DNA of 64,000 nt from Rhodocyclaceae bacterium (GTDB lineage: Bacteria > Pseudomonadota > Gammaproteobacteria > Burkholderiales > Rhodocyclaceae): assembly GCA_004379165.1 (NCBI GenBank), contig NKXK01000025.1:62001-126000 (forward strand). The letters are read 5' to 3'. Below the pieces are notes generated by a model. The model was not told the origin of the DNA and ran no database searches. It was given only the letters and a program-made list of their open reading frames with translations. Within the stretch, counting starts at the first letter, position 1; each line of letters opens with the position of its first letter. The position numbers and the translations under genes were made by a program. This document shows positions 1 to 64,000 of the stretch, piece after piece.

Positions 1-346
1 CAACGATTTTCGGCAGCAAAGGTGCGATGTAAAGGCGACCGAGGGTGATCGAGGCACTGATACGCAGGATGCCGTGTGGCGATTCGCCCAGGTTGCGCAC
101 CGCCAGTTCGGTGCTGCTGACTGCCTCGACGGCGCGCTGGGCGTGCTGATGGAAGACTTCGCCGGAGGGCGTCAGGTGCAGATGACGCGTCGAACGCTCG
201 AATAGCCGGACGCCGAAGCTGCGTTCGAGGTCGGCGATCTGCTTGCTGACCTGGGCGCGGGTACAGTCGAGATGGCGGGCGGCGGCAGCCATGCTACCGG
301 TTTCGACGACCTTGATGAAGGTGTGCCAACTGTTCAGCCAGGTCAT
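1..346 (-). CDS. LysR family transcriptional regulator (partial, runs off window start)
   Basis: Reverse strand reads MTWLNSWHTFIKVVETGSMAAAARHLDCTRAQVSKQIADLERSFGVRLFERSTRHLHLTPSGEVF..., a typical LysR HTH; ATG at 344-346. Confidence 0.9.
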   Translation of the reverse strand, partial: MTWLNSWHTFIKVVETGSMAAAARHLDCTRAQVSKQIADLERSFGVRLFERSTRHLHLTPSGEVFHQHAQRAVEAVSSTELAVRNLGESPHGILRISASITLGRLYIAPLLPKIV

Positions 347-446
347 ACTGTCAATGATCCGTTGACGTAATGACGGCAATTATCGTCTTTTTCGTAAGCA
401 ATTTGCGCCCTATATTTTAAGGGCATTTACTTTATTCGAGATTCCC

Positions 447-1661
447 ATGTTCCGAGCCCTCAATCGCCCCGATATTCTCGTCGTCACCCTGGCCGCCGCC
501 GGCATCCTGATGGTGACCATGGGCGCCCGTCAGTCGCTCGGTTTGTTCATCGCGCCGATCGAGGCGTCGACCGGCCTCGGTATTGCCACCATCAGCTTCG
601 CGCTGGCGGTCGGGCAGTTCATGTGGGGCGCGGCGCAGCCGATCGCCGGTGCTGTTGCCGACCGGCATGGACCAGGGGTGGTGCTGCTTGGTGGTCTGAT
701 CGTGCTGGCGCTGGGCTGTGCGATCACCCCTTTCATGGACAGCGGATTCGGGCTGGTCGTGTCGCTCGGCCTGCTGGCCGCCATCGGTTCCGGCGCCGGC
801 AGCTTCTCGGTGCTGATCGGTGCCGCGGCGCAGCGTTTGCCGATCGAGGCACGGGGTTCGGCATCCGGCGTCATCAACGCCGGTGGTTCGTTCGGGCAGT
901 TTGTCTTTGCGCCGATCCTGCAGAAGCTGATCCAGAGTCTCGGCTGGATGAGCACGATGTGGGCGACGGCCTTGATGGTGCTGGCGGCGGTGCCGCTGGT
1001 CGGTCGGCTGACGCGGCCGGTTGATGGCCATGTCAAACCCGCGCACGAGCCGGGCGGTCTGCGCCGGGCGGTCGCCGAGGCGATGCAGAATCGCAGCTAC
1101 CTGCTGCTGCATGCCGGTTTTTTCACCTGCGGCTTCCACATCGCCTTTCTCGTCACCCATCTGCCGGGTGAGGTCAACCTCTGCGGCCTGCCGCCGTCGG
1201 TTGCCAGCTGGTCGCTGGCCATCATCGGCCTGGCCAATATTTTTGGCAGCCTCTACGCCGGTTCCTGCGTGGCCAAGTACCGCAGCAAGTATGTCCTCGC
1301 GGCGATGTACGGCTCGCGGGCCCTGTTGATCGCCCTGTACCTGATGGCGCCGCGCACCGAATGGACTTTTTATCTGTTTGCCGCCGGCCTGGGCTTCACT
1401 TGGCTGGCGACGGTGCCGCCGACGGCGGCCATCGTCGGCAAACTGTTCGGTATCCGCTACCTGGCGACGCTGTTCGGTCTGACGCTGCTCAGTCACCAGA
1501 TCGGCGGTTTCCTCGGTGCTTGGCTGGGTGGTCTGGCGATCAGCCGCTACGGTGACTTCGGCTGGATGTGGTACGCCGACATGGCGCTGGCTGCCGCGGC
1601 GGCACTGGTCAACCTGCCAATCCGCGAAGCACCGGTGGCTCCCCGGCCAGTGCCGGCCTGA
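447..1661 (+). CDS. MFS transporter
   Basis: 404 aa, about 12 hydrophobic segments, MFS-like GGLIVLALG / GSFGQFVFAPI; divergent from LysR. Confidence 0.9.
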   Translation: MFRALNRPDILVVTLAAAGILMVTMGARQSLGLFIAPIEASTGLGIATISFALAVGQFMWGAAQPIAGAVADRHGPGVVLLGGLIVLALGCAITPFMDSGFGLVVSLGLLAAIGSGAGSFSVLIGAAAQRLPIEARGSASGVINAGGSFGQFVFAPILQKLIQSLGWMSTMWATALMVLAAVPLVGRLTRPVDGHVKPAHEPGGLRRAVAEAMQNRSYLLLHAGFFTCGFHIAFLVTHLPGEVNLCGLPPSVASWSLAIIGLANIFGSLYAGSCVAKYRSKYVLAAMYGSRALLIALYLMAPRTEWTFYLFAAGLGFTWLATVPPTAAIVGKLFGIRYLATLFGLTLLSHQIGGFLGAWLGGLAISRYGDFGWMWYADMALAAAAALVNLPIREAPVAPRPVPA

Positions 1662-1696
1662 TCAGGGAATGACTTGTCAAGAAGCAGCAGATTGAG

Positions 1697-1767
1697 TCGT
1701 CATCACCACGAGGGCGGGGATCCAGATGATTGATGTTTATGGATTCCCGCCTCCGCGGGAATGGCGA
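1697..1767. repeat. REP/BIME-like imperfect inverted repeat, copy 1
   Basis: gtcgtcatcaccacgagggcggggatccag...tggattcccgcctccgcgggaatggcga; similar to element at 40967-41036. Confidence 0.75.
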
Positions 1768-1835
1768 TTCTGCTTCAGAAAGTGTTTCGTTCATCAAAAC
1801 AACCACACAAACAACAAACAGCAGGAGATAACAGC

Positions 1836-2270
1836 ATGAGCAAACTACGTCGGGAAATCACGGTCGAGGTTCTTAACGAGCGGGGCGGCGAGTACCTTCC
1901 GGGCTATCTCGGTATCGAGATGTGCGAACTGGCGGAAAACACGCTGAGCAGCCGGATGCCGGTGCGCCGCTTGCATATCGCACCAAACGAGTTCCTGCAT
2001 GCAGCCAGCGTCGTGGCCTTGGCGGATACAACCTGTGGCTATGCGACGATTGCCCATCTGCCCGCCGGAGCGGAGTCTTTCACCACCATCGAGCTGAAAA
2101 GCAACCATCTCGGGACGGTGCGCGAAGGCAGCATCGCTTGTGTTGCCACTGCGCAGCATCTGGGGCGCAATACGCAGGTCTGGGATGCGGTGGTCACCGA
2201 TCCCGTGAGCGGCCGCAAGATTGCGCTGTTTCGCTGCACGCAGATGATTCTCTGGCCGCGCGGCGGCTGA
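1836..2270 (+). CDS. PaaI-like hotdog-fold thioesterase
   Basis: MSKLRREITVEVLNERGGEYLPGYLGIEM...HAASVVALADTTCGYATIAHLP...TIELKSNHLG; ATG 1836 preceded by caggaga. Confidence 0.8.
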   Translation: MSKLRREITVEVLNERGGEYLPGYLGIEMCELAENTLSSRMPVRRLHIAPNEFLHAASVVALADTTCGYATIAHLPAGAESFTTIELKSNHLGTVREGSIACVATAQHLGRNTQVWDAVVTDPVSGRKIALFRCTQMILWPRGG

Positions 2271-2321
2271 CTTTGGGGAGGTCCGCAGCGCGGTCTTGCA
2301 GTACTGGCGATTCCTTGACCG

Positions 2322-3359
2322 TCAGGCCACCAGTGCCAGCAGCTTGGCGAAGGCCTCTTCGAACTGCTTCAGCCCGGCGTCGAGCAACTCCTGGCCGGCG
2401 GCTTCGAGGTCGACGCCGGCTGCCGCGACGGTAGCCAGTTGCGCCGCCGCGTCGGTGACGTGTCCGCTCAGGCGTTCTGCAGCTTCGCCGTGATCGCGGA
2501 AGGCGGCGAGGGTGGCGTCGGGGACGGTATTCACCGTGCCGCGGCTGATCAGTTCCTCGACGTAAATTACGTCGCGATAGGCTGCGTTCTTGGTCGAGGT
2601 CGAGGCCCAGAGCAGCATCTGCTGACGGGCGCCGCCGGGCAGGGGGGGCAGCGACTGCCATTCGCCATAGGCAGCGGCGGCAAATGCGATGGCGGTCTTG
2701 CCCTGCAGCGCCGCCGGCAGGCGCGGATCGAGCAGGCTGTCCACGCGGCTGATGAAGACGCTGGCGACCGAGTTGATGCGGTCAACCGGAAATCCGGCCG
2801 AAAACCGGCGTTCGATCCCGGCGCGGTAGGCGCCCTGAACCGCTGCCAGTTGTTGCGGCGAAAAGATCAGCGTGACGTTAACGTTGATGCCGTCAGCGAT
2901 GGCATCGGAAATCGCCTCGATGCCGGCGGGCGTGGCCGGAATCTTGATCATCGCGTTCGGCCGGTCGATTTCCGCCCACAGCCGGCGGGCTGCGGCGAGT
3001 GTGCCAGCGGCGTCGCTGGCCAGTGTCGGCGAGACCTCGAAGCTGACGAACCCGGCGCTGCCGCCGCTTTGGGCGTGGGTGGCGGCGAGCAGGTCGCAGG
3101 CCTTTCGGATGTCCGGCAGGACCAGCGATTCAAAGCGTTTTTCAGCGTCGACCGCGGTCGTCTTCAGTTTGGCGAGTGCAGATTGATAGGCCAGGTCATT
3201 GCGAATGGCGTTGTAGAAAATGGCCGGATTCGAGGTGACGCCGGCAATCGCGTCGTCGGCAATCCAGCGGGCGAGTTCGCCGGAGTCGAGCAGTTGGCGG
3301 GTCAGGTTGTCGAGCCAGATCTGTTGGCCGAGGGGGGCGATGGCGGCAATACGGGACAT
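2322..3359 (-). CDS. tal: transaldolase
   Basis: IWLDNLTRQLLDSGELARWIADDAIAGVTSNPAIF... and VNVTLIFSPQQ typical of transaldolase; start MSRIAA at 3359. Confidence 0.92.
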   Translation of the reverse strand: MSRIAAIAPLGQQIWLDNLTRQLLDSGELARWIADDAIAGVTSNPAIFYNAIRNDLAYQSALAKLKTTAVDAEKRFESLVLPDIRKACDLLAATHAQSGGSAGFVSFEVSPTLASDAAGTLAAARRLWAEIDRPNAMIKIPATPAGIEAISDAIADGINVNVTLIFSPQQLAAVQGAYRAGIERRFSAGFPVDRINSVASVFISRVDSLLDPRLPAALQGKTAIAFAAAAYGEWQSLPPLPGGARQQMLLWASTSTKNAAYRDVIYVEELISRGTVNTVPDATLAAFRDHGEAAERLSGHVTDAAAQLATVAAAGVDLEAAGQELLDAGLKQFEEAFAKLLALVA

Positions 3360-3639
3360 GAGCGGATGCGCCGGTACAGGCCGGCGGGCGGCGAGAAGTA
3401 AAAGGACAAGTCTATCAAGGCTTTCGCGATCAAGTACATTTATCCCCGTTCCGGTCGGACAAGGCTGTGGATAAGCACGGGACAAGCGCTGCAATCGCTT
3501 GAGCGGCAAGGAAAAACAGCGTGCTGCCTAAAAAATGGGCGGAGGCGCTTGAATTGCGAAAAACGCGAGCCGGTACTGGCGCTGCAGGTGGTATAACATA
3601 TAAAATATATAAGACTTGCGGGCCGGCCTTCGGGGAGGT

Positions 3640-3669
3640 GCTTGCTGAACTACTGCTTGCTGAACTACT
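3640..3669 (+). repeat. perfect 15-bp tandem duplication gcttgctgaactact x2
   Basis: read directly in leader of acnB. Confidence 0.9.
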
Positions 3670-3733
3670 CGGCCGCCGGCTTTGTCGTAGAATATTCGTT
3701 TCCCAGAGCAACCCTTTACGAAAGGAAGTCGCC

Positions 3734-6331
3734 GTGCTTGAAGCCTATCGCGCCCACGTTGCAGAGCGTGCAGCCCTTGGTATCCCCCCGCTGCCCCTGT
3801 CCAAGCAACAGACCACCGAACTGGTGGCCCTGCTGAAGAATCCCCCGGCTGGCGAAGAAGCCAACCTGGTCGAGCTGATCACCTACCGCGTGCCGGCTGG
3901 CGTGGATGATGCCGCCAAGGTCAAGGCCGAGTTCCTGGCCAAGGTCGCCAAGGGTGAAGAAGCCTGCGCGCTGATCTCCAAGGAAAAGGCGACCGAACTG
4001 CTCGGCACCATGCTCGGCGGTTACAACGTCAAGCCGCTGATCGACCTGCTGGCTTGCGGCACCTGCGGCGCCGTCGCCGCCGAAGGCCTGAAGAAGACCC
4101 TGCTGGTTTTCGATTACTTCCACGATGTCGCAGAGCTGGCCGAGGCTGGCAACGCCAACGCCAAGGCCGTCATGCAGTCCTGGGCCGACGCCGAGTGGTT
4201 CACCTCGCGTCCGGAAGTCCCGGCTTCGCAGAAGCTGACCGTTTTCAAGGTCACCGGCGAAACCAACACCGATGACCTGTCGCCGGCGCCGGATGCCTGG
4301 TCGCGTCCGGACATCCCGCTGCACGCCTTGGCCATGCTGAAGAACCCGCGTCCAGGTATCGAAGCCGACGAGCCGGGTTCGCGCGGCCCGATCAAGCAAC
4401 TTGAAGCGCTGGCCAAGAAGGGCAACCTGATCGCCTACGTCGGTGACGTGGTCGGTACCGGTTCCTCCCGCAAGTCCGCCACCAACTCGGTGCTGTGGTT
4501 CACCGGCGAAGACATCCCGTACGTTCCGAACAAGCGCTTCGGCGGCGTCTGTCTGGGCTCCAAGATCGCCCCGATCTTCTTCAACACCATGGAAGATGCT
4601 GGCGCCCTGCCGATCGAAATCGACGCCGGCCAGATGGACATGGGCGACGAGATCGAACTGAAGGTTGACGGCGCTTCGGGCAAGGTCACCGCCACCAAGA
4701 ACGGTGCCGTGATCGCCGAATCCCAGCTCAAGACCCTCGTCATCCTCGACGAAGTCCGCGCTGGCGGTCGTATCCCCCTGATCATCGGTCGTGGCCTCAC
4801 CGCCAAGGCCCGTGAAGCCCTGGGTCTGCCGGCTTCCACCCTGTTCCGTCTGCCGCAGCAGCCGAACGATCCGGGTACCGGCTACTCGCTGGCCCAGAAG
4901 ATGGTCGGCCGCGCCTGTGGCCTGCCGGAAGCCAAGGGCATCCTGCCGGGTACCTACTGCGAACCGAAGATGACCACCGTCGGTTCCCAGGATACCACCG
5001 GCCCGATGACCCGCGACGAACTGAAGGATCTGGCCTGCCTCGGCTTCTCCGCCGACATGGTCATGCAGTCCTTCTGCCACACCGCCGCCTATCCGAAGCT
5101 GGTCGACGTTAAGATGCACCGCGAACTGCCGACCTTCATCGCCAACCGTGGCGGCGTTGCGCTGCGTCCGGGCGACGGCGTTATCCACTCCTGGCTGAAC
5201 CGCCTGCTGTTGCCGGATACCGTCGGTACCGGTGGCGACTCGCACACCCGCTTCCCGATCGGCATCTCCTTCCCAGCCGGTTCCGGCCTGGTCGCCTTTG
5301 CCGCCGCCACGGGCGTCATGCCGCTGGACATGCCGGAATCCGTGCTGGTCCGCTTCAAGGGCAAGATGCAAGACGGCATCACCCTGCGCGACCTGGTTAA
5401 CGCCATTCCACTGTGGGCCATCAAGCAGGGCCTGCTGACCGTCGAGAAGAAGGGCAAGAAGAACATCTTCTCCGGCCGCATCCTCGAAATCGAAGGTCTG
5501 CCGGATCTGAAGGTCGAACAGGCCTTCGAACTGTCCGACGCCGCCGCCGAGCGTTCCGCTGCCGCTTGCGCCATCGCCTTGAATAAGGCCCCGGTGGTCG
5601 AGTACATGCGTTCCAACATCACCCTGATGAAGTGGATGATCGCCGAAGGTTACTCGGATGCCCGCACCCTGAAGCGCCGCATCAAGTCGATGGAAGACTG
5701 GATCGCCAACGGCGAACTGCTGAAGGCTGATGCCAATGCCCAATACGCTGCCGTGATCGAGATCGATCTGGCCGAAGTCACCGAGCCGATCCTGGCCTGC
5801 CCGAACGATCCGGACGACGTTAAGGTCCTCTCCGAAGTCGCCGGCGACAAGATCGACGAAGTCTTCATCGGTTCCTGCATGACCAACATCGGTCACTTCC
5901 GTGCTGCTGGCAAGGTGCTGGACGGCAAGAGCGACATCCCGGCTCGTCTGTGGATCGCCCCGCCGACCAAGATGGATGCCCTGATCCTGACCGAAGAAGG
6001 CTACTACAGCGTTCTCGGCAAGGCCGGTGCCCGCATGGAAATGCCGGGCTGCTCGCTGTGCATGGGTAACCAGGCACAGATCCGCAAGGGTTCCACCGCG
6101 ATCTCCACCTCCACCCGTAACTTCCCGAACCGTCTGGGCATCGACACTCGCGTCTACCTCGGCTCCGCCGAACTGGCTGCGATGTGCGCCCTGGCTGGTC
6201 GCATCGTGACCAAGGAAGAGTACATGGAGCAGATCAAGCTGGTGAACGCCAAGGCCGCCGACGTCTATCGCTATATGAACTTCGACCAGATTCCGGCCTT
6301 CGTTGAAGTGGCCGATACCGTCGAGATGTAA
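3734..6331 (+). CDS. acnB: bifunctional aconitate hydratase 2 / 2-methylisocitrate dehydratase
   Basis: 865 aa from GTG 3734: [31 protein letters not shown]...[26 protein letters not shown]...[40 protein letters not shown]. Confidence 0.97.
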
Positions 6332-6375
6332 TTCATCCGATACCGCTGGTTGATCCCGGCGGTATCACGGAAACA

Positions 6376-6420
6376 AAAAAACCCTGCTTTGCCGGTAAAT
6401 CCGGTGAGCAGGGTTTTTCA
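6376..6420 (+). terminator. Rho-independent terminator after acnB
   Basis: aaaaccctgctttgccggtaaatccggtgagcagggttttt: GC stem plus T run. Confidence 0.8.
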
Positions 6421-6421
6421 A

Positions 6422-6640
6422 TTAGTGGATGCTGCCGGCGCTGGCGCAGATGCGTTTTTCGTAGCGGTTCAGGGTGCGTTCGGCTTCATTGAGGTTACGC
6501 ACATAGCCGCCGTCGGGCAGGTTGGCGCAGGGCTGGTGGTTGGCGTAAATGCGAAAGCCACCGTCGCTGGGGCGGAGTACCACGCTGATACCGTTGATGA
6601 CCGTGCCGAGGCCCAACAGGCCTGCTGAAAATCGCTTCAT
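6422..6640 (-). CDS. 72-aa orphan protein (paralog of 47883..48101)
   Basis: MKRFSAGLLGLGTVINGISVVLRPSDGGFRIYANHQPCANLPDGGYVRNLNEAERTLNRYEKRICASAGSIH; identical length and over half identical to second copy. Confidence 0.8.
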   Translation of the reverse strand: MKRFSAGLLGLGTVINGISVVLRPSDGGFRIYANHQPCANLPDGGYVRNLNEAERTLNRYEKRICASAGSIH

Positions 6641-6880
6641 TCACGTGCTCCCATCGTTATCCGACTGTTGCCCAAAATGAAATTCCCGCGCGCCGGCGTG
6701 ATGCTGGACGCCGGGAGAGTCATCTTGCCCGATGGGTACGCGTGGGGCAAGTCCCGTTTTTTGCTGTTTCTTTATGTTGACCGCCGAATGCGCCAACGGT
6801 GCGGCTGTTCAACAAAAACTGGCGCTTTTTGCGCGATGGTGTAGAGTTAATTTAGGAAAGTCCGTTTTTGAGGTGGTTTC

Positions 6881-7126
6881 ATGGAAATTCGCTCCGTTAC
6901 GTCCAGCCTGAATGCCTTCACCGGGGTCAATGGTACTCAGGGTCAGGCGAGTCAGGTTCAGCAAAGTCAGCAGACGCAGCAGGGATCGCAAACTGAGGCG
7001 ACCCGGCAGGCCGAAAGGCGTGAGCCGCGTCCGGAGGAGCGCGTCGAGCGCACCGAAGAGCGTCCACGTCCGGTCACCAATGCGCTAGGCCAGCAAACTG
7101 GGACGCTGATCAACATTACTGCCTGA
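6881..7126 (+). CDS. small Q/E/R-rich hypothetical protein with C-terminal GQxTGTLxNxTA motif
   Basis: 81 aa MEIRSVTSSLNAFTG...VTNALGQQTGTLINITA; C-terminus shared with next gene. Confidence 0.7.
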   Translation: MEIRSVTSSLNAFTGVNGTQGQASQVQQSQQTQQGSQTEATRQAERREPRPEERVERTEERPRPVTNALGQQTGTLINITA

Positions 7127-7155
7127 CAGCGAGTTGAGGATGAAGAGGTAAGCTG

Positions 7156-7584
7156 ATGGCAATTGCTTCGGCATTGTCTTCCATGTTGGCGAGCGGTGGC
7201 CTTTTTGCGCAGATTCAGCAGCAACAGGCGCAGCGGAATGCCGAGCAGGCCGAGGCCAAAGCGAGGGCCTTGCAGGGGCAGGCGCGTAGCGCGCAGGTCG
7301 AGGCGGATCGGGCACAGGAAAGTGCCCGCTCGATCAAGGTGCAATCTGACCAGGCATCGGATGATGCCAGCCAGGCACGGCAGGGCTTGGCAGCGCTGAA
7401 GTCCCTGGGTGGGACGCAGGCGCAGTTTTCCGATCTGCGTGAGCAATTGGCAGCGATCAAGTCAGGTGCCGATACCAGTGTCAGCGCGAAAGCCGTGTCA
7501 GCGGCGGCATCCGGCATCGCTTTGGCACCGGTGGTCAATTCCTTCGGGCAACCGACCGGTACGCTGGTGAATGTCACCGCCTGA
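7156..7584 (+). CDS. Ala/Gln-rich hypothetical protein with C-terminal GQxTGTLxNxTA motif
   Basis: 142 aa ending VVNSFGQPTGTLVNVTA. Confidence 0.7.
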   Translation: MAIASALSSMLASGGLFAQIQQQQAQRNAEQAEAKARALQGQARSAQVEADRAQESARSIKVQSDQASDDASQARQGLAALKSLGGTQAQFSDLREQLAAIKSGADTSVSAKAVSAAASGIALAPVVNSFGQPTGTLVNVTA

Positions 7585-7603
7585 ACCGCGCTGATGGGCT
7601 TCT

Positions 7604-7630
7604 CGGGGCGCTTCGGCGCCCTTGTTTTTT
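7604..7630 (+). terminator. Rho-independent terminator
   Basis: ggggcgcttcggcgcccttgtttttt. Confidence 0.75.
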
Positions 7631-7692
7631 GCAGAGAACAATTCGTCTGGTATGATTGTCTATGATTTGTCCTATACAAAAAGAGGTCGTCA

Positions 7693-8076
7693 GTGCTTGA
7701 GAATCATTGGTGCGCGTCAGTCGATGCGACGATACAACTCCGAACCGGCTGCAACCCGCTGGAGCAGCATGGGCCGCAGGCGGTGATTGTTCATGCGGAT
7801 GCCTGGTCGCCGATCGAAGCGGTGGCGGATCCGCACGACATCAAACAGGTCGTCGATTATGAAGTGATTTTTCTGGCGATCCGGGCGCTGGAGGAAAATG
7901 ACCACTGTATCTGCCTGGAAAGCAGCATTCTTGAGGTGATGGATGCGATCTTCTCAATGCCGATCGTCAGCGAGGCGCTGGTTTCGATGCACAAGCCGCA
8001 TGTTTATAACGGCCAAGGAACGCCGGCGATTTCGCTGCGTCTGAAGCGTGCTCAGTGGGCGGCGATGCGTACATGA
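7693..8076 (+). CDS. dihydroneopterin aldolase-like (FolB/FolX-like) protein
   Basis: GTG start; VDYEVIFLAIRALEEN...CLESSILEVMDAIFSMPIVSEALVSMHKPHVYN resembles FolB VDY...E..A..I....V..V.V.V.KP. Confidence 0.55.
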   Translation: MLENHWCASVDATIQLRTGCNPLEQHGPQAVIVHADAWSPIEAVADPHDIKQVVDYEVIFLAIRALEENDHCICLESSILEVMDAIFSMPIVSEALVSMHKPHVYNGQGTPAISLRLKRAQWAAMRT

Positions 8077-8591
8077 TCGCGGCAATCGGTGCGGTGGCGA
8101 GCAATGACATGCTCGGACTCGATAACTGGCTACCTTGGGATATCCCGGAAGAATTGGCCTATTTTGAGCGCACAGTTGCCGGCGCGGCGCTGGTTGTCGG
8201 TCGACTGACATATGAGTCCATGGATATCGTGCCAGTGGATACTTTTGTCGTGACCGGGCAGGAAAACTACGTGCTGCGGTCTGGCTGTCACCGCGTTGCC
8301 TCGGTCGAAGCTGGCTTGCGCCAGGCACTGGCGACCGGAAAGCCGGTGTTTGTCATCGGCGGGGCGTCGGTCTACGCTGCCGCCTGGCCTTACTGTGAGC
8401 GCTTTTTCCTTACCCGCATCGACAAGCCATTTGATGGGGATACCCGTTTTCCGGACAGCATTCCGCTCGATCGCTGGGCGGTGGTCGCTGATAGCCAGGC
8501 AAGCTATCTCGAACGGCGCAGCGGTGAACCGGTAATTTGTCGCTTTTTACAGTACGCGCAGCCCGACGTCAAATCGCTTAACGCGGCCTGA
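8073..8591 (+). CDS. dihydrofolate reductase-like protein
   Basis: MIAAIGAVASNDMLGLDNWLPWDIPEELAYFERTVAGAALVVGRLTYESM...VFVIGGASVYAAAWPYCERFFLTRIDKPFDGDTRFP; ATGA overlap with upstream gene. Confidence 0.85.
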   Translation: MIAAIGAVASNDMLGLDNWLPWDIPEELAYFERTVAGAALVVGRLTYESMDIVPVDTFVVTGQENYVLRSGCHRVASVEAGLRQALATGKPVFVIGGASVYAAAWPYCERFFLTRIDKPFDGDTRFPDSIPLDRWAVVADSQASYLERRSGEPVICRFLQYAQPDVKSLNAA

Positions 8592-8647
8592 GCCGACCGC
8601 CAAGGATTGCCAAGCCTCGCTGGAGTGGCGCAAAATCCGGAAAAACA

Positions 8648-11600
8648 ATGAGGAGCAGCAGCATGCGCGCTGCATTGAGGACGACCGCGGAGACATCGCG
8701 TCACTTGTGGGTGGCGCTGTGCGCGCTGGCGGCCGCCGCCTTTGTCCTCCTTGCGTATGTTCTGTGGTCCACACATCAGGCGACCTGGGATCAGTCGCGC
8801 GCGCTGGTGCGCAGTCAGGCAGGGTTGATTGAATCCCGGCTGGATGCCACGTTGCGGCGAATTGACGCCAGCCTGGGTGACCTCGCCACCAGCATTCCGG
8901 ATGCTGCGCTGAACGGCGAATACAACGAGACGGATAAGGTGGCCATCGAGGCGCGGATGGCTCGGCATCTGCATTCCTTTCCCGAACTGTCCGGATTCGG
9001 TGTCATCGACCAGAGCGGTCGCGTGCGTTATCTCGCGGGGGGCGGTGAGCACGCCCAGCTGGATGACCGGCCGTATTTCATCAGTGCCCGTGATGTGGCC
9101 GGGGACGGACTCGTTTTTTCCGAGGTTGTGATTTCGCGGATCACCGGCCATCAGGTGCTGGTGGTTGCGCGCGCAGTTCGCGATGCACAGGGGCGATTCC
9201 TCGGGATTGTCAGCGCGGCGCTTGAACTCGCAAAATTCGAGGCCTTGTTTGCCGAGGAACTCCCCGGAAAAACCGGTGCATTGGCGGTGCGGCGCAGCGA
9301 CAATCATGCGCTGGTTGTCCGCTACCCGCCGGTACCCGACGAGATCAATCGCAGTCTGGGCCCGACGCATCCGCTTATTGCGCGGATCGCCGCCGGCGAG
9401 CGGGAGGAAACGCTGTCGTTTGCCGCGCAGGCGGATGGCGTACAGCGTATTTATGCATTCCGGAAGCTGGAGCATTACCCCTTCTATGTGCTTGCCGGTT
9501 TGTCCGAAGCCGACGCCCTCGTTGTGTGGCGAGAACGGGCCTGGGCGGTGGGTACGGTTGGCGGGGCGCTATTCCTCTGTCTGGGTGTCGTCATGTACGG
9601 ACTGTTTCGCGCCCAGGCACAGGCGCATGCAGCGGCGACGGCCTTGGCGCAGCATCGTCAGCAGTTGCGCGAGGCACAGCGCCTGGCCAAGGTGGGCAGT
9701 TGGGAACTCGACCTGCAGAGCAATGTGCTGACCTGGTCGGATGAGTTGTTCCAGATTTTTGAACTAGACCCGGCGGTGACGGCAACAAGCTACGAATTGT
9801 TCCTCTCTTATGTTCATCCGGAGGACCGAGCGTTGCTGGAGCGCAGTCACCTGGAGTCGGTCGCCAATCGCAGCAGTTACGACATCGAGCATCGGGTAGT
9901 GATGCCTGATGGTCGCATCAAATATCTTCGGGAGTGCGGCGAGACTTTCTATCGTGATGACGGGACGCCATTGCGCTCGATCGGTACGGCTCAGGATGTC
10001 ACCAGCCGCCGCCAGATGGAAGCGAAGATGCAGTTACTGGGCAGTGCCTTTCAGCACAGCGGTGAAGCAATCCTTATCAGTGATCACGACAACAATATCG
10101 TCACTGTCAATCCTGCTTTCTCACAGCTGACCGGTTACAGCGCCGAGGAGGCCATCGGGCGCAATCCGCGCTTCCTTTCTGCAGGGCGTACTTCCGGTGA
10201 GGAGTATGCGGCGATGTGGGCAAGCATCCACGAGAGCGGCTTCTGGCAGGGCGAGATCTGGGATCGACGCAAGGACGGCGGGGTTTATCCAAAGTGGATG
10301 TCGGTCTCGGTGATCCGTGATGACGAGGGCAGCATCCGTTATCACATCGCGCATTTTACGGATGTGTCGTCCGAGCGGGCAGCCGAGGCCAAGTTGCACC
10401 ACATGGCGCACCACGATGTGCTCACGGGACTGCTCAACCGCTTCAGCCTCAAGGGCCGGCTTGATCAGGCGCTGGCGGCGGCTCGTCGCGACGGTGGCCG
10501 TGTGGCCGTGATGTTCATCGACCTCGATCGTTTCAAGCTGATCAACGATACGCTGGGTCACCATGTGGGTGATCTGCTGTTGATCGATGTTGCCAACCGT
10601 TTGCGTGATGCAGTACGCGACAGCGATGTCGTTGCCCGTCTGGGTGGTGATGAATTTGTCGTCATGTTGACGGCCATTGAAAACAGCAGCGGCGTTGCGC
10701 TGGTCGCGGAAAAGCTGGTGAAAGCGGTTGGCGAGCTTTATGTTATCGAAGGCCATGATCTCTACATTACTCCGTCGATTGGAATCGCCATCTTTCCGAC
10801 CGATGGCGGCGACGGCGATGTGCTGATGAAGAACGCCGATGCGGCGATGTATCACGCCAAGAATGCCGGCCGTAACAATTTCCAGTTCTTCGACGAAAAG
10901 ATGAACAGCGCTGCGCTGGAGCGGCTGAACACCGAGCATGCCTTGCGTCAGGCATTGTCACGCGAGGAGTTCCGGTTGCACTTCCAGCCGGTGATCGACG
11001 TGAGTAGCGGCCGGGTGGCCGGGGTCGAGGCCTTGATCCGCTGGCAGCACCCGGAAAAGGGGCTGCTGGCGCCCGGACGCTTCATCGGCATTGCCGAGGA
11101 GACCGGACTGATCCAGCCGATCGGCGAATGGGTGTTCTGGGCGGCCTGCCGGCAACTCGCTGAGTTCAACGCGATCGGTCTGACGGGAATCTGCATGGGG
11201 ATCAATATCTCGGCAATCCAGATGCGCAATGGCAACCTGCCGATCCTGGCCCGCGGCGCCATCGAGGCCTATGGGCTCAATCCGGGGCAGTTGGTCTTCG
11301 CGATCACCGAGTCAGTGGCCATGGAGCAACCGGCGGAGACCATCCGGATTCTCGATATCCTGCACGACATGGGCATCCAGCTTGCGATCGACGATTTCGG
11401 TACCGGATATTCGTCACTTGCCTATCTCCGCATGTTCCCCATCCATCATCTCAAGCTCGACCGCTCCTTTGTCGAGGAAATCGGGCAGACCAGCGATGGC
11501 TCGGTGATAAGCGATGCGACCATCGGTCTCGCGCACAATCTGCAGCTCAAGATCGCCGCCGAGGGCGTCGAGACGGCCGAGCAATTCGACTATCTCAAGG

Positions 11601-11692
11601 CGCAGGGCTGCGATCTCGTTCAGGGCTATCTCTTCAGCCACCCCTTGCCCTCGGAAGCGGTGATCGAATTCATTTGTCAGCGTAACGGCTGA
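8648..11692 (+). CDS. dCACHE-PAS-PAS-GGDEF-EAL cyclic-di-GMP signalling protein
   Basis: N-terminal TM plus extracytoplasmic sensor; VARLGGDEFVVML; EALIRWQHPEKG; IDDFGTGYSSLAYL. Confidence 0.93.
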   Translation: MRSSSMRAALRTTAETSRHLWVALCALAAAAFVLLAYVLWSTHQATWDQSRALVRSQAGLIESRLDATLRRIDASLGDLATSIPDAALNGEYNETDKVAIEARMARHLHSFPELSGFGVIDQSGRVRYLAGGGEHAQLDDRPYFISARDVAGDGLVFSEVVISRITGHQVLVVARAVRDAQGRFLGIVSAALELAKFEALFAEELPGKTGALAVRRSDNHALVVRYPPVPDEINRSLGPTHPLIARIAAGEREETLSFAAQADGVQRIYAFRKLEHYPFYVLAGLSEADALVVWRERAWAVGTVGGALFLCLGVVMYGLFRAQAQAHAAATALAQHRQQLREAQRLAKVGSWELDLQSNVLTWSDELFQIFELDPAVTATSYELFLSYVHPEDRALLERSHLESVANRSSYDIEHRVVMPDGRIKYLRECGETFYRDDGTPLRSIGTAQDVTSRRQMEAKMQLLGSAFQHSGEAILISDHDNNIVTVNPAFSQLTGYSAEEAIGRNPRFLSAGRTSGEEYAAMWASIHESGFWQGEIWDRRKDGGVYPKWMSVSVIRDDEGSIRYHIAHFTDVSSERAAEAKLHHMAHHDVLTGLLNRFSLKGRLDQALAAARRDGGRVAVMFIDLDRFKLINDTLGHHVGDLLLIDVANRLRDAVRDSDVVARLGGDEFVVMLTAIENSSGVALVAEKLVKAVGELYVIEGHDLYITPSIGIAIFPTDGGDGDVLMKNADAAMYHAKNAGRNNFQFFDEKMNSAALERLNTEHALRQALSREEFRLHFQPVIDVSSGRVAGVEALIRWQHPEKGLLAPGRFIGIAEETGLIQPIGEWVFWAACRQLAEFNAIGLTGICMGINISAIQMRNGNLPILARGAIEAYGLNPGQLVFAITESVAMEQPAETIRILDILHDMGIQLAIDDFGTGYSSLAYLRMFPIHHLKLDRSFVEEIGQTSDGSVISDATIGLAHNLQLKIAAEGVETAEQFDYLKAQGCDLVQGYLFSHPLPSEAVIEFICQRNG

Positions 11693-11743
11693 TGTTCCGG
11701 TAAACATTCCAGAAAAAAGACTTGCCAGTTCAGTAAGATTTTC

Positions 11744-11773
11744 CTATGATTCAAACGAACGTATGAATCATAG
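11744..11773. promoter_or_regulatory. 30-bp near-perfect palindrome, candidate TetR/PsrA-like operator
   Basis: CTATGATTCAAACGAACGTATGAATCATAG immediately 5' of the tetR-family gene. Confidence 0.75.
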
Positions 11774-11782
11774 GAGGTGATC

Positions 11783-12469
11783 ATGGCTGAAGCGCGTACT
11801 GTCGATACCCGGGAGCGAATTCTCGACGCCGCTGAGCGCCTGTTCATGGCGCACGGCTATGAAGGTACTTCAATGCGCCAGATCACGGGCGAGGCCAATG
11901 TCAATCTGGCGGCAGTGAACTATCACTTCGGCTCCAAGGAGTCGTTGATGCAGGAGGTCTTTCGCCGCCGGCTCGACTGGCTTAACGAGGAGCGGATGCG
12001 GGTGCTTGATGCCTATGAAAAAGAAGCGGGCGGCAATCCGTTGAAGCCGTCGCAGATCGTCGATGGCTTTTTCGGCACCTTGTTGCGCATGGCTGACGAG
12101 GACGATCACGGCGGTATGACCTTCCTGCGCCTGCTCGGGCGGACGCTGACCGAGCCTTCAGAATTCATCCGCACCTTTCTCGCCCATGAGTACAAGCCGG
12201 TGATGGATCGCTACAAGGAAGTGCTGTTCCGGGCGCTGCCGGAGGTCCCCAAGGCCGAGATCGTCTGGCGCTTCCACTTCATGCTCGGCGCGACCTCCTA
12301 CGCCATTGCCGGCACCGATGCCTTGCGTCTGGTCACGGACTGGCAGATCGAGGAGGAAGACTCGACCGATCGTCTCGACCGCCTCGTGCCGCGCCTGATG
12401 TCCTTTCTGCTCGGTGGCTTGCGCGCACCGCTTCCGCAATTCGACCCGTCTGCGGTCAACCCGAAATAA
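11783..12469 (+). CDS. TetR/AcrR family regulator, PsrA-like
   Basis: TRERILDAAERLFMAHGYEGTSMRQITGEANVNLAAVNYHFGSKESLMQEVFRRRL; precedes beta-oxidation genes. Confidence 0.88.
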   Translation: MAEARTVDTRERILDAAERLFMAHGYEGTSMRQITGEANVNLAAVNYHFGSKESLMQEVFRRRLDWLNEERMRVLDAYEKEAGGNPLKPSQIVDGFFGTLLRMADEDDHGGMTFLRLLGRTLTEPSEFIRTFLAHEYKPVMDRYKEVLFRALPEVPKAEIVWRFHFMLGATSYAIAGTDALRLVTDWQIEEEDSTDRLDRLVPRLMSFLLGGLRAPLPQFDPSAVNPK

Positions 12470-12480
12470 CGCCAAAAACC
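12450..12480 (+). repeat. interspersed repeat copy (CTGCGGTNAACCCGGAAAA family), tetR 3' end
   Basis: ctgcggtcaacccgaaataacgccaaaaacc. Confidence 0.65.
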
Positions 12481-12505
12481 AATTACATCTTCAGGAGACA
12501 CACCC

Positions 12506-14860
12506 ATGTTTGACAGTATTCCCGCGCTGGTCGGCTTCGCCCTGCTGGCGCTGGTGGCCACCGTTTTTTTCGTGCAGCCGATCCGTCGTGCGCTGATCAC
12601 TGCGCCGATTTTTACCACCTACCGCAAGGTCCTGCCGCAGATGTCGGACACCGAACGCGATGCTCTCGAAGCTGGCACCGTCTGGTGGGAAGGGGAGTTG
12701 TTCCGGGGCCATCCCGATTGGCAAAAGCTGCATGCCTACCCGCAACCGAAGCTGACGGCCGAGGAACAATCCTTCCTCGACAACGAATGTGAAGAAGCCT
12801 GTGGCCTGGTCGATGACTGGAAAGTCACACACGAACTCTACGACCTGCCCAACGCCGCCTGGCGCTACATCAAGGACAAGGGTTTCCTTGGCATGATCAT
12901 CCCGAAGAAATACGGCGGACTGGAATTCTCGGCCTACGCCCATTCGCAGGTCGTGACCAAATTGTCGACGCGTTCAAGCGCCTTATCAGTGTCGGTGATG
13001 GTGCCCAATTCCCTCGGTCCGGCCGAGTTGTTGCTGCATTACGGCACCGAGGCACAGAAAAACCATTACCTGCCGCGTCTGGCCAAGGGCATCGAAATTC
13101 CCGCCTTTGCACTGACCAGCCCGTGGGCCGGCTCCGATGCGGCGTCGATTCCGGATGCCGGCGTCGTCTGCAAAGGCATGTATCAGGGCAAGGAAGTGCT
13201 GGGCATGCGCGTTTCCTTCGACAAGCGTTACATCACACTGGCGCCGGTATGCACCGTTTTTGGCCTGGCCTTCCATCTGTACGATCCGGATGGTCTGCTG
13301 GGTGGCAAGAAGCATGTCGGTATCACCTGTGCGCTGGTACCCTATGACCATCCGGGCGTCGATACCGGCCGTCGCCACTTCCCGCTCAACGCCATGTTCA
13401 TGAACGGCCCGGTGCGCGGCACCGATGTCTTCATGCCGCTCGATTTCATTATCGGTGGGCCCAAAATGGCAGGCCACGGCTGGCGCATGCTGATGGAGTG
13501 CCTTGCCGCCGGCCGCTCGATTTCGTTGCCGTCCTCGAATACCGGCATGGCACAGATGACGGCCCGCGCCGTTGGCGGATACGCCCGCGTCCGCAGTCAG
13601 TTCAAGATGGCCGTCGGCAAATTCGAGGGGGTCGAGGAAGCGCTGACCCGCATCGGTGCCTACACCTACATGATGGATGCCGTGCGGACAATGACTGCCG
13701 GTGCCATCGATCTCGGCGAAAAACCTTCCGTCGTCTCCGCTATTGCCAAGTATCACGTTACCGAGCGTGCCCGTCAGGTCGTCAATGACGGCATGGACGT
13801 CATTGGCGGCAAGGGTATCTGCCTTGGCCCGTCGAACTTCATGGGCCGGGCCTACCAGCAGGTACCGATCGGTATCACTGTCGAGGGCGCCAATATCCTT
13901 ACCCGCTCGCTGATCATCTTCGGGCAGGGCGCCATCCGCTGCCATCCGTATCTGCTGCCGGAAATGCAGGCGGCGCAGAATCCGGATGCCCGCAAGGGCC
14001 TGGTCGATTTCGACAAGGCGCTGTTCGGCCACATCGGCTTCACCATCAAGAACGGTTTCCGCGCCCTGTGGCTGGGCATGACCGGCTCGCATTTCGCGTC
14101 AGTCAATGTCGATACGGCGCCGGAAATGCGTCGTTACTACCAGCAACTGACGCGCTTCTCGGCCGCATTTGCCTTCATGGCCGATATCTCGCTGCTGGTG
14201 CTTGGCGGCAGCGTCAAGCGCCGCGAAAAGCTTTCGGCACGCCTCGGCGACATCCTCGCCCAGATGTACCTGATCTCCTGCACCCTCAAGCGCTACGAGG
14301 CCGAAGGCCGGCGCGAGGCGGACGCGCCCCTAGCACACTGGGCGATCTGGGATGCGATGTACAAGGCCCAGCAGGCATTCGACGGCGTCATCGCCAACTT
14401 CCCGGTGCGCTTCATTGCGGCTTTCCTGCATCGCTCGATCTTCCCGTGGGGGCATCCGTATGTCGTGCCGTCGGACGAAGTCGGCCATCAGGTCGCCAAG
14501 CTGCTGATCGCACCCTCGGCAACCCGCCACCGCCTGACCGCCGAGTGCTACGTGCCGATGAGCGAAGACGAACCGGTCGGTGCCATCGAGCTTGCGCTGC
14601 AGGCAACGCTGGAAGCCGAGGCGATCGAGGCGAAGATCCGCGCCGCCGAGAAGGACGGCCGTTTCGACAACAACCCGCGGGCCAATGTCCGTGATATCGC
14701 CAGCGTTGCAGCCGAAATGGGTGTGATTACGGTCGCCGAAGCCGAGATCATGCGCCGCCGCAACCACCTGCGCGATATCGTCGTCCGGGTTGATGACTTC
14801 CCCTTCGACTATGGCGTGGCGACTGCCAACAAGCCGGCGGAATGCCGGATGGCGGCGTGA
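12506..14860 (+). CDS. fadE: acyl-CoA dehydrogenase, FadE type
   Basis: 784 aa; IIPKKYGGLEFSAYAHSQVV...AFALTSPWAGSDAASIPDAGVV...DGMDVIGGKGICLGPSNFMGRAYQQVPIGITVEGANILTRSLIIFGQGAIRCHPY. Confidence 0.93.
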   Translation: MFDSIPALVGFALLALVATVFFVQPIRRALITAPIFTTYRKVLPQMSDTERDALEAGTVWWEGELFRGHPDWQKLHAYPQPKLTAEEQSFLDNECEEACGLVDDWKVTHELYDLPNAAWRYIKDKGFLGMIIPKKYGGLEFSAYAHSQVVTKLSTRSSALSVSVMVPNSLGPAELLLHYGTEAQKNHYLPRLAKGIEIPAFALTSPWAGSDAASIPDAGVVCKGMYQGKEVLGMRVSFDKRYITLAPVCTVFGLAFHLYDPDGLLGGKKHVGITCALVPYDHPGVDTGRRHFPLNAMFMNGPVRGTDVFMPLDFIIGGPKMAGHGWRMLMECLAAGRSISLPSSNTGMAQMTARAVGGYARVRSQFKMAVGKFEGVEEALTRIGAYTYMMDAVRTMTAGAIDLGEKPSVVSAIAKYHVTERARQVVNDGMDVIGGKGICLGPSNFMGRAYQQVPIGITVEGANILTRSLIIFGQGAIRCHPYLLPEMQAAQNPDARKGLVDFDKALFGHIGFTIKNGFRALWLGMTGSHFASVNVDTAPEMRRYYQQLTRFSAAFAFMADISLLVLGGSVKRREKLSARLGDILAQMYLISCTLKRYEAEGRREADAPLAHWAIWDAMYKAQQAFDGVIANFPVRFIAAFLHRSIFPWGHPYVVPSDEVGHQVAKLLIAPSATRHRLTAECYVPMSEDEPVGAIELALQATLEAEAIEAKIRAAEKDGRFDNNPRANVRDIASVAAEMGVITVAEAEIMRRRNHLRDIVVRVDDFPFDYGVATANKPAECRMAA

Positions 14861-14868
14861 GTCCGCAG

Positions 14869-16152
14869 ATGAGCCGGACAATCTACATTGTGGACGGCGC
14901 CCGCACGCCCTTCCTCAAAGCACAGAAAGGGCCGGGGCCGTTTGCGGCCTCCGATCTGGCTACTCAGGCCGGTCGTGCCTTGCTGTTGCGCCAGCCCTTT
15001 GCGCCGACCGATCTCGACGAGGTTATCCTCGGCTGCGCTGCGCCGTCGCCGGACGAAACCAACATCGGCCGCTTGGTGGCGCTGCGCCTCGGTTGCGGCA
15101 AGAAGGTGCCGGGCTGGACGGTCATGCGCAACTGCGCCTCCGGCATGCAGGCCATCGATTCGGCCATCGCCAATATCCAGTGCGGCCGTTCGGAATTGCT
15201 GCTGGCGGGCGGCGTTGATGCCTTGTCGCGGGCGCCGCTGCTGTATTCCGATGCGATGGTGCGCTGGTTTGCCGGCATGATGGCGATGCGAACCGCCGGC
15301 CAGAAACTGCAGCATTTCCTGAAATTGCGACCGGCGGCACTGCTGACGCCAGTCATCGGCCTGATGAAAGGCCTGACCGATCCGGTCGTCGGCCTGCTGA
15401 TGGGCCAGACCGCCGAGAACCTCGCCTGGCGCTTCGGCATCGACCGGCAGCAGATGGACGCCTTCGCCGTGCGCAGCCACCAGCGGGCTTATGCCGCACG
15501 GCAGGCCGGCCATCTCGATGAAATCGTGCCCCTGGTCGATACCGCCGGCAAAGTCTATGCGGAAGACGACGGCGTACGCGCCGATGCCACGATGGAGGGC
15601 ATGGCCAAGCCCAAGCCTTTCTTCGACAAGAAATACGGCAACATCACCGCCGCCAACAGCTCGCAGATTACCGATGGCGCCGCCTGGGTGCTGCTGGCCT
15701 CGGAAGAGGCCGTACAGAAATGGGGTCTGAAACCGATCGGCAAGATCGTCGACAGCCAGTGGTCCGGCCTGGAGCCGGAGCAGATGGGCCTCGGTCCGGT
15801 GCATGCCTCGACCCCGATCCTGCAGCGCCACGGTTTGAGCCTCGCCGATATCGACTACTGGGAACTCAACGAAGCCTTTGCCGCGCAGGTGCTCGGCTGC
15901 CAGGCAGCGTGGAAGGATGAAGCCTACTGCCGCGAGCAGCTCGATTTGCCGGGTGCTTTCGGCGAGATCGCCGAGGACCGCCTGAACGTTGATGGCGGCG
16001 CGGTTTCGATCGGCCATCCGGTCGGCGCCTCGGGCGCGCGCATCGTTCTCCACCTGTTGCACGTCCTGCGTCGGAATCAGGCAAAGCGGGGCATGGCGAC
16101 GATCTGTATCGGCGGCGGCCTTGGCGGCGCCATGCTGGTGGAGGCGCTATGA
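14869..16152 (+). CDS. acetyl-CoA C-acyltransferase (thiolase)
   Basis: MSRTIYIVDGARTPFLKAQKG...NCASGMQAIDSAIANIQ...GGAVSIGHPVGASGARIVLHLLHVLRR. Confidence 0.92.
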   Translation: MSRTIYIVDGARTPFLKAQKGPGPFAASDLATQAGRALLLRQPFAPTDLDEVILGCAAPSPDETNIGRLVALRLGCGKKVPGWTVMRNCASGMQAIDSAIANIQCGRSELLLAGGVDALSRAPLLYSDAMVRWFAGMMAMRTAGQKLQHFLKLRPAALLTPVIGLMKGLTDPVVGLLMGQTAENLAWRFGIDRQQMDAFAVRSHQRAYAARQAGHLDEIVPLVDTAGKVYAEDDGVRADATMEGMAKPKPFFDKKYGNITAANSSQITDGAAWVLLASEEAVQKWGLKPIGKIVDSQWSGLEPEQMGLGPVHASTPILQRHGLSLADIDYWELNEAFAAQVLGCQAAWKDEAYCREQLDLPGAFGEIAEDRLNVDGGAVSIGHPVGASGARIVLHLLHVLRRNQAKRGMATICIGGGLGGAMLVEAL

Positions 16153-16157
16153 ACACT

Positions 16158-16192
16158 GCCGATTTTTGCCATTTTTTCGGGTTGACCGTGGA
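16158..16192 (-). repeat. interspersed repeat copy (reverse orientation) between thiolase and HAD/ECH genes
   Basis: reverse complement: ccacggtcaacccgaaaaaatggcaaaaatcggca. Confidence 0.6.
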
Positions 16193-16216
16193 TGTTGCCC
16201 GACAGGAGTTCGCAGC

Positions 16217-18121
16217 ATGAAGCACTGGGAACTGAGCACCGAGGCGAACGGGATCGCCATTGCTGTTCTCGACAAGGCGGGCGAATCCGCCAATTCGCTG
16301 TCTTCCGAAGTGATGGCCGAGTTCTCGCAGCTGCTCGACCAGCTCGACCTCTATCCGCCCAAGGGGCTGATCATCCGCTCCGGCAAGGACGCAGGCTTCA
16401 TCGCCGGCGCCGACATCGGCGAATTTTCGCAACTCGACACCCCGGAAAAGGGCATGGCGCTGGTGCAGCGCGGCTGGGATCTGTTCAACCGCCTGGAGGC
16501 CGTCAAATATCCGACGCTTGCCCTGGTCCGTGGCCACTGCCTGGGCGGCGGTCTGGAACTGGCGCTGGCCTGCCGTTACCTGCTGGCGGTCGATGAGTCA
16601 GGCACCAAGCTGGCGTTGCCTGAGGTCATGCTCGGCATATTCCCGGGATGGGGTGGGATGAGCCGGCTGCCGGCACGCGTTGGCCCGGCGGCGGCGCTCG
16701 ACATGATGCTGACCGGCAAGACCATCGACGCGAAGCGCGCCAAAAAAATGGGTCTGGCCGACGATTGCGTTCCACCGCGGGTGATGGAGATGGCTGCCCG
16801 GCAACTGCTGCTTTCCGGCCAGCCGCGTCGCCCCTTGCCCTTCGTGCAGAAACTGATGGCCGGCCCACTGAAGGGCATCGTCGCCAATGGTGCCCGCAAG
16901 CAGTTGGCAAAGAAGGCGCGGCCACATCACTACCCGGCGCCGTACGCGATCATCGACCTGTGGCAGAAACATGGCGGCAATGCGCTGGCTGCGCCGGAAA
17001 TCGTCGACGGCATCATCCGCTCGACGACAGCGCGCAACCTCGTCCGGGTTTTTCACCTGCAGGAGCGGCTCAAGTCTTTTGGCAAGAATTCCGCGTTCAC
17101 CGCAAAACACGTCCATGTCGTCGGTGCCGGCGTCATGGGGGGCGACATCGCCGCCTGGTGCGCGCTGCGCGGCATGACCGTCACCCTGCAGGACCAGAGC
17201 CTGGAGCGCATGAGTCCGGCGCTGCAGCGTGCCGGCAAGCTCTTTGCCCGCAAATTGCGCGATCCGCTCAAGGCGCGCGCCGCCTTCGACCGGCTGATTC
17301 CCGATGTGCGCGGCGACGGGGTGGCCCACGCCGACGTGATCATCGAGGCGATCTTTGAAAGCGTCGAGGTCAAGCACGCGCTGTTCTCCAGTATCGAGCC
17401 ACGCATGAAGCCGGGTGCCATTCTCGCCACCAACACCTCCAGCCTGCGCCTCGAAGACCTGCGCACGGTGCTCCAGCGGCCCGAACGACTGGTCGGCGTC
17501 CATTTCTTCAACCCGGTGGCGATGATGCCGCTGGTTGAAGTGGTCGAAGCTGACGGTGCCGATCCGGCCGCCGTGCAGGCTGCCTGTGCTTTCGTGAGAC
17601 AGATCGACAAGCTGCCGCTGCCGGTGAAAAGCGCCCCCGGCTTCCTGGTCAATGCCGTGCTGGCGCCTTACATGCTGGCCGCGATGCGGGCGGTCGATGC
17701 CGGTGTCTCGCCGGAAACGGTGGATGAAGCCATGCTCGCCTTCGGCATGCCGATGGGGCCAATCGAGCTGGTCGATACCGTCGGCCTCGACATCGCCATG
17801 GCTGCTGGCAAGCAACTGGCCGGCGGCGCCGATGCACCGCGCTGTTTGCTGGCGCGGGTGGAGAAAAATCAGCTTGGCAAGAAGAGCGGGCAGGGCTTCT
17901 ACGACTGGTCCAGTGGCAAGGCGGCCAAAGCCACAGCCGGCGCCGTGCCTGATGATCTGGCGGCGCAACTCGTCAAACCGCTGATCGATCGTGTCGAGCA
18001 GCTTGTGGCCTGCGGCGTCGTCGCCAATACCGAGTTGGCCGACGCAGGCGTGATTTTCGGCACCGGCTTTGCGCCCTTTACCGGCGGACCGCTGAACTAT
18101 CGGGCCAGTCTGGCAGGGTGA
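16217..18121 (+). CDS. 3-hydroxyacyl-CoA dehydrogenase / enoyl-CoA hydratase fusion (FadJ-like)
   Basis: GHCLGGGLELALACRYLL; VHVVGAGVMGGDIAAWCALRGMTVTLQD; FFNPVAMMPLVEVV. Confidence 0.92.
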   Translation: MKHWELSTEANGIAIAVLDKAGESANSLSSEVMAEFSQLLDQLDLYPPKGLIIRSGKDAGFIAGADIGEFSQLDTPEKGMALVQRGWDLFNRLEAVKYPTLALVRGHCLGGGLELALACRYLLAVDESGTKLALPEVMLGIFPGWGGMSRLPARVGPAAALDMMLTGKTIDAKRAKKMGLADDCVPPRVMEMAARQLLLSGQPRRPLPFVQKLMAGPLKGIVANGARKQLAKKARPHHYPAPYAIIDLWQKHGGNALAAPEIVDGIIRSTTARNLVRVFHLQERLKSFGKNSAFTAKHVHVVGAGVMGGDIAAWCALRGMTVTLQDQSLERMSPALQRAGKLFARKLRDPLKARAAFDRLIPDVRGDGVAHADVIIEAIFESVEVKHALFSSIEPRMKPGAILATNTSSLRLEDLRTVLQRPERLVGVHFFNPVAMMPLVEVVEADGADPAAVQAACAFVRQIDKLPLPVKSAPGFLVNAVLAPYMLAAMRAVDAGVSPETVDEAMLAFGMPMGPIELVDTVGLDIAMAAGKQLAGGADAPRCLLARVEKNQLGKKSGQGFYDWSSGKAAKATAGAVPDDLAAQLVKPLIDRVEQLVACGVVANTELADAGVIFGTGFAPFTGGPLNYRASLAG

Positions 18122-18158
18122 GTGTTGCGAAGTTGCAAAAGCACTGAAATATTTTTGC

Positions 18159-18190
18159 GTTCAAACGTTATTTCAAACGTTTGTTTGAGT
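18159..18190. promoter_or_regulatory. PsrA-like operator candidate(s) upstream of fadL-like gene
   Basis: gttcaaacgttatttcaaacgtttgtttgagt; contains CAAAC-gttt-GTTTG at 18174-18187. Confidence 0.65.
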
Positions 18191-18250
18191 TTTAATTGCT
18201 GCACCAAATTGGGTCTTGAGCCCGAATTAATCAAAACAGGAGACAAAACG

Positions 18251-19540
18251 ATGTACAAGACACTTACACCGCGCCTGATTCCGGCGCTGATTGCAATTGC
18301 TTTTTCCAGTGGCGCATATGCTGCTGCTTTTCAATTAACCGGCCAGAGCGCGTCGGGTGTGGGGATTGCCAACGCCGGTGCTGCCGCGGTGGCAGAAGAT
18401 ACCAGTACCCTTTACTACAATCCCGCCGGGATGACGTACTTGCCAATGGGACATAATTTCAGCTTTGCGGCAACGGCATTGAACCGGAGCACACGATTCA
18501 CCGATGAGGGCACCAGTCGCTATGCAGGGGTGTATCCACTGGGTAACGACGGTGGCAATGGCGCAGGTCTGCACGTGGTACCGGCCATGTACTACGCCTA
18601 CTCACTGTCACCAGACTGGCGTTTGGGATTGGCAATCAACCCGACTTTTGCCGACGAAACAGAATACGACCAAAACTTTATCGGGCGCTATTCGGGCATG
18701 AAAACCAGGATTCGTATCGTGAACCTGAATCCTTCGATTGCCTACAAGGTGAATGATGCGCTGTCGCTGGCGTTTGGGATCAACTATGCGAAGGCAGAGG
18801 TTGAGTTCAAGCAGGCAGTGCCTAGTCCGCTTGGCCCAACCAGAGCCGATGGCACGGGTAGGCTTGAAGGTGATGCTTCTGGCTGGGGCTATAACCTTGG
18901 CGTGATGTTCAAGCCAACCAAAGATACGCGCTTAGGCTTGAGCTATCGCTCCAAAATCAAATTTGATCTTGAGGGGTCACAAAATGCGCAAGTTCCGGGG
19001 CTAGGCACGGTAATTAATCGCAGCATTACGGCGGATCTGACAACGCCGGATACTGCATCGCTCGCCTTACATCAGCAACTGACCCCGAAGTGGGCATTAC
19101 TGGCTGACTATACGTGGACAGGTTGGAGCGCGCTTCAAACACTTGAGCCGGTAACGGCCACCGGCGCACGGGCGGTTGCACCGCTCCGGTACAACTTCAA
19201 GGACACCTATCGTGTTGGCTTGGGTACGACCTACCAAGTGAACGAGCAATGGATGCTGCGCTTGGGGGTTGCCTTTGACAAGGGCGCGGTTCCCAATGAG
19301 CAATCTCGGACGATGACAGTCCCGGATGAGGACAGGACGTGGCTGGCTGTTGGTGCGAAGTGGAGGATCACGCCAAAGGCCTCGCTTGATCTGGGATATG
19401 CCCATATTTTTGTAAAAGAGGCGAGGGTGGCGAGGAACGTTTATCAGGATGTAAACGAAACTGTATTGCGCCAGACCGTTCGAGGGAAATTCGACACCTC
19501 TGTGGATTATTTCTCCCTGCAACTCAACTACAACTTCTGA
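18251..19540 (+). CDS. fadL: outer membrane long-chain fatty acid transporter, FadL/OmpP1 family
   Basis: signal peptide; AAFQLTGQSASGVGIANAGAAAVAEDTSTLYYNPAGMTYL; ends in aromatic F. Confidence 0.92.
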   Translation: MYKTLTPRLIPALIAIAFSSGAYAAAFQLTGQSASGVGIANAGAAAVAEDTSTLYYNPAGMTYLPMGHNFSFAATALNRSTRFTDEGTSRYAGVYPLGNDGGNGAGLHVVPAMYYAYSLSPDWRLGLAINPTFADETEYDQNFIGRYSGMKTRIRIVNLNPSIAYKVNDALSLAFGINYAKAEVEFKQAVPSPLGPTRADGTGRLEGDASGWGYNLGVMFKPTKDTRLGLSYRSKIKFDLEGSQNAQVPGLGTVINRSITADLTTPDTASLALHQQLTPKWALLADYTWTGWSALQTLEPVTATGARAVAPLRYNFKDTYRVGLGTTYQVNEQWMLRLGVAFDKGAVPNEQSRTMTVPDEDRTWLAVGAKWRITPKASLDLGYAHIFVKEARVARNVYQDVNETVLRQTVRGKFDTSVDYFSLQLNYNF

Positions 19541-19566
19541 TTTCTCGTACTTCCTTGCGTACGTCC

Positions 19567-19593
19567 ATCCCCGGCCAGTCCGGGGATTTTTTT
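19567..19593 (+). terminator. Rho-independent terminator after fadL-like gene
   Basis: atccccggccagtccggggattttttt. Confidence 0.85.
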
Positions 19594-19640
19594 GACGATT
19601 TTTTGCAAAACCTCTTGACCGGGGTTGTGTGTCGCCTATA

Positions 19641-19657
19641 ATTCAAACGTTCGTTTT
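19641..19657. promoter_or_regulatory. PsrA-like operator candidate upstream of HAD/ECH gene 2
   Basis: attCAAACgttcGTTTT; same CAAAC-N4-GTnT spacing as the two sites above. Confidence 0.6.
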
Positions 19658-19698
19658 ATTTCTTGAGTTGTTATAACGAGACCAAAAGGAGACATGCT

Positions 19699-22098
19699 TT
19701 GAGCAAGCTGATCGTGAAGAAAGCAGCGGTTCTGGGCGCCGGTGTGATGGGGGCGCAAATTGCCGCGCATCTCGCCAACGCCAACGTGCCGGTGGTGCTG
19801 TTTGACTTGCCCGCAAAGGAGGGCGACAAGAATGGCGTGGTGAAAAAGGCGCTGGATGGCCTGAAGAAGCTGGACCCGGCGCCGCTGGCGAGCAAGGGCA
19901 AGCTGAAGTTCATTGATGCCGCCAATTACGACGAGCATCTGCCGCTGCTGGCCGAGTGCGATCTGGTGATCGAGGCCATCGCCGAGCGCATGGACTGGAA
20001 GAACGACCTCTACGCCAAAATCGGGCCGTTTTTGTCGTCGACCGCAATCGTCGCTTCCAACACCTCCGGCCTGTCGATGAACGCGCTGGCCCAGGGCCTG
20101 CCGGAAGCGGTGCGGCCGCGTTTCTGCGGCATCCACTTCTTCAATCCGCCGCGCTACATGCATCTGGTCGAGATCATCGGGACGCAGGGCACCGATGCCG
20201 CGACGCTGGATGCGCTGGAAACCTGGCTGACCTCGCGTCTGGGCAAGGGCGTCATCCGCGCGCTGGACACCCCGAACTTCGTCGCCAACCGCATTGGGGT
20301 TTTCTCGATTCTCGCCGTCATGCACCACACGCAGGCCTTCGGTCTCGGTTTTGATGAAGTCGATGCGCTGACCGGCCCGAAGATCGGGCGACCGAAGAGC
20401 GCTACCTACCGTACCGCCGATGTCGTCGGTCTCGATACGCTGGCCCATGTCGTCAAGACCATGCAGGACACCTTGCCGAATGACCCCTGGCACGCGCATT
20501 TCACCAATCCGGCCTGGCTGCAGGCGCTGATCACCAAGGGAGCGCTCGGCCAGAAAACCCGTTGCGGCATCTTCCGCAAGCAGGGTAAGGAAATCCAGGT
20601 GCTCGATCTGGCGGCGCAGGATTACCGCAAGTCTGCTGGTGAAATCGCCGACGAAGTCGCGGCCATCCTCAAGATCAAGTCGCCGGCCGAGAAATTCGCT
20701 GCGCTGCGCGCTTCCGGCCATCCGCAGGCGCAGTTCCTGTGGGCGATTTTCCGCGACATCTTCCATTATGCGGCGGTGCAGCTTGAAAACGTCGCCGACA
20801 ATGCCCGCGACCTCGACCTCGCCATGCGCTGGGGCTTCGGCTGGGCGCAGGGGCCGTTCGAAACCTGGCAGGCTGCCGGCTGGGCAGATACCGCACAAGC
20901 CGTGGCCGCGGATATCGCGGCTGGCAAGGCCATGGCCGGCGTGCCACTGCCGGCCTGGGCGCTGGAGGCCGGACGTACCGGCGTGCATGCCGCCGAAGGT
21001 TCCTACTCCGCCAGCAAGAACGCCTATGTCGCACGTTCAACGCTGCCGGTGTATCAGCGCCAGCTTTTCCCCGAGCGTGTACTCGGCGAAGTGGCGCCGA
21101 CGCCGGAAAAGTCAGGCGAAACACTCTACGAGAACGATGGCGTCCGTCTGTGGCGCCTGCCGGCGGTCGACGCTGGAATTGGCATCATTTCGGTCAAGTC
21201 GAAGATGCACACCATTGGCAACGAAGTCCTCGACGGCGTGATTGCCGCCGTGCGTCAGGCGGAAGGCACGCTGGACGGTGTGGTGGTCTGGCACGAAGCG
21301 CCGTTTGCCGTCGGCGCCAACCTGCAGCAGGTTTCCGAAGCCATCGCCGCCGGCCAGTTCGATCTGCTCGAACAGACGGTCGAGAAATTCCAGCGCGCCT
21401 CGCAGACGCTGAAGTACGCGCAGGTGCCGGTGGTGGCTGCGGTGCAGGGCATGGCGCTCGGCGGCGGTTGCGAATTCGTCATGCACGCCGGCAAGCGCGT
21501 GATGGCGCTGGAAAGCTACATCGGTCTCGTCGAGGCCGGCGTCGGCCTGATTCCGGCCGGTGGTGGCTGCAAGGAATTCGCCGTGCGCGCGGCCGACTGG
21601 GCTGCCCAGTCGAATGTGCCGGGCGAAGTCTTCAATTACCTGCAGAACGCCTTCATGACCATCGCCATGGCCAAAGTGGCCAAGAGTGCGGTGGAAGCCA
21701 TTGACTACGGTTTTGCCAGACCGTCCGACACCATCCTCTTCAACGCCAACGAACTGCTCTGGGTGGCGATCCGCGAAGCGCGGGCCATGGCCGATGCCGG
21801 CTACGTTCCGCCGCCGATGGCCCGCGCCATCCCGGTCGCCGGCAAGAACGGCATTGCCACCTTCGAGATGATGCTGGTGAACATGAAGGAAGGCGGCATG
21901 ATCTCCGCCCATGACTACCTGGTCGCCCGTTCCGCTGCCGTCGCCCTGTGCGGCGGCGAGGTTGAAACCGGCAGCCTGGTCGATGAGGAATGGCTGATCA
22001 CCGTCGAACGCCAGTTGTTCGTCGAATTGCTGAAAAACCCGCTGACGCAGGCCCGGATCAAGCACATGCTTGAAACCGGCAAGCCGCTCTGCAACTAA
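19699..22098 (+). CDS. 3-hydroxyacyl-CoA dehydrogenase / enoyl-CoA hydratase fusion
   Basis: TTG start after aaaggaga; LIVKKAAVLGAGVMGAQIAAHLANANVPVVLFDLP; CGIHFFNPPRYMHLVEII; GMALGGGCEFVMHAGKRV. Confidence 0.92.
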   Translation: MSKLIVKKAAVLGAGVMGAQIAAHLANANVPVVLFDLPAKEGDKNGVVKKALDGLKKLDPAPLASKGKLKFIDAANYDEHLPLLAECDLVIEAIAERMDWKNDLYAKIGPFLSSTAIVASNTSGLSMNALAQGLPEAVRPRFCGIHFFNPPRYMHLVEIIGTQGTDAATLDALETWLTSRLGKGVIRALDTPNFVANRIGVFSILAVMHHTQAFGLGFDEVDALTGPKIGRPKSATYRTADVVGLDTLAHVVKTMQDTLPNDPWHAHFTNPAWLQALITKGALGQKTRCGIFRKQGKEIQVLDLAAQDYRKSAGEIADEVAAILKIKSPAEKFAALRASGHPQAQFLWAIFRDIFHYAAVQLENVADNARDLDLAMRWGFGWAQGPFETWQAAGWADTAQAVAADIAAGKAMAGVPLPAWALEAGRTGVHAAEGSYSASKNAYVARSTLPVYQRQLFPERVLGEVAPTPEKSGETLYENDGVRLWRLPAVDAGIGIISVKSKMHTIGNEVLDGVIAAVRQAEGTLDGVVVWHEAPFAVGANLQQVSEAIAAGQFDLLEQTVEKFQRASQTLKYAQVPVVAAVQGMALGGGCEFVMHAGKRVMALESYIGLVEAGVGLIPAGGGCKEFAVRAADWAAQSNVPGEVFNYLQNAFMTIAMAKVAKSAVEAIDYGFARPSDTILFNANELLWVAIREARAMADAGYVPPPMARAIPVAGKNGIATFEMMLVNMKEGGMISAHDYLVARSAAVALCGGEVETGSLVDEEWLITVERQLFVELLKNPLTQARIKHMLETGKPLCN

Positions 22099-22228
22099 TT
22101 CCATGCCCTCATCGCGCCATAACTTTGTCGCCGTCGCTTGCCGTGCCAATCGCACTGTCTGCGCGCCGGCTTCGCGTTCTGGCGCAACGCCGACATGGAA
22201 TCCAGTTCTTTCTGGAGACAGATAAAAA

Positions 22229-23428
22229 ATGAGCAAACAGATTCAAGAAGCCTACATCGTCGCCGCGACCCGACTGCCGGTCGCCAAACGCAACGGCATG
22301 TTCCGCAACGTCCGTCCGGACGACATGCTGGCCGCCGTCCTCAAGGCCGTCGTCGCGCAGGTGCCGGGTGTCGATCCGGCGCGTATTGGCGATGTCATCG
22401 TCGGTTGTGCAATGCCGGAAGCCGAGCAGGGCATGAACGTTGCCCGTATCGGCTCGCTGCTTGCCGGCCTGCCGATCACCGTGCCCGGCATCACCATCAA
22501 CCGCTTCTGCTCCTCCGGCCTGCAGGCCGTGGCCGATGCCGCCAACCAGATCCGCCTCGGCCTCGCCGATGTGATGATCGCCGCCGGCACCGAGTCGATG
22601 TCGGTGATGCCGCAGATCATGGGCAACAAGATGTCGATGAACCCGGCGATTTTCGCGAAGGAGGAAAACCTCGGTATCGCCTACGGCATGGGCCTGACGG
22701 CAGAAAAGGTTGCCAACCAGTGGCAGATCAGCCGCGAGGCGCAGGATGAATTTGCGCTGGCTTCCAACCAGAAGGCCTGCGCCGCCATTGCCGCCGGTCA
22801 TTTCAAGGCGGAGACCACGCCCTACGTCATCCGCGAAAGCCTGCCCGACCTCGCGTCTGGTCAAATCAAGGTGCGCGAACGCACCGTCGATACCGACGAA
22901 GGTCCGCGGGCCGACGCCTCGGTCGAGAAGCTCGGCAAGCTGAAGCCGGTGTTCCACGCCCGCGGTTCGGTCACTGCCGGCAATTCCTCGCAGATGTCGG
23001 ATGGCGCGGCAGCGGTCATGCTGGTCTCGGAAAAGGTGCTCAAGGAACACAAGCTGACGCCGCTCGCGCGCTTTGCCAGCTACGCCATCGGCGGCGTAGC
23101 GCCGGAGATCATGGGCATTGGCCCGGTCGCCGCCATTCCGAGGGCACTGTCCCAGGCCGGCATCAGTCAGGCCGATCTCGACTGGATCGAACTCAACGAA
23201 GCCTTTGCCGCGCAGTCGCTGGCGGTGGTCAAGGAACTGGGTCTCGATCCGTCCAGAGTCAATCCGCTCGGCGGCGCCATTGCTCTCGGCCACCCGCTCG
23301 GGGCCACCGGCGCCATCCGCACGGCGACCATCGTCCATGGCATGCAGCGTACCGGCGGCCGCTACGGCATGGTGTCGATGTGCATCGGCACCGGCATGGG
23401 CGCCGCCGGCATCTTCGAGCGCCTGTAA
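22229..23428 (+). CDS. acetyl-CoA acetyltransferase (thiolase)
   Basis: MSKQIQEAYIVAATRLPVAKRNGMFRNV...NRFCSSGLQAVADAANQI...GGAIALGHPLGATGAIRTATIVHGM. Confidence 0.93.
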   Translation: MSKQIQEAYIVAATRLPVAKRNGMFRNVRPDDMLAAVLKAVVAQVPGVDPARIGDVIVGCAMPEAEQGMNVARIGSLLAGLPITVPGITINRFCSSGLQAVADAANQIRLGLADVMIAAGTESMSVMPQIMGNKMSMNPAIFAKEENLGIAYGMGLTAEKVANQWQISREAQDEFALASNQKACAAIAAGHFKAETTPYVIRESLPDLASGQIKVRERTVDTDEGPRADASVEKLGKLKPVFHARGSVTAGNSSQMSDGAAAVMLVSEKVLKEHKLTPLARFASYAIGGVAPEIMGIGPVAAIPRALSQAGISQADLDWIELNEAFAAQSLAVVKELGLDPSRVNPLGGAIALGHPLGATGAIRTATIVHGMQRTGGRYGMVSMCIGTGMGAAGIFERL

Positions 23429-23435
23429 GCGGCTG

Positions 23436-23470
23436 CTGCGGTGAACCCGGAAAAGTGCTGAAAATCGACC
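23436..23470 (+). repeat. interspersed repeat copy (intergenic)
   Basis: ctgcggtgaacccggaaaagtgctgaaaatcgacc. Confidence 0.75.
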
Positions 23471-23471
23471 G

Positions 23472-23984
23472 ATGAAACCTGCCTGGCTTGCCAAACTGCC
23501 ACCCGCCTGGCGTGCGCGCATGGTGCGGATGGGCTTCAACCTCCATCCCGCCTTTCGCGGAACCGGCGGCCGGGTCGAGCATGTCGCGGGCGATCTGCGC
23601 CATATCCGGGTCCGCCTGCCGCTCGGCTGGCGTACCAAGAACATCGTCGGTTCGCTCTACGGTGGCTCGCTGTTCGCGATCACCGACGGGGCGCATCCGA
23701 TGATGCTGATGGCGGCGCTGGGCGAGGATTTCATCGTCTGGGACAAGTCGGCCAGCATTCGTTACCGCAAGCCGGGTTACACCACGCTCTATGCCGATTT
23801 CACGCTGCCCGATGAAGAACTGGCGAGCATCCGCCGGACACTCGAAGCGCAGCCGGATCTCGAACGGACCTTTACGGTCGAACTCAAGGATGCCCACGGG
23901 ACGGTCTACACTGTCGTCGAGCGAACCGTGTATATCGCTCACAAAACACACTACCGTCAAAGAACGGGTGGAGGAGACAGATGA
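23472..23984 (+). CDS. DUF4442-like hotdog thioesterase
   Basis: 170 aa; NIVGSLYGGSLFAITDGAHPMMLMAALGEDFIVWDKSASIRYRKPG. Confidence 0.75.
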   Translation: MKPAWLAKLPPAWRARMVRMGFNLHPAFRGTGGRVEHVAGDLRHIRVRLPLGWRTKNIVGSLYGGSLFAITDGAHPMMLMAALGEDFIVWDKSASIRYRKPGYTTLYADFTLPDEELASIRRTLEAQPDLERTFTVELKDAHGTVYTVVERTVYIAHKTHYRQRTGGGDR

Positions 23985-24556
23985 TTCAAAAGACAAGGCT
24001 GGTCCGGGCGGCGCTGCTGGCTGCCCTGATCGCCGCGCCGGGGCTGCATGCGGCCGAGGTGGCTGGCGTCCGGGTCGATGAGCGCATCCGTTTCGGCGGC
24101 AGCGAACTGCTGCTCAACGGCGCCGGTGTGCGCAGCAAACTCTTCGTCAAGGTTTACGTCGGTGCCCTGTATGTCGGGCAGAAGGCGAGCACGACGGCGG
24201 CGGTGATCGACCAGAACGGGCCGCGGCGCATGGTCATGCGCCTGCTGCGCGACATGGATGCCGACACCCTGCATGGCGCACTCGACGAAGGCCTGCGCAA
24301 CAACCTGGGCGCTGCCGAACTCGCCGACATGAAGCCGCAGGCAGACCAGCTGGCAGCCATCATGAAGGGCATCGGCAAGGTACGCGAGGGTGACAGCATT
24401 GCCATCGACTTCGCTGCCGAAGGAATTGCCGTGACGCTCAATGGTGACAACAAGGGCAGGGTGGCCGGCGGCAGTTTCGCCCGTGCCCTGCTCAAGGTCT
24501 GGCTGGGCGACAAGCCGGCGGATGCCTCGCTCAAGAAGGCACTGCTCGGCGGCTGA
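23981..24556 (+). CDS. chalcone isomerase-like domain secreted protein
   Basis: signal peptide; [55 protein letters not shown] overlap with preceding CDS. Confidence 0.8.
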
Positions 24557-24576
24557 ACAACAAGGAGGAGACAACC

Positions 24577-26238
24577 ATGGAAAAAATCTGGCTCAAGAGC
24601 TATCCCAATGGCGTGCCGGCAGAGATCGACATTGACCATATCCCGTCGCTGGTTGCCTTGTTTGAACGGGCATGTGCGACCTATGCCGACAAGGTCGCCT
24701 ATATCAGCATGGGCCGCGAGATCACCTACCGGCAACTGGATGCCGAAGCGACCGAATTTGCCGGCTGGCTGCAGGCGAAGGGGCTGAAGAAGGGCGATCG
24801 TGTGGCGCTGATGATGCCCAACATTCTGCAGTACCCGGTCGCACTGTTCGGCACCCTGCGCGCCGGCTGCGTCGTCGTCAATTGCAATCCGCTCTACACG
24901 CCGCGTGAACTGGAGCATCAGCTCAAGGACTCCGGCGCGACGGCCATCGTCATCGTCGAGAACTTTGCCAATACGCTGCAGCAGGTCATCCGCAACACTG
25001 CCGTCAAGCATTTGGTGGTGACCTCGATGGGCGAAAAGCTCGGTGGCCTGAAGGGGATGATCGTCAATTTTGTCGTCCGCCGCATCAAAAAGCTGGTGCC
25101 GGCGTGGCACCTGCCGGGGGCGATCAGCTTCAAGACCGCGCTGGCCACCGGGCGGCAGCAGGGTTTCCAGCCGGTGGCGCTGGTGCAGGAAGACCTGGCC
25201 TTCCTGCAATACACCGGCGGTACGACGGGTGTTTCGAAAGGGGCCATGCTGACGCACGCCAACATCGCCTCGAACGTGACCCAGGCCTACAGCTGGATCA
25301 AGCCGGTGGTGCGCGAGGGCGAGGAGTTCATCATCACTGCGCTGCCGCTGTATCACATCTTCGCGCTCACCGCGAACTGCCTGACCTTCTTGATGATCGG
25401 CGCCCGCAACCTGCTGATCGCCAACCCGCGCGACATCCCCAACTTCATCAAGGACTGGAGCAAGCACCCGATCACCGTTGTGACTGGCGTCAACACGCTG
25501 TTCAACGCGCTGCTCAATCATCCGGATTTCGGCAAGCTGGATTTCTCGACCATGCGCGTGACGTTGGGCGGCGGCATGGCGGTGCAGGGGCCGGTGGCTG
25601 AACGCTGGCTGAAGGCGACCGGCACGCCGCTGCTGCAGGCTTATGGCCTGACCGAAACCTCGCCGGCAGCGACCATCAACCCGCTGGACATGAAGGCCTT
25701 CAACGGCTCTATCGGCCTGCCGATTTCCTCGACCGAAGTTGCCATCCGCGACGATGTCGGCAAGGAGGTGCCGCAAGGTCAGGTCGGCGAAATCTGCATC
25801 CGCGGCCCGCAGGTGATGAAAGGCTACTGGCAGCGGCCGGATGAAACCGCCAACGTACTGGGCGAAGACGGCTTCCTGCGTACCGGCGACATGGGCTATG
25901 TCGATCCGAATGGCTTCGTTTTCCTGGTCGACCGCAAGAAGGACATGATTCTCGTCTCCGGCTTCAATGTCTATCCGAATGAGGTCGAGGAGGCGGTCGC
26001 CATGCATCCGGGCGTCACCGACGTCGCCGCCATCGGCGTTGCCGACGAGCACTCCGGTGAGGCCGTAAAGATTTTCGTCGTCCGCAAGGACCCGCGAGTG
26101 ACCGAAAAGGAACTGATCGAGCACTGCCGCAAGCTGCTGACCGGTTACAAGGTACCCAAACATGTTGAATTCCGTGACGACCTGCCGCGTACCAACGTCG
26201 GCAAGATCCTCCGTCGTGCCCTGAAAGAAGGAGCCTAA
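24577..26238 (+). CDS. fadD: long-chain-fatty-acid--CoA ligase
   Basis: [83 protein letters not shown]. Confidence 0.95.
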
Positions 26239-27186
26239 GTGGCCATTCCCGCTTCCCTCAACCGCAACCTCGCGCTGCCTGCCATCTGCGCGCCGATGTT
26301 CATTGTCTCCAATCCCGATCTGGTTATCGCCCAGTGCAAGGGCGGCCTGATCGGCTCCTTTCCGGCGCTCAACGCCCGGCCCAAGGAACTGCTCGACGAC
26401 TGGCTGACCCGTATCAAGCGCGAACTCGCTGCCGACCCGAATGCAGCGCCGTTCGCGGTCAACCAGATCATCCACCCGTCCAACGAACGCCTTGAGCACG
26501 ACATGGCGCTGTGCGTGAAGCACGAAGTGCCGCTGATCATCACCAGCCTGTCGGCGCCGACGCCGATCGTGCCGCATGTGCATGCCTATGGCGGCAAGGT
26601 GTTCCATGATGTGATCAGCGTCCGCCATGCCGAAAAGGCGCTGGAGGCGGGCGTCGACGGCCTGATCCTGGTCTGTGCCGGGGCCGGCGGCCATGCCGGC
26701 ACGCTCAGCCCGTTCGCGCTGGTGGGTGAAATCCGCAAGTTCTACGACGGCCCGATTGCGCTCTCAGGTTCGATCACCAACGGCGCCGCCATCCTCGCAG
26801 CGCAGGCGATGGGGGCGGATTTCGCCTACATCGGAACGCGCTTCATCGCCACCCGCGAAGCCAATGCCATCGATGGCTACAAGCAGGCGATTGTCGATTC
26901 GGCGGCCAAGGATGTGGTCTACACGCCGTATTTCACCGGCGTCCATGGCAATTACCTGAAGAAGAGCATCGTCGCCGCCGGCCTCGATCCGGACAACCTG
27001 CCGGTCAAGGACAAGACCGCGATGAGCTTTGGCGGCAGCCGCGATGCCAAGGCCTGGAAGGACATCTGGGGCGCGGGGCAGGGCGTTGGCACCATTGATG
27101 ATGTGCTGCCGACCGCCGAACTGATCGCCCGCATGAAACAGGAATACCAGGCCGCCAAGGCGGCGCTGTGCAGCAACCCGTTCTGA
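26239..27186 (+). CDS. nitronate monooxygenase (2-nitropropane dioxygenase family)
   Basis: GTG start; ICAPMFIVSNPDLVIAQCKGGLIGSFPALNARP...GAGGHAGTLSPFALVGEIR. Confidence 0.88.
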   Translation: MAIPASLNRNLALPAICAPMFIVSNPDLVIAQCKGGLIGSFPALNARPKELLDDWLTRIKRELAADPNAAPFAVNQIIHPSNERLEHDMALCVKHEVPLIITSLSAPTPIVPHVHAYGGKVFHDVISVRHAEKALEAGVDGLILVCAGAGGHAGTLSPFALVGEIRKFYDGPIALSGSITNGAAILAAQAMGADFAYIGTRFIATREANAIDGYKQAIVDSAAKDVVYTPYFTGVHGNYLKKSIVAAGLDPDNLPVKDKTAMSFGGSRDAKAWKDIWGAGQGVGTIDDVLPTAELIARMKQEYQAAKAALCSNPF

Positions 27187-27215
27187 AATTCCAAAATACA
27201 ACAGGAGACACAGTA

Positions 27216-29024
27216 ATGAGCGACTACCGCGCCCCGATCAAGGACATGCGCTTCGTCATGGATGAACTGGCAGGCTTTCGCGAGATCAGCGCGCTGCCCG
27301 GTTACGAGGAGGCAACCCCCGATCTGGCCGATGCCGTGCTTGAAGAAGCCGCCAGGTTTGCCGGCGAAGTGCTGGCGCCATTGAACCGTGTTGGTGACAA
27401 GGAAGGCTGCAAACTGACCGCCAACGGCGTGACCACCCCGCCGGGCTGGAAGGAGGCCTACAAGGCCTTCTGCGAAGCCGGCTGGAATGGTGTCGCCTCG
27501 CCGGCCGACTTCGGTGGCCAGGGCCTGCCGGATTCGCTGGGCGTTGCGATCAAGGAAATGGTCTGCTCGGCCAACCTCTCGTTTTCGCTTGGTCCGCTGC
27601 TCACCACCGGTGCTGTCGAAGCACTGATCACCTGTGCCAGCGACGAGCTCAAGGCGATCTATCTGGAAAAGATGGTCACCGGCGAATGGACCGGCACGAT
27701 GAACCTGACCGAGCCGCAGGCCGGCTCCGACCTCGCGCTGATCCGCTCCCGTGCCGAGCCGCAGGCCGATGGCAGCTACAAGGTCTTCGGCCAGAAGATC
27801 TTCATCACCTACGGCGACCACGACATGACCGACAACATCGTGCATCTCGTCCTCGCCCGTCTGCCGGACGCGCCGGCCGGGGTGAAGGGCATCTCGATGT
27901 TCCTGGTGCCGAAATTCCTGGTCAATGCCGATGGTTCGCTCGGCGCCCGCAACGATGCCTACTGCGTCTCCATCGAGCACAAGCTCGGCATCCACGCCAG
28001 CCCGACCTGCGTCATGGCCTACGGTGATAATGGCAACTTCGGTGGCGGCGCCGTCGGCTACCTGCTCGGCGAGCCGAACCGCGGCCTGGAATACATGTTC
28101 ATCATGATGAACGAAGCCCGCCTCGGCGTCGGCCTGCAGGGCATCGCCCTCGGCGAACGCGCCTACCAGCAGGCGCTGGGCTATGCCCGCGAGCGCAAGC
28201 AGGGCCGCGATGCGCTGACTGGCGAGGCGTTGGTGACCATCGACAAGCACCCGGATATCCGCCGCATGCTGATGTTGATGAAGGCGCGCGTCGAAGCCAG
28301 CCGGGCGCTGGCCTATTACACCTCCGGCATGCTCGACCATGCGCATGCTGCGGTAAACCCGGAAAAGCGGCAAAAATCGCTGATGCTCGCCGAGTTCATG
28401 ATTCCGCTGGTCAAGGGCGGTGGCACCGAAATGGGCATCGACGTCACCTCGCTCGGCATCCAGATTTACGGCGGCATGGGCTTCATCGAAGAGACCGGCG
28501 CCGCCCAGCACTGGCGCGACTCGCGCATCACGACCATTTACGAAGGCACCACCGGCATCCAGGCCAATGACCTGCTGTTCCGCAAGCTGATGCGCGATCA
28601 GGGTGCGACAGCCAAAATTGTTTTCGGCGAAGTTCATGCCACAGCCAAGTCGCTGGGTGCCAGCGGCAAGCCGGAGCTGCAGGCCATCGGCCAGCGGCTC
28701 GGTACCGCCCTCAAGGCCTGGACGGACGCCACCGAATGGCTGGCCGCCAATGCCAAGAGCGGACTTTCGGGCGTGCTCACCGCCGCCGTGCCCTATCTGC
28801 ATCTGGCCGTGACCGTGACCGGCGGCTGGATGATGGGCAAGGCCGCACTGGCTGCTAGCGGCTACCTCGACAAGGGCGAGGGCGATCTGCCCTTCTACCG
28901 CGCCAAGGTCGCCACCGCCCGCTTCTACGCCGACCAGCTGCTGCCGCAGGCCGCCGCGTATGCCGAGACGGTCAAGGCCGGCGATGCGGCCATCGCCGGC
29001 ATGAGTGGCGACGAACTGTTCTGA
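27216..29024 (+). CDS. acyl-CoA dehydrogenase
   Basis: MSDYRAPIKDMRFVMDELAGF...GTMNLTEPQAGSDLALIRSRAEPQADGSYKVFGQKIFITYGDHDM...GIQIYGGMGFIEETGAAQHWRDSRITTIYEGTTGIQANDLLFRKL. Confidence 0.93.
   Translation: MSDYRAPIKDMRFVMDELAGFREISALPGYEEATPDLADAVLEEAARFAGEVLAPLNRVGDKEGCKLTANGVTTPPGWKEAYKAFCEAGWNGVASPADFGGQGLPDSLGVAIKEMVCSANLSFSLGPLLTTGAVEALITCASDELKAIYLEKMVTGEWTGTMNLTEPQAGSDLALIRSRAEPQADGSYKVFGQKIFITYGDHDMTDNIVHLVLARLPDAPAGVKGISMFLVPKFLVNADGSLGARNDAYCVSIEHKLGIHASPTCVMAYGDNGNFGGGAVGYLLGEPNRGLEYMFIMMNEARLGVGLQGIALGERAYQQALGYARERKQGRDALTGEALVTIDKHPDIRRMLMLMKARVEASRALAYYTSGMLDHAHAAVNPEKRQKSLMLAEFMIPLVKGGGTEMGIDVTSLGIQIYGGMGFIEETGAAQHWRDSRITTIYEGTTGIQANDLLFRKLMRDQGATAKIVFGEVHATAKSLGASGKPELQAIGQRLGTALKAWTDATEWLAANAKSGLSGVLTAAVPYLHLAVTVTGGWMMGKAALAASGYLDKGEGDLPFYRAKVATARFYADQLLPQAAAYAETVKAGDAAIAGMSGDELF
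28348..28381 (+). repeat. interspersed repeat copy inside acyl-CoA dehydrogenase CDS
   Basis: ctgcggtaaacccggaaaagcggcaaaaatcgct, translated AVNPEKRQKS. Confidence 0.7.
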
Positions 29025-29095
29025 GCGGCAACCTTCTTCTCTGCGGGTTCGGCATACGGAAACACCTCGGGCAACAGGATTCCTGCGTCAACCCT

Positions 29096-29124
29096 TTTGC
29101 GGACCTTCGGGTCCGCTTTTTTTG
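29096..29124 (+). terminator. Rho-independent terminator after beta-oxidation operon
   Basis: gcggaccttcgggtccgctttttttg. Confidence 0.85.
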
Positions 29125-29132
29125 CGGCTGCG

Positions 29133-29975
29133 TCAGGGATTGCAGCGTGGGCAGTTGGCCGGGTCGGCGATGGTCAGGTCGAGGCGGGGCTTGCGCTCGC
29201 GGTGGTGGCAAGATGGACATTCCCGGATCTCGGCACGATGGATCTCGGTGGGCGTACCACAGGCTCCGCAAGGCAGACCGGCTTCCCGCTCGACGACCCA
29301 GAAGCCAGGGTGCTGGCAAACAGGGCAGGGTGACTGCAGACGATCGAGCAGATTGGCGGCCGCCTCCTGGATGCGTTGCATCCGGGTTGGATTGGCAAAG
29401 GCGCGCAAGTCGGTTTCGATGAATACCTGGCCGTTGGCAGATTGTGCACGGCAGTCGTCAAAACATCGCCGGAGTTGCTGCCAGTCGGCAATGCCTTTTT
29501 GAATCCGGCTATCGTGCTGGTTGTTCGGGCGAATCACCATCTGGTGCGCCGGGAAATCCTCCTCGCGGGCAAACGCTTCCAAGGCAGACCAGTCGTCCGT
29601 CAGCAGGTGACCGCTCTGCGCCGGGCCTTGTGCCACCGCGACGATTTCGCTGTTGAAGCGGTCATCGATCAGCACCAGAAGTTCGATATTCCACTGGAAC
29701 ATGCCAGTCATCGGGTCGGGACCAAAGCTGCCCTCGCTCGCCAGCCCAATCGGCAGTCCGGAGAGCTCCATGCCGATGCGTGCCTTGCGCCGGGCGGCTT
29801 CACGCTGAGTTCCGGGTCGTGGGGTGTCGCGGGTGAATGTCCCCAGTTGGTCCGTGTCAAAGCCCGTCACCAGAGTCACTTCGCAGCCCAGATGCGGCTC
29901 CAGCGTCGGTGCAATGACGCGCTCCTTGCCGTGTTGTGTGAGCAGGGCGATTTTCTGGTCGGCGTAATAATCCAT
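29133..29975 (-). CDS. conserved hypothetical with C-terminal zinc-ribbon (DUF6671-like)
   Basis: 280 aa; CPVCQHPGFWVVEREAGLPCGACGTPTEIHRAEIRECPSCHHRE...NCPRCNP. Confidence 0.65.
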   Translation of the reverse strand: MDYYADQKIALLTQHGKERVIAPTLEPHLGCEVTLVTGFDTDQLGTFTRDTPRPGTQREAARRKARIGMELSGLPIGLASEGSFGPDPMTGMFQWNIELLVLIDDRFNSEIVAVAQGPAQSGHLLTDDWSALEAFAREEDFPAHQMVIRPNNQHDSRIQKGIADWQQLRRCFDDCRAQSANGQVFIETDLRAFANPTRMQRIQEAAANLLDRLQSPCPVCQHPGFWVVEREAGLPCGACGTPTEIHRAEIRECPSCHHRERKPRLDLTIADPANCPRCNP

Positions 29976-30072
29976 GAATTTTGTTTCTGTTCTGGCTTGA
30001 TAACGAGGTCAGAAACCTTAAACCAGCCAGCGCATTTCGACAATTTGTCCGATGCAGGGAAATACGAGGCGC

Positions 30073-30098
30073 AAAAAAAGCGGCCACGCGGGCCGCCT
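30073..30098 (-). terminator. Rho-independent terminator for minus-strand gene at 30120
   Basis: reverse strand ggcggcccgcgtggccgctttttttg. Confidence 0.75.
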
Positions 30099-30119
30099 TG
30101 AGATGATCCGGGTGTCCGA

Positions 30120-30671
30120 TCAGAAATTGACGCCGACCTTGGCCAGCCAGGTCCAGTTTTCGAACTGGATGCGATCGCGCTCGTTGGTGTTCAGGTAACG
30201 GATATCGCTGCCAGCGTAGAACATGCCGGTGCGGAAGTTCAGTCCGGCAACGGCGCCATAGCCGAAGAGGTTGCGGTCGGCGTTGCCGTTGTCGACGTTG
30301 ACCATCGCCAGTGCCGGGCCGGCGCCGATGGAGAAGCCGGCGCCCAGCGGCAGGGTATAGCGCGGCGACAGTTCGAAGCTGGTGGCCTTGATGCCCGATT
30401 CATCAACGCGGTTGATCTGCACGTGAGTACGAATGCGGTTAGCGGGCGTCTGGAACAGGCCGCAGTTCATGTTGAAGTCGATGCCGTAGCTCCCCATGTT
30501 GTCGTCACGCGTGCCGGCAGCATGCGTGATGCCACCGGTGACAGCGAGCGTCGGCTCCAGTTTGAAGCCGTTTTCGAGGGCAGGGAAGAAGCGGATACCG
30601 TCGGCCTGGACGGCGCCGGCGAAGGTCAGGCCGGCCAGGGCAAGGGCGGTGGCAAGGCGGGTAATGGTCAT
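30120..30671 (-). CDS. YfaZ-like outer membrane protein
   Basis: signal peptide and beta-barrel-like alternation, terminal aromatic F; ELSPRYTLPLGAGFSIGAGPALAMV. Confidence 0.6.
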   Translation of the reverse strand: MTITRLATALALAGLTFAGAVQADGIRFFPALENGFKLEPTLAVTGGITHAAGTRDDNMGSYGIDFNMNCGLFQTPANRIRTHVQINRVDESGIKATSFELSPRYTLPLGAGFSIGAGPALAMVNVDNGNADRNLFGYGAVAGLNFRTGMFYAGSDIRYLNTNERDRIQFENWTWLAKVGVNF

Positions 30672-30806
30672 GGCGGTCTCTCCAGAGTGGATTATGGGCA
30701 GAAATGTCTATCTCACCCGACGATACCGGAAAAGACCCTCCGGCTCTGTGACCTGAGTTACATAGCCCTGTTGCTTAATGCCCCTGATCCGGCGGTTCGC
30801 AGCCGC

Positions 30807-33749
30807 TCAGCTGGCGCTGCCCATATCGTTCGACTGCGTGCAAATGCCGTAGATCAGCCCGTCATCGCCGATCAGCGGGAAGCGGATTGAGCGCAGCGTC
30901 CTCTCTGCACCATTGGCGAGCGTGATGCGCTCAATCGACTCGATGGCTTCCTGGCGACGTACGACCTCCAGTTCCTTGTCGCGGAATTCGCGGGCAATGC
31001 TTGCAGGCAGGGCTTGCGCATCGGTTTTGCCGACGAGTTCATAGCCATTGACCGCAAAAAAGGATTCGAAGCGACGATTGACGAATTCGTAGCGTCCGGC
31101 AAGATCCTTCATCGACACCAGAGAAACGGAGTTGTGGATGATCGCCAGCAGCTTGTCCTGTTCCTTGCGCAGTTCGCGCTCGCGGGAGAGGCGCTCGGTG
31201 TCGTCGACCAGCGTGATGATGATGCCCTGAAGGTTGCTGGTGGCGGTGCCATAAGGCGTCACGTTAAGCAGATAGCTCCGTTCATTGGAGAATACCGAGG
31301 TGGTGATGGTCTTGCGCTGGCTCAGCGCGTCCGCCACCTGCTTCCCAAATTCCTGCATCCCGGGCGGCAATTGCATGACGGTTAGCGGTTGCTGCAGCGA
31401 CGAGGCATTGAGACTGAAGAGCGATGCTGCCGGGGCGTTGAAGCGGAGCAGGCGGGCCGATTCGCTGCAAACGAGCAGCGGGTAGCTGATCGCGTTCTGT
31501 ACCTGTTCGAGATCGTTGAGGGCTTCTGCCAGTTCGTTGCTGCGAATCTGCAGTTCCTCGTTGACCGTGGTCAGTTCCTCGTTGGTCGATTGCAATTCCT
31601 CGTTGGCGGCTTCCAGTTCCTCGTTTGAAGACTGCAACTCCTCGTTAGCTGCCTGTACTTCCTCGTTCAACGCCTGCATTTCCTCGTTCGAGGTTTCCAG
31701 TTCCTCGATGACCGTTTGCAGGCGCTCACGGGTGGTCGTCAGCTCGTCCTCAAGGTCGCGTACCGAATGCGTGTCACCGGTCGCTTCAGAGGTAACCCGC
31801 TCACCCGGAGACTCTGGCGGTACTTTTTCGAAACTGACCAGAAACAGCTGGGACGACACGCCGTTTTCCATCGGGTGTACGGCCAGGCGGATGAATTGCT
31901 GCTCGCCATTGATCAGCATCGGACGCGGTCGGCCAGTCGCGGACTCCAGTTTCTGCTCGACATGATGCTGCAACAATTGCAGATCGGTACGCAGTTCCCG
32001 GCAGATCAGGTGTTGCAGGTTCAGCGTCGGTTTGCCCGGCGACAACGTGACGAAGGGCGAGGTGTCGCCGAAGATGTGTTGAATCTCGAAATTGCCGTTG
32101 ATCAGGATGGTGGCCGGCAGATAGCGGCGCATTGCCGCTGACAGCAACTGCTGCTCGGCTTCCGGCTGGCGGGTCGTGTTCCCCGAAGGGATCGAGCCCA
32201 GCGACGGGAACTGGAAGCCGCCGGCCGGCAGGCGATTTTCCATGCCACGGCGGCGGAACAGCCGTGACACTTTGTCGACGACATCGAACAGGCCGTCCTG
32301 CTGGAACACGCCCTCGGATTTGCCGAGGAAGAGCAGACCGCCGGGACGCAAACCATAGTGGAAGGTGCTGAAGATCTTGGCCTGCAGGTCGTTCTTGAGA
32401 TAAATCAGCACATTCCGGCAACTGATCAGGTCAAGACGGAGAAATGGCGGGTCCTGCACCAGATCCTGGCGGGCAAAAACCACCATTTCGCGCAGGGTCC
32501 GTGAAATTTCAAAGCGTCCGCGCTGTGCCTGGAAGTAGCGCGACAGCAGGGCCGGTTTCAGTTCCGCCAGCGAGCCTTCCGAATACAGCCCGCGGCGGGC
32601 AAAATTCATGGCCTCGTTGTCGAGGTCGGTGGCGAAGATCTGGATTTTGTAGAGCGATGCCGACGCTCCCAGCATTTCGGAGAGCAGGATGGCAATGCTG
32701 TAGGCCTCTTCGCCGGTGGCGCAGCCCGGTACCCAGATCCGGATTTCATCGCCTGGTTGTTTGCCCTTGAACAGTACCGGCAATTGGCTGGCCAGCACCT
32801 CAAAGGCATCCGGGTCACGGAAAAAGGCTGTGACCGAAATCAGGATGTCTTTCGCCAGCCGATCGAGTTCGTCCGGTTGGCTTTCGGTCAGCATCAGATA
32901 ATCCTCGATCGAGAAAACGTGATTGGCCGCCATGCGGCGCTCGATCCGGCGCCAGATGGTCGCTTCCTTGTAGCCCCCAAAGTCGATGCGGGTGTATTGC
33001 TTGACCTTGAGCAGCAGTTTCTTGATCGTGGTCGCCGGTTGCTGGGTGGTATGCGCCGGCGGCTTGAGGGCGACGCCGCGGTTGCGGGTGATATTGGCAA
33101 TTTCTGCCGCGATGCTCTCGGGCGGAAGGACCCAGTCTACGCAGCCAGCGTCGATTGCCGACTGAGGCATACCACCGTATTTGGCCGTGCCCGGCTCCTG
33201 GGCGAAGGTGAAACCGCCCGACGCCTTGATTTCGCGCAGTCCAACCGTTCCATCGGATCCTGTTCCGGACAAGATGACACCGATGGCATCCTCACCCAGA
33301 TCGGCGGCCAGCGAACTGAAAAAAACATTGACCGAGGGCTTGGGCAAAGCTTCACGGACGGTTTCAAGGAGAACGAACTGGCCGTCACGAATGATGACAT
33401 TGCGGCTGGCGGGAGCGACATAGACGATGTCTGCTTCGGGTTTGGCACCATCTTCCACTTCGCGCACCGCCATTGCGGTTTCACGGCCGAGCAGTTGCAC
33501 CATCATGCTGCGGTGGGTGGGCGACAGATGCTGGACGACGACATAGCTGTTGCCGAGGTCAACGGGCAACGCCCCGATCATCGCCGAGAGTGCCTCCAGT
33601 CCACCGGCAGAGGCGCCGATGCCGACGACGTGTGGTTGCTTCACAATTGATCGGCCAGGGGCGGCTGGGAGTTCGCTGGAAGTTTCGGAAATACTTTCGG
33701 ATTTCGAAGACCGCGGTTTGCGGGGGGCTTTTTCGGTGTCTTTCGCCAT
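30807..33749 (-). CDS. CheB-CheR-PAS fusion protein
   Basis: VVGIGASAGGLEALSAMIGALP...VVQHLSPTHRSMM (CheB); FFRDPDAFEVLASQLP...RIWVPGCATGEEAYSIAILLSEM (CheR); NEELQ heptads; PAS. Confidence 0.92.
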   Translation of the reverse strand: MAKDTEKAPRKPRSSKSESISETSSELPAAPGRSIVKQPHVVGIGASAGGLEALSAMIGALPVDLGNSYVVVQHLSPTHRSMMVQLLGRETAMAVREVEDGAKPEADIVYVAPASRNVIIRDGQFVLLETVREALPKPSVNVFFSSLAADLGEDAIGVILSGTGSDGTVGLREIKASGGFTFAQEPGTAKYGGMPQSAIDAGCVDWVLPPESIAAEIANITRNRGVALKPPAHTTQQPATTIKKLLLKVKQYTRIDFGGYKEATIWRRIERRMAANHVFSIEDYLMLTESQPDELDRLAKDILISVTAFFRDPDAFEVLASQLPVLFKGKQPGDEIRIWVPGCATGEEAYSIAILLSEMLGASASLYKIQIFATDLDNEAMNFARRGLYSEGSLAELKPALLSRYFQAQRGRFEISRTLREMVVFARQDLVQDPPFLRLDLISCRNVLIYLKNDLQAKIFSTFHYGLRPGGLLFLGKSEGVFQQDGLFDVVDKVSRLFRRRGMENRLPAGGFQFPSLGSIPSGNTTRQPEAEQQLLSAAMRRYLPATILINGNFEIQHIFGDTSPFVTLSPGKPTLNLQHLICRELRTDLQLLQHHVEQKLESATGRPRPMLINGEQQFIRLAVHPMENGVSSQLFLVSFEKVPPESPGERVTSEATGDTHSVRDLEDELTTTRERLQTVIEELETSNEEMQALNEEVQAANEELQSSNEELEAANEELQSTNEELTTVNEELQIRSNELAEALNDLEQVQNAISYPLLVCSESARLLRFNAPAASLFSLNASSLQQPLTVMQLPPGMQEFGKQVADALSQRKTITTSVFSNERSYLLNVTPYGTATSNLQGIIITLVDDTERLSRERELRKEQDKLLAIIHNSVSLVSMKDLAGRYEFVNRRFESFFAVNGYELVGKTDAQALPASIAREFRDKELEVVRRQEAIESIERITLANGAERTLRSIRFPLIGDDGLIYGICTQSNDMGSAS

Positions 33750-33912
33750 GATGAAAGGGTTTCCAGTGGTGCGATTAGATGGCTATTATAGAGTCCGAAT
33801 TAGAAAGAGAATTCATACTTCCGGAATTCAGAACTAATAACAGGTGACTTTGCCGCAAACTGGCGGGAAGTGTTTGCCGGGAGACGTGCTTGTGCGTGAC
33901 AGTTCAGATGTA

Positions 33913-34446
33913 ATGAGCGATCAGGAAGTTTGCCTTTTCTATCGGCTTGACCAAAGCGATCGCATTACGGCGATCGGCGGTGCCTGGGACCGGATGGCGC
34001 AGGAAAACGGCGGCGATCGGCTTTGCGGTGACTCGGTTGTCGGTCGCCCGCTCTATGACTTCATCAGTGGCGATATCAGCAAGATGTTTGTCAGGACCGT
34101 CATCGAGGGTGTTCGGGTTTTGCAGAGACCTCGGACGGTGCCTTACCGGTGTGACTCGCCGGGACTCAGACGCTACATGGAAATGTCGATCAAATGCGAA
34201 CCGGGCGGAGGCTTGCTGCTTGAGCACCGACAAGTCCGCACCGAAGCGACCGGCAGACGTTTCGATTTCAGGGTGGGCAGGCAGCCGCTCCGACAGATGG
34301 TGGTTCGTTGTTCTCACTGCAATGCCGTCAAATTCGAGGGGCGATGGGGGGAGCCGGAGGCGTTGCTGCCGGTGGCGTCGACCACCGATGTTCCAGTGAT
34401 CTACGGGGTCTGCCCGAATTGCATGGATCTGGTGCGAAGAATATGA
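33913..34446 (+). CDS. PAS-like domain protein with C-terminal CxxC...CxxC zinc-binding motif
   Basis: [34 protein letters not shown]...[10 protein letters not shown]...[13 protein letters not shown]. Confidence 0.65.
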
Positions 34447-37400
34447 ACGATGCACTCAATTTCCCGGTGCCCGATGCTCCCCGAGGCGGAATTGCCAGTG
34501 ATTTGCCGTCGTCCACAGCCGATTACCTGACGCAAATCGAATCGGTCGTCAGTGTCGGCGCCTGGCGTCTCAATCCCGATACGGCCTGGCTGCAATGGAG
34601 CGATGGCATTTATCAGATGTTGGGGCACCCTAAGTCCGAGCCCCCCTCTCTGGTTGCGGGCTTGGGCTATTTTGACGGGGAAAGCCGTGGCCGCGTTGAG
34701 GCCGCGCTCGCCGAGAGTTGGCAGCATGGTAGCCCTTTCCTGTTGCAGGTGGCGATGCATACGCGCCAGGGCACGCCCATCTGGGCTGAGTTGCGTTGTC
34801 AGGGGCGGACCGATGCGGGTGACGAGAGCTACCTCAGTGGCATTCTGCTGAATGTTTCCGATCGCCTTTCGATGATGGAACGGGCGATGTCCGCGGAAGC
34901 GCGCCTTCAGTTTTGGGGAGACATGCTTCCGGACGGGCTGCTCGAACTGACGCTGGATGGTCGGATTGCTTCGGTCAATAAAAAGGCAATGACCCTTCTC
35001 GGCTACACCGATCGGCATACGTTGCTGGGGAGTGTTTTCTCCCGCCTCTTGCCGGCAATGATGGATGAAAACCTGCATGCAGTGAGCACTGGGCAAACCC
35101 CCCTGAGTCGGGTCATGGAGGAAGGCTTTGGTTCGGCCTCGGACGTTTATGGCGTGAAAGATCGCCTCGGTCGCGTTGTGTGGGTCGAAATGCATGTGAG
35201 GCCGATGCGTGACGAACACGGCACGGTGCAGAACTTTGCCGTGCTGCTTCGAGATATCAACGTGCTCAAGCGGCTTGAGTCACAGCATCGTCAGGAAGTT
35301 GCAGTTCACGCTGAAACTGAAGAGATCGCCCGCCTTCGCCTTGGTCACTGGAGGCTCTATCTACCAACCGATAAATTGAGTTGTTCTCAGCAATGTGCAG
35401 TGGTGCTTGGTATGGCAGGAATGCATGTTTTCTCGCGTGCGGATTTTGTTGCCCGCGTTCATGCTGACGACCTGCCCGCCCTGCGATTGGCCTGGAAGCA
35501 TGCCCGGGACAGCGGGGAAATCGATATCGAATGTCGTTTACGGCCGGAGTTCGGTGAGCGCTGGATACGATTGATTGGTCGGGTGACGCGCAATCGCAGT
35601 GGTAAAGCCTATGCGGCCAGTGGTGTGGTTCAGGATATTTCTGACCGGCGGCGAACAGAAGAGCAGTTGCGGAAAATTTCGGTCGCCATCGAGCAGAGCC
35701 CCAATGCCGTCCAGATCACCGATCTGCAGGCCCGTCTCGAGTACGTCAACCCGGCTTTCGAGAAGTTGACTGGCTACACGCGCGAGGAAGCCATGGGGCG
35801 GAATCCGTCTTTCCTGGCCTCGGGACTGACGCCGAAAGCAACTATCCGCGATCTTTGGGAAAAACTGCTTAGCGGGCAGACCTGGCAGGGGGAACTGATC
35901 AACCGGAAGAAATCCGGCGAAACTTATGTTGAATATGCGTTCATTTCGCCGGTGCATCAGGCCGATGGTCGGGTGACACACTTTCTTGCGCTCAAGGAGG
36001 ACATGACCGAACGCAAGCGGCTGGCGGAGGAACTGGATGCGCATCGCCACCATCTCGAAGATCTGGTCGCGCAACGTACTCATGAACTGATTGAGGCCAA
36101 GGCGGTGGCCGAGGCTGCCAGTGCCGCCAAGAGCAGTTTCCTGGCCAGCATGAGTCATGAAATCCGGACACCTTTGAATGCCATTATCGGCCTCAACCGG
36201 ATGGCACTCAGGCTCAGCCATGACCCTGTTCAGCAAGGGCAACTGCAGCGACAGTCGGGCGCGGCCGAACATCTGCTGCAAGTGATCAACGATATTCTCG
36301 ATTTCTCCAAAATCGAGGCCGGAAAGTTGCAACTGGAGCGCACCGCACTCGATTTCGGCGACATCTTCGAAAATTTGCAGGCGATCCTGCAGCCACGTGC
36401 CGATGAGCGAGGGCTCAGACTGCAATTGCAGATAGATCCGGCACTGAACACGCTGGCCCTGTTTGGCGACCCATTGCGGCTGGGCCAGGTGTTGATCAAT
36501 CTTGGAAACAACGCGATCAAGTTCACCGAGCAGGGCGAGGTGACGGTTGGCGCCAAGCTCGTTGCTCAAAATGACACGCAGGTTGATGTGTGCCTGTTCG
36601 TTCGCGATACTGGCATCGGCATGAGTGCTGACGCGCAGGCGAAGTTATTCGAGGAATTCACGCAGGCCGATCAATCCATTAGCCGACGCTATGGTGGCAG
36701 TGGGCTGGGGCTGGCGATTACCCATCGTCTTTTGCAGATGATGGGTGGCAGTATTCGCGCTGAGAGCGAGCAGGGGCGGGGCAGTCTGTTTGAAATTCGT
36801 CTCAAGCTGCCAATCGATACTGGAACGCACCATCCATCACTGGCTGCGGTCGACACTGAAAAGTTGCTGAAATCGCGTTTCCCCAACTTGCGTGTTTTGC
36901 TGGCTGAGGATAATCCGATCAACCAGGAGGTGACTGTTGATCTCCTGCGGCCGGTCGCGGTGCAGATCGATGTGGCTAACGATCGCAGCGAGGCCGTCGC
37001 GCTGGCGAAAGACGCACGCTATGACCTCGTGCTGATGGACATGCAGATGCCAGTGATGGACGGCCTGGAGGCGACGCGGCAGATCCGGGCGCTCGAGAAC
37101 TGGTCGGATGTACCGATCATTGCGCTAACCGCAAATGCGTTTGCGGAGGATCGTGAGCGCTGTCGGCAGGCCGGGATGAACGACCACTTGGGCAAGCCAG
37201 TTGAGGCGCATGTGGTGTACCGCATGATGCTGCATTGGCTGATGCAGCCAAGGGTCGCACTACCAACACCGGTAGCCGCTCCGGCGCCGGTGGTCGCCCA
37301 GACCGCTACTGTGATTGATCTGGCTCCGGGTGATCCGATCTCCGCCCTGGTCGGTCTGCCCGGTTTCGATGTAGAGGCAGGTCTCCGCTACCTTGGCGGA

Positions 37401-37694
37401 AACGCCATGGTGTATCGGCGAATTTTGCGTCGCTATGCCGAAGTCAATGTCGATGTGCCCGCCCGAATCGAGGCGGCATTGACTGCTGGGGATGCCGAGA
37501 CGGTCCGCACACTGGCGCACGGCCTGAAAGGTGCCTCGGCGACGCTCGGTTTGTTGCAGGTACGGGAAGGTGCGTTGGCCGTGGAAATGGCGGTGCGTGA
37601 GGGGCGACCGATGAGTGAGGTTGCAGCTTTGCTGCCGGCGATGGTGCAGGCGCTGGATTCGGTGCGCGCGCAGATTGTTGCCGCCTTATATTGA
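34443..37694 (+). CDS. hybrid sensor histidine kinase (PAS-HisKA-HATPase-REC-HPt)
   Basis: [81 protein letters not shown] overlap with upstream gene. Confidence 0.93.
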
Positions 37695-37776
37695 CGAATC
37701 GACCACAAACGCTTGCGTGCCTTGGTGATGGTTTTGCGTAGAATCCAGCCTTTAGACTTTGGCGCGCCTCGACGTA

Positions 37777-39654
37777 ATGGCTGATCCATCACAGCCGGAT
37801 GACCCCGGGTTTTTGACCAATTTTCAGGTCGACCGCAAGTCGCTGCTTACCAGAGACATCGGTGAGCGGTTGCTGGCACTGAGTCCGTCGCCAGTTCTGC
37901 TTTTGGACATGAAAAGTGCTTCGATCATTGAGGCCAATCCGGCGGCGCAGGCAATTTTCGGAAGTGCGCAACTGCCGTTGGTGGGCACGCATTTCATGCA
38001 TTGTTTTCGGCATCCTGAGGATGGTAAGCACATACTCGACGAACGGCTGGAGCATGTCGCGCTCCAGTATTTCGTTTTGGGCGCCGGCCGACACCTCCCG
38101 GTGGAGCTTGATTTGCGGCGACTCGATGACGCGGGTGTGATATTGGTATTCATCCGCGATCTGACGTCGCGATTGGCACTCGATAATCAGCGGCTGATCG
38201 CCCAGCGCAATTACAGGCTGCTTTTCGACAACGCTCCGCAGCCGATGATGCTGCTCGACAAGGGCTTTGTGATCGTCGGTGCCAATCGCGCTGCCGCGAT
38301 TCTCTACGGTTTTGCCGATAATGAGATCCCCTTGCTCAGTCTCAAGGCGATGCTTGTGAACCCGCGTGACCTTGACCAATACCGCGTGCAACTGGATCCG
38401 CGCACCCTGGCACCACAGTGGCATTGGCGGACGGACGGCAGTCAGCGTTTGATCGAGCCGTCGGTCTCGACCTTGCGGCGCGAGCGGCAGACTTTCCTGC
38501 TGGTGGTGCTGCGGGATGTCACAGACAGCGAGCATCAGATTGCCGAACTCCGGCGGGCCGAGGAACGTTGGCGTTTTGCCCTCGATGGCCACGGTGATGG
38601 TGTCTGGGAATGGTTGCCACAGAGCGGGGAGGCCATCGTTTCCCAGCGGTTTCTCGACATGCTGGGGTTTGGCGTCGAGGATGCCCGGCATCCCTTCGAT
38701 TACTGGGATGCGCGGGTGCATCCTGAAGACTATCTGCGAATGCACTTGGCGATCATGCAGCATTTTCTCGCCGAGTCGCCGGTAATTGCTGGTGAATACC
38801 GGATGATGACCGTCGACGGTCAGTATCGCTGGCTGGCCATCCGGGCTCGCGCAATCGAGACCGATGCCAGCGGTCGCATTGATCGAATCATCGGTACTGT
38901 GCGCGATGTACACGAGCAACGTCGGCAAGAGCAACGCGAGCGCTTGCAGCAGGAACAGTTGATGCATACAGCCCGTCTGGCGACGATGGGCGAACTGGTG
39001 ACGATGATCGCGCATGAGGTTACGCAACCGCTGACGGCGATCAGCAATTACTCAGCGGTTGCCCGTCGCCACCTGCAACGCCAGGGTGACAGCGTGCCGG
39101 CAGATGCCACCCACGCGCTGAACCGTATTTCGGAACTGGTCAGCCATGCCGGCGAAGTGGTGCATCGTATCCGCAGCTTTGTTCGCAAGGGGGAGCTGAG
39201 GCTGGAGCCGATTTCGATCAACGTCCTCATTGTTGATGTGGCGCGCCTGGCCGAGATCCAGGCGCGGGCACTGTCGGCAGAGATTGATCTCGATCTGGCC
39301 ATCGGTTTGCCCGAACTGACCGGCGACCGGATGCAGCTTGGGCAGATGCTGTTGAATCTGGCCCGTAACGGGTTGGAGGCGATGGGGGCGGTGGATGGTC
39401 CGCGCCGACTGAAATTGCGTTCTGCGCTGAACTCCGAAAACGAGATCACGGTCGAAGTTGAGGACTGTGGTTGCGGGCTGTCGGCGGCGTTGGCGATGGA
39501 CGTAATTACCCCGTTCTTCACCACCAAGCCGGAGGGCCTGGGCATGGGCTTGGCGATCTGCAAAACGGTCGTCGAGAACCACCAGGGTCGCCTCTGGGTC
39601 AGCGCTGCCAAACCTGCGGGCACGGTCTTTCATGTTGCCCTTCCGGTGAGGTGA
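37777..39654 (+). CDS. PAS sensor histidine kinase (FixL/DctB-like HisKA)
   Basis: LATMGELVTMIAHEVTQPLTAISNYSAVA; LGMGLAICKTVVENHQGRLWV; no obvious TM segment. Confidence 0.9.
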   Translation: MADPSQPDDPGFLTNFQVDRKSLLTRDIGERLLALSPSPVLLLDMKSASIIEANPAAQAIFGSAQLPLVGTHFMHCFRHPEDGKHILDERLEHVALQYFVLGAGRHLPVELDLRRLDDAGVILVFIRDLTSRLALDNQRLIAQRNYRLLFDNAPQPMMLLDKGFVIVGANRAAAILYGFADNEIPLLSLKAMLVNPRDLDQYRVQLDPRTLAPQWHWRTDGSQRLIEPSVSTLRRERQTFLLVVLRDVTDSEHQIAELRRAEERWRFALDGHGDGVWEWLPQSGEAIVSQRFLDMLGFGVEDARHPFDYWDARVHPEDYLRMHLAIMQHFLAESPVIAGEYRMMTVDGQYRWLAIRARAIETDASGRIDRIIGTVRDVHEQRRQEQRERLQQEQLMHTARLATMGELVTMIAHEVTQPLTAISNYSAVARRHLQRQGDSVPADATHALNRISELVSHAGEVVHRIRSFVRKGELRLEPISINVLIVDVARLAEIQARALSAEIDLDLAIGLPELTGDRMQLGQMLLNLARNGLEAMGAVDGPRRLKLRSALNSENEITVEVEDCGCGLSAALAMDVITPFFTTKPEGLGMGLAICKTVVENHQGRLWVSAAKPAGTVFHVALPVR

Positions 39655-39657
39655 ATC

Positions 39658-40284
39658 GTGACTGAGTCCAAACAAGCCCTGATCTGTGTCATCGATGACG
39701 ACGACGCCGTTCGTGAGTCGGTGACGATGTTACTGGCCACCGTCGGTGTGGCTGCCTGCGGTTATCGCGACTGTCAGGCGTTTCTGAAGGATGAAGCTGC
39801 GCGTGCGGCAGATGCAATGATTCTCGACGTGCGCCTGCCCGGCATCAATGGTCTGGAGTTTCATGAAAAATTCGCCGAGCGTATCGGCGACATGCCCGTG
39901 ATTTTTATTTCCGGCCATGGGGATATTCCGATGGCCGTGCGGGCCATGCGCCAGGGAGCGCTGGATTTCCTGCAAAAGCCTTTTGCTGAACAGACCTTGA
40001 TCGACCGCGTCAATCAAGCCATCGCGCTGGCTGCGCAACGGCGGGAAAAACGATCCGAGGTGGCTGCGGTCCAGTCACTTCTTGATCAGCTGACGCCTCG
40101 CGAGCGGGAAGTGCTCGATTACATGGTCCAAGGCCACAGCAGCAAGGTGATTGCCAATGCGCTGGACATCAGCGCTCGGACGATAGAGCAGCACCGGGCG
40201 CGGATCATGGAGAAGATGCAGGTGGGTTCCGTTGCGGAACTGGTCCATGCCTTGACACTGGCAGGAGAGGCGCGCCATCCGTAA
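39658..40284 (+). CDS. FixJ-family response regulator (REC-LuxR HTH)
   Basis: ICVIDDDDAVRESVTMLLATVGVAA...MILDVRLPGINGLEF...LTPREREVLDYMVQGHSSKVIANALDISARTIEQHRARIMEKM. Confidence 0.93.
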   Translation: MTESKQALICVIDDDDAVRESVTMLLATVGVAACGYRDCQAFLKDEAARAADAMILDVRLPGINGLEFHEKFAERIGDMPVIFISGHGDIPMAVRAMRQGALDFLQKPFAEQTLIDRVNQAIALAAQRREKRSEVAAVQSLLDQLTPREREVLDYMVQGHSSKVIANALDISARTIEQHRARIMEKMQVGSVAELVHALTLAGEARHP

Positions 40285-40386
40285 GACTACGGATAGGTCT
40301 AGCAATTTATCCGACTGTTCGGAATTTTTCTCCGGTAGGAAACTACGCTCATCAAATCGTAGTGACACACCAAAGGAGAAAATTCC

Positions 40387-40950
40387 ATGCAAAAAGAGAT
40401 TCAACAGTGGCTGGCCGTACAGAGCAAGCAGCAGGCTGAATTGGCCGATATCGGCGCCGGCCTGTTTGACATCACCGTTCAGGGGGTGTCTGACCTTTGC
40501 GAGCTGAACTTTGGTGCCGCCCGTCGCCAATTGGCCCATACCGGTCAGGGTCTGGCTGCGCTGACTTCGCCTGAGCAACTGCCGGCAGCGATGCAAAAGG
40601 TGGCCGAACAGGCAATCAGCGATATTCAGGCCTACATGCAGGAAAGCGCTGACTTGCTCGTTCGTCTGCACCAACAGAGCCAGGCGCTCGTTGCCGATCA
40701 CTTCAAGCTGGTCCAGGCCTCTGCCGACACGCTGATCGACCAGACACAAAAGCTGTCGCCGGGTGCCTCCGAGGTTGTTGGTTCGGCATTGCGTAGCTGG
40801 GTCGACGGGGCGCAAAGCGCGGTAGTTCAAATGAACCAGATGTCGTCGCAGTTCAGCGAGTTCGCCGGCAACAACCGCGCCGTCGCGGCCGTCTGGCAAA
40901 ACGCCAAGGCGCCGGTCCGCAGCCGTAGCAACGGCAAGTCGGCGAACTGA
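40387..40950 (+). CDS. phasin family protein
   Basis: 187 aa helical, FDITVQGVSDLCELNFGAARRQL...ALTSPEQLPAAMQKVAEQAISDIQAYMQES. Confidence 0.85.
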   Translation: MQKEIQQWLAVQSKQQAELADIGAGLFDITVQGVSDLCELNFGAARRQLAHTGQGLAALTSPEQLPAAMQKVAEQAISDIQAYMQESADLLVRLHQQSQALVADHFKLVQASADTLIDQTQKLSPGASEVVGSALRSWVDGAQSAVVQMNQMSSQFSEFAGNNRAVAAVWQNAKAPVRSRSNGKSAN

Positions 40951-40966
40951 TCAGGCGCTGATTTAA

Positions 40967-41036
40967 TCGTCATCCCCGCGAAAGCGGGGATCCAGGCTGT
41001 TGAGTTTTATGGATTCCCGCGTTCGCGAGAATGACA
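40967..41036. repeat. REP/BIME-like imperfect inverted repeat, copy 2
   Basis: cgtcatccccgcgaaagcggggatccag...tggattcccgcgttcgcgagaatgacag. Confidence 0.85.
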
Positions 41037-41137
41037 GTTTCGATTACATCAGTCTTTACATAAACCTCACTGATGCTTGCAGGGCCGCCTGTATGGGCGG
41101 GCTGCCTGGCCGATACAGTTTTTTCAGGGAGTGATTC

Positions 41138-41404
41138 ATGGCGCTGTCGATCGCAATAGCCGAGTCCCGGCGCGGGCTTTGCCTGAGTGGCCACCTGAAC
41201 GGCTCGGCGGCCTGCATGGTCAGTTCCGATCTCCTGCGTCAGTTGAACTTGCCTTTGCCTTGCGAGTTCGACCTGTCGGGAATCGACGGCATCGACGATG
41301 CCGGGCTGGATCTTTTGCTGGCGCTGAAAGATGACGGGCTGGTCGAGCGTTTTACCCGCCATTCCGGCGTCGTGCTCGAAGCACTTGGCCGCCGGCAGGG
41401 CTGA
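41138..41404 (+). CDS. STAS-like (MlaB-like) small protein
   Basis: 88 aa; LSGHLNGSAACMVSSDLLRQLNLPLPCEFDLSGIDGIDDAGLDLLLALKDDG. Confidence 0.5.
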   Translation: MALSIAIAESRRGLCLSGHLNGSAACMVSSDLLRQLNLPLPCEFDLSGIDGIDDAGLDLLLALKDDGLVERFTRHSGVVLEALGRRQG

Positions 41405-41405
41405 C

Positions 41406-41720
41406 ATGCGCATCATGGTTCCACAACTTCGTGTGCTGTCCAATGTGGGCTTTCCCGCGCTATATCAGGGTTTGTTCAGCTATCTGCTGCTGCTTGGCTA
41501 CGCCAGTGGTCAATGGTCGGTACTGATTGCCAGTCTGATTATCGGCTCTGCGTTCATCGGTATTCCGCTGACCATGGCGTACAACCTCTCCGCCCTGACA
41601 AGGCAGTGTCCGAGTACCTTGTTGCTGATCGGCCGGCCGGTACTGGTGGCGATGGTGCTGCCTTTCTGCCAGTTGGTGCTGCTGGTGACGCTGCCGCGCA
41701 TGGCAGGCTGGCTGGCCTGA
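41406..41720 (+). CDS. small multi-TM hypothetical protein
   Basis: 104 aa MRIMVPQLRVLSNVGFPALYQGLFSYLLLLGYASGQWSVLIASLIIGSAFIGIPLTMAYNL...; three hydrophobic spans. Confidence 0.55.
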   Translation: MRIMVPQLRVLSNVGFPALYQGLFSYLLLLGYASGQWSVLIASLIIGSAFIGIPLTMAYNLSALTRQCPSTLLLIGRPVLVAMVLPFCQLVLLVTLPRMAGWLA

Positions 41721-41809
41721 AGCGAGCCAGAAATTTTTCGACGCTGCGGGAACTCTCGCGCTTTAGACGGGTCAGTGTTGCAACTGCGTTGAGATGCTCT
41801 GGCATCAAT

Positions 41810-41945
41810 TTGCTGGGAGATTCAAAGGGGAGTAGCTCTTCGTTGTGATGTCGTCAGCACGAAAAGTCAGCCGACTTTTCCGGCGTCACAGGTGGTCCAA
41901 AGCGACCGCGAGCAAGACCTTTGCCGGGCAGGCAAAGGTGCTCTT
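41810..41945 (+). ncRNA. yybP-ykoY manganese riboswitch
   Basis: aaaGGGGAGTAGC ... gcaaGACCTTTGCCgg conserved loops, cctttgccgggcaggcaaagg hairpin, directly upstream of a TerC-family gene. Confidence 0.85.
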
Positions 41946-42004
41946 GTCGTCAAGAAGCCTTTGTCCTGACATGGTCAAAAGGTTTGTTCGACAAGGAGCT
42001 TTTC

Positions 42005-43006
42005 ATGGAAACAATCGGTACCTGGTGGATGTGGGCGGGATTCTTCGCCATCGTCCTCGTCATGCTCGCCATCGACCTCTTCGTGGTCGGCGGCGGCAAA
42101 CAGCATCGTGTCTCGTTCAAGGAGGCCGCGACCTGGTCCGGAATCTGGGTCGGCGTCTCCTTCCTCTTTGCCGGTGCGCTCTGGTGGTATCTCGACCACA
42201 GTGCCGGCCGCGAGATCGCCAATACGAAGACCATCGAGTACATCACCGGCTATCTGATCGAGAAGTCGCTGGCCATCGATAACGTCTTCGTCTGGCTGAT
42301 GCTGTTCAGCTTCTTTGCCGTCCCGCTCGAACTGCAGAAACGGGTGCTGGTGCTCGGTGTGCTCGGCGCCATCGTCATGCGGACGATCATGATCTTTGCC
42401 GGCGTCTGGCTGATTGCCAAGTTCCACTGGATTCTCTACGTGTTCGGCGCTTTCCTTCTGATCACCGGCATCAAGATGTGGTGGTTTGCCGACGAGAAGC
42501 CCGATCTAGAAAACAACCCGGTCATCCGCTGGATACGCCAGCACATGAAGGTCACCGACGAGCTGCATGGCGAGCGCTTCTTCGTCATGCGCGAAGAGGC
42601 CGGCAAGCTGGTGCGTTACGCGACGCCGCTGTTCCTGGTCCTGATCCTTGTCGAATTCACCGACCTGATCTTTGCGGTCGACTCGATTCCGGCGATTTTC
42701 GCGATCACGACCGACCCCTTCATCGTCCTGACGTCCAACATCTTCGCCATTCTTGGTCTGCGGGCGATGTACTTCCTGCTCGCCGACATGGCTGACCGCT
42801 TCTCGCTGCTCAAGTACGGGCTGGCGATGGTGTTGATGTTCATCGGCGTCAAGATGCTGCTGATCGACATCTTCAAGGTTCCGGTGGTCTTCTCGCTGGG
42901 TGTCGTCGCCGCGATCATCGCGACCTCCATCATCCTGTCGTTGCGCAAGGAGAACCAGTCTGCCAGCAACACTGGCTCCGGTTCCTCGAATCCGGATACG
43001 GTTTGA
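42005..43006 (+). CDS. TerC/Alx-family membrane protein (predicted Mn exporter)
   Basis: [63 protein letters not shown]...[43 protein letters not shown]. Confidence 0.95.
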
Positions 43007-43013
43007 AAGGGGA

Positions 43014-44846
43014 ATGATCATGGAAAAACGAACGCAGTTTTCCGTCTGGTACTTCGCCTGTGCGCTGCTTGGCATCGTGCTGCTGCAGAACGTGTGGCAA
43101 AGCGTGCGTACGACCGCACCCATCCCTTACAGCGAGTTTCAGCAACTGCTGCGCGAGGGCAAGGTCGCCGACATCGCGGTGTCCGATAACCAGATCATCG
43201 GCAGCTACAAGGAAGCGGTCGGCAACAAGACCCGCTTTGTCACCACCCGCGTCGATCCGGCGCTGGCCAAAGACCTGGCCCAATATGACGTCAAGGTCAG
43301 CGGCATCGTCGAGAACACCTTCCTCTCGGACCTGATGGGCTGGGTGCTGCCGGCGGTGATCTTTGTTGGCATCTGGATTTTCGCGATGCGCCGCTTTGCC
43401 GGAAAAATGGGCGGTGGCGGCTTCATGAATATCGGCAAGAGCAAGGCCAAGGTGTATGTCGAGACAGATACCAAGGTGAACTTCGCCGATGTTGCCGGTG
43501 TTGAGGAGGCCAAGGACGAACTGAAGGAAATCGTCGGCTTTCTCAAGGATCCGGAAAGCTTTGGCCGCCTCGGCGGGCGGGCACCCAAGGGCGTGCTGCT
43601 GGTCGGGCCGCCGGGAACCGGCAAGACGCTGCTGGCCAAGGCTGTCGCCGGGGAGGCAGGCGTGCCTTTCTTCTCGATTTCCGGCTCGGAGTTCGTCGAA
43701 ATGTTTGTCGGCGTCGGCGCTGCCCGGGTGCGGGATCTGTTCGAGCAGGCGCGGGCCAAGGCACCGGCGATCATCTTCATCGACGAACTCGATGCACTGG
43801 GTCGGGCACGGGCTGCGGGCGGTGCGATGGGCGGGCATGACGAGAAGGAGCAAACGCTGAATCAACTGCTGGTCGAACTCGATGGCTTCGATTCCGGCAA
43901 GGGGCTGGTCCTGCTCGGCGCGACCAACCGCCCGGAGGTGCTTGATCCGGCCTTGCTGCGTGCGGGTCGCTTCGACCGGCAGGTCGTTGTCGATCGTCCG
44001 GATAAACAAGGGCGCGTCGCCATTCTTCAGGTGCATATCCGCAAAATCGAGCTGGCAGATGGCGTGGATCTGACCCAGATCGCTGACCTGACGCCGGGCT
44101 TCACCGGCGCCGAACTGGCCAACCTCTGTAACGAGGCGGCACTGGCGGCTACCCGCCGGCAGGCCGAGGCGGTCACGCTCGAAGACTTCACCGTTGCGGT
44201 TGAACGTATCGTGGCCGGGCTGGAAAAGCGCAATCGCGTGCTGTCGCCGCTGGAGCGCGAAACTGTCGCCCACCATGAGATGGGGCACGCCATTGCGGCG
44301 ATGTCGACGCCGGGGTCGGACCCGGTGCACAAGGTGTCGATCATTCCACGGGGTATCGGTGCCCTGGGTTACACCATCCAGCGCCCGACCGAGGAGCGCT
44401 ACCTGATGACCCGTGCCGAGCTCGAAAACCGGATGGTGGTGCTGCTCGGTGGCCGGGCGGCGGAGGAAATCATTTACGGTCATTTTTCGACGGGGGCATC
44501 CGATGACCTGCAGCGGGTGACGCAGATTGCCCGGGCGCTGGTGACGCGCTACGGGATGCATCCGGACCTCGGCCATGTGGTGTACGAGAAGGATCAGGGC
44601 AATTACCTCGGGCAGGCGATGCCGCAGTTCGACAAGCCGTACAGCGAGGAAACGGCGCGCGAAATCGACCTCGCCGTGCGCGACATTGTCCAGGCGACCT
44701 ATCGCCGCACGCTGGCCTTGCTCAAGGCACGCGAGTCCTTGCTACGCACCTCGGCCGCCGATCTTCTGGCGCGGGAAACCCTCGGCGAGGCTGAACTGGC
44801 ATCGATACGTACCGCAGCCATCACCGACGCGGCGCCTGCCGGCTGA
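43014..44846 (+). CDS. FtsH-family ATP-dependent zinc metalloprotease
   Basis: [65 protein letters not shown]. Confidence 0.95.
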
Positions 44847-44848
44847 TC

Positions 44849-45328
44849 ATGGACATCGTCTGGCCTGTCGTCGGTTGGGTGGTCATCGTCATCGGGCTGG
44901 CCGGTGTCATTCTGCCGATGCTGCCCGGTGCGCCGCTGATCTTTATCGGCATCACGATCATTGCCTGGAGTGGCGATTTTAGGCGAGTTTCCGAGTTTAC
45001 CGTAGCTTTTGTCGGATTGCTGGCGGTCTTGTCGTGGAGTATCGACTACCTGGCGGCGAGCTTGGGGGTCAAGCGTGTGGGCGCCAGCTCGCTTGCGGTG
45101 CTTGGTGCGGTCGTCGGTACCGTTCTCGGCTTGTTCGCCGGCCTGGTCGGCGTCTTGCTGGGCCCGATCGTCGGCGCGACCATTGGCGAATGGCTGGCGC
45201 GACGAGACGGGGGGCTGGCCACACGGGCAGGTTTTGCTGCCGGGGTCAGTTTTCTGCTCGGCATCGTCGCCAGGGTCGGCATCGCTTTCATGATGATCGG
45301 CATCTGCGCCGTGGCCTGGCTGGTGTAG
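44849..45328 (+). CDS. DUF456 family membrane protein
   Basis: MDIVWPVVGWVVIVIGLAGVILPMLPGAPLIFIGITIIAWSGDF...Gly-rich TM helices. Confidence 0.8.
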   Translation: MDIVWPVVGWVVIVIGLAGVILPMLPGAPLIFIGITIIAWSGDFRRVSEFTVAFVGLLAVLSWSIDYLAASLGVKRVGASSLAVLGAVVGTVLGLFAGLVGVLLGPIVGATIGEWLARRDGGLATRAGFAAGVSFLLGIVARVGIAFMMIGICAVAWLV

Positions 45329-45332
45329 TCCG

Positions 45333-45737
45333 ATGCGCCACAAATTCCTTGGCACCGGGGAACCCGGCTATCACCCGTTGCGCAAGATCCGGACCGTTTT
45401 TTCCGGATTGCGCTATGCCGTCCTGTACGACTGGTCGGTGACTTACAAGCTGATCCTGTCGGCCGTCGTACTTTTCCTCGCCTTTGTCTTCCGCCAGTGG
45501 CTGGATGTTCTGCTGATACTGCTGGCGACGGCCTTCGTCATTGCCGCGGAGATTTTCAACAGCGCCATCGAGGCCATTTGCGACTTCATGGAGACGCGGG
45601 AGAACCCGAAAATCAAGGTCATCAAGGACATGGCGGCGGCGGCAGTGGGCATCGCAATGCTGGTCTGGCTGGTGATTATCGGCTCCGAACTGTTCGAGGT
45701 GTTCAACGCTTTGAGCGTTCTTGGTGGCTCGAATTGA
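45333..45737 (+). CDS. dgkA: diacylglycerol kinase
   Basis: GLRYAVLYDWSVTYKLILSAVVLFLAF...AAEIFNSAIEAICDFMETRENPKIKVIKDMAAAAVGIA. Confidence 0.92.
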   Translation: MRHKFLGTGEPGYHPLRKIRTVFSGLRYAVLYDWSVTYKLILSAVVLFLAFVFRQWLDVLLILLATAFVIAAEIFNSAIEAICDFMETRENPKIKVIKDMAAAAVGIAMLVWLVIIGSELFEVFNALSVLGGSN

Positions 45738-45837
45738 GCGATCAATTCATTGGAACCGTGTGCAGTTGAGCTTGCCAAAGCGAGGGTCTGGCTTCGGCCG
45801 GATGTGCTGTCTACTCTGCACGGTGTCCTCCTGACAC

Positions 45838-45866
45838 CATTCGCCCGCTTCGGCGGGCGTTTTTTC
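45838..45866 (+). terminator. Rho-independent terminator
   Basis: cgcccgcttcggcgggcgtttttt. Confidence 0.75.
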
Positions 45867-45872
45867 GCCGGG

Positions 45873-47192
45873 TCAGCCCGCCGGGCAGTTTGGCAAGCCA
45901 AGGTGGTAGCGCCCGCCGCCGGTACGTTTGGCGGCATACATGGCGCTATCGGCAGCATGCAACATCGCAGTCGGACTGCCGTAGATCTGCGTCGGGAAAC
46001 TGACGATGCCGAGACTGGCTCTCGCTGCGAGGTGATGGCCGCTGGCAACGACAGGTGCTGACAGGGCGTTGAGGATTTTTTCGGCGATGCTGGCCGGGGC
46101 ACTGTGTTCGTTGAGCTCGGCCAGCAGAACTACAAACTCATCGCCACCGAGACGGGCGACTTCAATCAGCAGCGCATCGCCGGCGGCATGGCCGTGGCGG
46201 TCGTTGATCGGCTTGAAATCATCGAGATCGAGGTAAATGATGGCAAAGGCCCGATTGTGCCGTTGCGCCTGGTCCCAGGTGAATTCGAGGTGGTCGAGGA
46301 GCATCCTTCGGTTGGGCAGGCCGGTCAGCGGGTCAGGATGCACCTGCCGGCGAATCTCCGCTTCCTCGGCCTTGCGGGCGGTGAGATCCCGGATGTGGGC
46401 AACGACAAGCGTGAGTTCGCCGTCGTCATCGTGCTGGGCGCTGACGCTGATTTCGACCCAGACCGTGGCGCCATCCTTGCGCCGATAGTGTTTCTCGTAG
46501 CGTAGATGGGGCCGTATGCCGTTGCGCATTTCGATGTCATAGAGTTCGCCGACTGGCAGGTCGTCCGGGTGGGTGAAACAGGGGAAGTTCTGACCGCGAA
46601 GTTCGGTTTCGCTGAAGCCCAGCAAATCGAAAAATGCACCGTTGACCTCGATGAAATTGCCATCCCGATCGAGCAGGGCAATGCCGTTTGGAGCGTGCGC
46701 CATCAGTTGCCAGAATTTCCGTTCGCTGTCGCGCAGGGCCTAGCTGGTTGCCTTGTAGCTGGTCACGTCCTGCAGCGTGCCGATCAGGCGTTGGCTGCCG
46801 TCGGCAGCATCAGCAACGCGCAGCATGCGCTGGCGGATTTTACGCTGGCGTCCATCGCGGAGCGCCAACGTATGTTCAATCTCGATGGGATCGGGCGAAT
46901 TGAGGGCATTGCTGTAGGCTTTGAGCAGATGCAGACGATCGTTCTCCGGAATCAGACCGAGCAGGTTGTCGAGACAGGGGCGGCTCCATTGCTGCCCCAG
47001 GATGCTCATCGCCTGCGGTGAGAACGCGATATCGCCGTTTTCGACGCACATCTCCCAACTACCAATGCCGGCAATGCGCTGCGCAGCCGTGAGTTGGGCA
47101 AGCGAGTCGACAAGCTGCCTGATTTGCGAGCGATCGCCCGTTTTTTGGGCATCGTTGCCGAGCAGGTAATCGTTTCTGGCGGACATGTTCAT
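45873..47192 (-). pseudogene. PAS-PAS-GGDEF diguanylate cyclase interrupted by in-frame TAG and an internal GGDEF deletion
   Basis: ORFs 46740..47249 and 45873..46703 are in the same frame; reads ...DVTSYKATS*ALRDSERKFWQLMAHAPNGIALL...; [17 protein letters not shown] lacks the usual RLRxxVRxxDxVA stretch. Confidence 0.85.
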
Positions 47193-47432
47193 GGGGCGCC
47201 TCCTTTCCGGCGGGCGGCATGCCGGATTTGCTGCCGATAGACGCATCATCCGGCAGGCAGTACTTCCTGACCATTCGTATGAACAGCAGTGCCTATCCGC
47301 AAAACTACCTATCCACCTTGGGATTCTCGCGAATATTCAAGCATCGGTCAGGGGCTTACAGTTTCAGCGTCAAATGGTCCGGCATGTTTCTGCTGTTGGC
47401 CGGTAAGCGCAACGTTGCACAGGGGGTGACAA

Positions 47433-47876
47433 GTGAGTGAGATGAATGTCCTGGTAGTGGATGCGGATTCCGAGCGCCGTGATGTGGTGGCCGACGCATT
47501 GTCGTGGATTGCAAACGACTACCGCTTGTTCGAGGCCCGGGATCTCGATGAGGCTCGCGACTGTCTCAAGCGCTTTGATTTCCGCCTGGTCATTGTCGGT
47601 CCGGAGTTGCCGTGCGACACTCGGGCGGCGCTGATTTTCCTGCGTGGCAGTCTGCCGCACAGCGCCTTGCTGACCTGCATGAAGATGTCGTCGTTCGACC
47701 GTGACGGCCCGACCCGCATGCTGGATTGTGGCGCCGACCTGGTCTTTGATCAGCGCATGTCGGCAACACAGCTATCTCTGGTGCTTCGGCCCTACCTTGG
47801 TCATCAGGTCAGTCCTGAGCGTGCTAGCGGGATGGATATGCGGGACCGGATTCAGCCAGCGTTGTCGCCTGCCTGA
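47433..47876 (+). CDS. pseudo-receiver (degenerate REC) domain protein
   Basis: NVLVVDADSERRDVVADAL...FRLVIVGPELPCDTRAALIFLRG...CGADLVFDQRMSATQL; phospho-acceptor Asp position is Gly. Confidence 0.7.
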   Translation: MSEMNVLVVDADSERRDVVADALSWIANDYRLFEARDLDEARDCLKRFDFRLVIVGPELPCDTRAALIFLRGSLPHSALLTCMKMSSFDRDGPTRMLDCGADLVFDQRMSATQLSLVLRPYLGHQVSPERASGMDMRDRIQPALSPA

Positions 47877-47882
47877 CTGCGC

Positions 47883-48101
47883 TCAGTTCGGGGTGCGAGC
47901 AAAGCTGATGATCTTCGGCTGATAACGCTTGAGCATGTGCTCCGCTTCGAGAATGCTGCGGACATAGCCGCCATAGGGCAAAATACTGCATGGCCGATGA
48001 TTGGCGTGCACGCGGAAGCCGTTGTGGAATGGGCGCATCACCACGCTGACGCCGTTGATCACCGTGCCGTACCCGAGTATTCCCGGAGAAAATCTTGGCA
48101 T
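47883..48101 (-). CDS. 72-aa orphan protein (paralog of 6422..6640)
   Basis: MPRFSPGILGYGTVINGVSVVMRPFHNGFRVHANHRPCSILPYGGYVRSILEAEHMLKRYQPKIISFARTPN. Confidence 0.8.
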   Translation of the reverse strand: MPRFSPGILGYGTVINGVSVVMRPFHNGFRVHANHRPCSILPYGGYVRSILEAEHMLKRYQPKIISFARTPN

Positions 48102-49507
48102 TTCCGCCCTCCTTGCACGAACGTGAGCTAGCACGTGGCTCAGAGGCCTCAAACGGCATCGGAGTTCCATTTTCTGCCACCGGTTGTGGCGGGTTTTGCC
48201 GGCAGCTACTCGTATGCATGCTAGCGGTGTGCATCGGTAGTTTGCTGACTGCCTGTAGCAATGTGGCCCGCCTGGCGGCAGATATTCGTGAGTCCAGCCA
48301 GCAGTTGCGGGTTGTTTCGGGGACGCTGGGGGTCGGGCGTTGTCCAGAGTGTGAGTGGATCGTCGTCGTGCTCGGCGATGTTCGCGGCGAAAAGCTGCAT
48401 AACTTCCGTGTGTTCGAACAGTCAGGCCGTTTTCGCATCGCGGCCTTGCGCGATTCACGCTACCTGTTTGCCTTTCAGGATATCAACCGGGATTTTTCCT
48501 ATCAGCCCGGTGAGCCGGCTGTCTGGCACGATCTGGATCCCGAACAGATGGCGCAGGGGACGCCGGCCGAGGTGGCGCTGCAGGTGTCTTCGAGTCTGAT
48601 CCGGCCCGCGCCGGCCGGGCTGGAGGATATTTTCGGCATGCGGGGCAGCAGTCTCGGGCAGATCGATGTCCAGCTCGGGGTCGTCAGCGCGCTGGAAGCA
48701 CCGCGCTTCAGCCCGGAGTCGGCGACCATGGGCATGTGGGAGCCGGTGGGCTTCATGAAGGCAGGGCGGGCCGGGGTGTTTTTCCTTGAGCCCTTCGATC
48801 CGCTGCGTATTCCGGTGTTGTTCGTTCATGGCATCCGCGGTACACCGCGCAGCTTCGCCGGCATTATCGACAATCTCGATCGCAGCCGGTTTCAGGCCTG
48901 GGTGCTGAATTACCCTTCCGGGCTCGATCTGCGAGCGCTCGGCGACGGGCTGCTCGGCCTGCTGGCGGAACTGCGTCACCGTCACGGCTTCGGCACGCTG
49001 CACATCGTGGCCCACAGCATGGGCGGGTTGCTGGTGCGCGAATACCTGGCGGAGTGCGCGCGCGCTGGCGGGTGCGATTATGTCAGCCAGGTGGTGACGA
49101 TTTCGACGCCGTTTGCCGGGATTTCAGCGCTGGGCAGCTGGTTGGAGTACACGCGGGTGGTCATGCCGGTGTGGCGCAACCTGACGCCGGATAGCCCTTT
49201 CCTGCGTGACCTGTTCGCCTTGCCTTTGCCTTCAGGTGTGTCGTACCACCTGCTCTTCGGGTATCGAAACGTCGCAACCCTCAGTCGCAGCAGCGGCGAT
49301 GGGGTCATCCCGCTGGAGAGCCAGTTGCGCAGCGCGGCACAAAACGAGGCGGTGAGCGTCCGCGGCTTCAATGAGGATCATGTGAGCATACTCAGCAACG
49401 CCGAGTTGCAGCGTTACATCAACGAGGCTTTGCAGCGCCCGGATTTCCGCAGCGTCGCCCGGCATCCGCGGTCGGTGTCGGCGGTCAGACAGTCCGCTGA
49501 ACGCTGA
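48095..49507 (+). CDS. alpha/beta hydrolase lipoprotein (lipase-like)
   Basis: lipobox LLTAC; PVLFVHGIRGTPRSFAGIIDNLD; HIVAHSMGGLLVREYL; true start uncertain. Confidence 0.8.
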   Translation: MAFPPSLHERELARGSEASNGIGVPFSATGCGGFCRQLLVCMLAVCIGSLLTACSNVARLAADIRESSQQLRVVSGTLGVGRCPECEWIVVVLGDVRGEKLHNFRVFEQSGRFRIAALRDSRYLFAFQDINRDFSYQPGEPAVWHDLDPEQMAQGTPAEVALQVSSSLIRPAPAGLEDIFGMRGSSLGQIDVQLGVVSALEAPRFSPESATMGMWEPVGFMKAGRAGVFFLEPFDPLRIPVLFVHGIRGTPRSFAGIIDNLDRSRFQAWVLNYPSGLDLRALGDGLLGLLAELRHRHGFGTLHIVAHSMGGLLVREYLAECARAGGCDYVSQVVTISTPFAGISALGSWLEYTRVVMPVWRNLTPDSPFLRDLFALPLPSGVSYHLLFGYRNVATLSRSSGDGVIPLESQLRSAAQNEAVSVRGFNEDHVSILSNAELQRYINEALQRPDFRSVARHPRSVSAVRQSAER

Positions 49508-49517
49508 GGTCAGGGGC

Positions 49518-50009
49518 TTATTGCAGCAGTTGCGGGGTGACGGCTTCGAGGTCGGTCTTCCTGACCAGCCCCATTTTTTTCTGGATCACCTGACCATTGC
49601 GGTCGATGAACAGCGTGTAAGGCAGGCCGGCCTTGGTGTTGCCCAGTTCCTTCATCAGCGTGATGCCCTTGTCCTTGGCGACGAACACCGGGTAGTCCAT
49701 CTCGTAGGCCTTGGCGAATTCCTTGGCCGGTTCGGCCTTTTCTTCGATGCCGATGCCAAGGATCTCGACCTTGCCCTTGTGCTGCTTGCGAAAGTGGATC
49801 AGTTCCGGGATTTCGGCACGGCAGGGGCCGCACCAGCGGGCCCAGAAGTTGACGATCAAGGGTTTTCCCTTGTAGCGCGAGAGCGCCACCGGCTTGTCGT
49901 CGAGATCGCTCAGTGTTGCGGCAAACAGGGGCGCGGACGAGAGTTGTTCGTCGGCTGCGGTGAACGCGGAAAATAGGCCAAAAACGGCAACGGCAAGGAG
50001 CTTTCTCAA
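49518..50009 (-). CDS. TlpA/ResA-like thioredoxin-fold protein
   Basis: signal peptide; PLIVNFWARWCGPCRAEIPELIHF. Confidence 0.92.
   Translation of the reverse strand: MRKLLAVAVFGLFSAFTAADEQLSSAPLFAATLSDLDDKPVALSRYKGKPLIVNFWARWCGPCRAEIPELIHFRKQHKGKVEILGIGIEEKAEPAKEFAKAYEMDYPVFVAKDKGITLMKELGNTKAGLPYTLFIDRNGQVIQKKMGLVRKTDLEAVTPQLLQ
49954..49990 (+). repeat. weaker match to interspersed repeat, inside tlpA signal-peptide region
   Basis: gctgcggtgaacgcggaaaataggccaaaaacggcaa. Confidence 0.4.
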
Positions 50010-50833
50010 GGCAGGTCACCCCGGCGGAAGATCAGGTAGCCGATGGTAGCACTGAGTACACCCAGTGCCGCCGGGTAGGCCAGCGCGAAGATCTTGTACC
50101 CGGTGCTGCCGAAGAGGTCGAGGATGACATAGGCCGAGGGACCGAGAACGATCAGTTGCGGATCGAACAGCGCCAGCGCGGCGGTGCGGAAGACCTGCAA
50201 CGGGTTGGCCAGCGCCAGCGTGACGGCCAACTCCGGCGAGACCTTGCCCTGGATCATGACGCCAAGAAGGATCAGGTCGAGGAAAAGCAGCAGCACCAGC
50301 CAGACCATGAAGGCAGCGCCCTGCGCCATATCGGTGCTGCGGGCGATGGCCGAAATAAGCATGCCGATGCCGAGGAAGCACATTGCCATGACGGCCAGCA
50401 GGGCAGTGTAGTAGCCGAACATATCCCAGGGCACTTCGATGCCCTGGATCGTGGCCCAGATCACGGCGCCAAGCATGGCGGCAAAGACGGGGGCGAAGAC
50501 GACAATGTAGCGGCCGACGATCTTTCCCCAGAACCAGGCACCGAGCCCGACCGGCAGCGACAACAGGTATTCGAAGACGCCGGCTTCGCGGTCACCGGCT
50601 ACCGAGCGGACGGTCGTGATGAGCACGAAAATCGGCAGGATGGCCATCGTCAGCTGGATATAGGTGACGAGCAGACGCGACAGGCCGATGAAGCCGAGGA
50701 CGCGCGATTCGGTGAGGCCGAAGACGAAGAGCAGGGCAACGATGCCGCCGAAGACCAGCGTGTAGATCTGGAACCAGCGGGCGCGCAGCGATTCGACGAT
50801 GTCCAGTTTGGCGGTGAGCCAGAGTTGTTTCAT
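50006..50833 (-). CDS. nosY: NosY-type ABC transporter permease
   Basis: AKLDIVESLRARWFQIYTLVFGGIVALLF...LFLDLILLGVMIQGKVSPELAVTLALANPLQVFRTAAL. Confidence 0.93.
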   Translation of the reverse strand: MKQLWLTAKLDIVESLRARWFQIYTLVFGGIVALLFVFGLTESRVLGFIGLSRLLVTYIQLTMAILPIFVLITTVRSVAGDREAGVFEYLLSLPVGLGAWFWGKIVGRYIVVFAPVFAAMLGAVIWATIQGIEVPWDMFGYYTALLAVMAMCFLGIGMLISAIARSTDMAQGAAFMVWLVLLLFLDLILLGVMIQGKVSPELAVTLALANPLQVFRTAALALFDPQLIVLGPSAYVILDLFGSTGYKIFALAYPAALGVLSATIGYLIFRRGDLP

Positions 50834-51346
50834 TTACTTACCCTTGGCCAGCACGTGCTGGCGCATGTCGGTGAAATCAAGGCCGCCGGCCTGGGGCACG
50901 GACACGGCGGCAAAGTTGTATCCCATCGGCGAGGTCCGGGTGACAAAGAAGGCGCGCTTCGGGTCCAGCCACTGCATCGCGTCGCGGCTCTTGCTGTTGA
51001 AGTCGGCCAGCCACATCCTTGTGGCGGCATCGGCCATCCACGGATACTTCTCGGCTCTTTCCTTGAGCCAGAAGACCAGGCAGCCGGGATCGTCGAATTT
51101 GAACACCGTGTTGTCCGGCCCGCCGCGCATCTGGGCAGCGAAGCGACGGTCGGAAATGACCATGCTGCAGCGCACGCAGGTGTCACGGTCCCACTTGATC
51201 TCGACCATGCCCTCCGGCCAATTGTCTTTTTTGCAGCCGCTCAGTGACAGGCTCATCGCTGCCGCCATTGGCGTCAGCATCAGGCCGCCGATACCCATGC
51301 GGGCGAGGAAATCGCGGCGTCGCGGTTGCCAGCTGCCGGCGCACAT
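50834..51346 (-). CDS. nosL: NosL copper chaperone
   Basis: lipoprotein-like LSGCKKDNWPEGMVEIKWDRDTCVRCSMVISDRRFAAQM. Confidence 0.93.
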   Translation of the reverse strand: MCAGSWQPRRRDFLARMGIGGLMLTPMAAAMSLSLSGCKKDNWPEGMVEIKWDRDTCVRCSMVISDRRFAAQMRGGPDNTVFKFDDPGCLVFWLKERAEKYPWMADAATRMWLADFNSKSRDAMQWLDPKRAFFVTRTSPMGYNFAAVSVPQAGGLDFTDMRQHVLAKGK

Positions 51347-51348
51347 GC

Positions 51349-52203
51349 TCAGGCTTCCTTGAGCGACAGATCGGCGATCAGCGCCGTGTATCGGGAAACG
51401 ATACCGAGGAAGCGCAGGCGATCCGGGCCAGCAATGTCGCCCTGCCAGACCAGTTGCCCGGGATCGCTGGCCTTGATGCGCCAGCCGTCGAGCGCCCTGG
51501 CAAAGGCCAGTTCGAAGCGCTTGAGGACGATGCGGCAGGCCAGCGTGTCGGTCAGCGTCACGTCGTCGGCGACCTTGTCGTCGAGTACGATCTTGCCCAT
51601 GTCCATTTCGATGACGCGATTGACCAGCGACGAGACTTCGTCGAGACGGTGGCTGGAGATGATCATCGTCGCATCCTCAAGCCGCTCGGCGAGCAGGTCG
51701 AAGAAAATCTTGCGCGCCTCCGGGTCGAGGTTGGCGGCAGGCTCGTCCATGACCAATACGCTGGCGTCGCGCCCGAGCGCGATGGCGATCAGCAATTTCT
51801 GCTTCATGCCGCCGGACAGGCGAACGAACTGGCGGGTCAGAATGCCGTCGATGTCGAGGCCGAGGCGTTTGGCAATGGCGTGGATGCGTGCCGGATCGGT
51901 GCCGCACAGCGAGGCCGAGAAGTCGATCAACTGCCCGACCGGCATCTTCAACGGCGGTGGCAACTGCGGCACGAAGCCGATCTTGCCGAGTACGGCGGTG
52001 CGGTTGTCGCGCGGGTCAAGCCCGTCGATTCGCACCTCGCCATCATGGGTGTATTCGCCGAGCAGACAGCGGATCAGCGTCGTCTTGCCGGCACCGTTGG
52101 AGCCAATCAGCGCCACCCGCTCGCCGAGACCGATGCGCAGATCGATGCCGTCGAGAACGCGGGTTTTGCGGAAAGTCTTGGCTATGTTCTGGAACTGGAT
52201 CAT
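51349..52203 (-). CDS. nosF: NosF-type ABC transporter ATPase
   Basis: LIGSNGAGKTTLIRCLLGEY (Walker A); RLSGGMKQKLLIAIALGRDASVLVMDEPAANLDPEA. Confidence 0.94.
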   Translation of the reverse strand: MIQFQNIAKTFRKTRVLDGIDLRIGLGERVALIGSNGAGKTTLIRCLLGEYTHDGEVRIDGLDPRDNRTAVLGKIGFVPQLPPPLKMPVGQLIDFSASLCGTDPARIHAIAKRLGLDIDGILTRQFVRLSGGMKQKLLIAIALGRDASVLVMDEPAANLDPEARKIFFDLLAERLEDATMIISSHRLDEVSSLVNRVIEMDMGKIVLDDKVADDVTLTDTLACRIVLKRFELAFARALDGWRIKASDPGQLVWQGDIAGPDRLRFLGIVSRYTALIADLSLKEA

Positions 52204-52284
52204 GGCGGGAATTTTAGGGACAGGCGGCGTGCAGGCGTTGAACCTGGATCAAGAAATATGCAGCGAAGCCGCAAGGGTCGGGCA

Positions 52285-52320
52285 TCTGCGGTCAACCCGG
52301 AAAACCAGCGAAAAGCGGGA
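52285..52320 (+). repeat. interspersed repeat copy between nosF and nosH
   Basis: tctgcggtcaacccggaaaaccagcgaaaagcggga. Confidence 0.75.
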
Positions 52321-52337
52321 CAGCGCTGCCGGTGTTT

Positions 52338-53324
52338 TCAGAGCAGCTTCGACAGGCCCTTGATTTCGAAAGTCAGCGAACCGGTCGGGCAGGTGTCGAC
52401 GCAGAGGCCGCAGCGGGTGCAGTCGGGGCCGATCGGCACTTCCGGTTCGACAGCGCGGCCCTTGATGACGGTGTCGAGGACGTGCGGCACCAGGCAGACC
52501 TTCCGGCAGTCGCCTTCGTGGAAGCAGCCGTCGAGCTTGTACTTGATGCGGACCGGCGAAAAGATGCCGACGACGCCGTAGGTCAGACCGATCGGGCAGG
52601 CGTAGCGGCACCAGGCACGACGCGAGAAAAAGACTTCGAAGAAGAGCAGGGCGAGCACCCAGAGCATGGCCAGCCCCGGTCCGTAGATCAGCGCCCGCGA
52701 AACAATGCCGGTCGGCGAGATGGCTTCGTAGACGGTGTAGCCGGTGGCCACGGCGAGCAGGGCGAAGATGACCCAGAAGACGGTGCGCAGACGTCGATCC
52801 ATGGTCTGGTCGGTGACCAGCTTCTTCTTCGCCAGCCAGACGTGGATCTTCTCGGCCCACTCGGCGAGCAGATGGTAGGGGCAGACCCAGGAACAGAAGG
52901 TGCGGCCGCCGAGGAGCACCCAGAGCACGAGTACGGTGCCGGTGCCGATCAGCAGGTTGTTGATGATGTGCTTGTGCGCCAGCATCACCTGCAGTGCAGA
53001 GTTCAGGTCGATCAGGTGAAAACCGACGAAGCGCGAGGCGGTCAATGCGCCTTCGAGGATCTGGATGTCGAGGGCGAAGGAGATGACGAAGAGCAGGTTG
53101 GCGAAAATCAGCGTCGCCCAGCGGCGGTTGCGCCAGGTGTTCTTGTGCTCGGCGTGGGCGCGGGCATGCAGCTTCTGGTCAATCAGGCTGCGGTTGCCCT
53201 TTTTGTAGAAATGGATCTCCTGCGCCGCCGGGCTGATCTGCTCCGGCTTGGTCGGCTTGCTTGGCTCGGCGCCAAAGAGCACCTTGATCTGGTCGACAAA
53301 ACGCTTTTTCAGAAGGTCGCTCAT
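52338..53324 (-). CDS. nosH: NosH/NapH-like 4Fe-4S membrane quinol dehydrogenase subunit
   Basis: CSWVCPYHLLAEW; CRYACPIGLTYG; DCTRCGLCVDTCPTGSLTF; multiple TM. Confidence 0.88.
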   Translation of the reverse strand: MSDLLKKRFVDQIKVLFGAEPSKPTKPEQISPAAQEIHFYKKGNRSLIDQKLHARAHAEHKNTWRNRRWATLIFANLLFVISFALDIQILEGALTASRFVGFHLIDLNSALQVMLAHKHIINNLLIGTGTVLVLWVLLGGRTFCSWVCPYHLLAEWAEKIHVWLAKKKLVTDQTMDRRLRTVFWVIFALLAVATGYTVYEAISPTGIVSRALIYGPGLAMLWVLALLFFEVFFSRRAWCRYACPIGLTYGVVGIFSPVRIKYKLDGCFHEGDCRKVCLVPHVLDTVIKGRAVEPEVPIGPDCTRCGLCVDTCPTGSLTFEIKGLSKLL

Positions 53325-54220
53325 GCGCGCCACCCTTCGCCGGGAATAATTTCGATACTGGCCGGTTCGGTCGGACAGACCATTTCGCAGACGCCGCAAC
53401 CGACGCAGGCTTCATGCACCACCGGGATGCCCTTGGGCTTGCCGTCCTTGCCGATACCTTTCTCGACGGTGATCGCGCCTTTGATCGGGCAGGCCTGTTC
53501 GCAGAGGTCGCAGATTTCAACGTCGTATTTGTAGTCGCTGACCGGGATCGGTTTCCAGCGGTCGACCGACATGTAGCGCAGCTTGCCGTCGAAGGCGGCG
53601 CCGCGGGCTGGTCCCTTGAATCCCTTGCCCTGCATCGCCAGGCAGGCTTCCGGCCGGGTCAGGCGGGCGACGCCGATACGTTCGGCAAGATTGAGCGTCG
53701 GCTCGGCATCCTTTTCCTTGGCCAGCAGCACCGGCTTGGCGACCATCGGCGCGCCGGGCCGAACCGGGAAACCGGCGGGTTTGTGGTAAGTCAGCGAGCC
53801 GGTGGGGCAGGCGAGGATGCATTGCACGGCATCGCAGGAGAAATCGCAGGCCTGGGCGCGGGCGTCGATGTAGGGCGTGCCAACGCCCATGCCGTCAATC
53901 AGGTCGGCGAGCTTGATCGCCTCGACCGGGCAGACCTGTACGCACTGGCCACACTTGATACAGCTGGAGAGGAAATCCTTTTCATCCAGCGCACCGGGTG
54001 GGCGCAGGCGTTTTTTCTGGGCGTAGGCCAGCGGCAGGAAGCCGGACATCGCCGCCCCGAGTACGCCGCCGGTGAGCAGGAAGGTGCGAAGCACCTTGCG
54101 CCGGTTGCTTTGCCGCTTGGCGATCGAAACCGCCGGCTTGCCGGCGGCGGGCGCGCGGGTTGAGGCCTTTGCAGTGGTGTCGTCGGAGGACGATGAATCC
54201 GGGGTGTCCTTGTCGCTCAT
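53321..54220 (-). CDS. nosG: NosG/NapG-like ferredoxin
   Basis: CIKCGQCVQVCPVEAIKL; CDFSCDAVQCILACPTGSLTY; CDLCEQACPIKGAITV; CVGCGVCEMVCPTEPAS. Confidence 0.9.
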   Translation of the reverse strand: MSDKDTPDSSSSDDTTAKASTRAPAAGKPAVSIAKRQSNRRKVLRTFLLTGGVLGAAMSGFLPLAYAQKKRLRPPGALDEKDFLSSCIKCGQCVQVCPVEAIKLADLIDGMGVGTPYIDARAQACDFSCDAVQCILACPTGSLTYHKPAGFPVRPGAPMVAKPVLLAKEKDAEPTLNLAERIGVARLTRPEACLAMQGKGFKGPARGAAFDGKLRYMSVDRWKPIPVSDYKYDVEICDLCEQACPIKGAITVEKGIGKDGKPKGIPVVHEACVGCGVCEMVCPTEPASIEIIPGEGWRA

Positions 54221-55572
54221 GAGCGTGCCGTCCCATCAGGTTTGGCGAAGCGCGGCTTCTCGTCGCGCAGGATCAGGTCTGGCGCCGAGAAGGGGGCGAG
54301 CCGTTCGAGGAAGTCGAGCAGTTCCATCACCGGCGAACTGCGGAAGAAGCGGGCAACCGGCAGTTCCATCCAGATCTGGTCGGCGTAGGCCATCAACTGG
54401 TGCGGCGTGTCGCCAACACCGTCGGCGTTGCGGTCGAAGCCCTGATAGTCGTCCCAGAAATTACCCTGCCAGAAATTGGTCTGCGTCGAGCCGCTGCGGC
54501 CGCCGTAGCTGACCTGCGTCAGGTTGCCCTCGAACACGTTATCGACCATGTTGTTGCCGCCGACTTCGCTGTTGAAGAGGATGCCGATGCCGTTGAAGGC
54601 GAAACGGTTGCGCTTGACCTCGATGGTGGTGTCGGGTTGGAAGGGTGACAGGTCGGAGCCGATGCCGATGGCGCAGTAAATGATTTCGTTGTCTTCGATG
54701 AAGGTGTTCGAAGACTCCTTGAAGCCGATGCCCATGCCCGCTGCGCCGGTCGCGTGCGAGATGACGTTGCGCCGGGCGCCGCCGCCTTCGGTGTACATAA
54801 AGTAAACGCCGACGGCATTGTCGTAGAAGCGGTTGTCCTCAACGAGGTTGTCGTTGGCGAACATGAAATGGATGGAGTAGCGGCTGCGCTTGCCGACATT
54901 GCCGCGGAAGGTGTTGCGATGCGAGTACCAGGCGACCATGTCGCGCGAGTCGATGACTTCATTGTTCTCGACCAGCACGTCGTTGCTGTACCACAGGCGC
55001 AGGCCGTCACCACGCACACCAAGTTCGCGGTCCTTGGAGCTGATGCGGTTGTTGCGGACGATGCTGTGGTTCGACTGCTTGAGGTCGATGCCAAACAGGC
55101 AGTTATCGACTTTCAGGTTTTCGATGGTGTTGCGATGGCCGCGGACATCGAGGCAGGAATCGTCGGTGTCATGCGAATCGCCAGAGCCCGTCAGGCGCAA
55201 GTTGCGGATTGCCGAGTCGTTGGCATTGAGCACCATCACCGTGCCCTTGTCGCCGGCATCGATGACCACCTCGCCGCCGCCGTCGATGGTCAGCGGCTTG
55301 TTGATCACCACCGGGCCGGCGTAGGTGCCGGGCGGGGGCTTGAGCACGGAGCCGGGTTCAGCCTTGTCGACCAGATCCTGGAAAGGTTTCAGGCCATGCA
55401 CGCGTTTGTCGCGTTCATGCAGCATGTAGGTCGGCTTTGGCCGGTCGACGTCGGCACGGATGCCCATGCCGGCGGGCACCTGAGTTTCCGATTTGCCCTG
55501 CGCAAATACCGTGAGCAGGGCAGCAGCCAGGGTCAGCCGGGCAATCTTGGGCAGGGCTGGCGGTAAGCGCAT
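54217..55572 (-). CDS. nosD: NosD periplasmic copper-binding beta-helix protein
   Basis: right-handed beta-helix repeats NNRISSKDRELGVRGDGLRLWYSNDVLVENNEVIDSRDMVAWYSHRNTFRGNVGKRSRYSIHFMFANDNLVEDN. Confidence 0.94.
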   Translation of the reverse strand: MRLPPALPKIARLTLAAALLTVFAQGKSETQVPAGMGIRADVDRPKPTYMLHERDKRVHGLKPFQDLVDKAEPGSVLKPPPGTYAGPVVINKPLTIDGGGEVVIDAGDKGTVMVLNANDSAIRNLRLTGSGDSHDTDDSCLDVRGHRNTIENLKVDNCLFGIDLKQSNHSIVRNNRISSKDRELGVRGDGLRLWYSNDVLVENNEVIDSRDMVAWYSHRNTFRGNVGKRSRYSIHFMFANDNLVEDNRFYDNAVGVYFMYTEGGGARRNVISHATGAAGMGIGFKESSNTFIEDNEIIYCAIGIGSDLSPFQPDTTIEVKRNRFAFNGIGILFNSEVGGNNMVDNVFEGNLTQVSYGGRSGSTQTNFWQGNFWDDYQGFDRNADGVGDTPHQLMAYADQIWMELPVARFFRSSPVMELLDFLERLAPFSAPDLILRDEKPRFAKPDGTARS

Positions 55573-55579
55573 GGGAAGA

Positions 55580-56554
55580 TCACTCCGCCTGACCGTCACG
55601 CAACTGCTTGCGACGGATGAGGAGTGCCAGCATCATGCAGACGAAGATCACCATCAGCAGGCCGTAGCCCCAGTACGGGTAGGAGAAGGTCGAGAACTGC
55701 GCCACCTTGCCTTCGCCGAAAACGGTCGGCATGAAGGGCTTGACGGTGAAGGCGCCCCACGGATGCAGGTTGTGACCGAAGAACCACAGCCAACCGGCAT
55801 AGGTGATGACGAAGAACACCGGCAACAGGGCCGGTACGAGCGCCAGCAGCAACTGGAAGCTGCGAATCATCGCAGTGGCGGCGATGACCACCACCATGAC
55901 GCCGATCAGGCCGAAGATGACGATTTTCGAAATGCTCATCACGTTATCGCCCCAGACCTTGATCTTGTCTGGTTCGTTAAAGAAGGTCGCGGTTTCGGCC
56001 ATGTAGTACGTGACGTGGCTGGCCAGCTTGCCCATGACGAACTGGTCGACAATCATCCAGCCGGCGACGGCGGTGAAACCTGCGGTCAACACGGAAATCC
56101 GGGCTTTTTTGCCGGTCATCGCGAAAGCAGCGAGCATGACGCCGAAGAAGCCGAAGAAGAACTTGGCCAGCGGCTTTTCCACCGGGGCGCCCGATGCGAT
56201 CGGGAACATGCCGACGTAGTGGTTGATGGTGTTCATTTCATGGACGCAGTCGAGGCCTTCGGCGCCCTTGTTGTGATCCTTGTTGGCGTCGGTGATCGGG
56301 TTGTAGCGCTCGTCTTCGTGCGAGAGGTCTTTCTGGATGATCTCGTTCGCCATGCGCGTGCCCTTGCCGGCCGCCTTGCAGCCGTTATAGACACCATCGA
56401 AATGGAAGTGGATGCGGATACCGTCCGGGAAGGCATCGGCAGGGTAGTTCGGCGCGGTGAGCGAGACCCACCAGATCGGGGCAAAGTAGGCGACGACGAG
56501 GCAAATGAGGGATACCAGGGTCAAACCGCCGATGAGTTTGTTTTCTTTTGTCAT
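55580..56554 (-). CDS. nosB: NosB-like integral membrane protein of clade II nos clusters
   Basis: MTKENKLIGGLTLVSLICLVVAYFAPIWWVSLTAPNYP...RIHFHFDGVYNGCKAAG...LDCVHEMNTINHYVGM; position in cluster. Confidence 0.8.
   Translation of the reverse strand: MTKENKLIGGLTLVSLICLVVAYFAPIWWVSLTAPNYPADAFPDGIRIHFHFDGVYNGCKAAGKGTRMANEIIQKDLSHEDERYNPITDANKDHNKGAEGLDCVHEMNTINHYVGMFPIASGAPVEKPLAKFFFGFFGVMLAAFAMTGKKARISVLTAGFTAVAGWMIVDQFVMGKLASHVTYYMAETATFFNEPDKIKVWGDNVMSISKIVIFGLIGVMVVVIAATAMIRSFQLLLALVPALLPVFFVITYAGWLWFFGHNLHPWGAFTVKPFMPTVFGEGKVAQFSTFSYPYWGYGLLMVIFVCMMLALLIRRKQLRDGQAE
56080..56115 (+). repeat. weaker match to interspersed repeat inside nosB
   Basis: ctgcggtcaacacggaaatccgggcttttttgccgg. 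Confidence 0.35.
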
Positions 56555-56664
56555 GACACTGCTCGCTGTCTTGATGATTGCTGCATCCGGTGCTTCTGCG
56601 TACACCGCCGGTGGATTGCCGGCTCCCCGCGTCTCGGACGCGGGGAGGGGAACTGCGTGACGAC

Positions 56665-57393
56665 TTACTTCTTCTTGCCGCCGGCCTTCGGCTTGCACAT
56701 GCTGCCCGGCATGGTCAGGCTGGACTGGTAGGCGGAGATCGCCACGAGCTGGTCATTGGTATAGGGCTTGATGACCTTGACCATGTCCGGGTTGGCGTTG
56801 CGGCGGTGACCGTCGCGGATTTCTGTCATCTGGCGCAGCAGGTACTTGTAGTGCTGGCCGGCGATGACCGGGTAGAACTTGTCCTTGACGCCTTCGCCGT
56901 TCTTGCCATGGCATTCCAGGCACTGCTTCTCATACAGTTCCTTGCCCTGAGCGACCTTGACGGCGGCGTCAGCACCTTCGTACTTGCCATGCTCGACCGG
57001 AATGCACAGGCTTTCGATATAGGCGGAGACGTCGGCCAGTTCCTGCGGGTCGGTCAGGGTGGCGGCGAAGGGGTACATCGTCGGGTTGTCACGCAGGCCG
57101 GCGCGAATGTCGGCCATCTGCTTGATCAGCACCGTGGTGTGCTGGCCGGCAAGCTGCGGGAAGGTGCCGTCCGGGCGGCCAGCACCGGAAGGCAGGTGGC
57201 AGGCGCCGCAGACTTCATAGGCTTCCTCGCCGCGCTTCTTGTCGCCCTTGAGCTTCAGCGCCTCGATCTTTTCGCCTTCCTGGGCGTTCCACTTGTAGTC
57301 TTTGGATTCAATGCCGCCCTTGTGCGGGGCCGGAGGGCCGGCAAAGGCGACGCCGGCGCTGAGCAACGCAATCAGCAGTACGGATTTTTTCAT
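56665..57393 (-). CDS. diheme cytochrome c (NosC-like)
   Basis: signal peptide; CGACH and CLECH heme motifs. Confidence 0.9.
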   Translation of the reverse strand: MKKSVLLIALLSAGVAFAGPPAPHKGGIESKDYKWNAQEGEKIEALKLKGDKKRGEEAYEVCGACHLPSGAGRPDGTFPQLAGQHTTVLIKQMADIRAGLRDNPTMYPFAATLTDPQELADVSAYIESLCIPVEHGKYEGADAAVKVAQGKELYEKQCLECHGKNGEGVKDKFYPVIAGQHYKYLLRQMTEIRDGHRRNANPDMVKVIKPYTNDQLVAISAYQSSLTMPGSMCKPKAGGKKK

Positions 57394-57464
57394 GGTCTGT
57401 GTCCTTTATGGCGGTGGTGAAGGAACGGTGTATGCATTGTTCCATCATGCATATCAGCGTTCCT

Positions 57465-57478
57465 TGATGTGTGTCATT
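57465..57478. promoter_or_regulatory. candidate FNR/Dnr-type box upstream of cytochrome c gene
   Basis: TTGATgtgtGTCAT. Confidence 0.45.
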
Positions 57479-57505
57479 TGGCCAGTAATAATGGGGTCAG
57501 GCGCC

Positions 57506-57814
57506 TTATTTCATCTTTGAAAGATAGTCAGCCAATGCCTTGATTTCCTCGTCGGATACCAGGTGCATGACGCCCTTCATCGCAGCTGTCTGGCCGTTGT
57601 TACGGGCGCCGCTCTTGATGTCCTTCATCTGCTGCTCGGCATAGGCAGCGTTCTGACCGGCGACCTTCGGGTAGTTGGGCATCAGCGGCTTGTCACCCTT
57701 GGGACCGTGGCAGGCATTGCAGGTCTTGTCCTTGTACAGTGCGGCGCCGTCGGGTGCGGCAACGGCAGGGGCCGCAATGAAAGCGGCGGCGAGCAGTGTC
57801 ATTACGAGTTTCAT
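57506..57814 (-). CDS. monoheme cytochrome c (NosC-like)
   Basis: signal peptide; CNACHGPKGDKPLMPNYPKVAGQNAAYAEQQMKDIKSG. Confidence 0.92.
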   Translation of the reverse strand: MKLVMTLLAAAFIAAPAVAAPDGAALYKDKTCNACHGPKGDKPLMPNYPKVAGQNAAYAEQQMKDIKSGARNNGQTAAMKGVMHLVSDEEIKALADYLSKMK

Positions 57815-57905
57815 GGTTTTTCCCTCCTGAAATGAAACGAGGGGCAGATTGACTCTGCCCCCCGGAAAATGCCTTAAGTCAGATCAAGACTTTCAGGCAA
57901 TGCTG

Positions 57906-60188
57906 TTACTTGACCTTCTTGGCGCCGTTCTGCTCAAGGTAGGTCTTGGCGCGCAGACCGAGGTCGGCAGCCTTGACCTGGTATTGCCAGACTTGCTCGG
58001 CCCACAGGTTGGCCTGTTCCCAGTCCTTCTTGGCGGCAGCGGCTTCGTGCTTGGCCTTGGCATCCTTGATCTTGCCGAGCTGGTCGGTAGCGTCATCGAC
58101 CATGTTCACAACATCCGGGAAGTCCTTGAAGTTGACACTGGTGATGTAGCCAACGACCTGATCGATTACGGCCTGGGTGTCAGCAACCTTCTTCAACGTG
58201 GCCTTGTAGTCGGTCTCGGTGTAGGAGGCCTTGGCCAGTTCGGTCTTGGTCGGCTTCCAGCCCTTCGGCTTGACCAGCAGGTAACCCATCATTTCCAGGT
58301 GCAGGGCAGAGCAGAATTCCGTGCAGTAGTACGGATAGACACCTTCCTTGTCGGCCTTGAACTTGACGGTGACGGTCTTGCCCGGTTCAACCGACGCATG
58401 CACGTTGTAGGTCGAGACGGTGAAGCCGTGGGTTTCGTCCTGGGCGCGTTCGAGGTTGGTCAGGTGGATGGTGATTTCGTCGCCGACTTCAGCCTCGATG
58501 GTTTCCGGCGTGATGTGCGAACGGATCAGCGTACCCTTGACCTCGATCTTGTTGCCCTTCTTGGTCGTGACTTCCTCGCCGGCACGGACGGCGCCCGGAT
58601 GCGGCTTGTCGGTGCGGGAATCGGTACCAACCTTATAGCGGACGCCCGGCTTCAGCTTCGAAGCTTCGATGGCAACTACGTAGTGCGGCTCACCCAGCGG
58701 CAGCGGCATGTCGTACAACAGTTGCATCTTGTCGTTCGAGATGTCGATCAGCTGGTGGTTCTGCGGGTGCAGCGGGCCAACCGGGACGAAGCGGTCGATG
58801 GACAGCTTGTTCAGCGCCACCAGGTAACGGCCCTTCGGATCCGCCGAGTCACCTTCCATGGTCATCAGGTGACCAATGTTGTAGTGCACGGAGATCTTGT
58901 CGAGTACCTTGCCTTCGCAGTGATTCCATTTCACGACCTGCGAATCGACATACAGCGAGGTGTAGGCGATACAGGGCTTGGAGTCATACTGCGTGTGCAA
59001 GGGGCCGAGGCCGAGCTGAACTTGCGTATGCAGCGCGTCTTTCATGGCGATGACCGGCACGCCGTACGGATCCTTGGATTCGAACTTGCCGGCCTTGATG
59101 GCGGCCTGGATCTTCTCGAAGGAGTATACCGAGGTGTGCGTGTCGAGCTTGCCGGAGACGGTGATGAACTTGCCGTCCGGGGTCACGTCGACGCCGTGCG
59201 GCGACTTCGGTTCCGGAATCAGGAAGAAGACGCCTTCCTTGGTGGTCACGTCGAGCGGCAGCACCTTGTGACCGTTGATGGTCTTGGCCTTGCCTTGAGC
59301 GACCAGTTCAGCGGCCTTTTTCCAGTTCACCACGTGCAGGTAGTCGGTGTCCTTGGCGGAGCAGCCGGCTTCATACGGCGGACGGCCCTTTTCGATGCCG
59401 CCAACGTAGCGTTCGGAGCAGAAGGAGTTGGTGAAGGACCAGCCATCAGACGGACCCTTGCCGGCGTCGGACAAATCCTGCCAGTACGGGGGAGCCTCGA
59501 TGGAGAAGGATTCCTTCGGATCGATGCGGCCTTCCTTGCGGTCGAACTTCCAGTAGGTGATACCGCCGCGGTACTTCTCGTTCATATCCTCGAGCGGATA
59601 GAACTTCTTGTTTTCCAGAGGTGCAGGATACTGGGCGGCTTCGATAACGTATTCGGTGTTCGGCGTGACGAAGGCACCGCCGTGTTCCGACTTGTAGATC
59701 GGGTTGACGACGATCTGCTTGGTTTCAAAGTCACGCAGGTCGATCACGGCCAGGCGCGGGTTGGCCTTGTCGTTGATGAAGAGGAACTGGCCGTCGTACT
59801 TGCCCTGGGTTTCGGAAATGGCCGGGTGGTGCGTGTCACCCCAAGTGATTTCCTTGCCGTCGATCCAGCCCTGCTTGAGCACGGCCTTCGAGTTCTCGTC
59901 GTAGCCGTAGCCCTGCCAGGGTTCCGGCGTGAACACGCCGATGTACTTGAGGATGCGCATGGACGGAATGCCATACACGATGATCTGGCCGGACTGGCCG
60001 CCAGAGCTGAAGGCGACGAATTCGTCGCGCTTGCCGGTCGGGACGTAGGTCTTGGCGGCGGCCAGCAGATCCTGCTGGCTGAGGCTGCGACGCTTCATCA
60101 CATCCTGCAGCGACTCGGCCGACCAGGCGGCAGAGGCGACACCGGCTGCGATCAGCAGGGCGGTGGTTTTCACTGCGAATTTTTTCAT
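57906..60188 (-). CDS. nosZ: nitrous-oxide reductase, clade II (Sec-type)
   Basis: 760 aa; Sec signal MKKFAVKTTALLIAAGVASAAWSAE without twin Arg; CuA motif CTEFCSALHLEMMGY; HHP/KSPHGVDVTPDGKFITVSGKLD. Confidence 0.97.
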   Translation of the reverse strand: MKKFAVKTTALLIAAGVASAAWSAESLQDVMKRRSLSQQDLLAAAKTYVPTGKRDEFVAFSSGGQSGQIIVYGIPSMRILKYIGVFTPEPWQGYGYDENSKAVLKQGWIDGKEITWGDTHHPAISETQGKYDGQFLFINDKANPRLAVIDLRDFETKQIVVNPIYKSEHGGAFVTPNTEYVIEAAQYPAPLENKKFYPLEDMNEKYRGGITYWKFDRKEGRIDPKESFSIEAPPYWQDLSDAGKGPSDGWSFTNSFCSERYVGGIEKGRPPYEAGCSAKDTDYLHVVNWKKAAELVAQGKAKTINGHKVLPLDVTTKEGVFFLIPEPKSPHGVDVTPDGKFITVSGKLDTHTSVYSFEKIQAAIKAGKFESKDPYGVPVIAMKDALHTQVQLGLGPLHTQYDSKPCIAYTSLYVDSQVVKWNHCEGKVLDKISVHYNIGHLMTMEGDSADPKGRYLVALNKLSIDRFVPVGPLHPQNHQLIDISNDKMQLLYDMPLPLGEPHYVVAIEASKLKPGVRYKVGTDSRTDKPHPGAVRAGEEVTTKKGNKIEVKGTLIRSHITPETIEAEVGDEITIHLTNLERAQDETHGFTVSTYNVHASVEPGKTVTVKFKADKEGVYPYYCTEFCSALHLEMMGYLLVKPKGWKPTKTELAKASYTETDYKATLKKVADTQAVIDQVVGYITSVNFKDFPDVVNMVDDATDQLGKIKDAKAKHEAAAAKKDWEQANLWAEQVWQYQVKAADLGLRAKTYLEQNGAKKVK

Positions 60189-60302
60189 TTGCGTTTCTCC
60201 CAGAAAAACAGAAGTCGAACTTCCTACCCTCCATCGCCGCCTGCGACAAAATGACCTGCGGCAATTTGTCGCACACTGTATTCCTCGGGTCGTGATAAAA
60301 AA

Positions 60303-60316
60303 TTGATGTTTGTTAA
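60303..60316. promoter_or_regulatory. candidate FNR/Dnr-type box in nosZ divergent promoter region
   Basis: TTGATgtttGTTAA. Confidence 0.4.
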
Positions 60317-60379
60317 TTCCATTGGCGTCGATTGAAAGAAAATGTCGGCTCCGATCCTTGTGCTGTCTGGAAGTCCTCC

Positions 60380-60850
60380 TTGAACAAGAAAATTCTGATC
60401 GACGCGATTGGCGTCCTGCTCATCGCGCTGGTCGTTGTCGTTGGTTACAAGTTGTCGCCCTTGCTGCTGCCCAAGGCGGATGTCACCGTCCAGCCCGACC
60501 CAGCCTGCAACCTGCAGCGCCAGGATTGCAGCGTCGATCTCCCCGGTGGCGGGCAGGTCACGCTGGCGATGGGCACGCGGCCGATCCCGCTGGTCAAGCC
60601 TTTTGCAGTGACTCTCAGCGCGCAGGGTGTCGCACCGTCGCGGGTTGAAGTGGACTTCGCCGGCATTGACATGAACATGGGCTACAACCGCCCCGAGCTC
60701 GTCGCGGCAGGTAGCGGCCGCTTTGTCGGCGAAGCAACGCTGCCGGTATGCATCACCGGCCGTATGGACTGGCAGGCGACGGTGCTGATTGAACGTGGCC
60801 GCGAGCGCATCGCCATACCCTTCCGCTTCACTTCCGGAGATCACAGCTGA
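60380..60850 (+). CDS. membrane-anchored periplasmic hypothetical protein (copper-operon associated)
   Basis: TTG start; MNKKILIDAIGVLLIALVVVVGYKLSP...EVDFAGIDMNMGYNRPELVAAGSGRFVGEATLPVCITGRMDW; TGATG overlap with sco. Confidence 0.65.
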   Translation: MNKKILIDAIGVLLIALVVVVGYKLSPLLLPKADVTVQPDPACNLQRQDCSVDLPGGGQVTLAMGTRPIPLVKPFAVTLSAQGVAPSRVEVDFAGIDMNMGYNRPELVAAGSGRFVGEATLPVCITGRMDWQATVLIERGRERIAIPFRFTSGDHS

Positions 60851-61455
60851 TGTCGGAACGCATTCTGACCATCATCGCGGGCCTGCTGGCTGCGGTGGTT
60901 CTCGGGTTGGCCATTTTCTGGCAGCCGGAATTGCCGGAGCGGCCGCTGCCCAGGGCCGCGGGCGGCCCGCCGGGCGGCGATTTCACGCTGCAATCGGCGG
61001 CCGGCCCGGTGTCGCTGGCCGATTATCGCGGCAAGCTGGTACTGGTCTATTTCGGCTACACCTATTGCCCGGACGTTTGCCCGACCTCGCTGGCGGCGAC
61101 CAGTGAAGGCCTCAAGCAGCTGACGCCGGCGGAGCGGGCGCGGGTGGCGATGATTTTTGTCTCGGTCGACCCGAGGCGCGATACACCGGCACGCCTCAAG
61201 GAATATGTCGAATTCTTCGATCCCGGCATTGTCGGGGTGACGGGTACGCCGCAGGCGCTATCGGAGATCGCGGCCCACTATGGTGTGTTTTATGCCGAAC
61301 AGAAAGTGGCGACCGCTGGCGACGGTTATGTCGTCGATCACACCTCCGACACCTATGTCATCGATGCCGCCGGCAAGCTGGCCGGCAAGATTGCCCATGC
61401 GACCCCGCCCGACCAGGTGGTGGTCGCCCTCCGTCAATATCTGAAACAACCCTAG
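60850..61455 (+). CDS. SCO1/SenC family copper chaperone
   Basis: LVYFGYTYCPDVCPTSLAATSEGLKQL; VSVDPRRDTPARLKEYVEFF; VDHTSDTYVID. Confidence 0.95.
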   Translation: MSERILTIIAGLLAAVVLGLAIFWQPELPERPLPRAAGGPPGGDFTLQSAAGPVSLADYRGKLVLVYFGYTYCPDVCPTSLAATSEGLKQLTPAERARVAMIFVSVDPRRDTPARLKEYVEFFDPGIVGVTGTPQALSEIAAHYGVFYAEQKVATAGDGYVVDHTSDTYVIDAAGKLAGKIAHATPPDQVVVALRQYLKQP

Positions 61456-61460
61456 GAGTT

Positions 61461-61931
61461 TTGCCCATGAAACAGCTTTCCCTGCTCGCCGCCGGTCTGA
61501 TGGTCTCCCTTGGCGCCCTTGCCGGTGCCGCCGACAGCGTGACGGTTCAGGATCCGTACGTTCGCCTCGCGCCGCCGAATGCGCCCGCGACCGGTGCCTT
61601 CATGGTCATCCGCAACGGCGGTGACAAGGACGTCAAGGTGGTCAAGGCGAGCAATCCGGCATCCAAGGTGACGGAACTGCATACCCACCTCAACGAAGGC
61701 GGCGTGATGAAGATGCGTCCGGTGCCAGCGATTGAGGTCAAGGCCAAGGGCGAGGCCGTGCTCAAGCCGGGCGGCCTGCATGTCATGCTGATCGATCTCA
61801 AGGCGCCGATGAAGGAAGGCGACGTCGTGCCGATCACCCTCGGCTTCGACGATGGCAGCAGCAAGCAGGTCGATGCCAAGGTTGTTCGCCCGACCGCGGC
61901 AGCGATGCCGATGGATCACAAACACCACTGA
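61461..61931 (+). CDS. PCu(A)C family periplasmic copper chaperone
   Basis: DSVTVQDPYVRLAPPNAPATGAFMVIRNGGDKDVKVV...ELHTHLNEGGVMKMRPVPAIEVKAKGEAVLKPGGLHVMLIDLK. Confidence 0.95.
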   Translation: MPMKQLSLLAAGLMVSLGALAGAADSVTVQDPYVRLAPPNAPATGAFMVIRNGGDKDVKVVKASNPASKVTELHTHLNEGGVMKMRPVPAIEVKAKGEAVLKPGGLHVMLIDLKAPMKEGDVVPITLGFDDGSSKQVDAKVVRPTAAAMPMDHKHH

Positions 61932-62098
61932 TTCTCGAAGCCGGCACCGGTCATTGGCCGGTGCCGCGGCTCACCCTTTCAGATGAGCATAGCTTGATAA
62001 TTTTATTACTTATTGCCTAGTGGCTTGACTTGGATCAAGCTATTGGCCGGGTTAATCCATCAAAATCTCATGATCGAGAATAGTATGTGGAGTTTTTG

Positions 62099-64000
62099 GT
62101 GGATTCAGGGGCGGCCTTACGGCGCATCTTTCGCACGCAGTGGTTATTGGCCGGCCTGGCGCTGGTCCTGATCGCCATTGGCATCGCCTACCACTGCCTG
62201 AGCACCCATGCCGAAACCGGACGCCGCGAACAACATCAACTGAGCCACCTCGGTAGTCTGGTCGGACAACTGGTTGAACGCCGGCTGAGCGCAGTCGATG
62301 CGCTGCTGACGATGGTCGCCGGGCAGTATCCGGGCTATCTGCCGCCACCAGGCGAGCTCGACAAGCTGTCGGCCGACATGCAGCGCTATATCATGCTCGG
62401 GCGCGGCGCCGACATCCTGTTGCTGCTCGATGCCAGGGGCGAAGTCCTGGCCTCGAACCGGCCGGAACTGGTCGCCCAGAACTTCGCGCACCGTTACTAC
62501 TTCCGGGAAGCGAAAGCTGCGGTGAACCCGGAAAATCGCATTATTTCGCCGCCCTTCGAGACGGTACTCGGCGACTATACCTTCACGCTGTCGCGCAAAC
62601 TGGTGGATCCCGATGGGGAATTCATTGGGGTGCTGATGGCGACGCTGGATGCGCCTTTCATCTCGCGTCTGCTGGGCGGTGTGCTGATGAGCGAGGACAT
62701 GTGGGCGGCGCTGGTGCATGGCACCGGGGTGACGGTCTTGTCAGCGCCCGAACATCGCTTGCCCGACGGGCAGGACATCCAGCGTGCCGGGGGGTTTGTC
62801 GCGGCCGTGCCGGCTGCGCATGGCGAGCAGCGTTTGCTTGAAGACGCCGTCACCCTGGGTGAGCCGCATGCCGTGGCGGTGATGCGCATTTCGCCGCCGG
62901 AGCTTCAGCTCAATCAGCCGCTGATCGTTGGTGTCGGCCGCAATCTTGATGCCGCCTACGCCAACTGGCGGCGCGAGACCTGGGCGCTGGGGGCGCTGTA
63001 CCTGATGCTTGTCGCCGCCGCATTTTTCGGATTGCGGCATTACCAGCGCCGGGTGCGCGATGACTGGAAGCAGGTGACGCGGCAGCAGGCGCTCATCGAA
63101 ATGGCCGGGGATGGTATTCATGTGCTCGACCGCAACGGGGTGGTCGTCGAGGCCAATCCTGCCTTCCTCAAACAACTGGGTCTGGACCGTTCCGATCTCG
63201 GCAGGCTTCGGGTCAGCGATTTCGATACGGTGCTGGATGAGACACAACTCGCCCGGAACATGCAGGCGCTGCTGGCGCGTAACGAGGAAATGCGCATCGA
63301 GTCAGTGCATCGGCGCCGCGATGGCAGTCAACTCGATGTCGATGTCAGTGCACGGGGCTTCGAACTGGATGGCGAGATGCTGATCCTTGCCTCGGCTCGC
63401 GATATCTCTGGCCGCAAGGCCGTCGAGGCGCAATTGCGCAAGCTGACGCTGGCCGTCGAGCAAAGCCCGGAGAGTGTGTTCATTACCGACGCCCGGGCGC
63501 GCATCGAATACGTCAATCCTGCCTTTGTCGAAACTAGCGGGTATCGTGCCGATGAACTGATCGGGCAGAACCCGCGCATCCTCGCCTCTGGCCTGACGCC
63601 CGTCGAAGAGTACCGTGCGATGTGGGACACCCTGCTCGCCGGCGGTATCTGGCGTGGCGAATTTGTGAACCGGCGCAAGAATGGCGAGACTTACGTCGAA
63701 GCCGAGATCATCTCGCCGATCCGCAACCCGGCCGGCGAGATGACGCACTATTTGGCGATCAAGCAGGATGTCACCGAGCGGCGACGGATCGAGAACGAGC
63801 TGGCCGCCTACCGTGAGTCGCTGGAACACAAGGTCGACGAGCGTACCGCGGCCCTGACCGAGGCCAACCAGGCGCTGGCTGCCGCGCGCGACAAGGCCGA
63901 GGAGGCCACCCGCGCCAAGGCAGCTTTCCTCGCCAACATGAGCCATGAAATCCGAACGCCGATGAACGGCATCATCGGTATGCTCCATCTGCTGCGGCGG
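62099..64000 (+). CDS. Cache-PAS-PAS sensor histidine kinase (partial, runs off window end)
   Basis: GTG start, open frame to window end; [64 protein letters not shown]. Confidence 0.88.
62517..62550 (+). repeat. interspersed repeat copy inside sensor kinase Cache domain
   Basis: ctgcggtgaacccggaaaatcgcattatttcgcc. Confidence 0.6.

Follow-up and report, generated by a model that had tools for sequence, protein, structure and literature searches.

An interspersed 36-base motif of Azonexus and Dechloromonas genomes with the features of a DNA uptake sequence

The window, that is, the whole stretch of 64 kb that was analysed, belongs to the genome (3.06 Mb, 44 contigs) of a wastewater-type bacterium and contains many copies of a short motif, located both in open reading frames (ORFs) and between them. 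A weight matrix (PWM) identifies 16 sites scoring at least 10 in the window:

23433..23468, + strand: motif copy, intergenic, between ORFs 22229-23428 and 23472-23984; PWM 47.3; copy named in the original prediction
28345..28380, + strand: motif copy, inside a 618-aa ORF, 27168-29024; PWM 49.1
52283..52318, + strand: motif copy, intergenic; PWM 45.3
62514..62549, + strand: motif copy, in ORF 62144-62719 (- strand); PWM 38.3
49952..49987, + strand: motif copy, in ORF 49518-50009 (- strand); PWM 48.6
12447..12482, + strand: motif copy, at the 3′ end of ORF 11777-12469; PWM 39.8
16159..16194, - strand: motif copy, in ORF 15989-18121 by codon-usage call; PWM 40.9
44973..45008, - strand: diverged copy, in ORF 44849-45328; PWM 30.3
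56077..56112, + strand: diverged copy, in ORF 55580-56698 (- strand); PWM 25.9
36841..36876, + strand: diverged copy, in ORF 34308-37694; PWM 23.8
37806..37841, - strand: diverged copy, in ORF 37759-39654; PWM 23.4
2773..2808, + strand: diverged copy, in ORF 2322-3509 (- strand); PWM 21.9
17073..17108, - strand: diverged copy, coding; PWM 20.4
6754..6789, - strand: degenerate copy, intergenic; PWM 17.6
20015..20050, - strand: degenerate copy, coding; PWM 13.1
3125..3160, - strand: degenerate copy, coding; PWM 12.2

With up to 3 mismatches, the core CTGCGGTNAACCCGGAAAA occurs 12 times in the window versus 0.04 times expected in shuffles, which bears out the original prediction of a genuine, undescribed-looking interspersed repeat. 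The four exact core copies reported at 23436, 28348, 52286 and 62517 were recovered, together with the diverged copies at 12450 and 16173-16191 (- strand), and the weaker matches near 2777, 49955 and 56080 proved genuine by the weight matrix (scores 21.9, 48.6 and 25.9); the claimed presence in both orientations, in ORFs as well as in intergenic gaps, was likewise borne out.

The alignment of 67 good copies, taken from the window and from further stretches of the same genome totalling 800 kb, defines a non-palindromic unit of about 36 bases with the consensus CkGCTGCGGTSAACCCGGAAAA, N6 and AAAATCGG (spelled out, approximately C-k-G-C-T-G-C-G-G-T-S-A-A-C-C-C-G-G-A-A-A-A-N6-A-A-A-A-T-C-G-G). Information in this alignment spans positions -4 to +31 relative to TGCGGT, the flanks outside being uninformative, so that the unit length given earlier was too short; the earlier denial of a palindromic REP was correct, and no terminal inverted repeats are present at the motif ends of the aligned copies. 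The spacer, previously described as variable, does vary in sequence but not in length, which is fixed at six bases: of 96 good copies, 85 have the start of the second A-tract within 1 base of where the consensus puts it, and position-specific information runs ungapped through the spacer into this tract. The A/T tracts occupy approximately positions 18-21 and 28-31 (0-based) of the 36-mer. Most copies are imperfect, and their core mismatches form a continuous spectrum from 0 to 7.

The motif is not confined to the window: the 17-mer TGCGGTNAACCCGGAAA, with at most 1 mismatch, has 228 matches genome-wide (112 on the + and 116 on the - strand) and none in the reversed control, contrary to the lack of copies elsewhere that had been named as evidence against the repeat. 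The 36-position matrix finds 229 sites (121 + and 108 -; reversed control 1-2) in 864 kb, a 28% sample of the genome that includes the window and on which all distribution figures rest; by extrapolation, the genome would contain about 800-900 copies. According to gene calls made by codon usage within this analysis, the sites divide into 132 coding, 86 intergenic and 11 boundary ones, against 85, 13 and 2% under random placement; thus, 58% of the sites are coding although 87% of the bases are, and motif density is 4-5 times higher between genes. For H. influenzae, where coding DNA makes up about 86% of the genome, the quoted share of uptake signal sequences (USS) within ORFs is 65% (PMC2346458).

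Coding sites are almost equally distributed between the two orientations relative to the gene (68/64), with one codon phase favoured in each (49 and 45 sites), encoding, as read from the consensus, AAVNPE in the sense and FSG(L/F)TAA in the antisense direction. Spacing between copies is evener than random (CV 0.83), and gaps shorter than one tenth of the mean spacing make up 4.5% versus 9.5% expected. Intergenic density reaches 1091 copies per Mb in convergent gaps, 761 in co-directional and 208 in divergent ones. Overlapping inverted pairs of copies also exist; several of them, though not all, fold as strong hairpins, and some are terminator-like, while most copies are single. The strand of the motif is weakly associated with local GC skew (134 vs 95, on contigs C11, C21, C35 and C37 and in the window), which could hint at a replication-strand effect.

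The copy at 28345 is informative on how the motif originates. Thirty genomes align gap-free across it, and most of them have ordinary diverged codons at this place; genome G002 has CCACGGTCAACCCGGAAAATCGGCAAAAATCG in the same codons, containing its own dialect core CCACGGTCAAC, and G030 has a decayed version. To judge from this alignment, the motif at 28345 arose by substitution. At the 23433 locus, the corresponding place in the G003 orthologue is occupied by a copy in another spelling, ATGCCACGGTCAACCCGAAAAAATGGCCAAAATTGA, while at the 17073 locus the orthologue from the same genome has no motif (score -35.8) in an ungapped alignment. A wider test comprised 27 coding sites and 65 protein alignments with at least 65% identity: gaps of unit length (10-12 residues), as an insertion would need, were found in none of the 65, and gaps of 3-7 residues within the motif in 5 (7.7% versus 1.9% in control windows). 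Aminoacid identity in the 65 alignments is 0.50 in the motif and 0.85 outside; this difference, together with the more frequent in-motif gaps, indicates that the motif settles in loosely constrained stretches, and protein-level conservation in homologues lacking the motif, named by the original prediction as what would speak against the repeat, does not explain it. Intergenic alignments are gappy and uninformative on the origin of copies. In this limited sample, copies thus appear to arise without unit insertion, by point mutation.

Exact full matches occur in records named Dechloromonas, Azonexus, Azonexaceae and Rhodocyclaceae, and in six stray records. Counts in 77 Azonexus/Dechloromonas genomes range from 4 to 608, with the reversed control remaining near background; more than 200 copies are found in about 16 genomes, near-background numbers in about 30 and intermediate numbers in the others. 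The richest genomes cluster on a one-gene tree (2 changes, with 0 of 500 shuffles as low) and adjoin a motif-less clade, support values being rough. The matrix was re-estimated in nine motif-bearing genomes, using samples of 100-370 kb for the genomes other than the source: all nine dialects retain CGGTCRAC (with S for C in the source genome) and two A/T tracts about 10 bases, or one helical turn, apart, and differ in the bases flanking CGGTCRAC. The dialect of the source genome is kCTGCGGTsAACcyGrAAAw, that of G002 is TkCCACGGTCAACCGGAAAAAw.GGCyAAAwwyG, that of G291 is twtyCACGGTCGACCsk (570 sites per Mb) and that of G020 is CkGTTGCGGTCrACcssg; G003, G035, G297, G310 and G322 have similar spellings. 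Four motif-poor genomes have 0-1 sites per 100 kb sample, and de novo ranking of 9-mers in motif-poor genomes (100 kb each) returned generic codon-like words and no other uptake-sequence-like motif.

Outside the genus, the loose core RCGGTSRACNNNAAA remains near background in 250 genomes of the order, three families excepted. The weak enrichment in these families (f23, f46 and f48) was considered as the same motif and rejected, consisting largely of ACGGTGAACRGTAAA, in part in tandem; this looks like a different repeat mimicking the core. One example is at G154:C259:21812-21910, and others are in G110, G172 and G209, partly tandem with a 14-base period. Four of the six stray records belong to the Rhizobium group (L135, L139, L147 and L149), with one exact long-pattern match each, perhaps in a single orthologous gene.

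The source genome encodes an intact ComEC, with which Pfam agrees, DprA, a helix-hairpin-helix protein of the ComEA type whose N-terminus is signal-like, and a cluster of type IV minor pilins, among them a FimT/GspH protein and a PilE-like one. Competence genes as such are widespread and do not prove competence. The PilE-like pilin matches the Pfam family ComP_DUS with 44 bits, and its top sequence matches in the PDB are to other pilins, of which none is called ComP; the Pfam match may reflect no more than a general similarity among minor pilins. The genes for the FimT/GspH-type and the ComP_DUS-type pilins are adjacent at G000:C4:16719-17632 (- strand; loci L177 and L207), and their products are the two best candidates for the DNA receptor. 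The FimT-type proteins matter because the proposed receptor of the Pasteurellaceae USS, PpdA/ComN, belongs to the FimT/GspH family (PMC12616744). By presence or absence, no receptor tracking the motif emerged among the 77 genomes, where FimT- and PilE-like pilins are nearly universal, motif-poor genomes included.

A strong uptake preference is known in species of two families, both mostly of animal mucosa (PMC7811141), and a 2026 terminator survey covering thousands of genomes names uptake sequences for Pasteurellaceae and Neisseriaceae only (PMC13020248). In the open-access literature, no link of uptake sequences to Rhodocyclales, Dechloromonas or Rhodocyclaceae was found; a description in a subscription journal is possible.

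The Pasteurellaceae USS comprise a Hin-type, AAGTGCGGT, and an Apl-type, ACAAGCGGT, with the extended forms AAAGTGCGGTCAATTTT (eHin) and AACAAGCGGTCAAATTT (PMC12616744). Like them, the present motif is discontinuous, with a core followed downstream by two A/T-rich tracts and a total of about 32-36 bp (PMC12616744); the earlier argument that a variable spacer speaks against an uptake sequence fails, as the spacer length is fixed and this layout resembles the Haemophilus USS (PMC12616744). Both share the inner core GCGG(T), followed in the Azonexus motif by the same CAA, which results in a common octamer, GCGGTCAA; a rough count of octamer pairs puts the chance of one such coincidence in the order of 1%. 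Common features are also the hundreds to thousands of copies, the origin by point mutation, the dialects and the intergenic excess (PMC12616744, PMC7811141, PMC2346458). Unlike the USS, the motif lacks AAG, the 5′ half of the Hin 9-mer, and its first A/T tract begins about 8 bases past CGGT, separated from it by CCCGG, as opposed to about 3 in the USS; moreover, the other Azonexus dialects retain CGGTCRAC, but GCGG is replaced by ACGG in some of them, and the host is a high-GC genus of Rhodocyclales. Neither USS 9-mer, AAGTGCGGT or ACAAGCGGT, is present, the consensus CTGCGGTSAACCC sharing only TGCGGT / GCGGT.

In the uptake sequences of Neisseriaceae (DUS), dialects follow phylogeny around an inner core, and some relatives are without any (PMC3630211). 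The motif resembles the DUS, e.g. GCCGTCTGAA, in its copy numbers, dialects around an inner core, motif-less relatives and inverted pairs in terminators. The DUS receptor is ComP, and the PilE-like pilin of the source genome, with its Pfam match, may be of the ComP_DUS type. The sequences differ, however, and DUS are continuous and at most about 13 bases long, whereas the motif is discontinuous and of about 36; all DUS dialects are 10-13-mers that have CTG as inner core, and CTG is not retained in dialects of the present genus like CCACGGTCAAC. As far as sequence goes, the motif is neither a Pasteurellaceae USS, lacking the 9-mer, nor a Neisseriaceae DUS, from which core and length set it apart. 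With REP elements and MITEs it has in common to be short, interspersed and commoner between genes, but it is non-palindromic, often located inside ORFs and without an insertion signature.

Other explanations were weighed against these data. The motif would improbably be a genome-wide binding site of a chromosome-organising, segregation or regulatory protein, selected site by site and co-evolving with it: the regular spacing, the weak strand association with GC skew, a length sufficient for a specific binder and the lineage-specific spellings are in its favour, but the copies amount to hundreds and up to about 2000 per genome, mostly with imperfect cores (0-7 mismatches), those in ORFs, which are found on both strands, fall on poorly conserved residues, and about 30 close relatives are at background, which would be odd for an essential chromosome function. 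A mobile short repeat, REP- or MITE-like and inserting itself with the help of a transposase, would also be interspersed in both orientations with an intergenic excess, and gaps are slightly commoner at motif positions than elsewhere; this origin is nevertheless very hard to sustain and was rejected as largely refuted by the gap-free alignment of 30 genomes at 28345, pointing to substitution, and by the 65 coding alignments, none with a unit-length gap, to which are added the lack of information past 36 bases and of terminal inverted repeats, and the species-specific spellings at orthologous positions.

The excess of copies in convergent gaps, their scarcity in divergent ones and the strong folding of some overlapping inverted pairs are what a transcription terminator, or another RNA element at gene ends, would produce. 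As the primary function of the motif, this is highly unlikely, given that most copies are single and non-palindromic and that coding sequence holds 132 of the 229, in either orientation; in addition, a terminator role is a known by-product of true uptake sequences (PMC12616744, PMC13020248).

The motif is most probably a DNA uptake sequence of a naturally competent Azonexus/Dechloromonas species. Uptake sequences are marked by a high copy number, occurrence on either strand, regular spacing, enrichment between genes, scarcity in constrained coding DNA, inverted pairs, an origin other than by insertion, dialects that share an inner core, and a host with transformation machinery, and the motif shows each of these; these hallmarks, and a literature naming two families only, suggest a third, previously undescribed lineage as the best reading, with a layout closest to that of the Haemophilus USS. 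Receptor binding, biased uptake and molecular drive would be the underlying process. A minor type IV pilin at the cell surface would prefer double-stranded DNA carrying the core (C)TGCGGTSAAC and two downstream A/T tracts, which, being one helical turn apart, would allow the DNA to bend or kink; the retracting pilus, together with ComEA and ComEC, would then draw motif-bearing DNA inside, and DprA/RecA would recombine it. Fragments gaining the motif by point mutation would be taken up and recombined more often, and because of this the motif would accumulate chromosome-wide, for the most part in intergenic DNA and at protein positions under weak constraint, while the preferred spelling would have drifted into dialects among the species of the genus.

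It is a more tentative, rather doubtful proposal that this third natural lineage of uptake specificity has a FimT/ComN- or ComP-type pilin as receptor, reading the same geometry, GCGGTCAA plus A/T tracts, as in the Pasteurellaceae USS. If so, uptake-sequence recognition either arrived at a single DNA shape convergently or traces to a shared pilin ancestor; the shared layout and an octamer so rarely matched by chance make it possible, if unproven, that the motif and the Pasteurellaceae USS converged on the same DNA geometry or have a common ancestor.

How self-specific DNA uptake originated is a matter of debate. If environmental and wastewater bacteria have a third lineage of it, this would represent an independent replicate, within a genus in which dialects are many, some sister clades are empty and complete genomes are available; it would permit direct tests of molecular-drive theory and of receptor-motif co-evolution, and would test whether uptake specificity needs mucosal host DNA to evolve. 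Motif-rich members of the genus would also be predicted to be transformable with DNA bearing the right tag, a practical handle on environmental bacteria that are hard to engineer.

Among the longest copy-free stretches of the source genome are a region of low GC content that has a TniQ-like gene and, next to it, the nuo operon, both named by eye, and the motif scarcity in newly acquired segments is anecdotal, being drawn from such stretches. The motif-free region, at G000:C37:1-20062 (L064 and L065), has a GC content of 0.56 over 38 kb and encodes the TniQ-like protein and large unknown ORFs; it is a probable recently acquired island beside the nuo operon.
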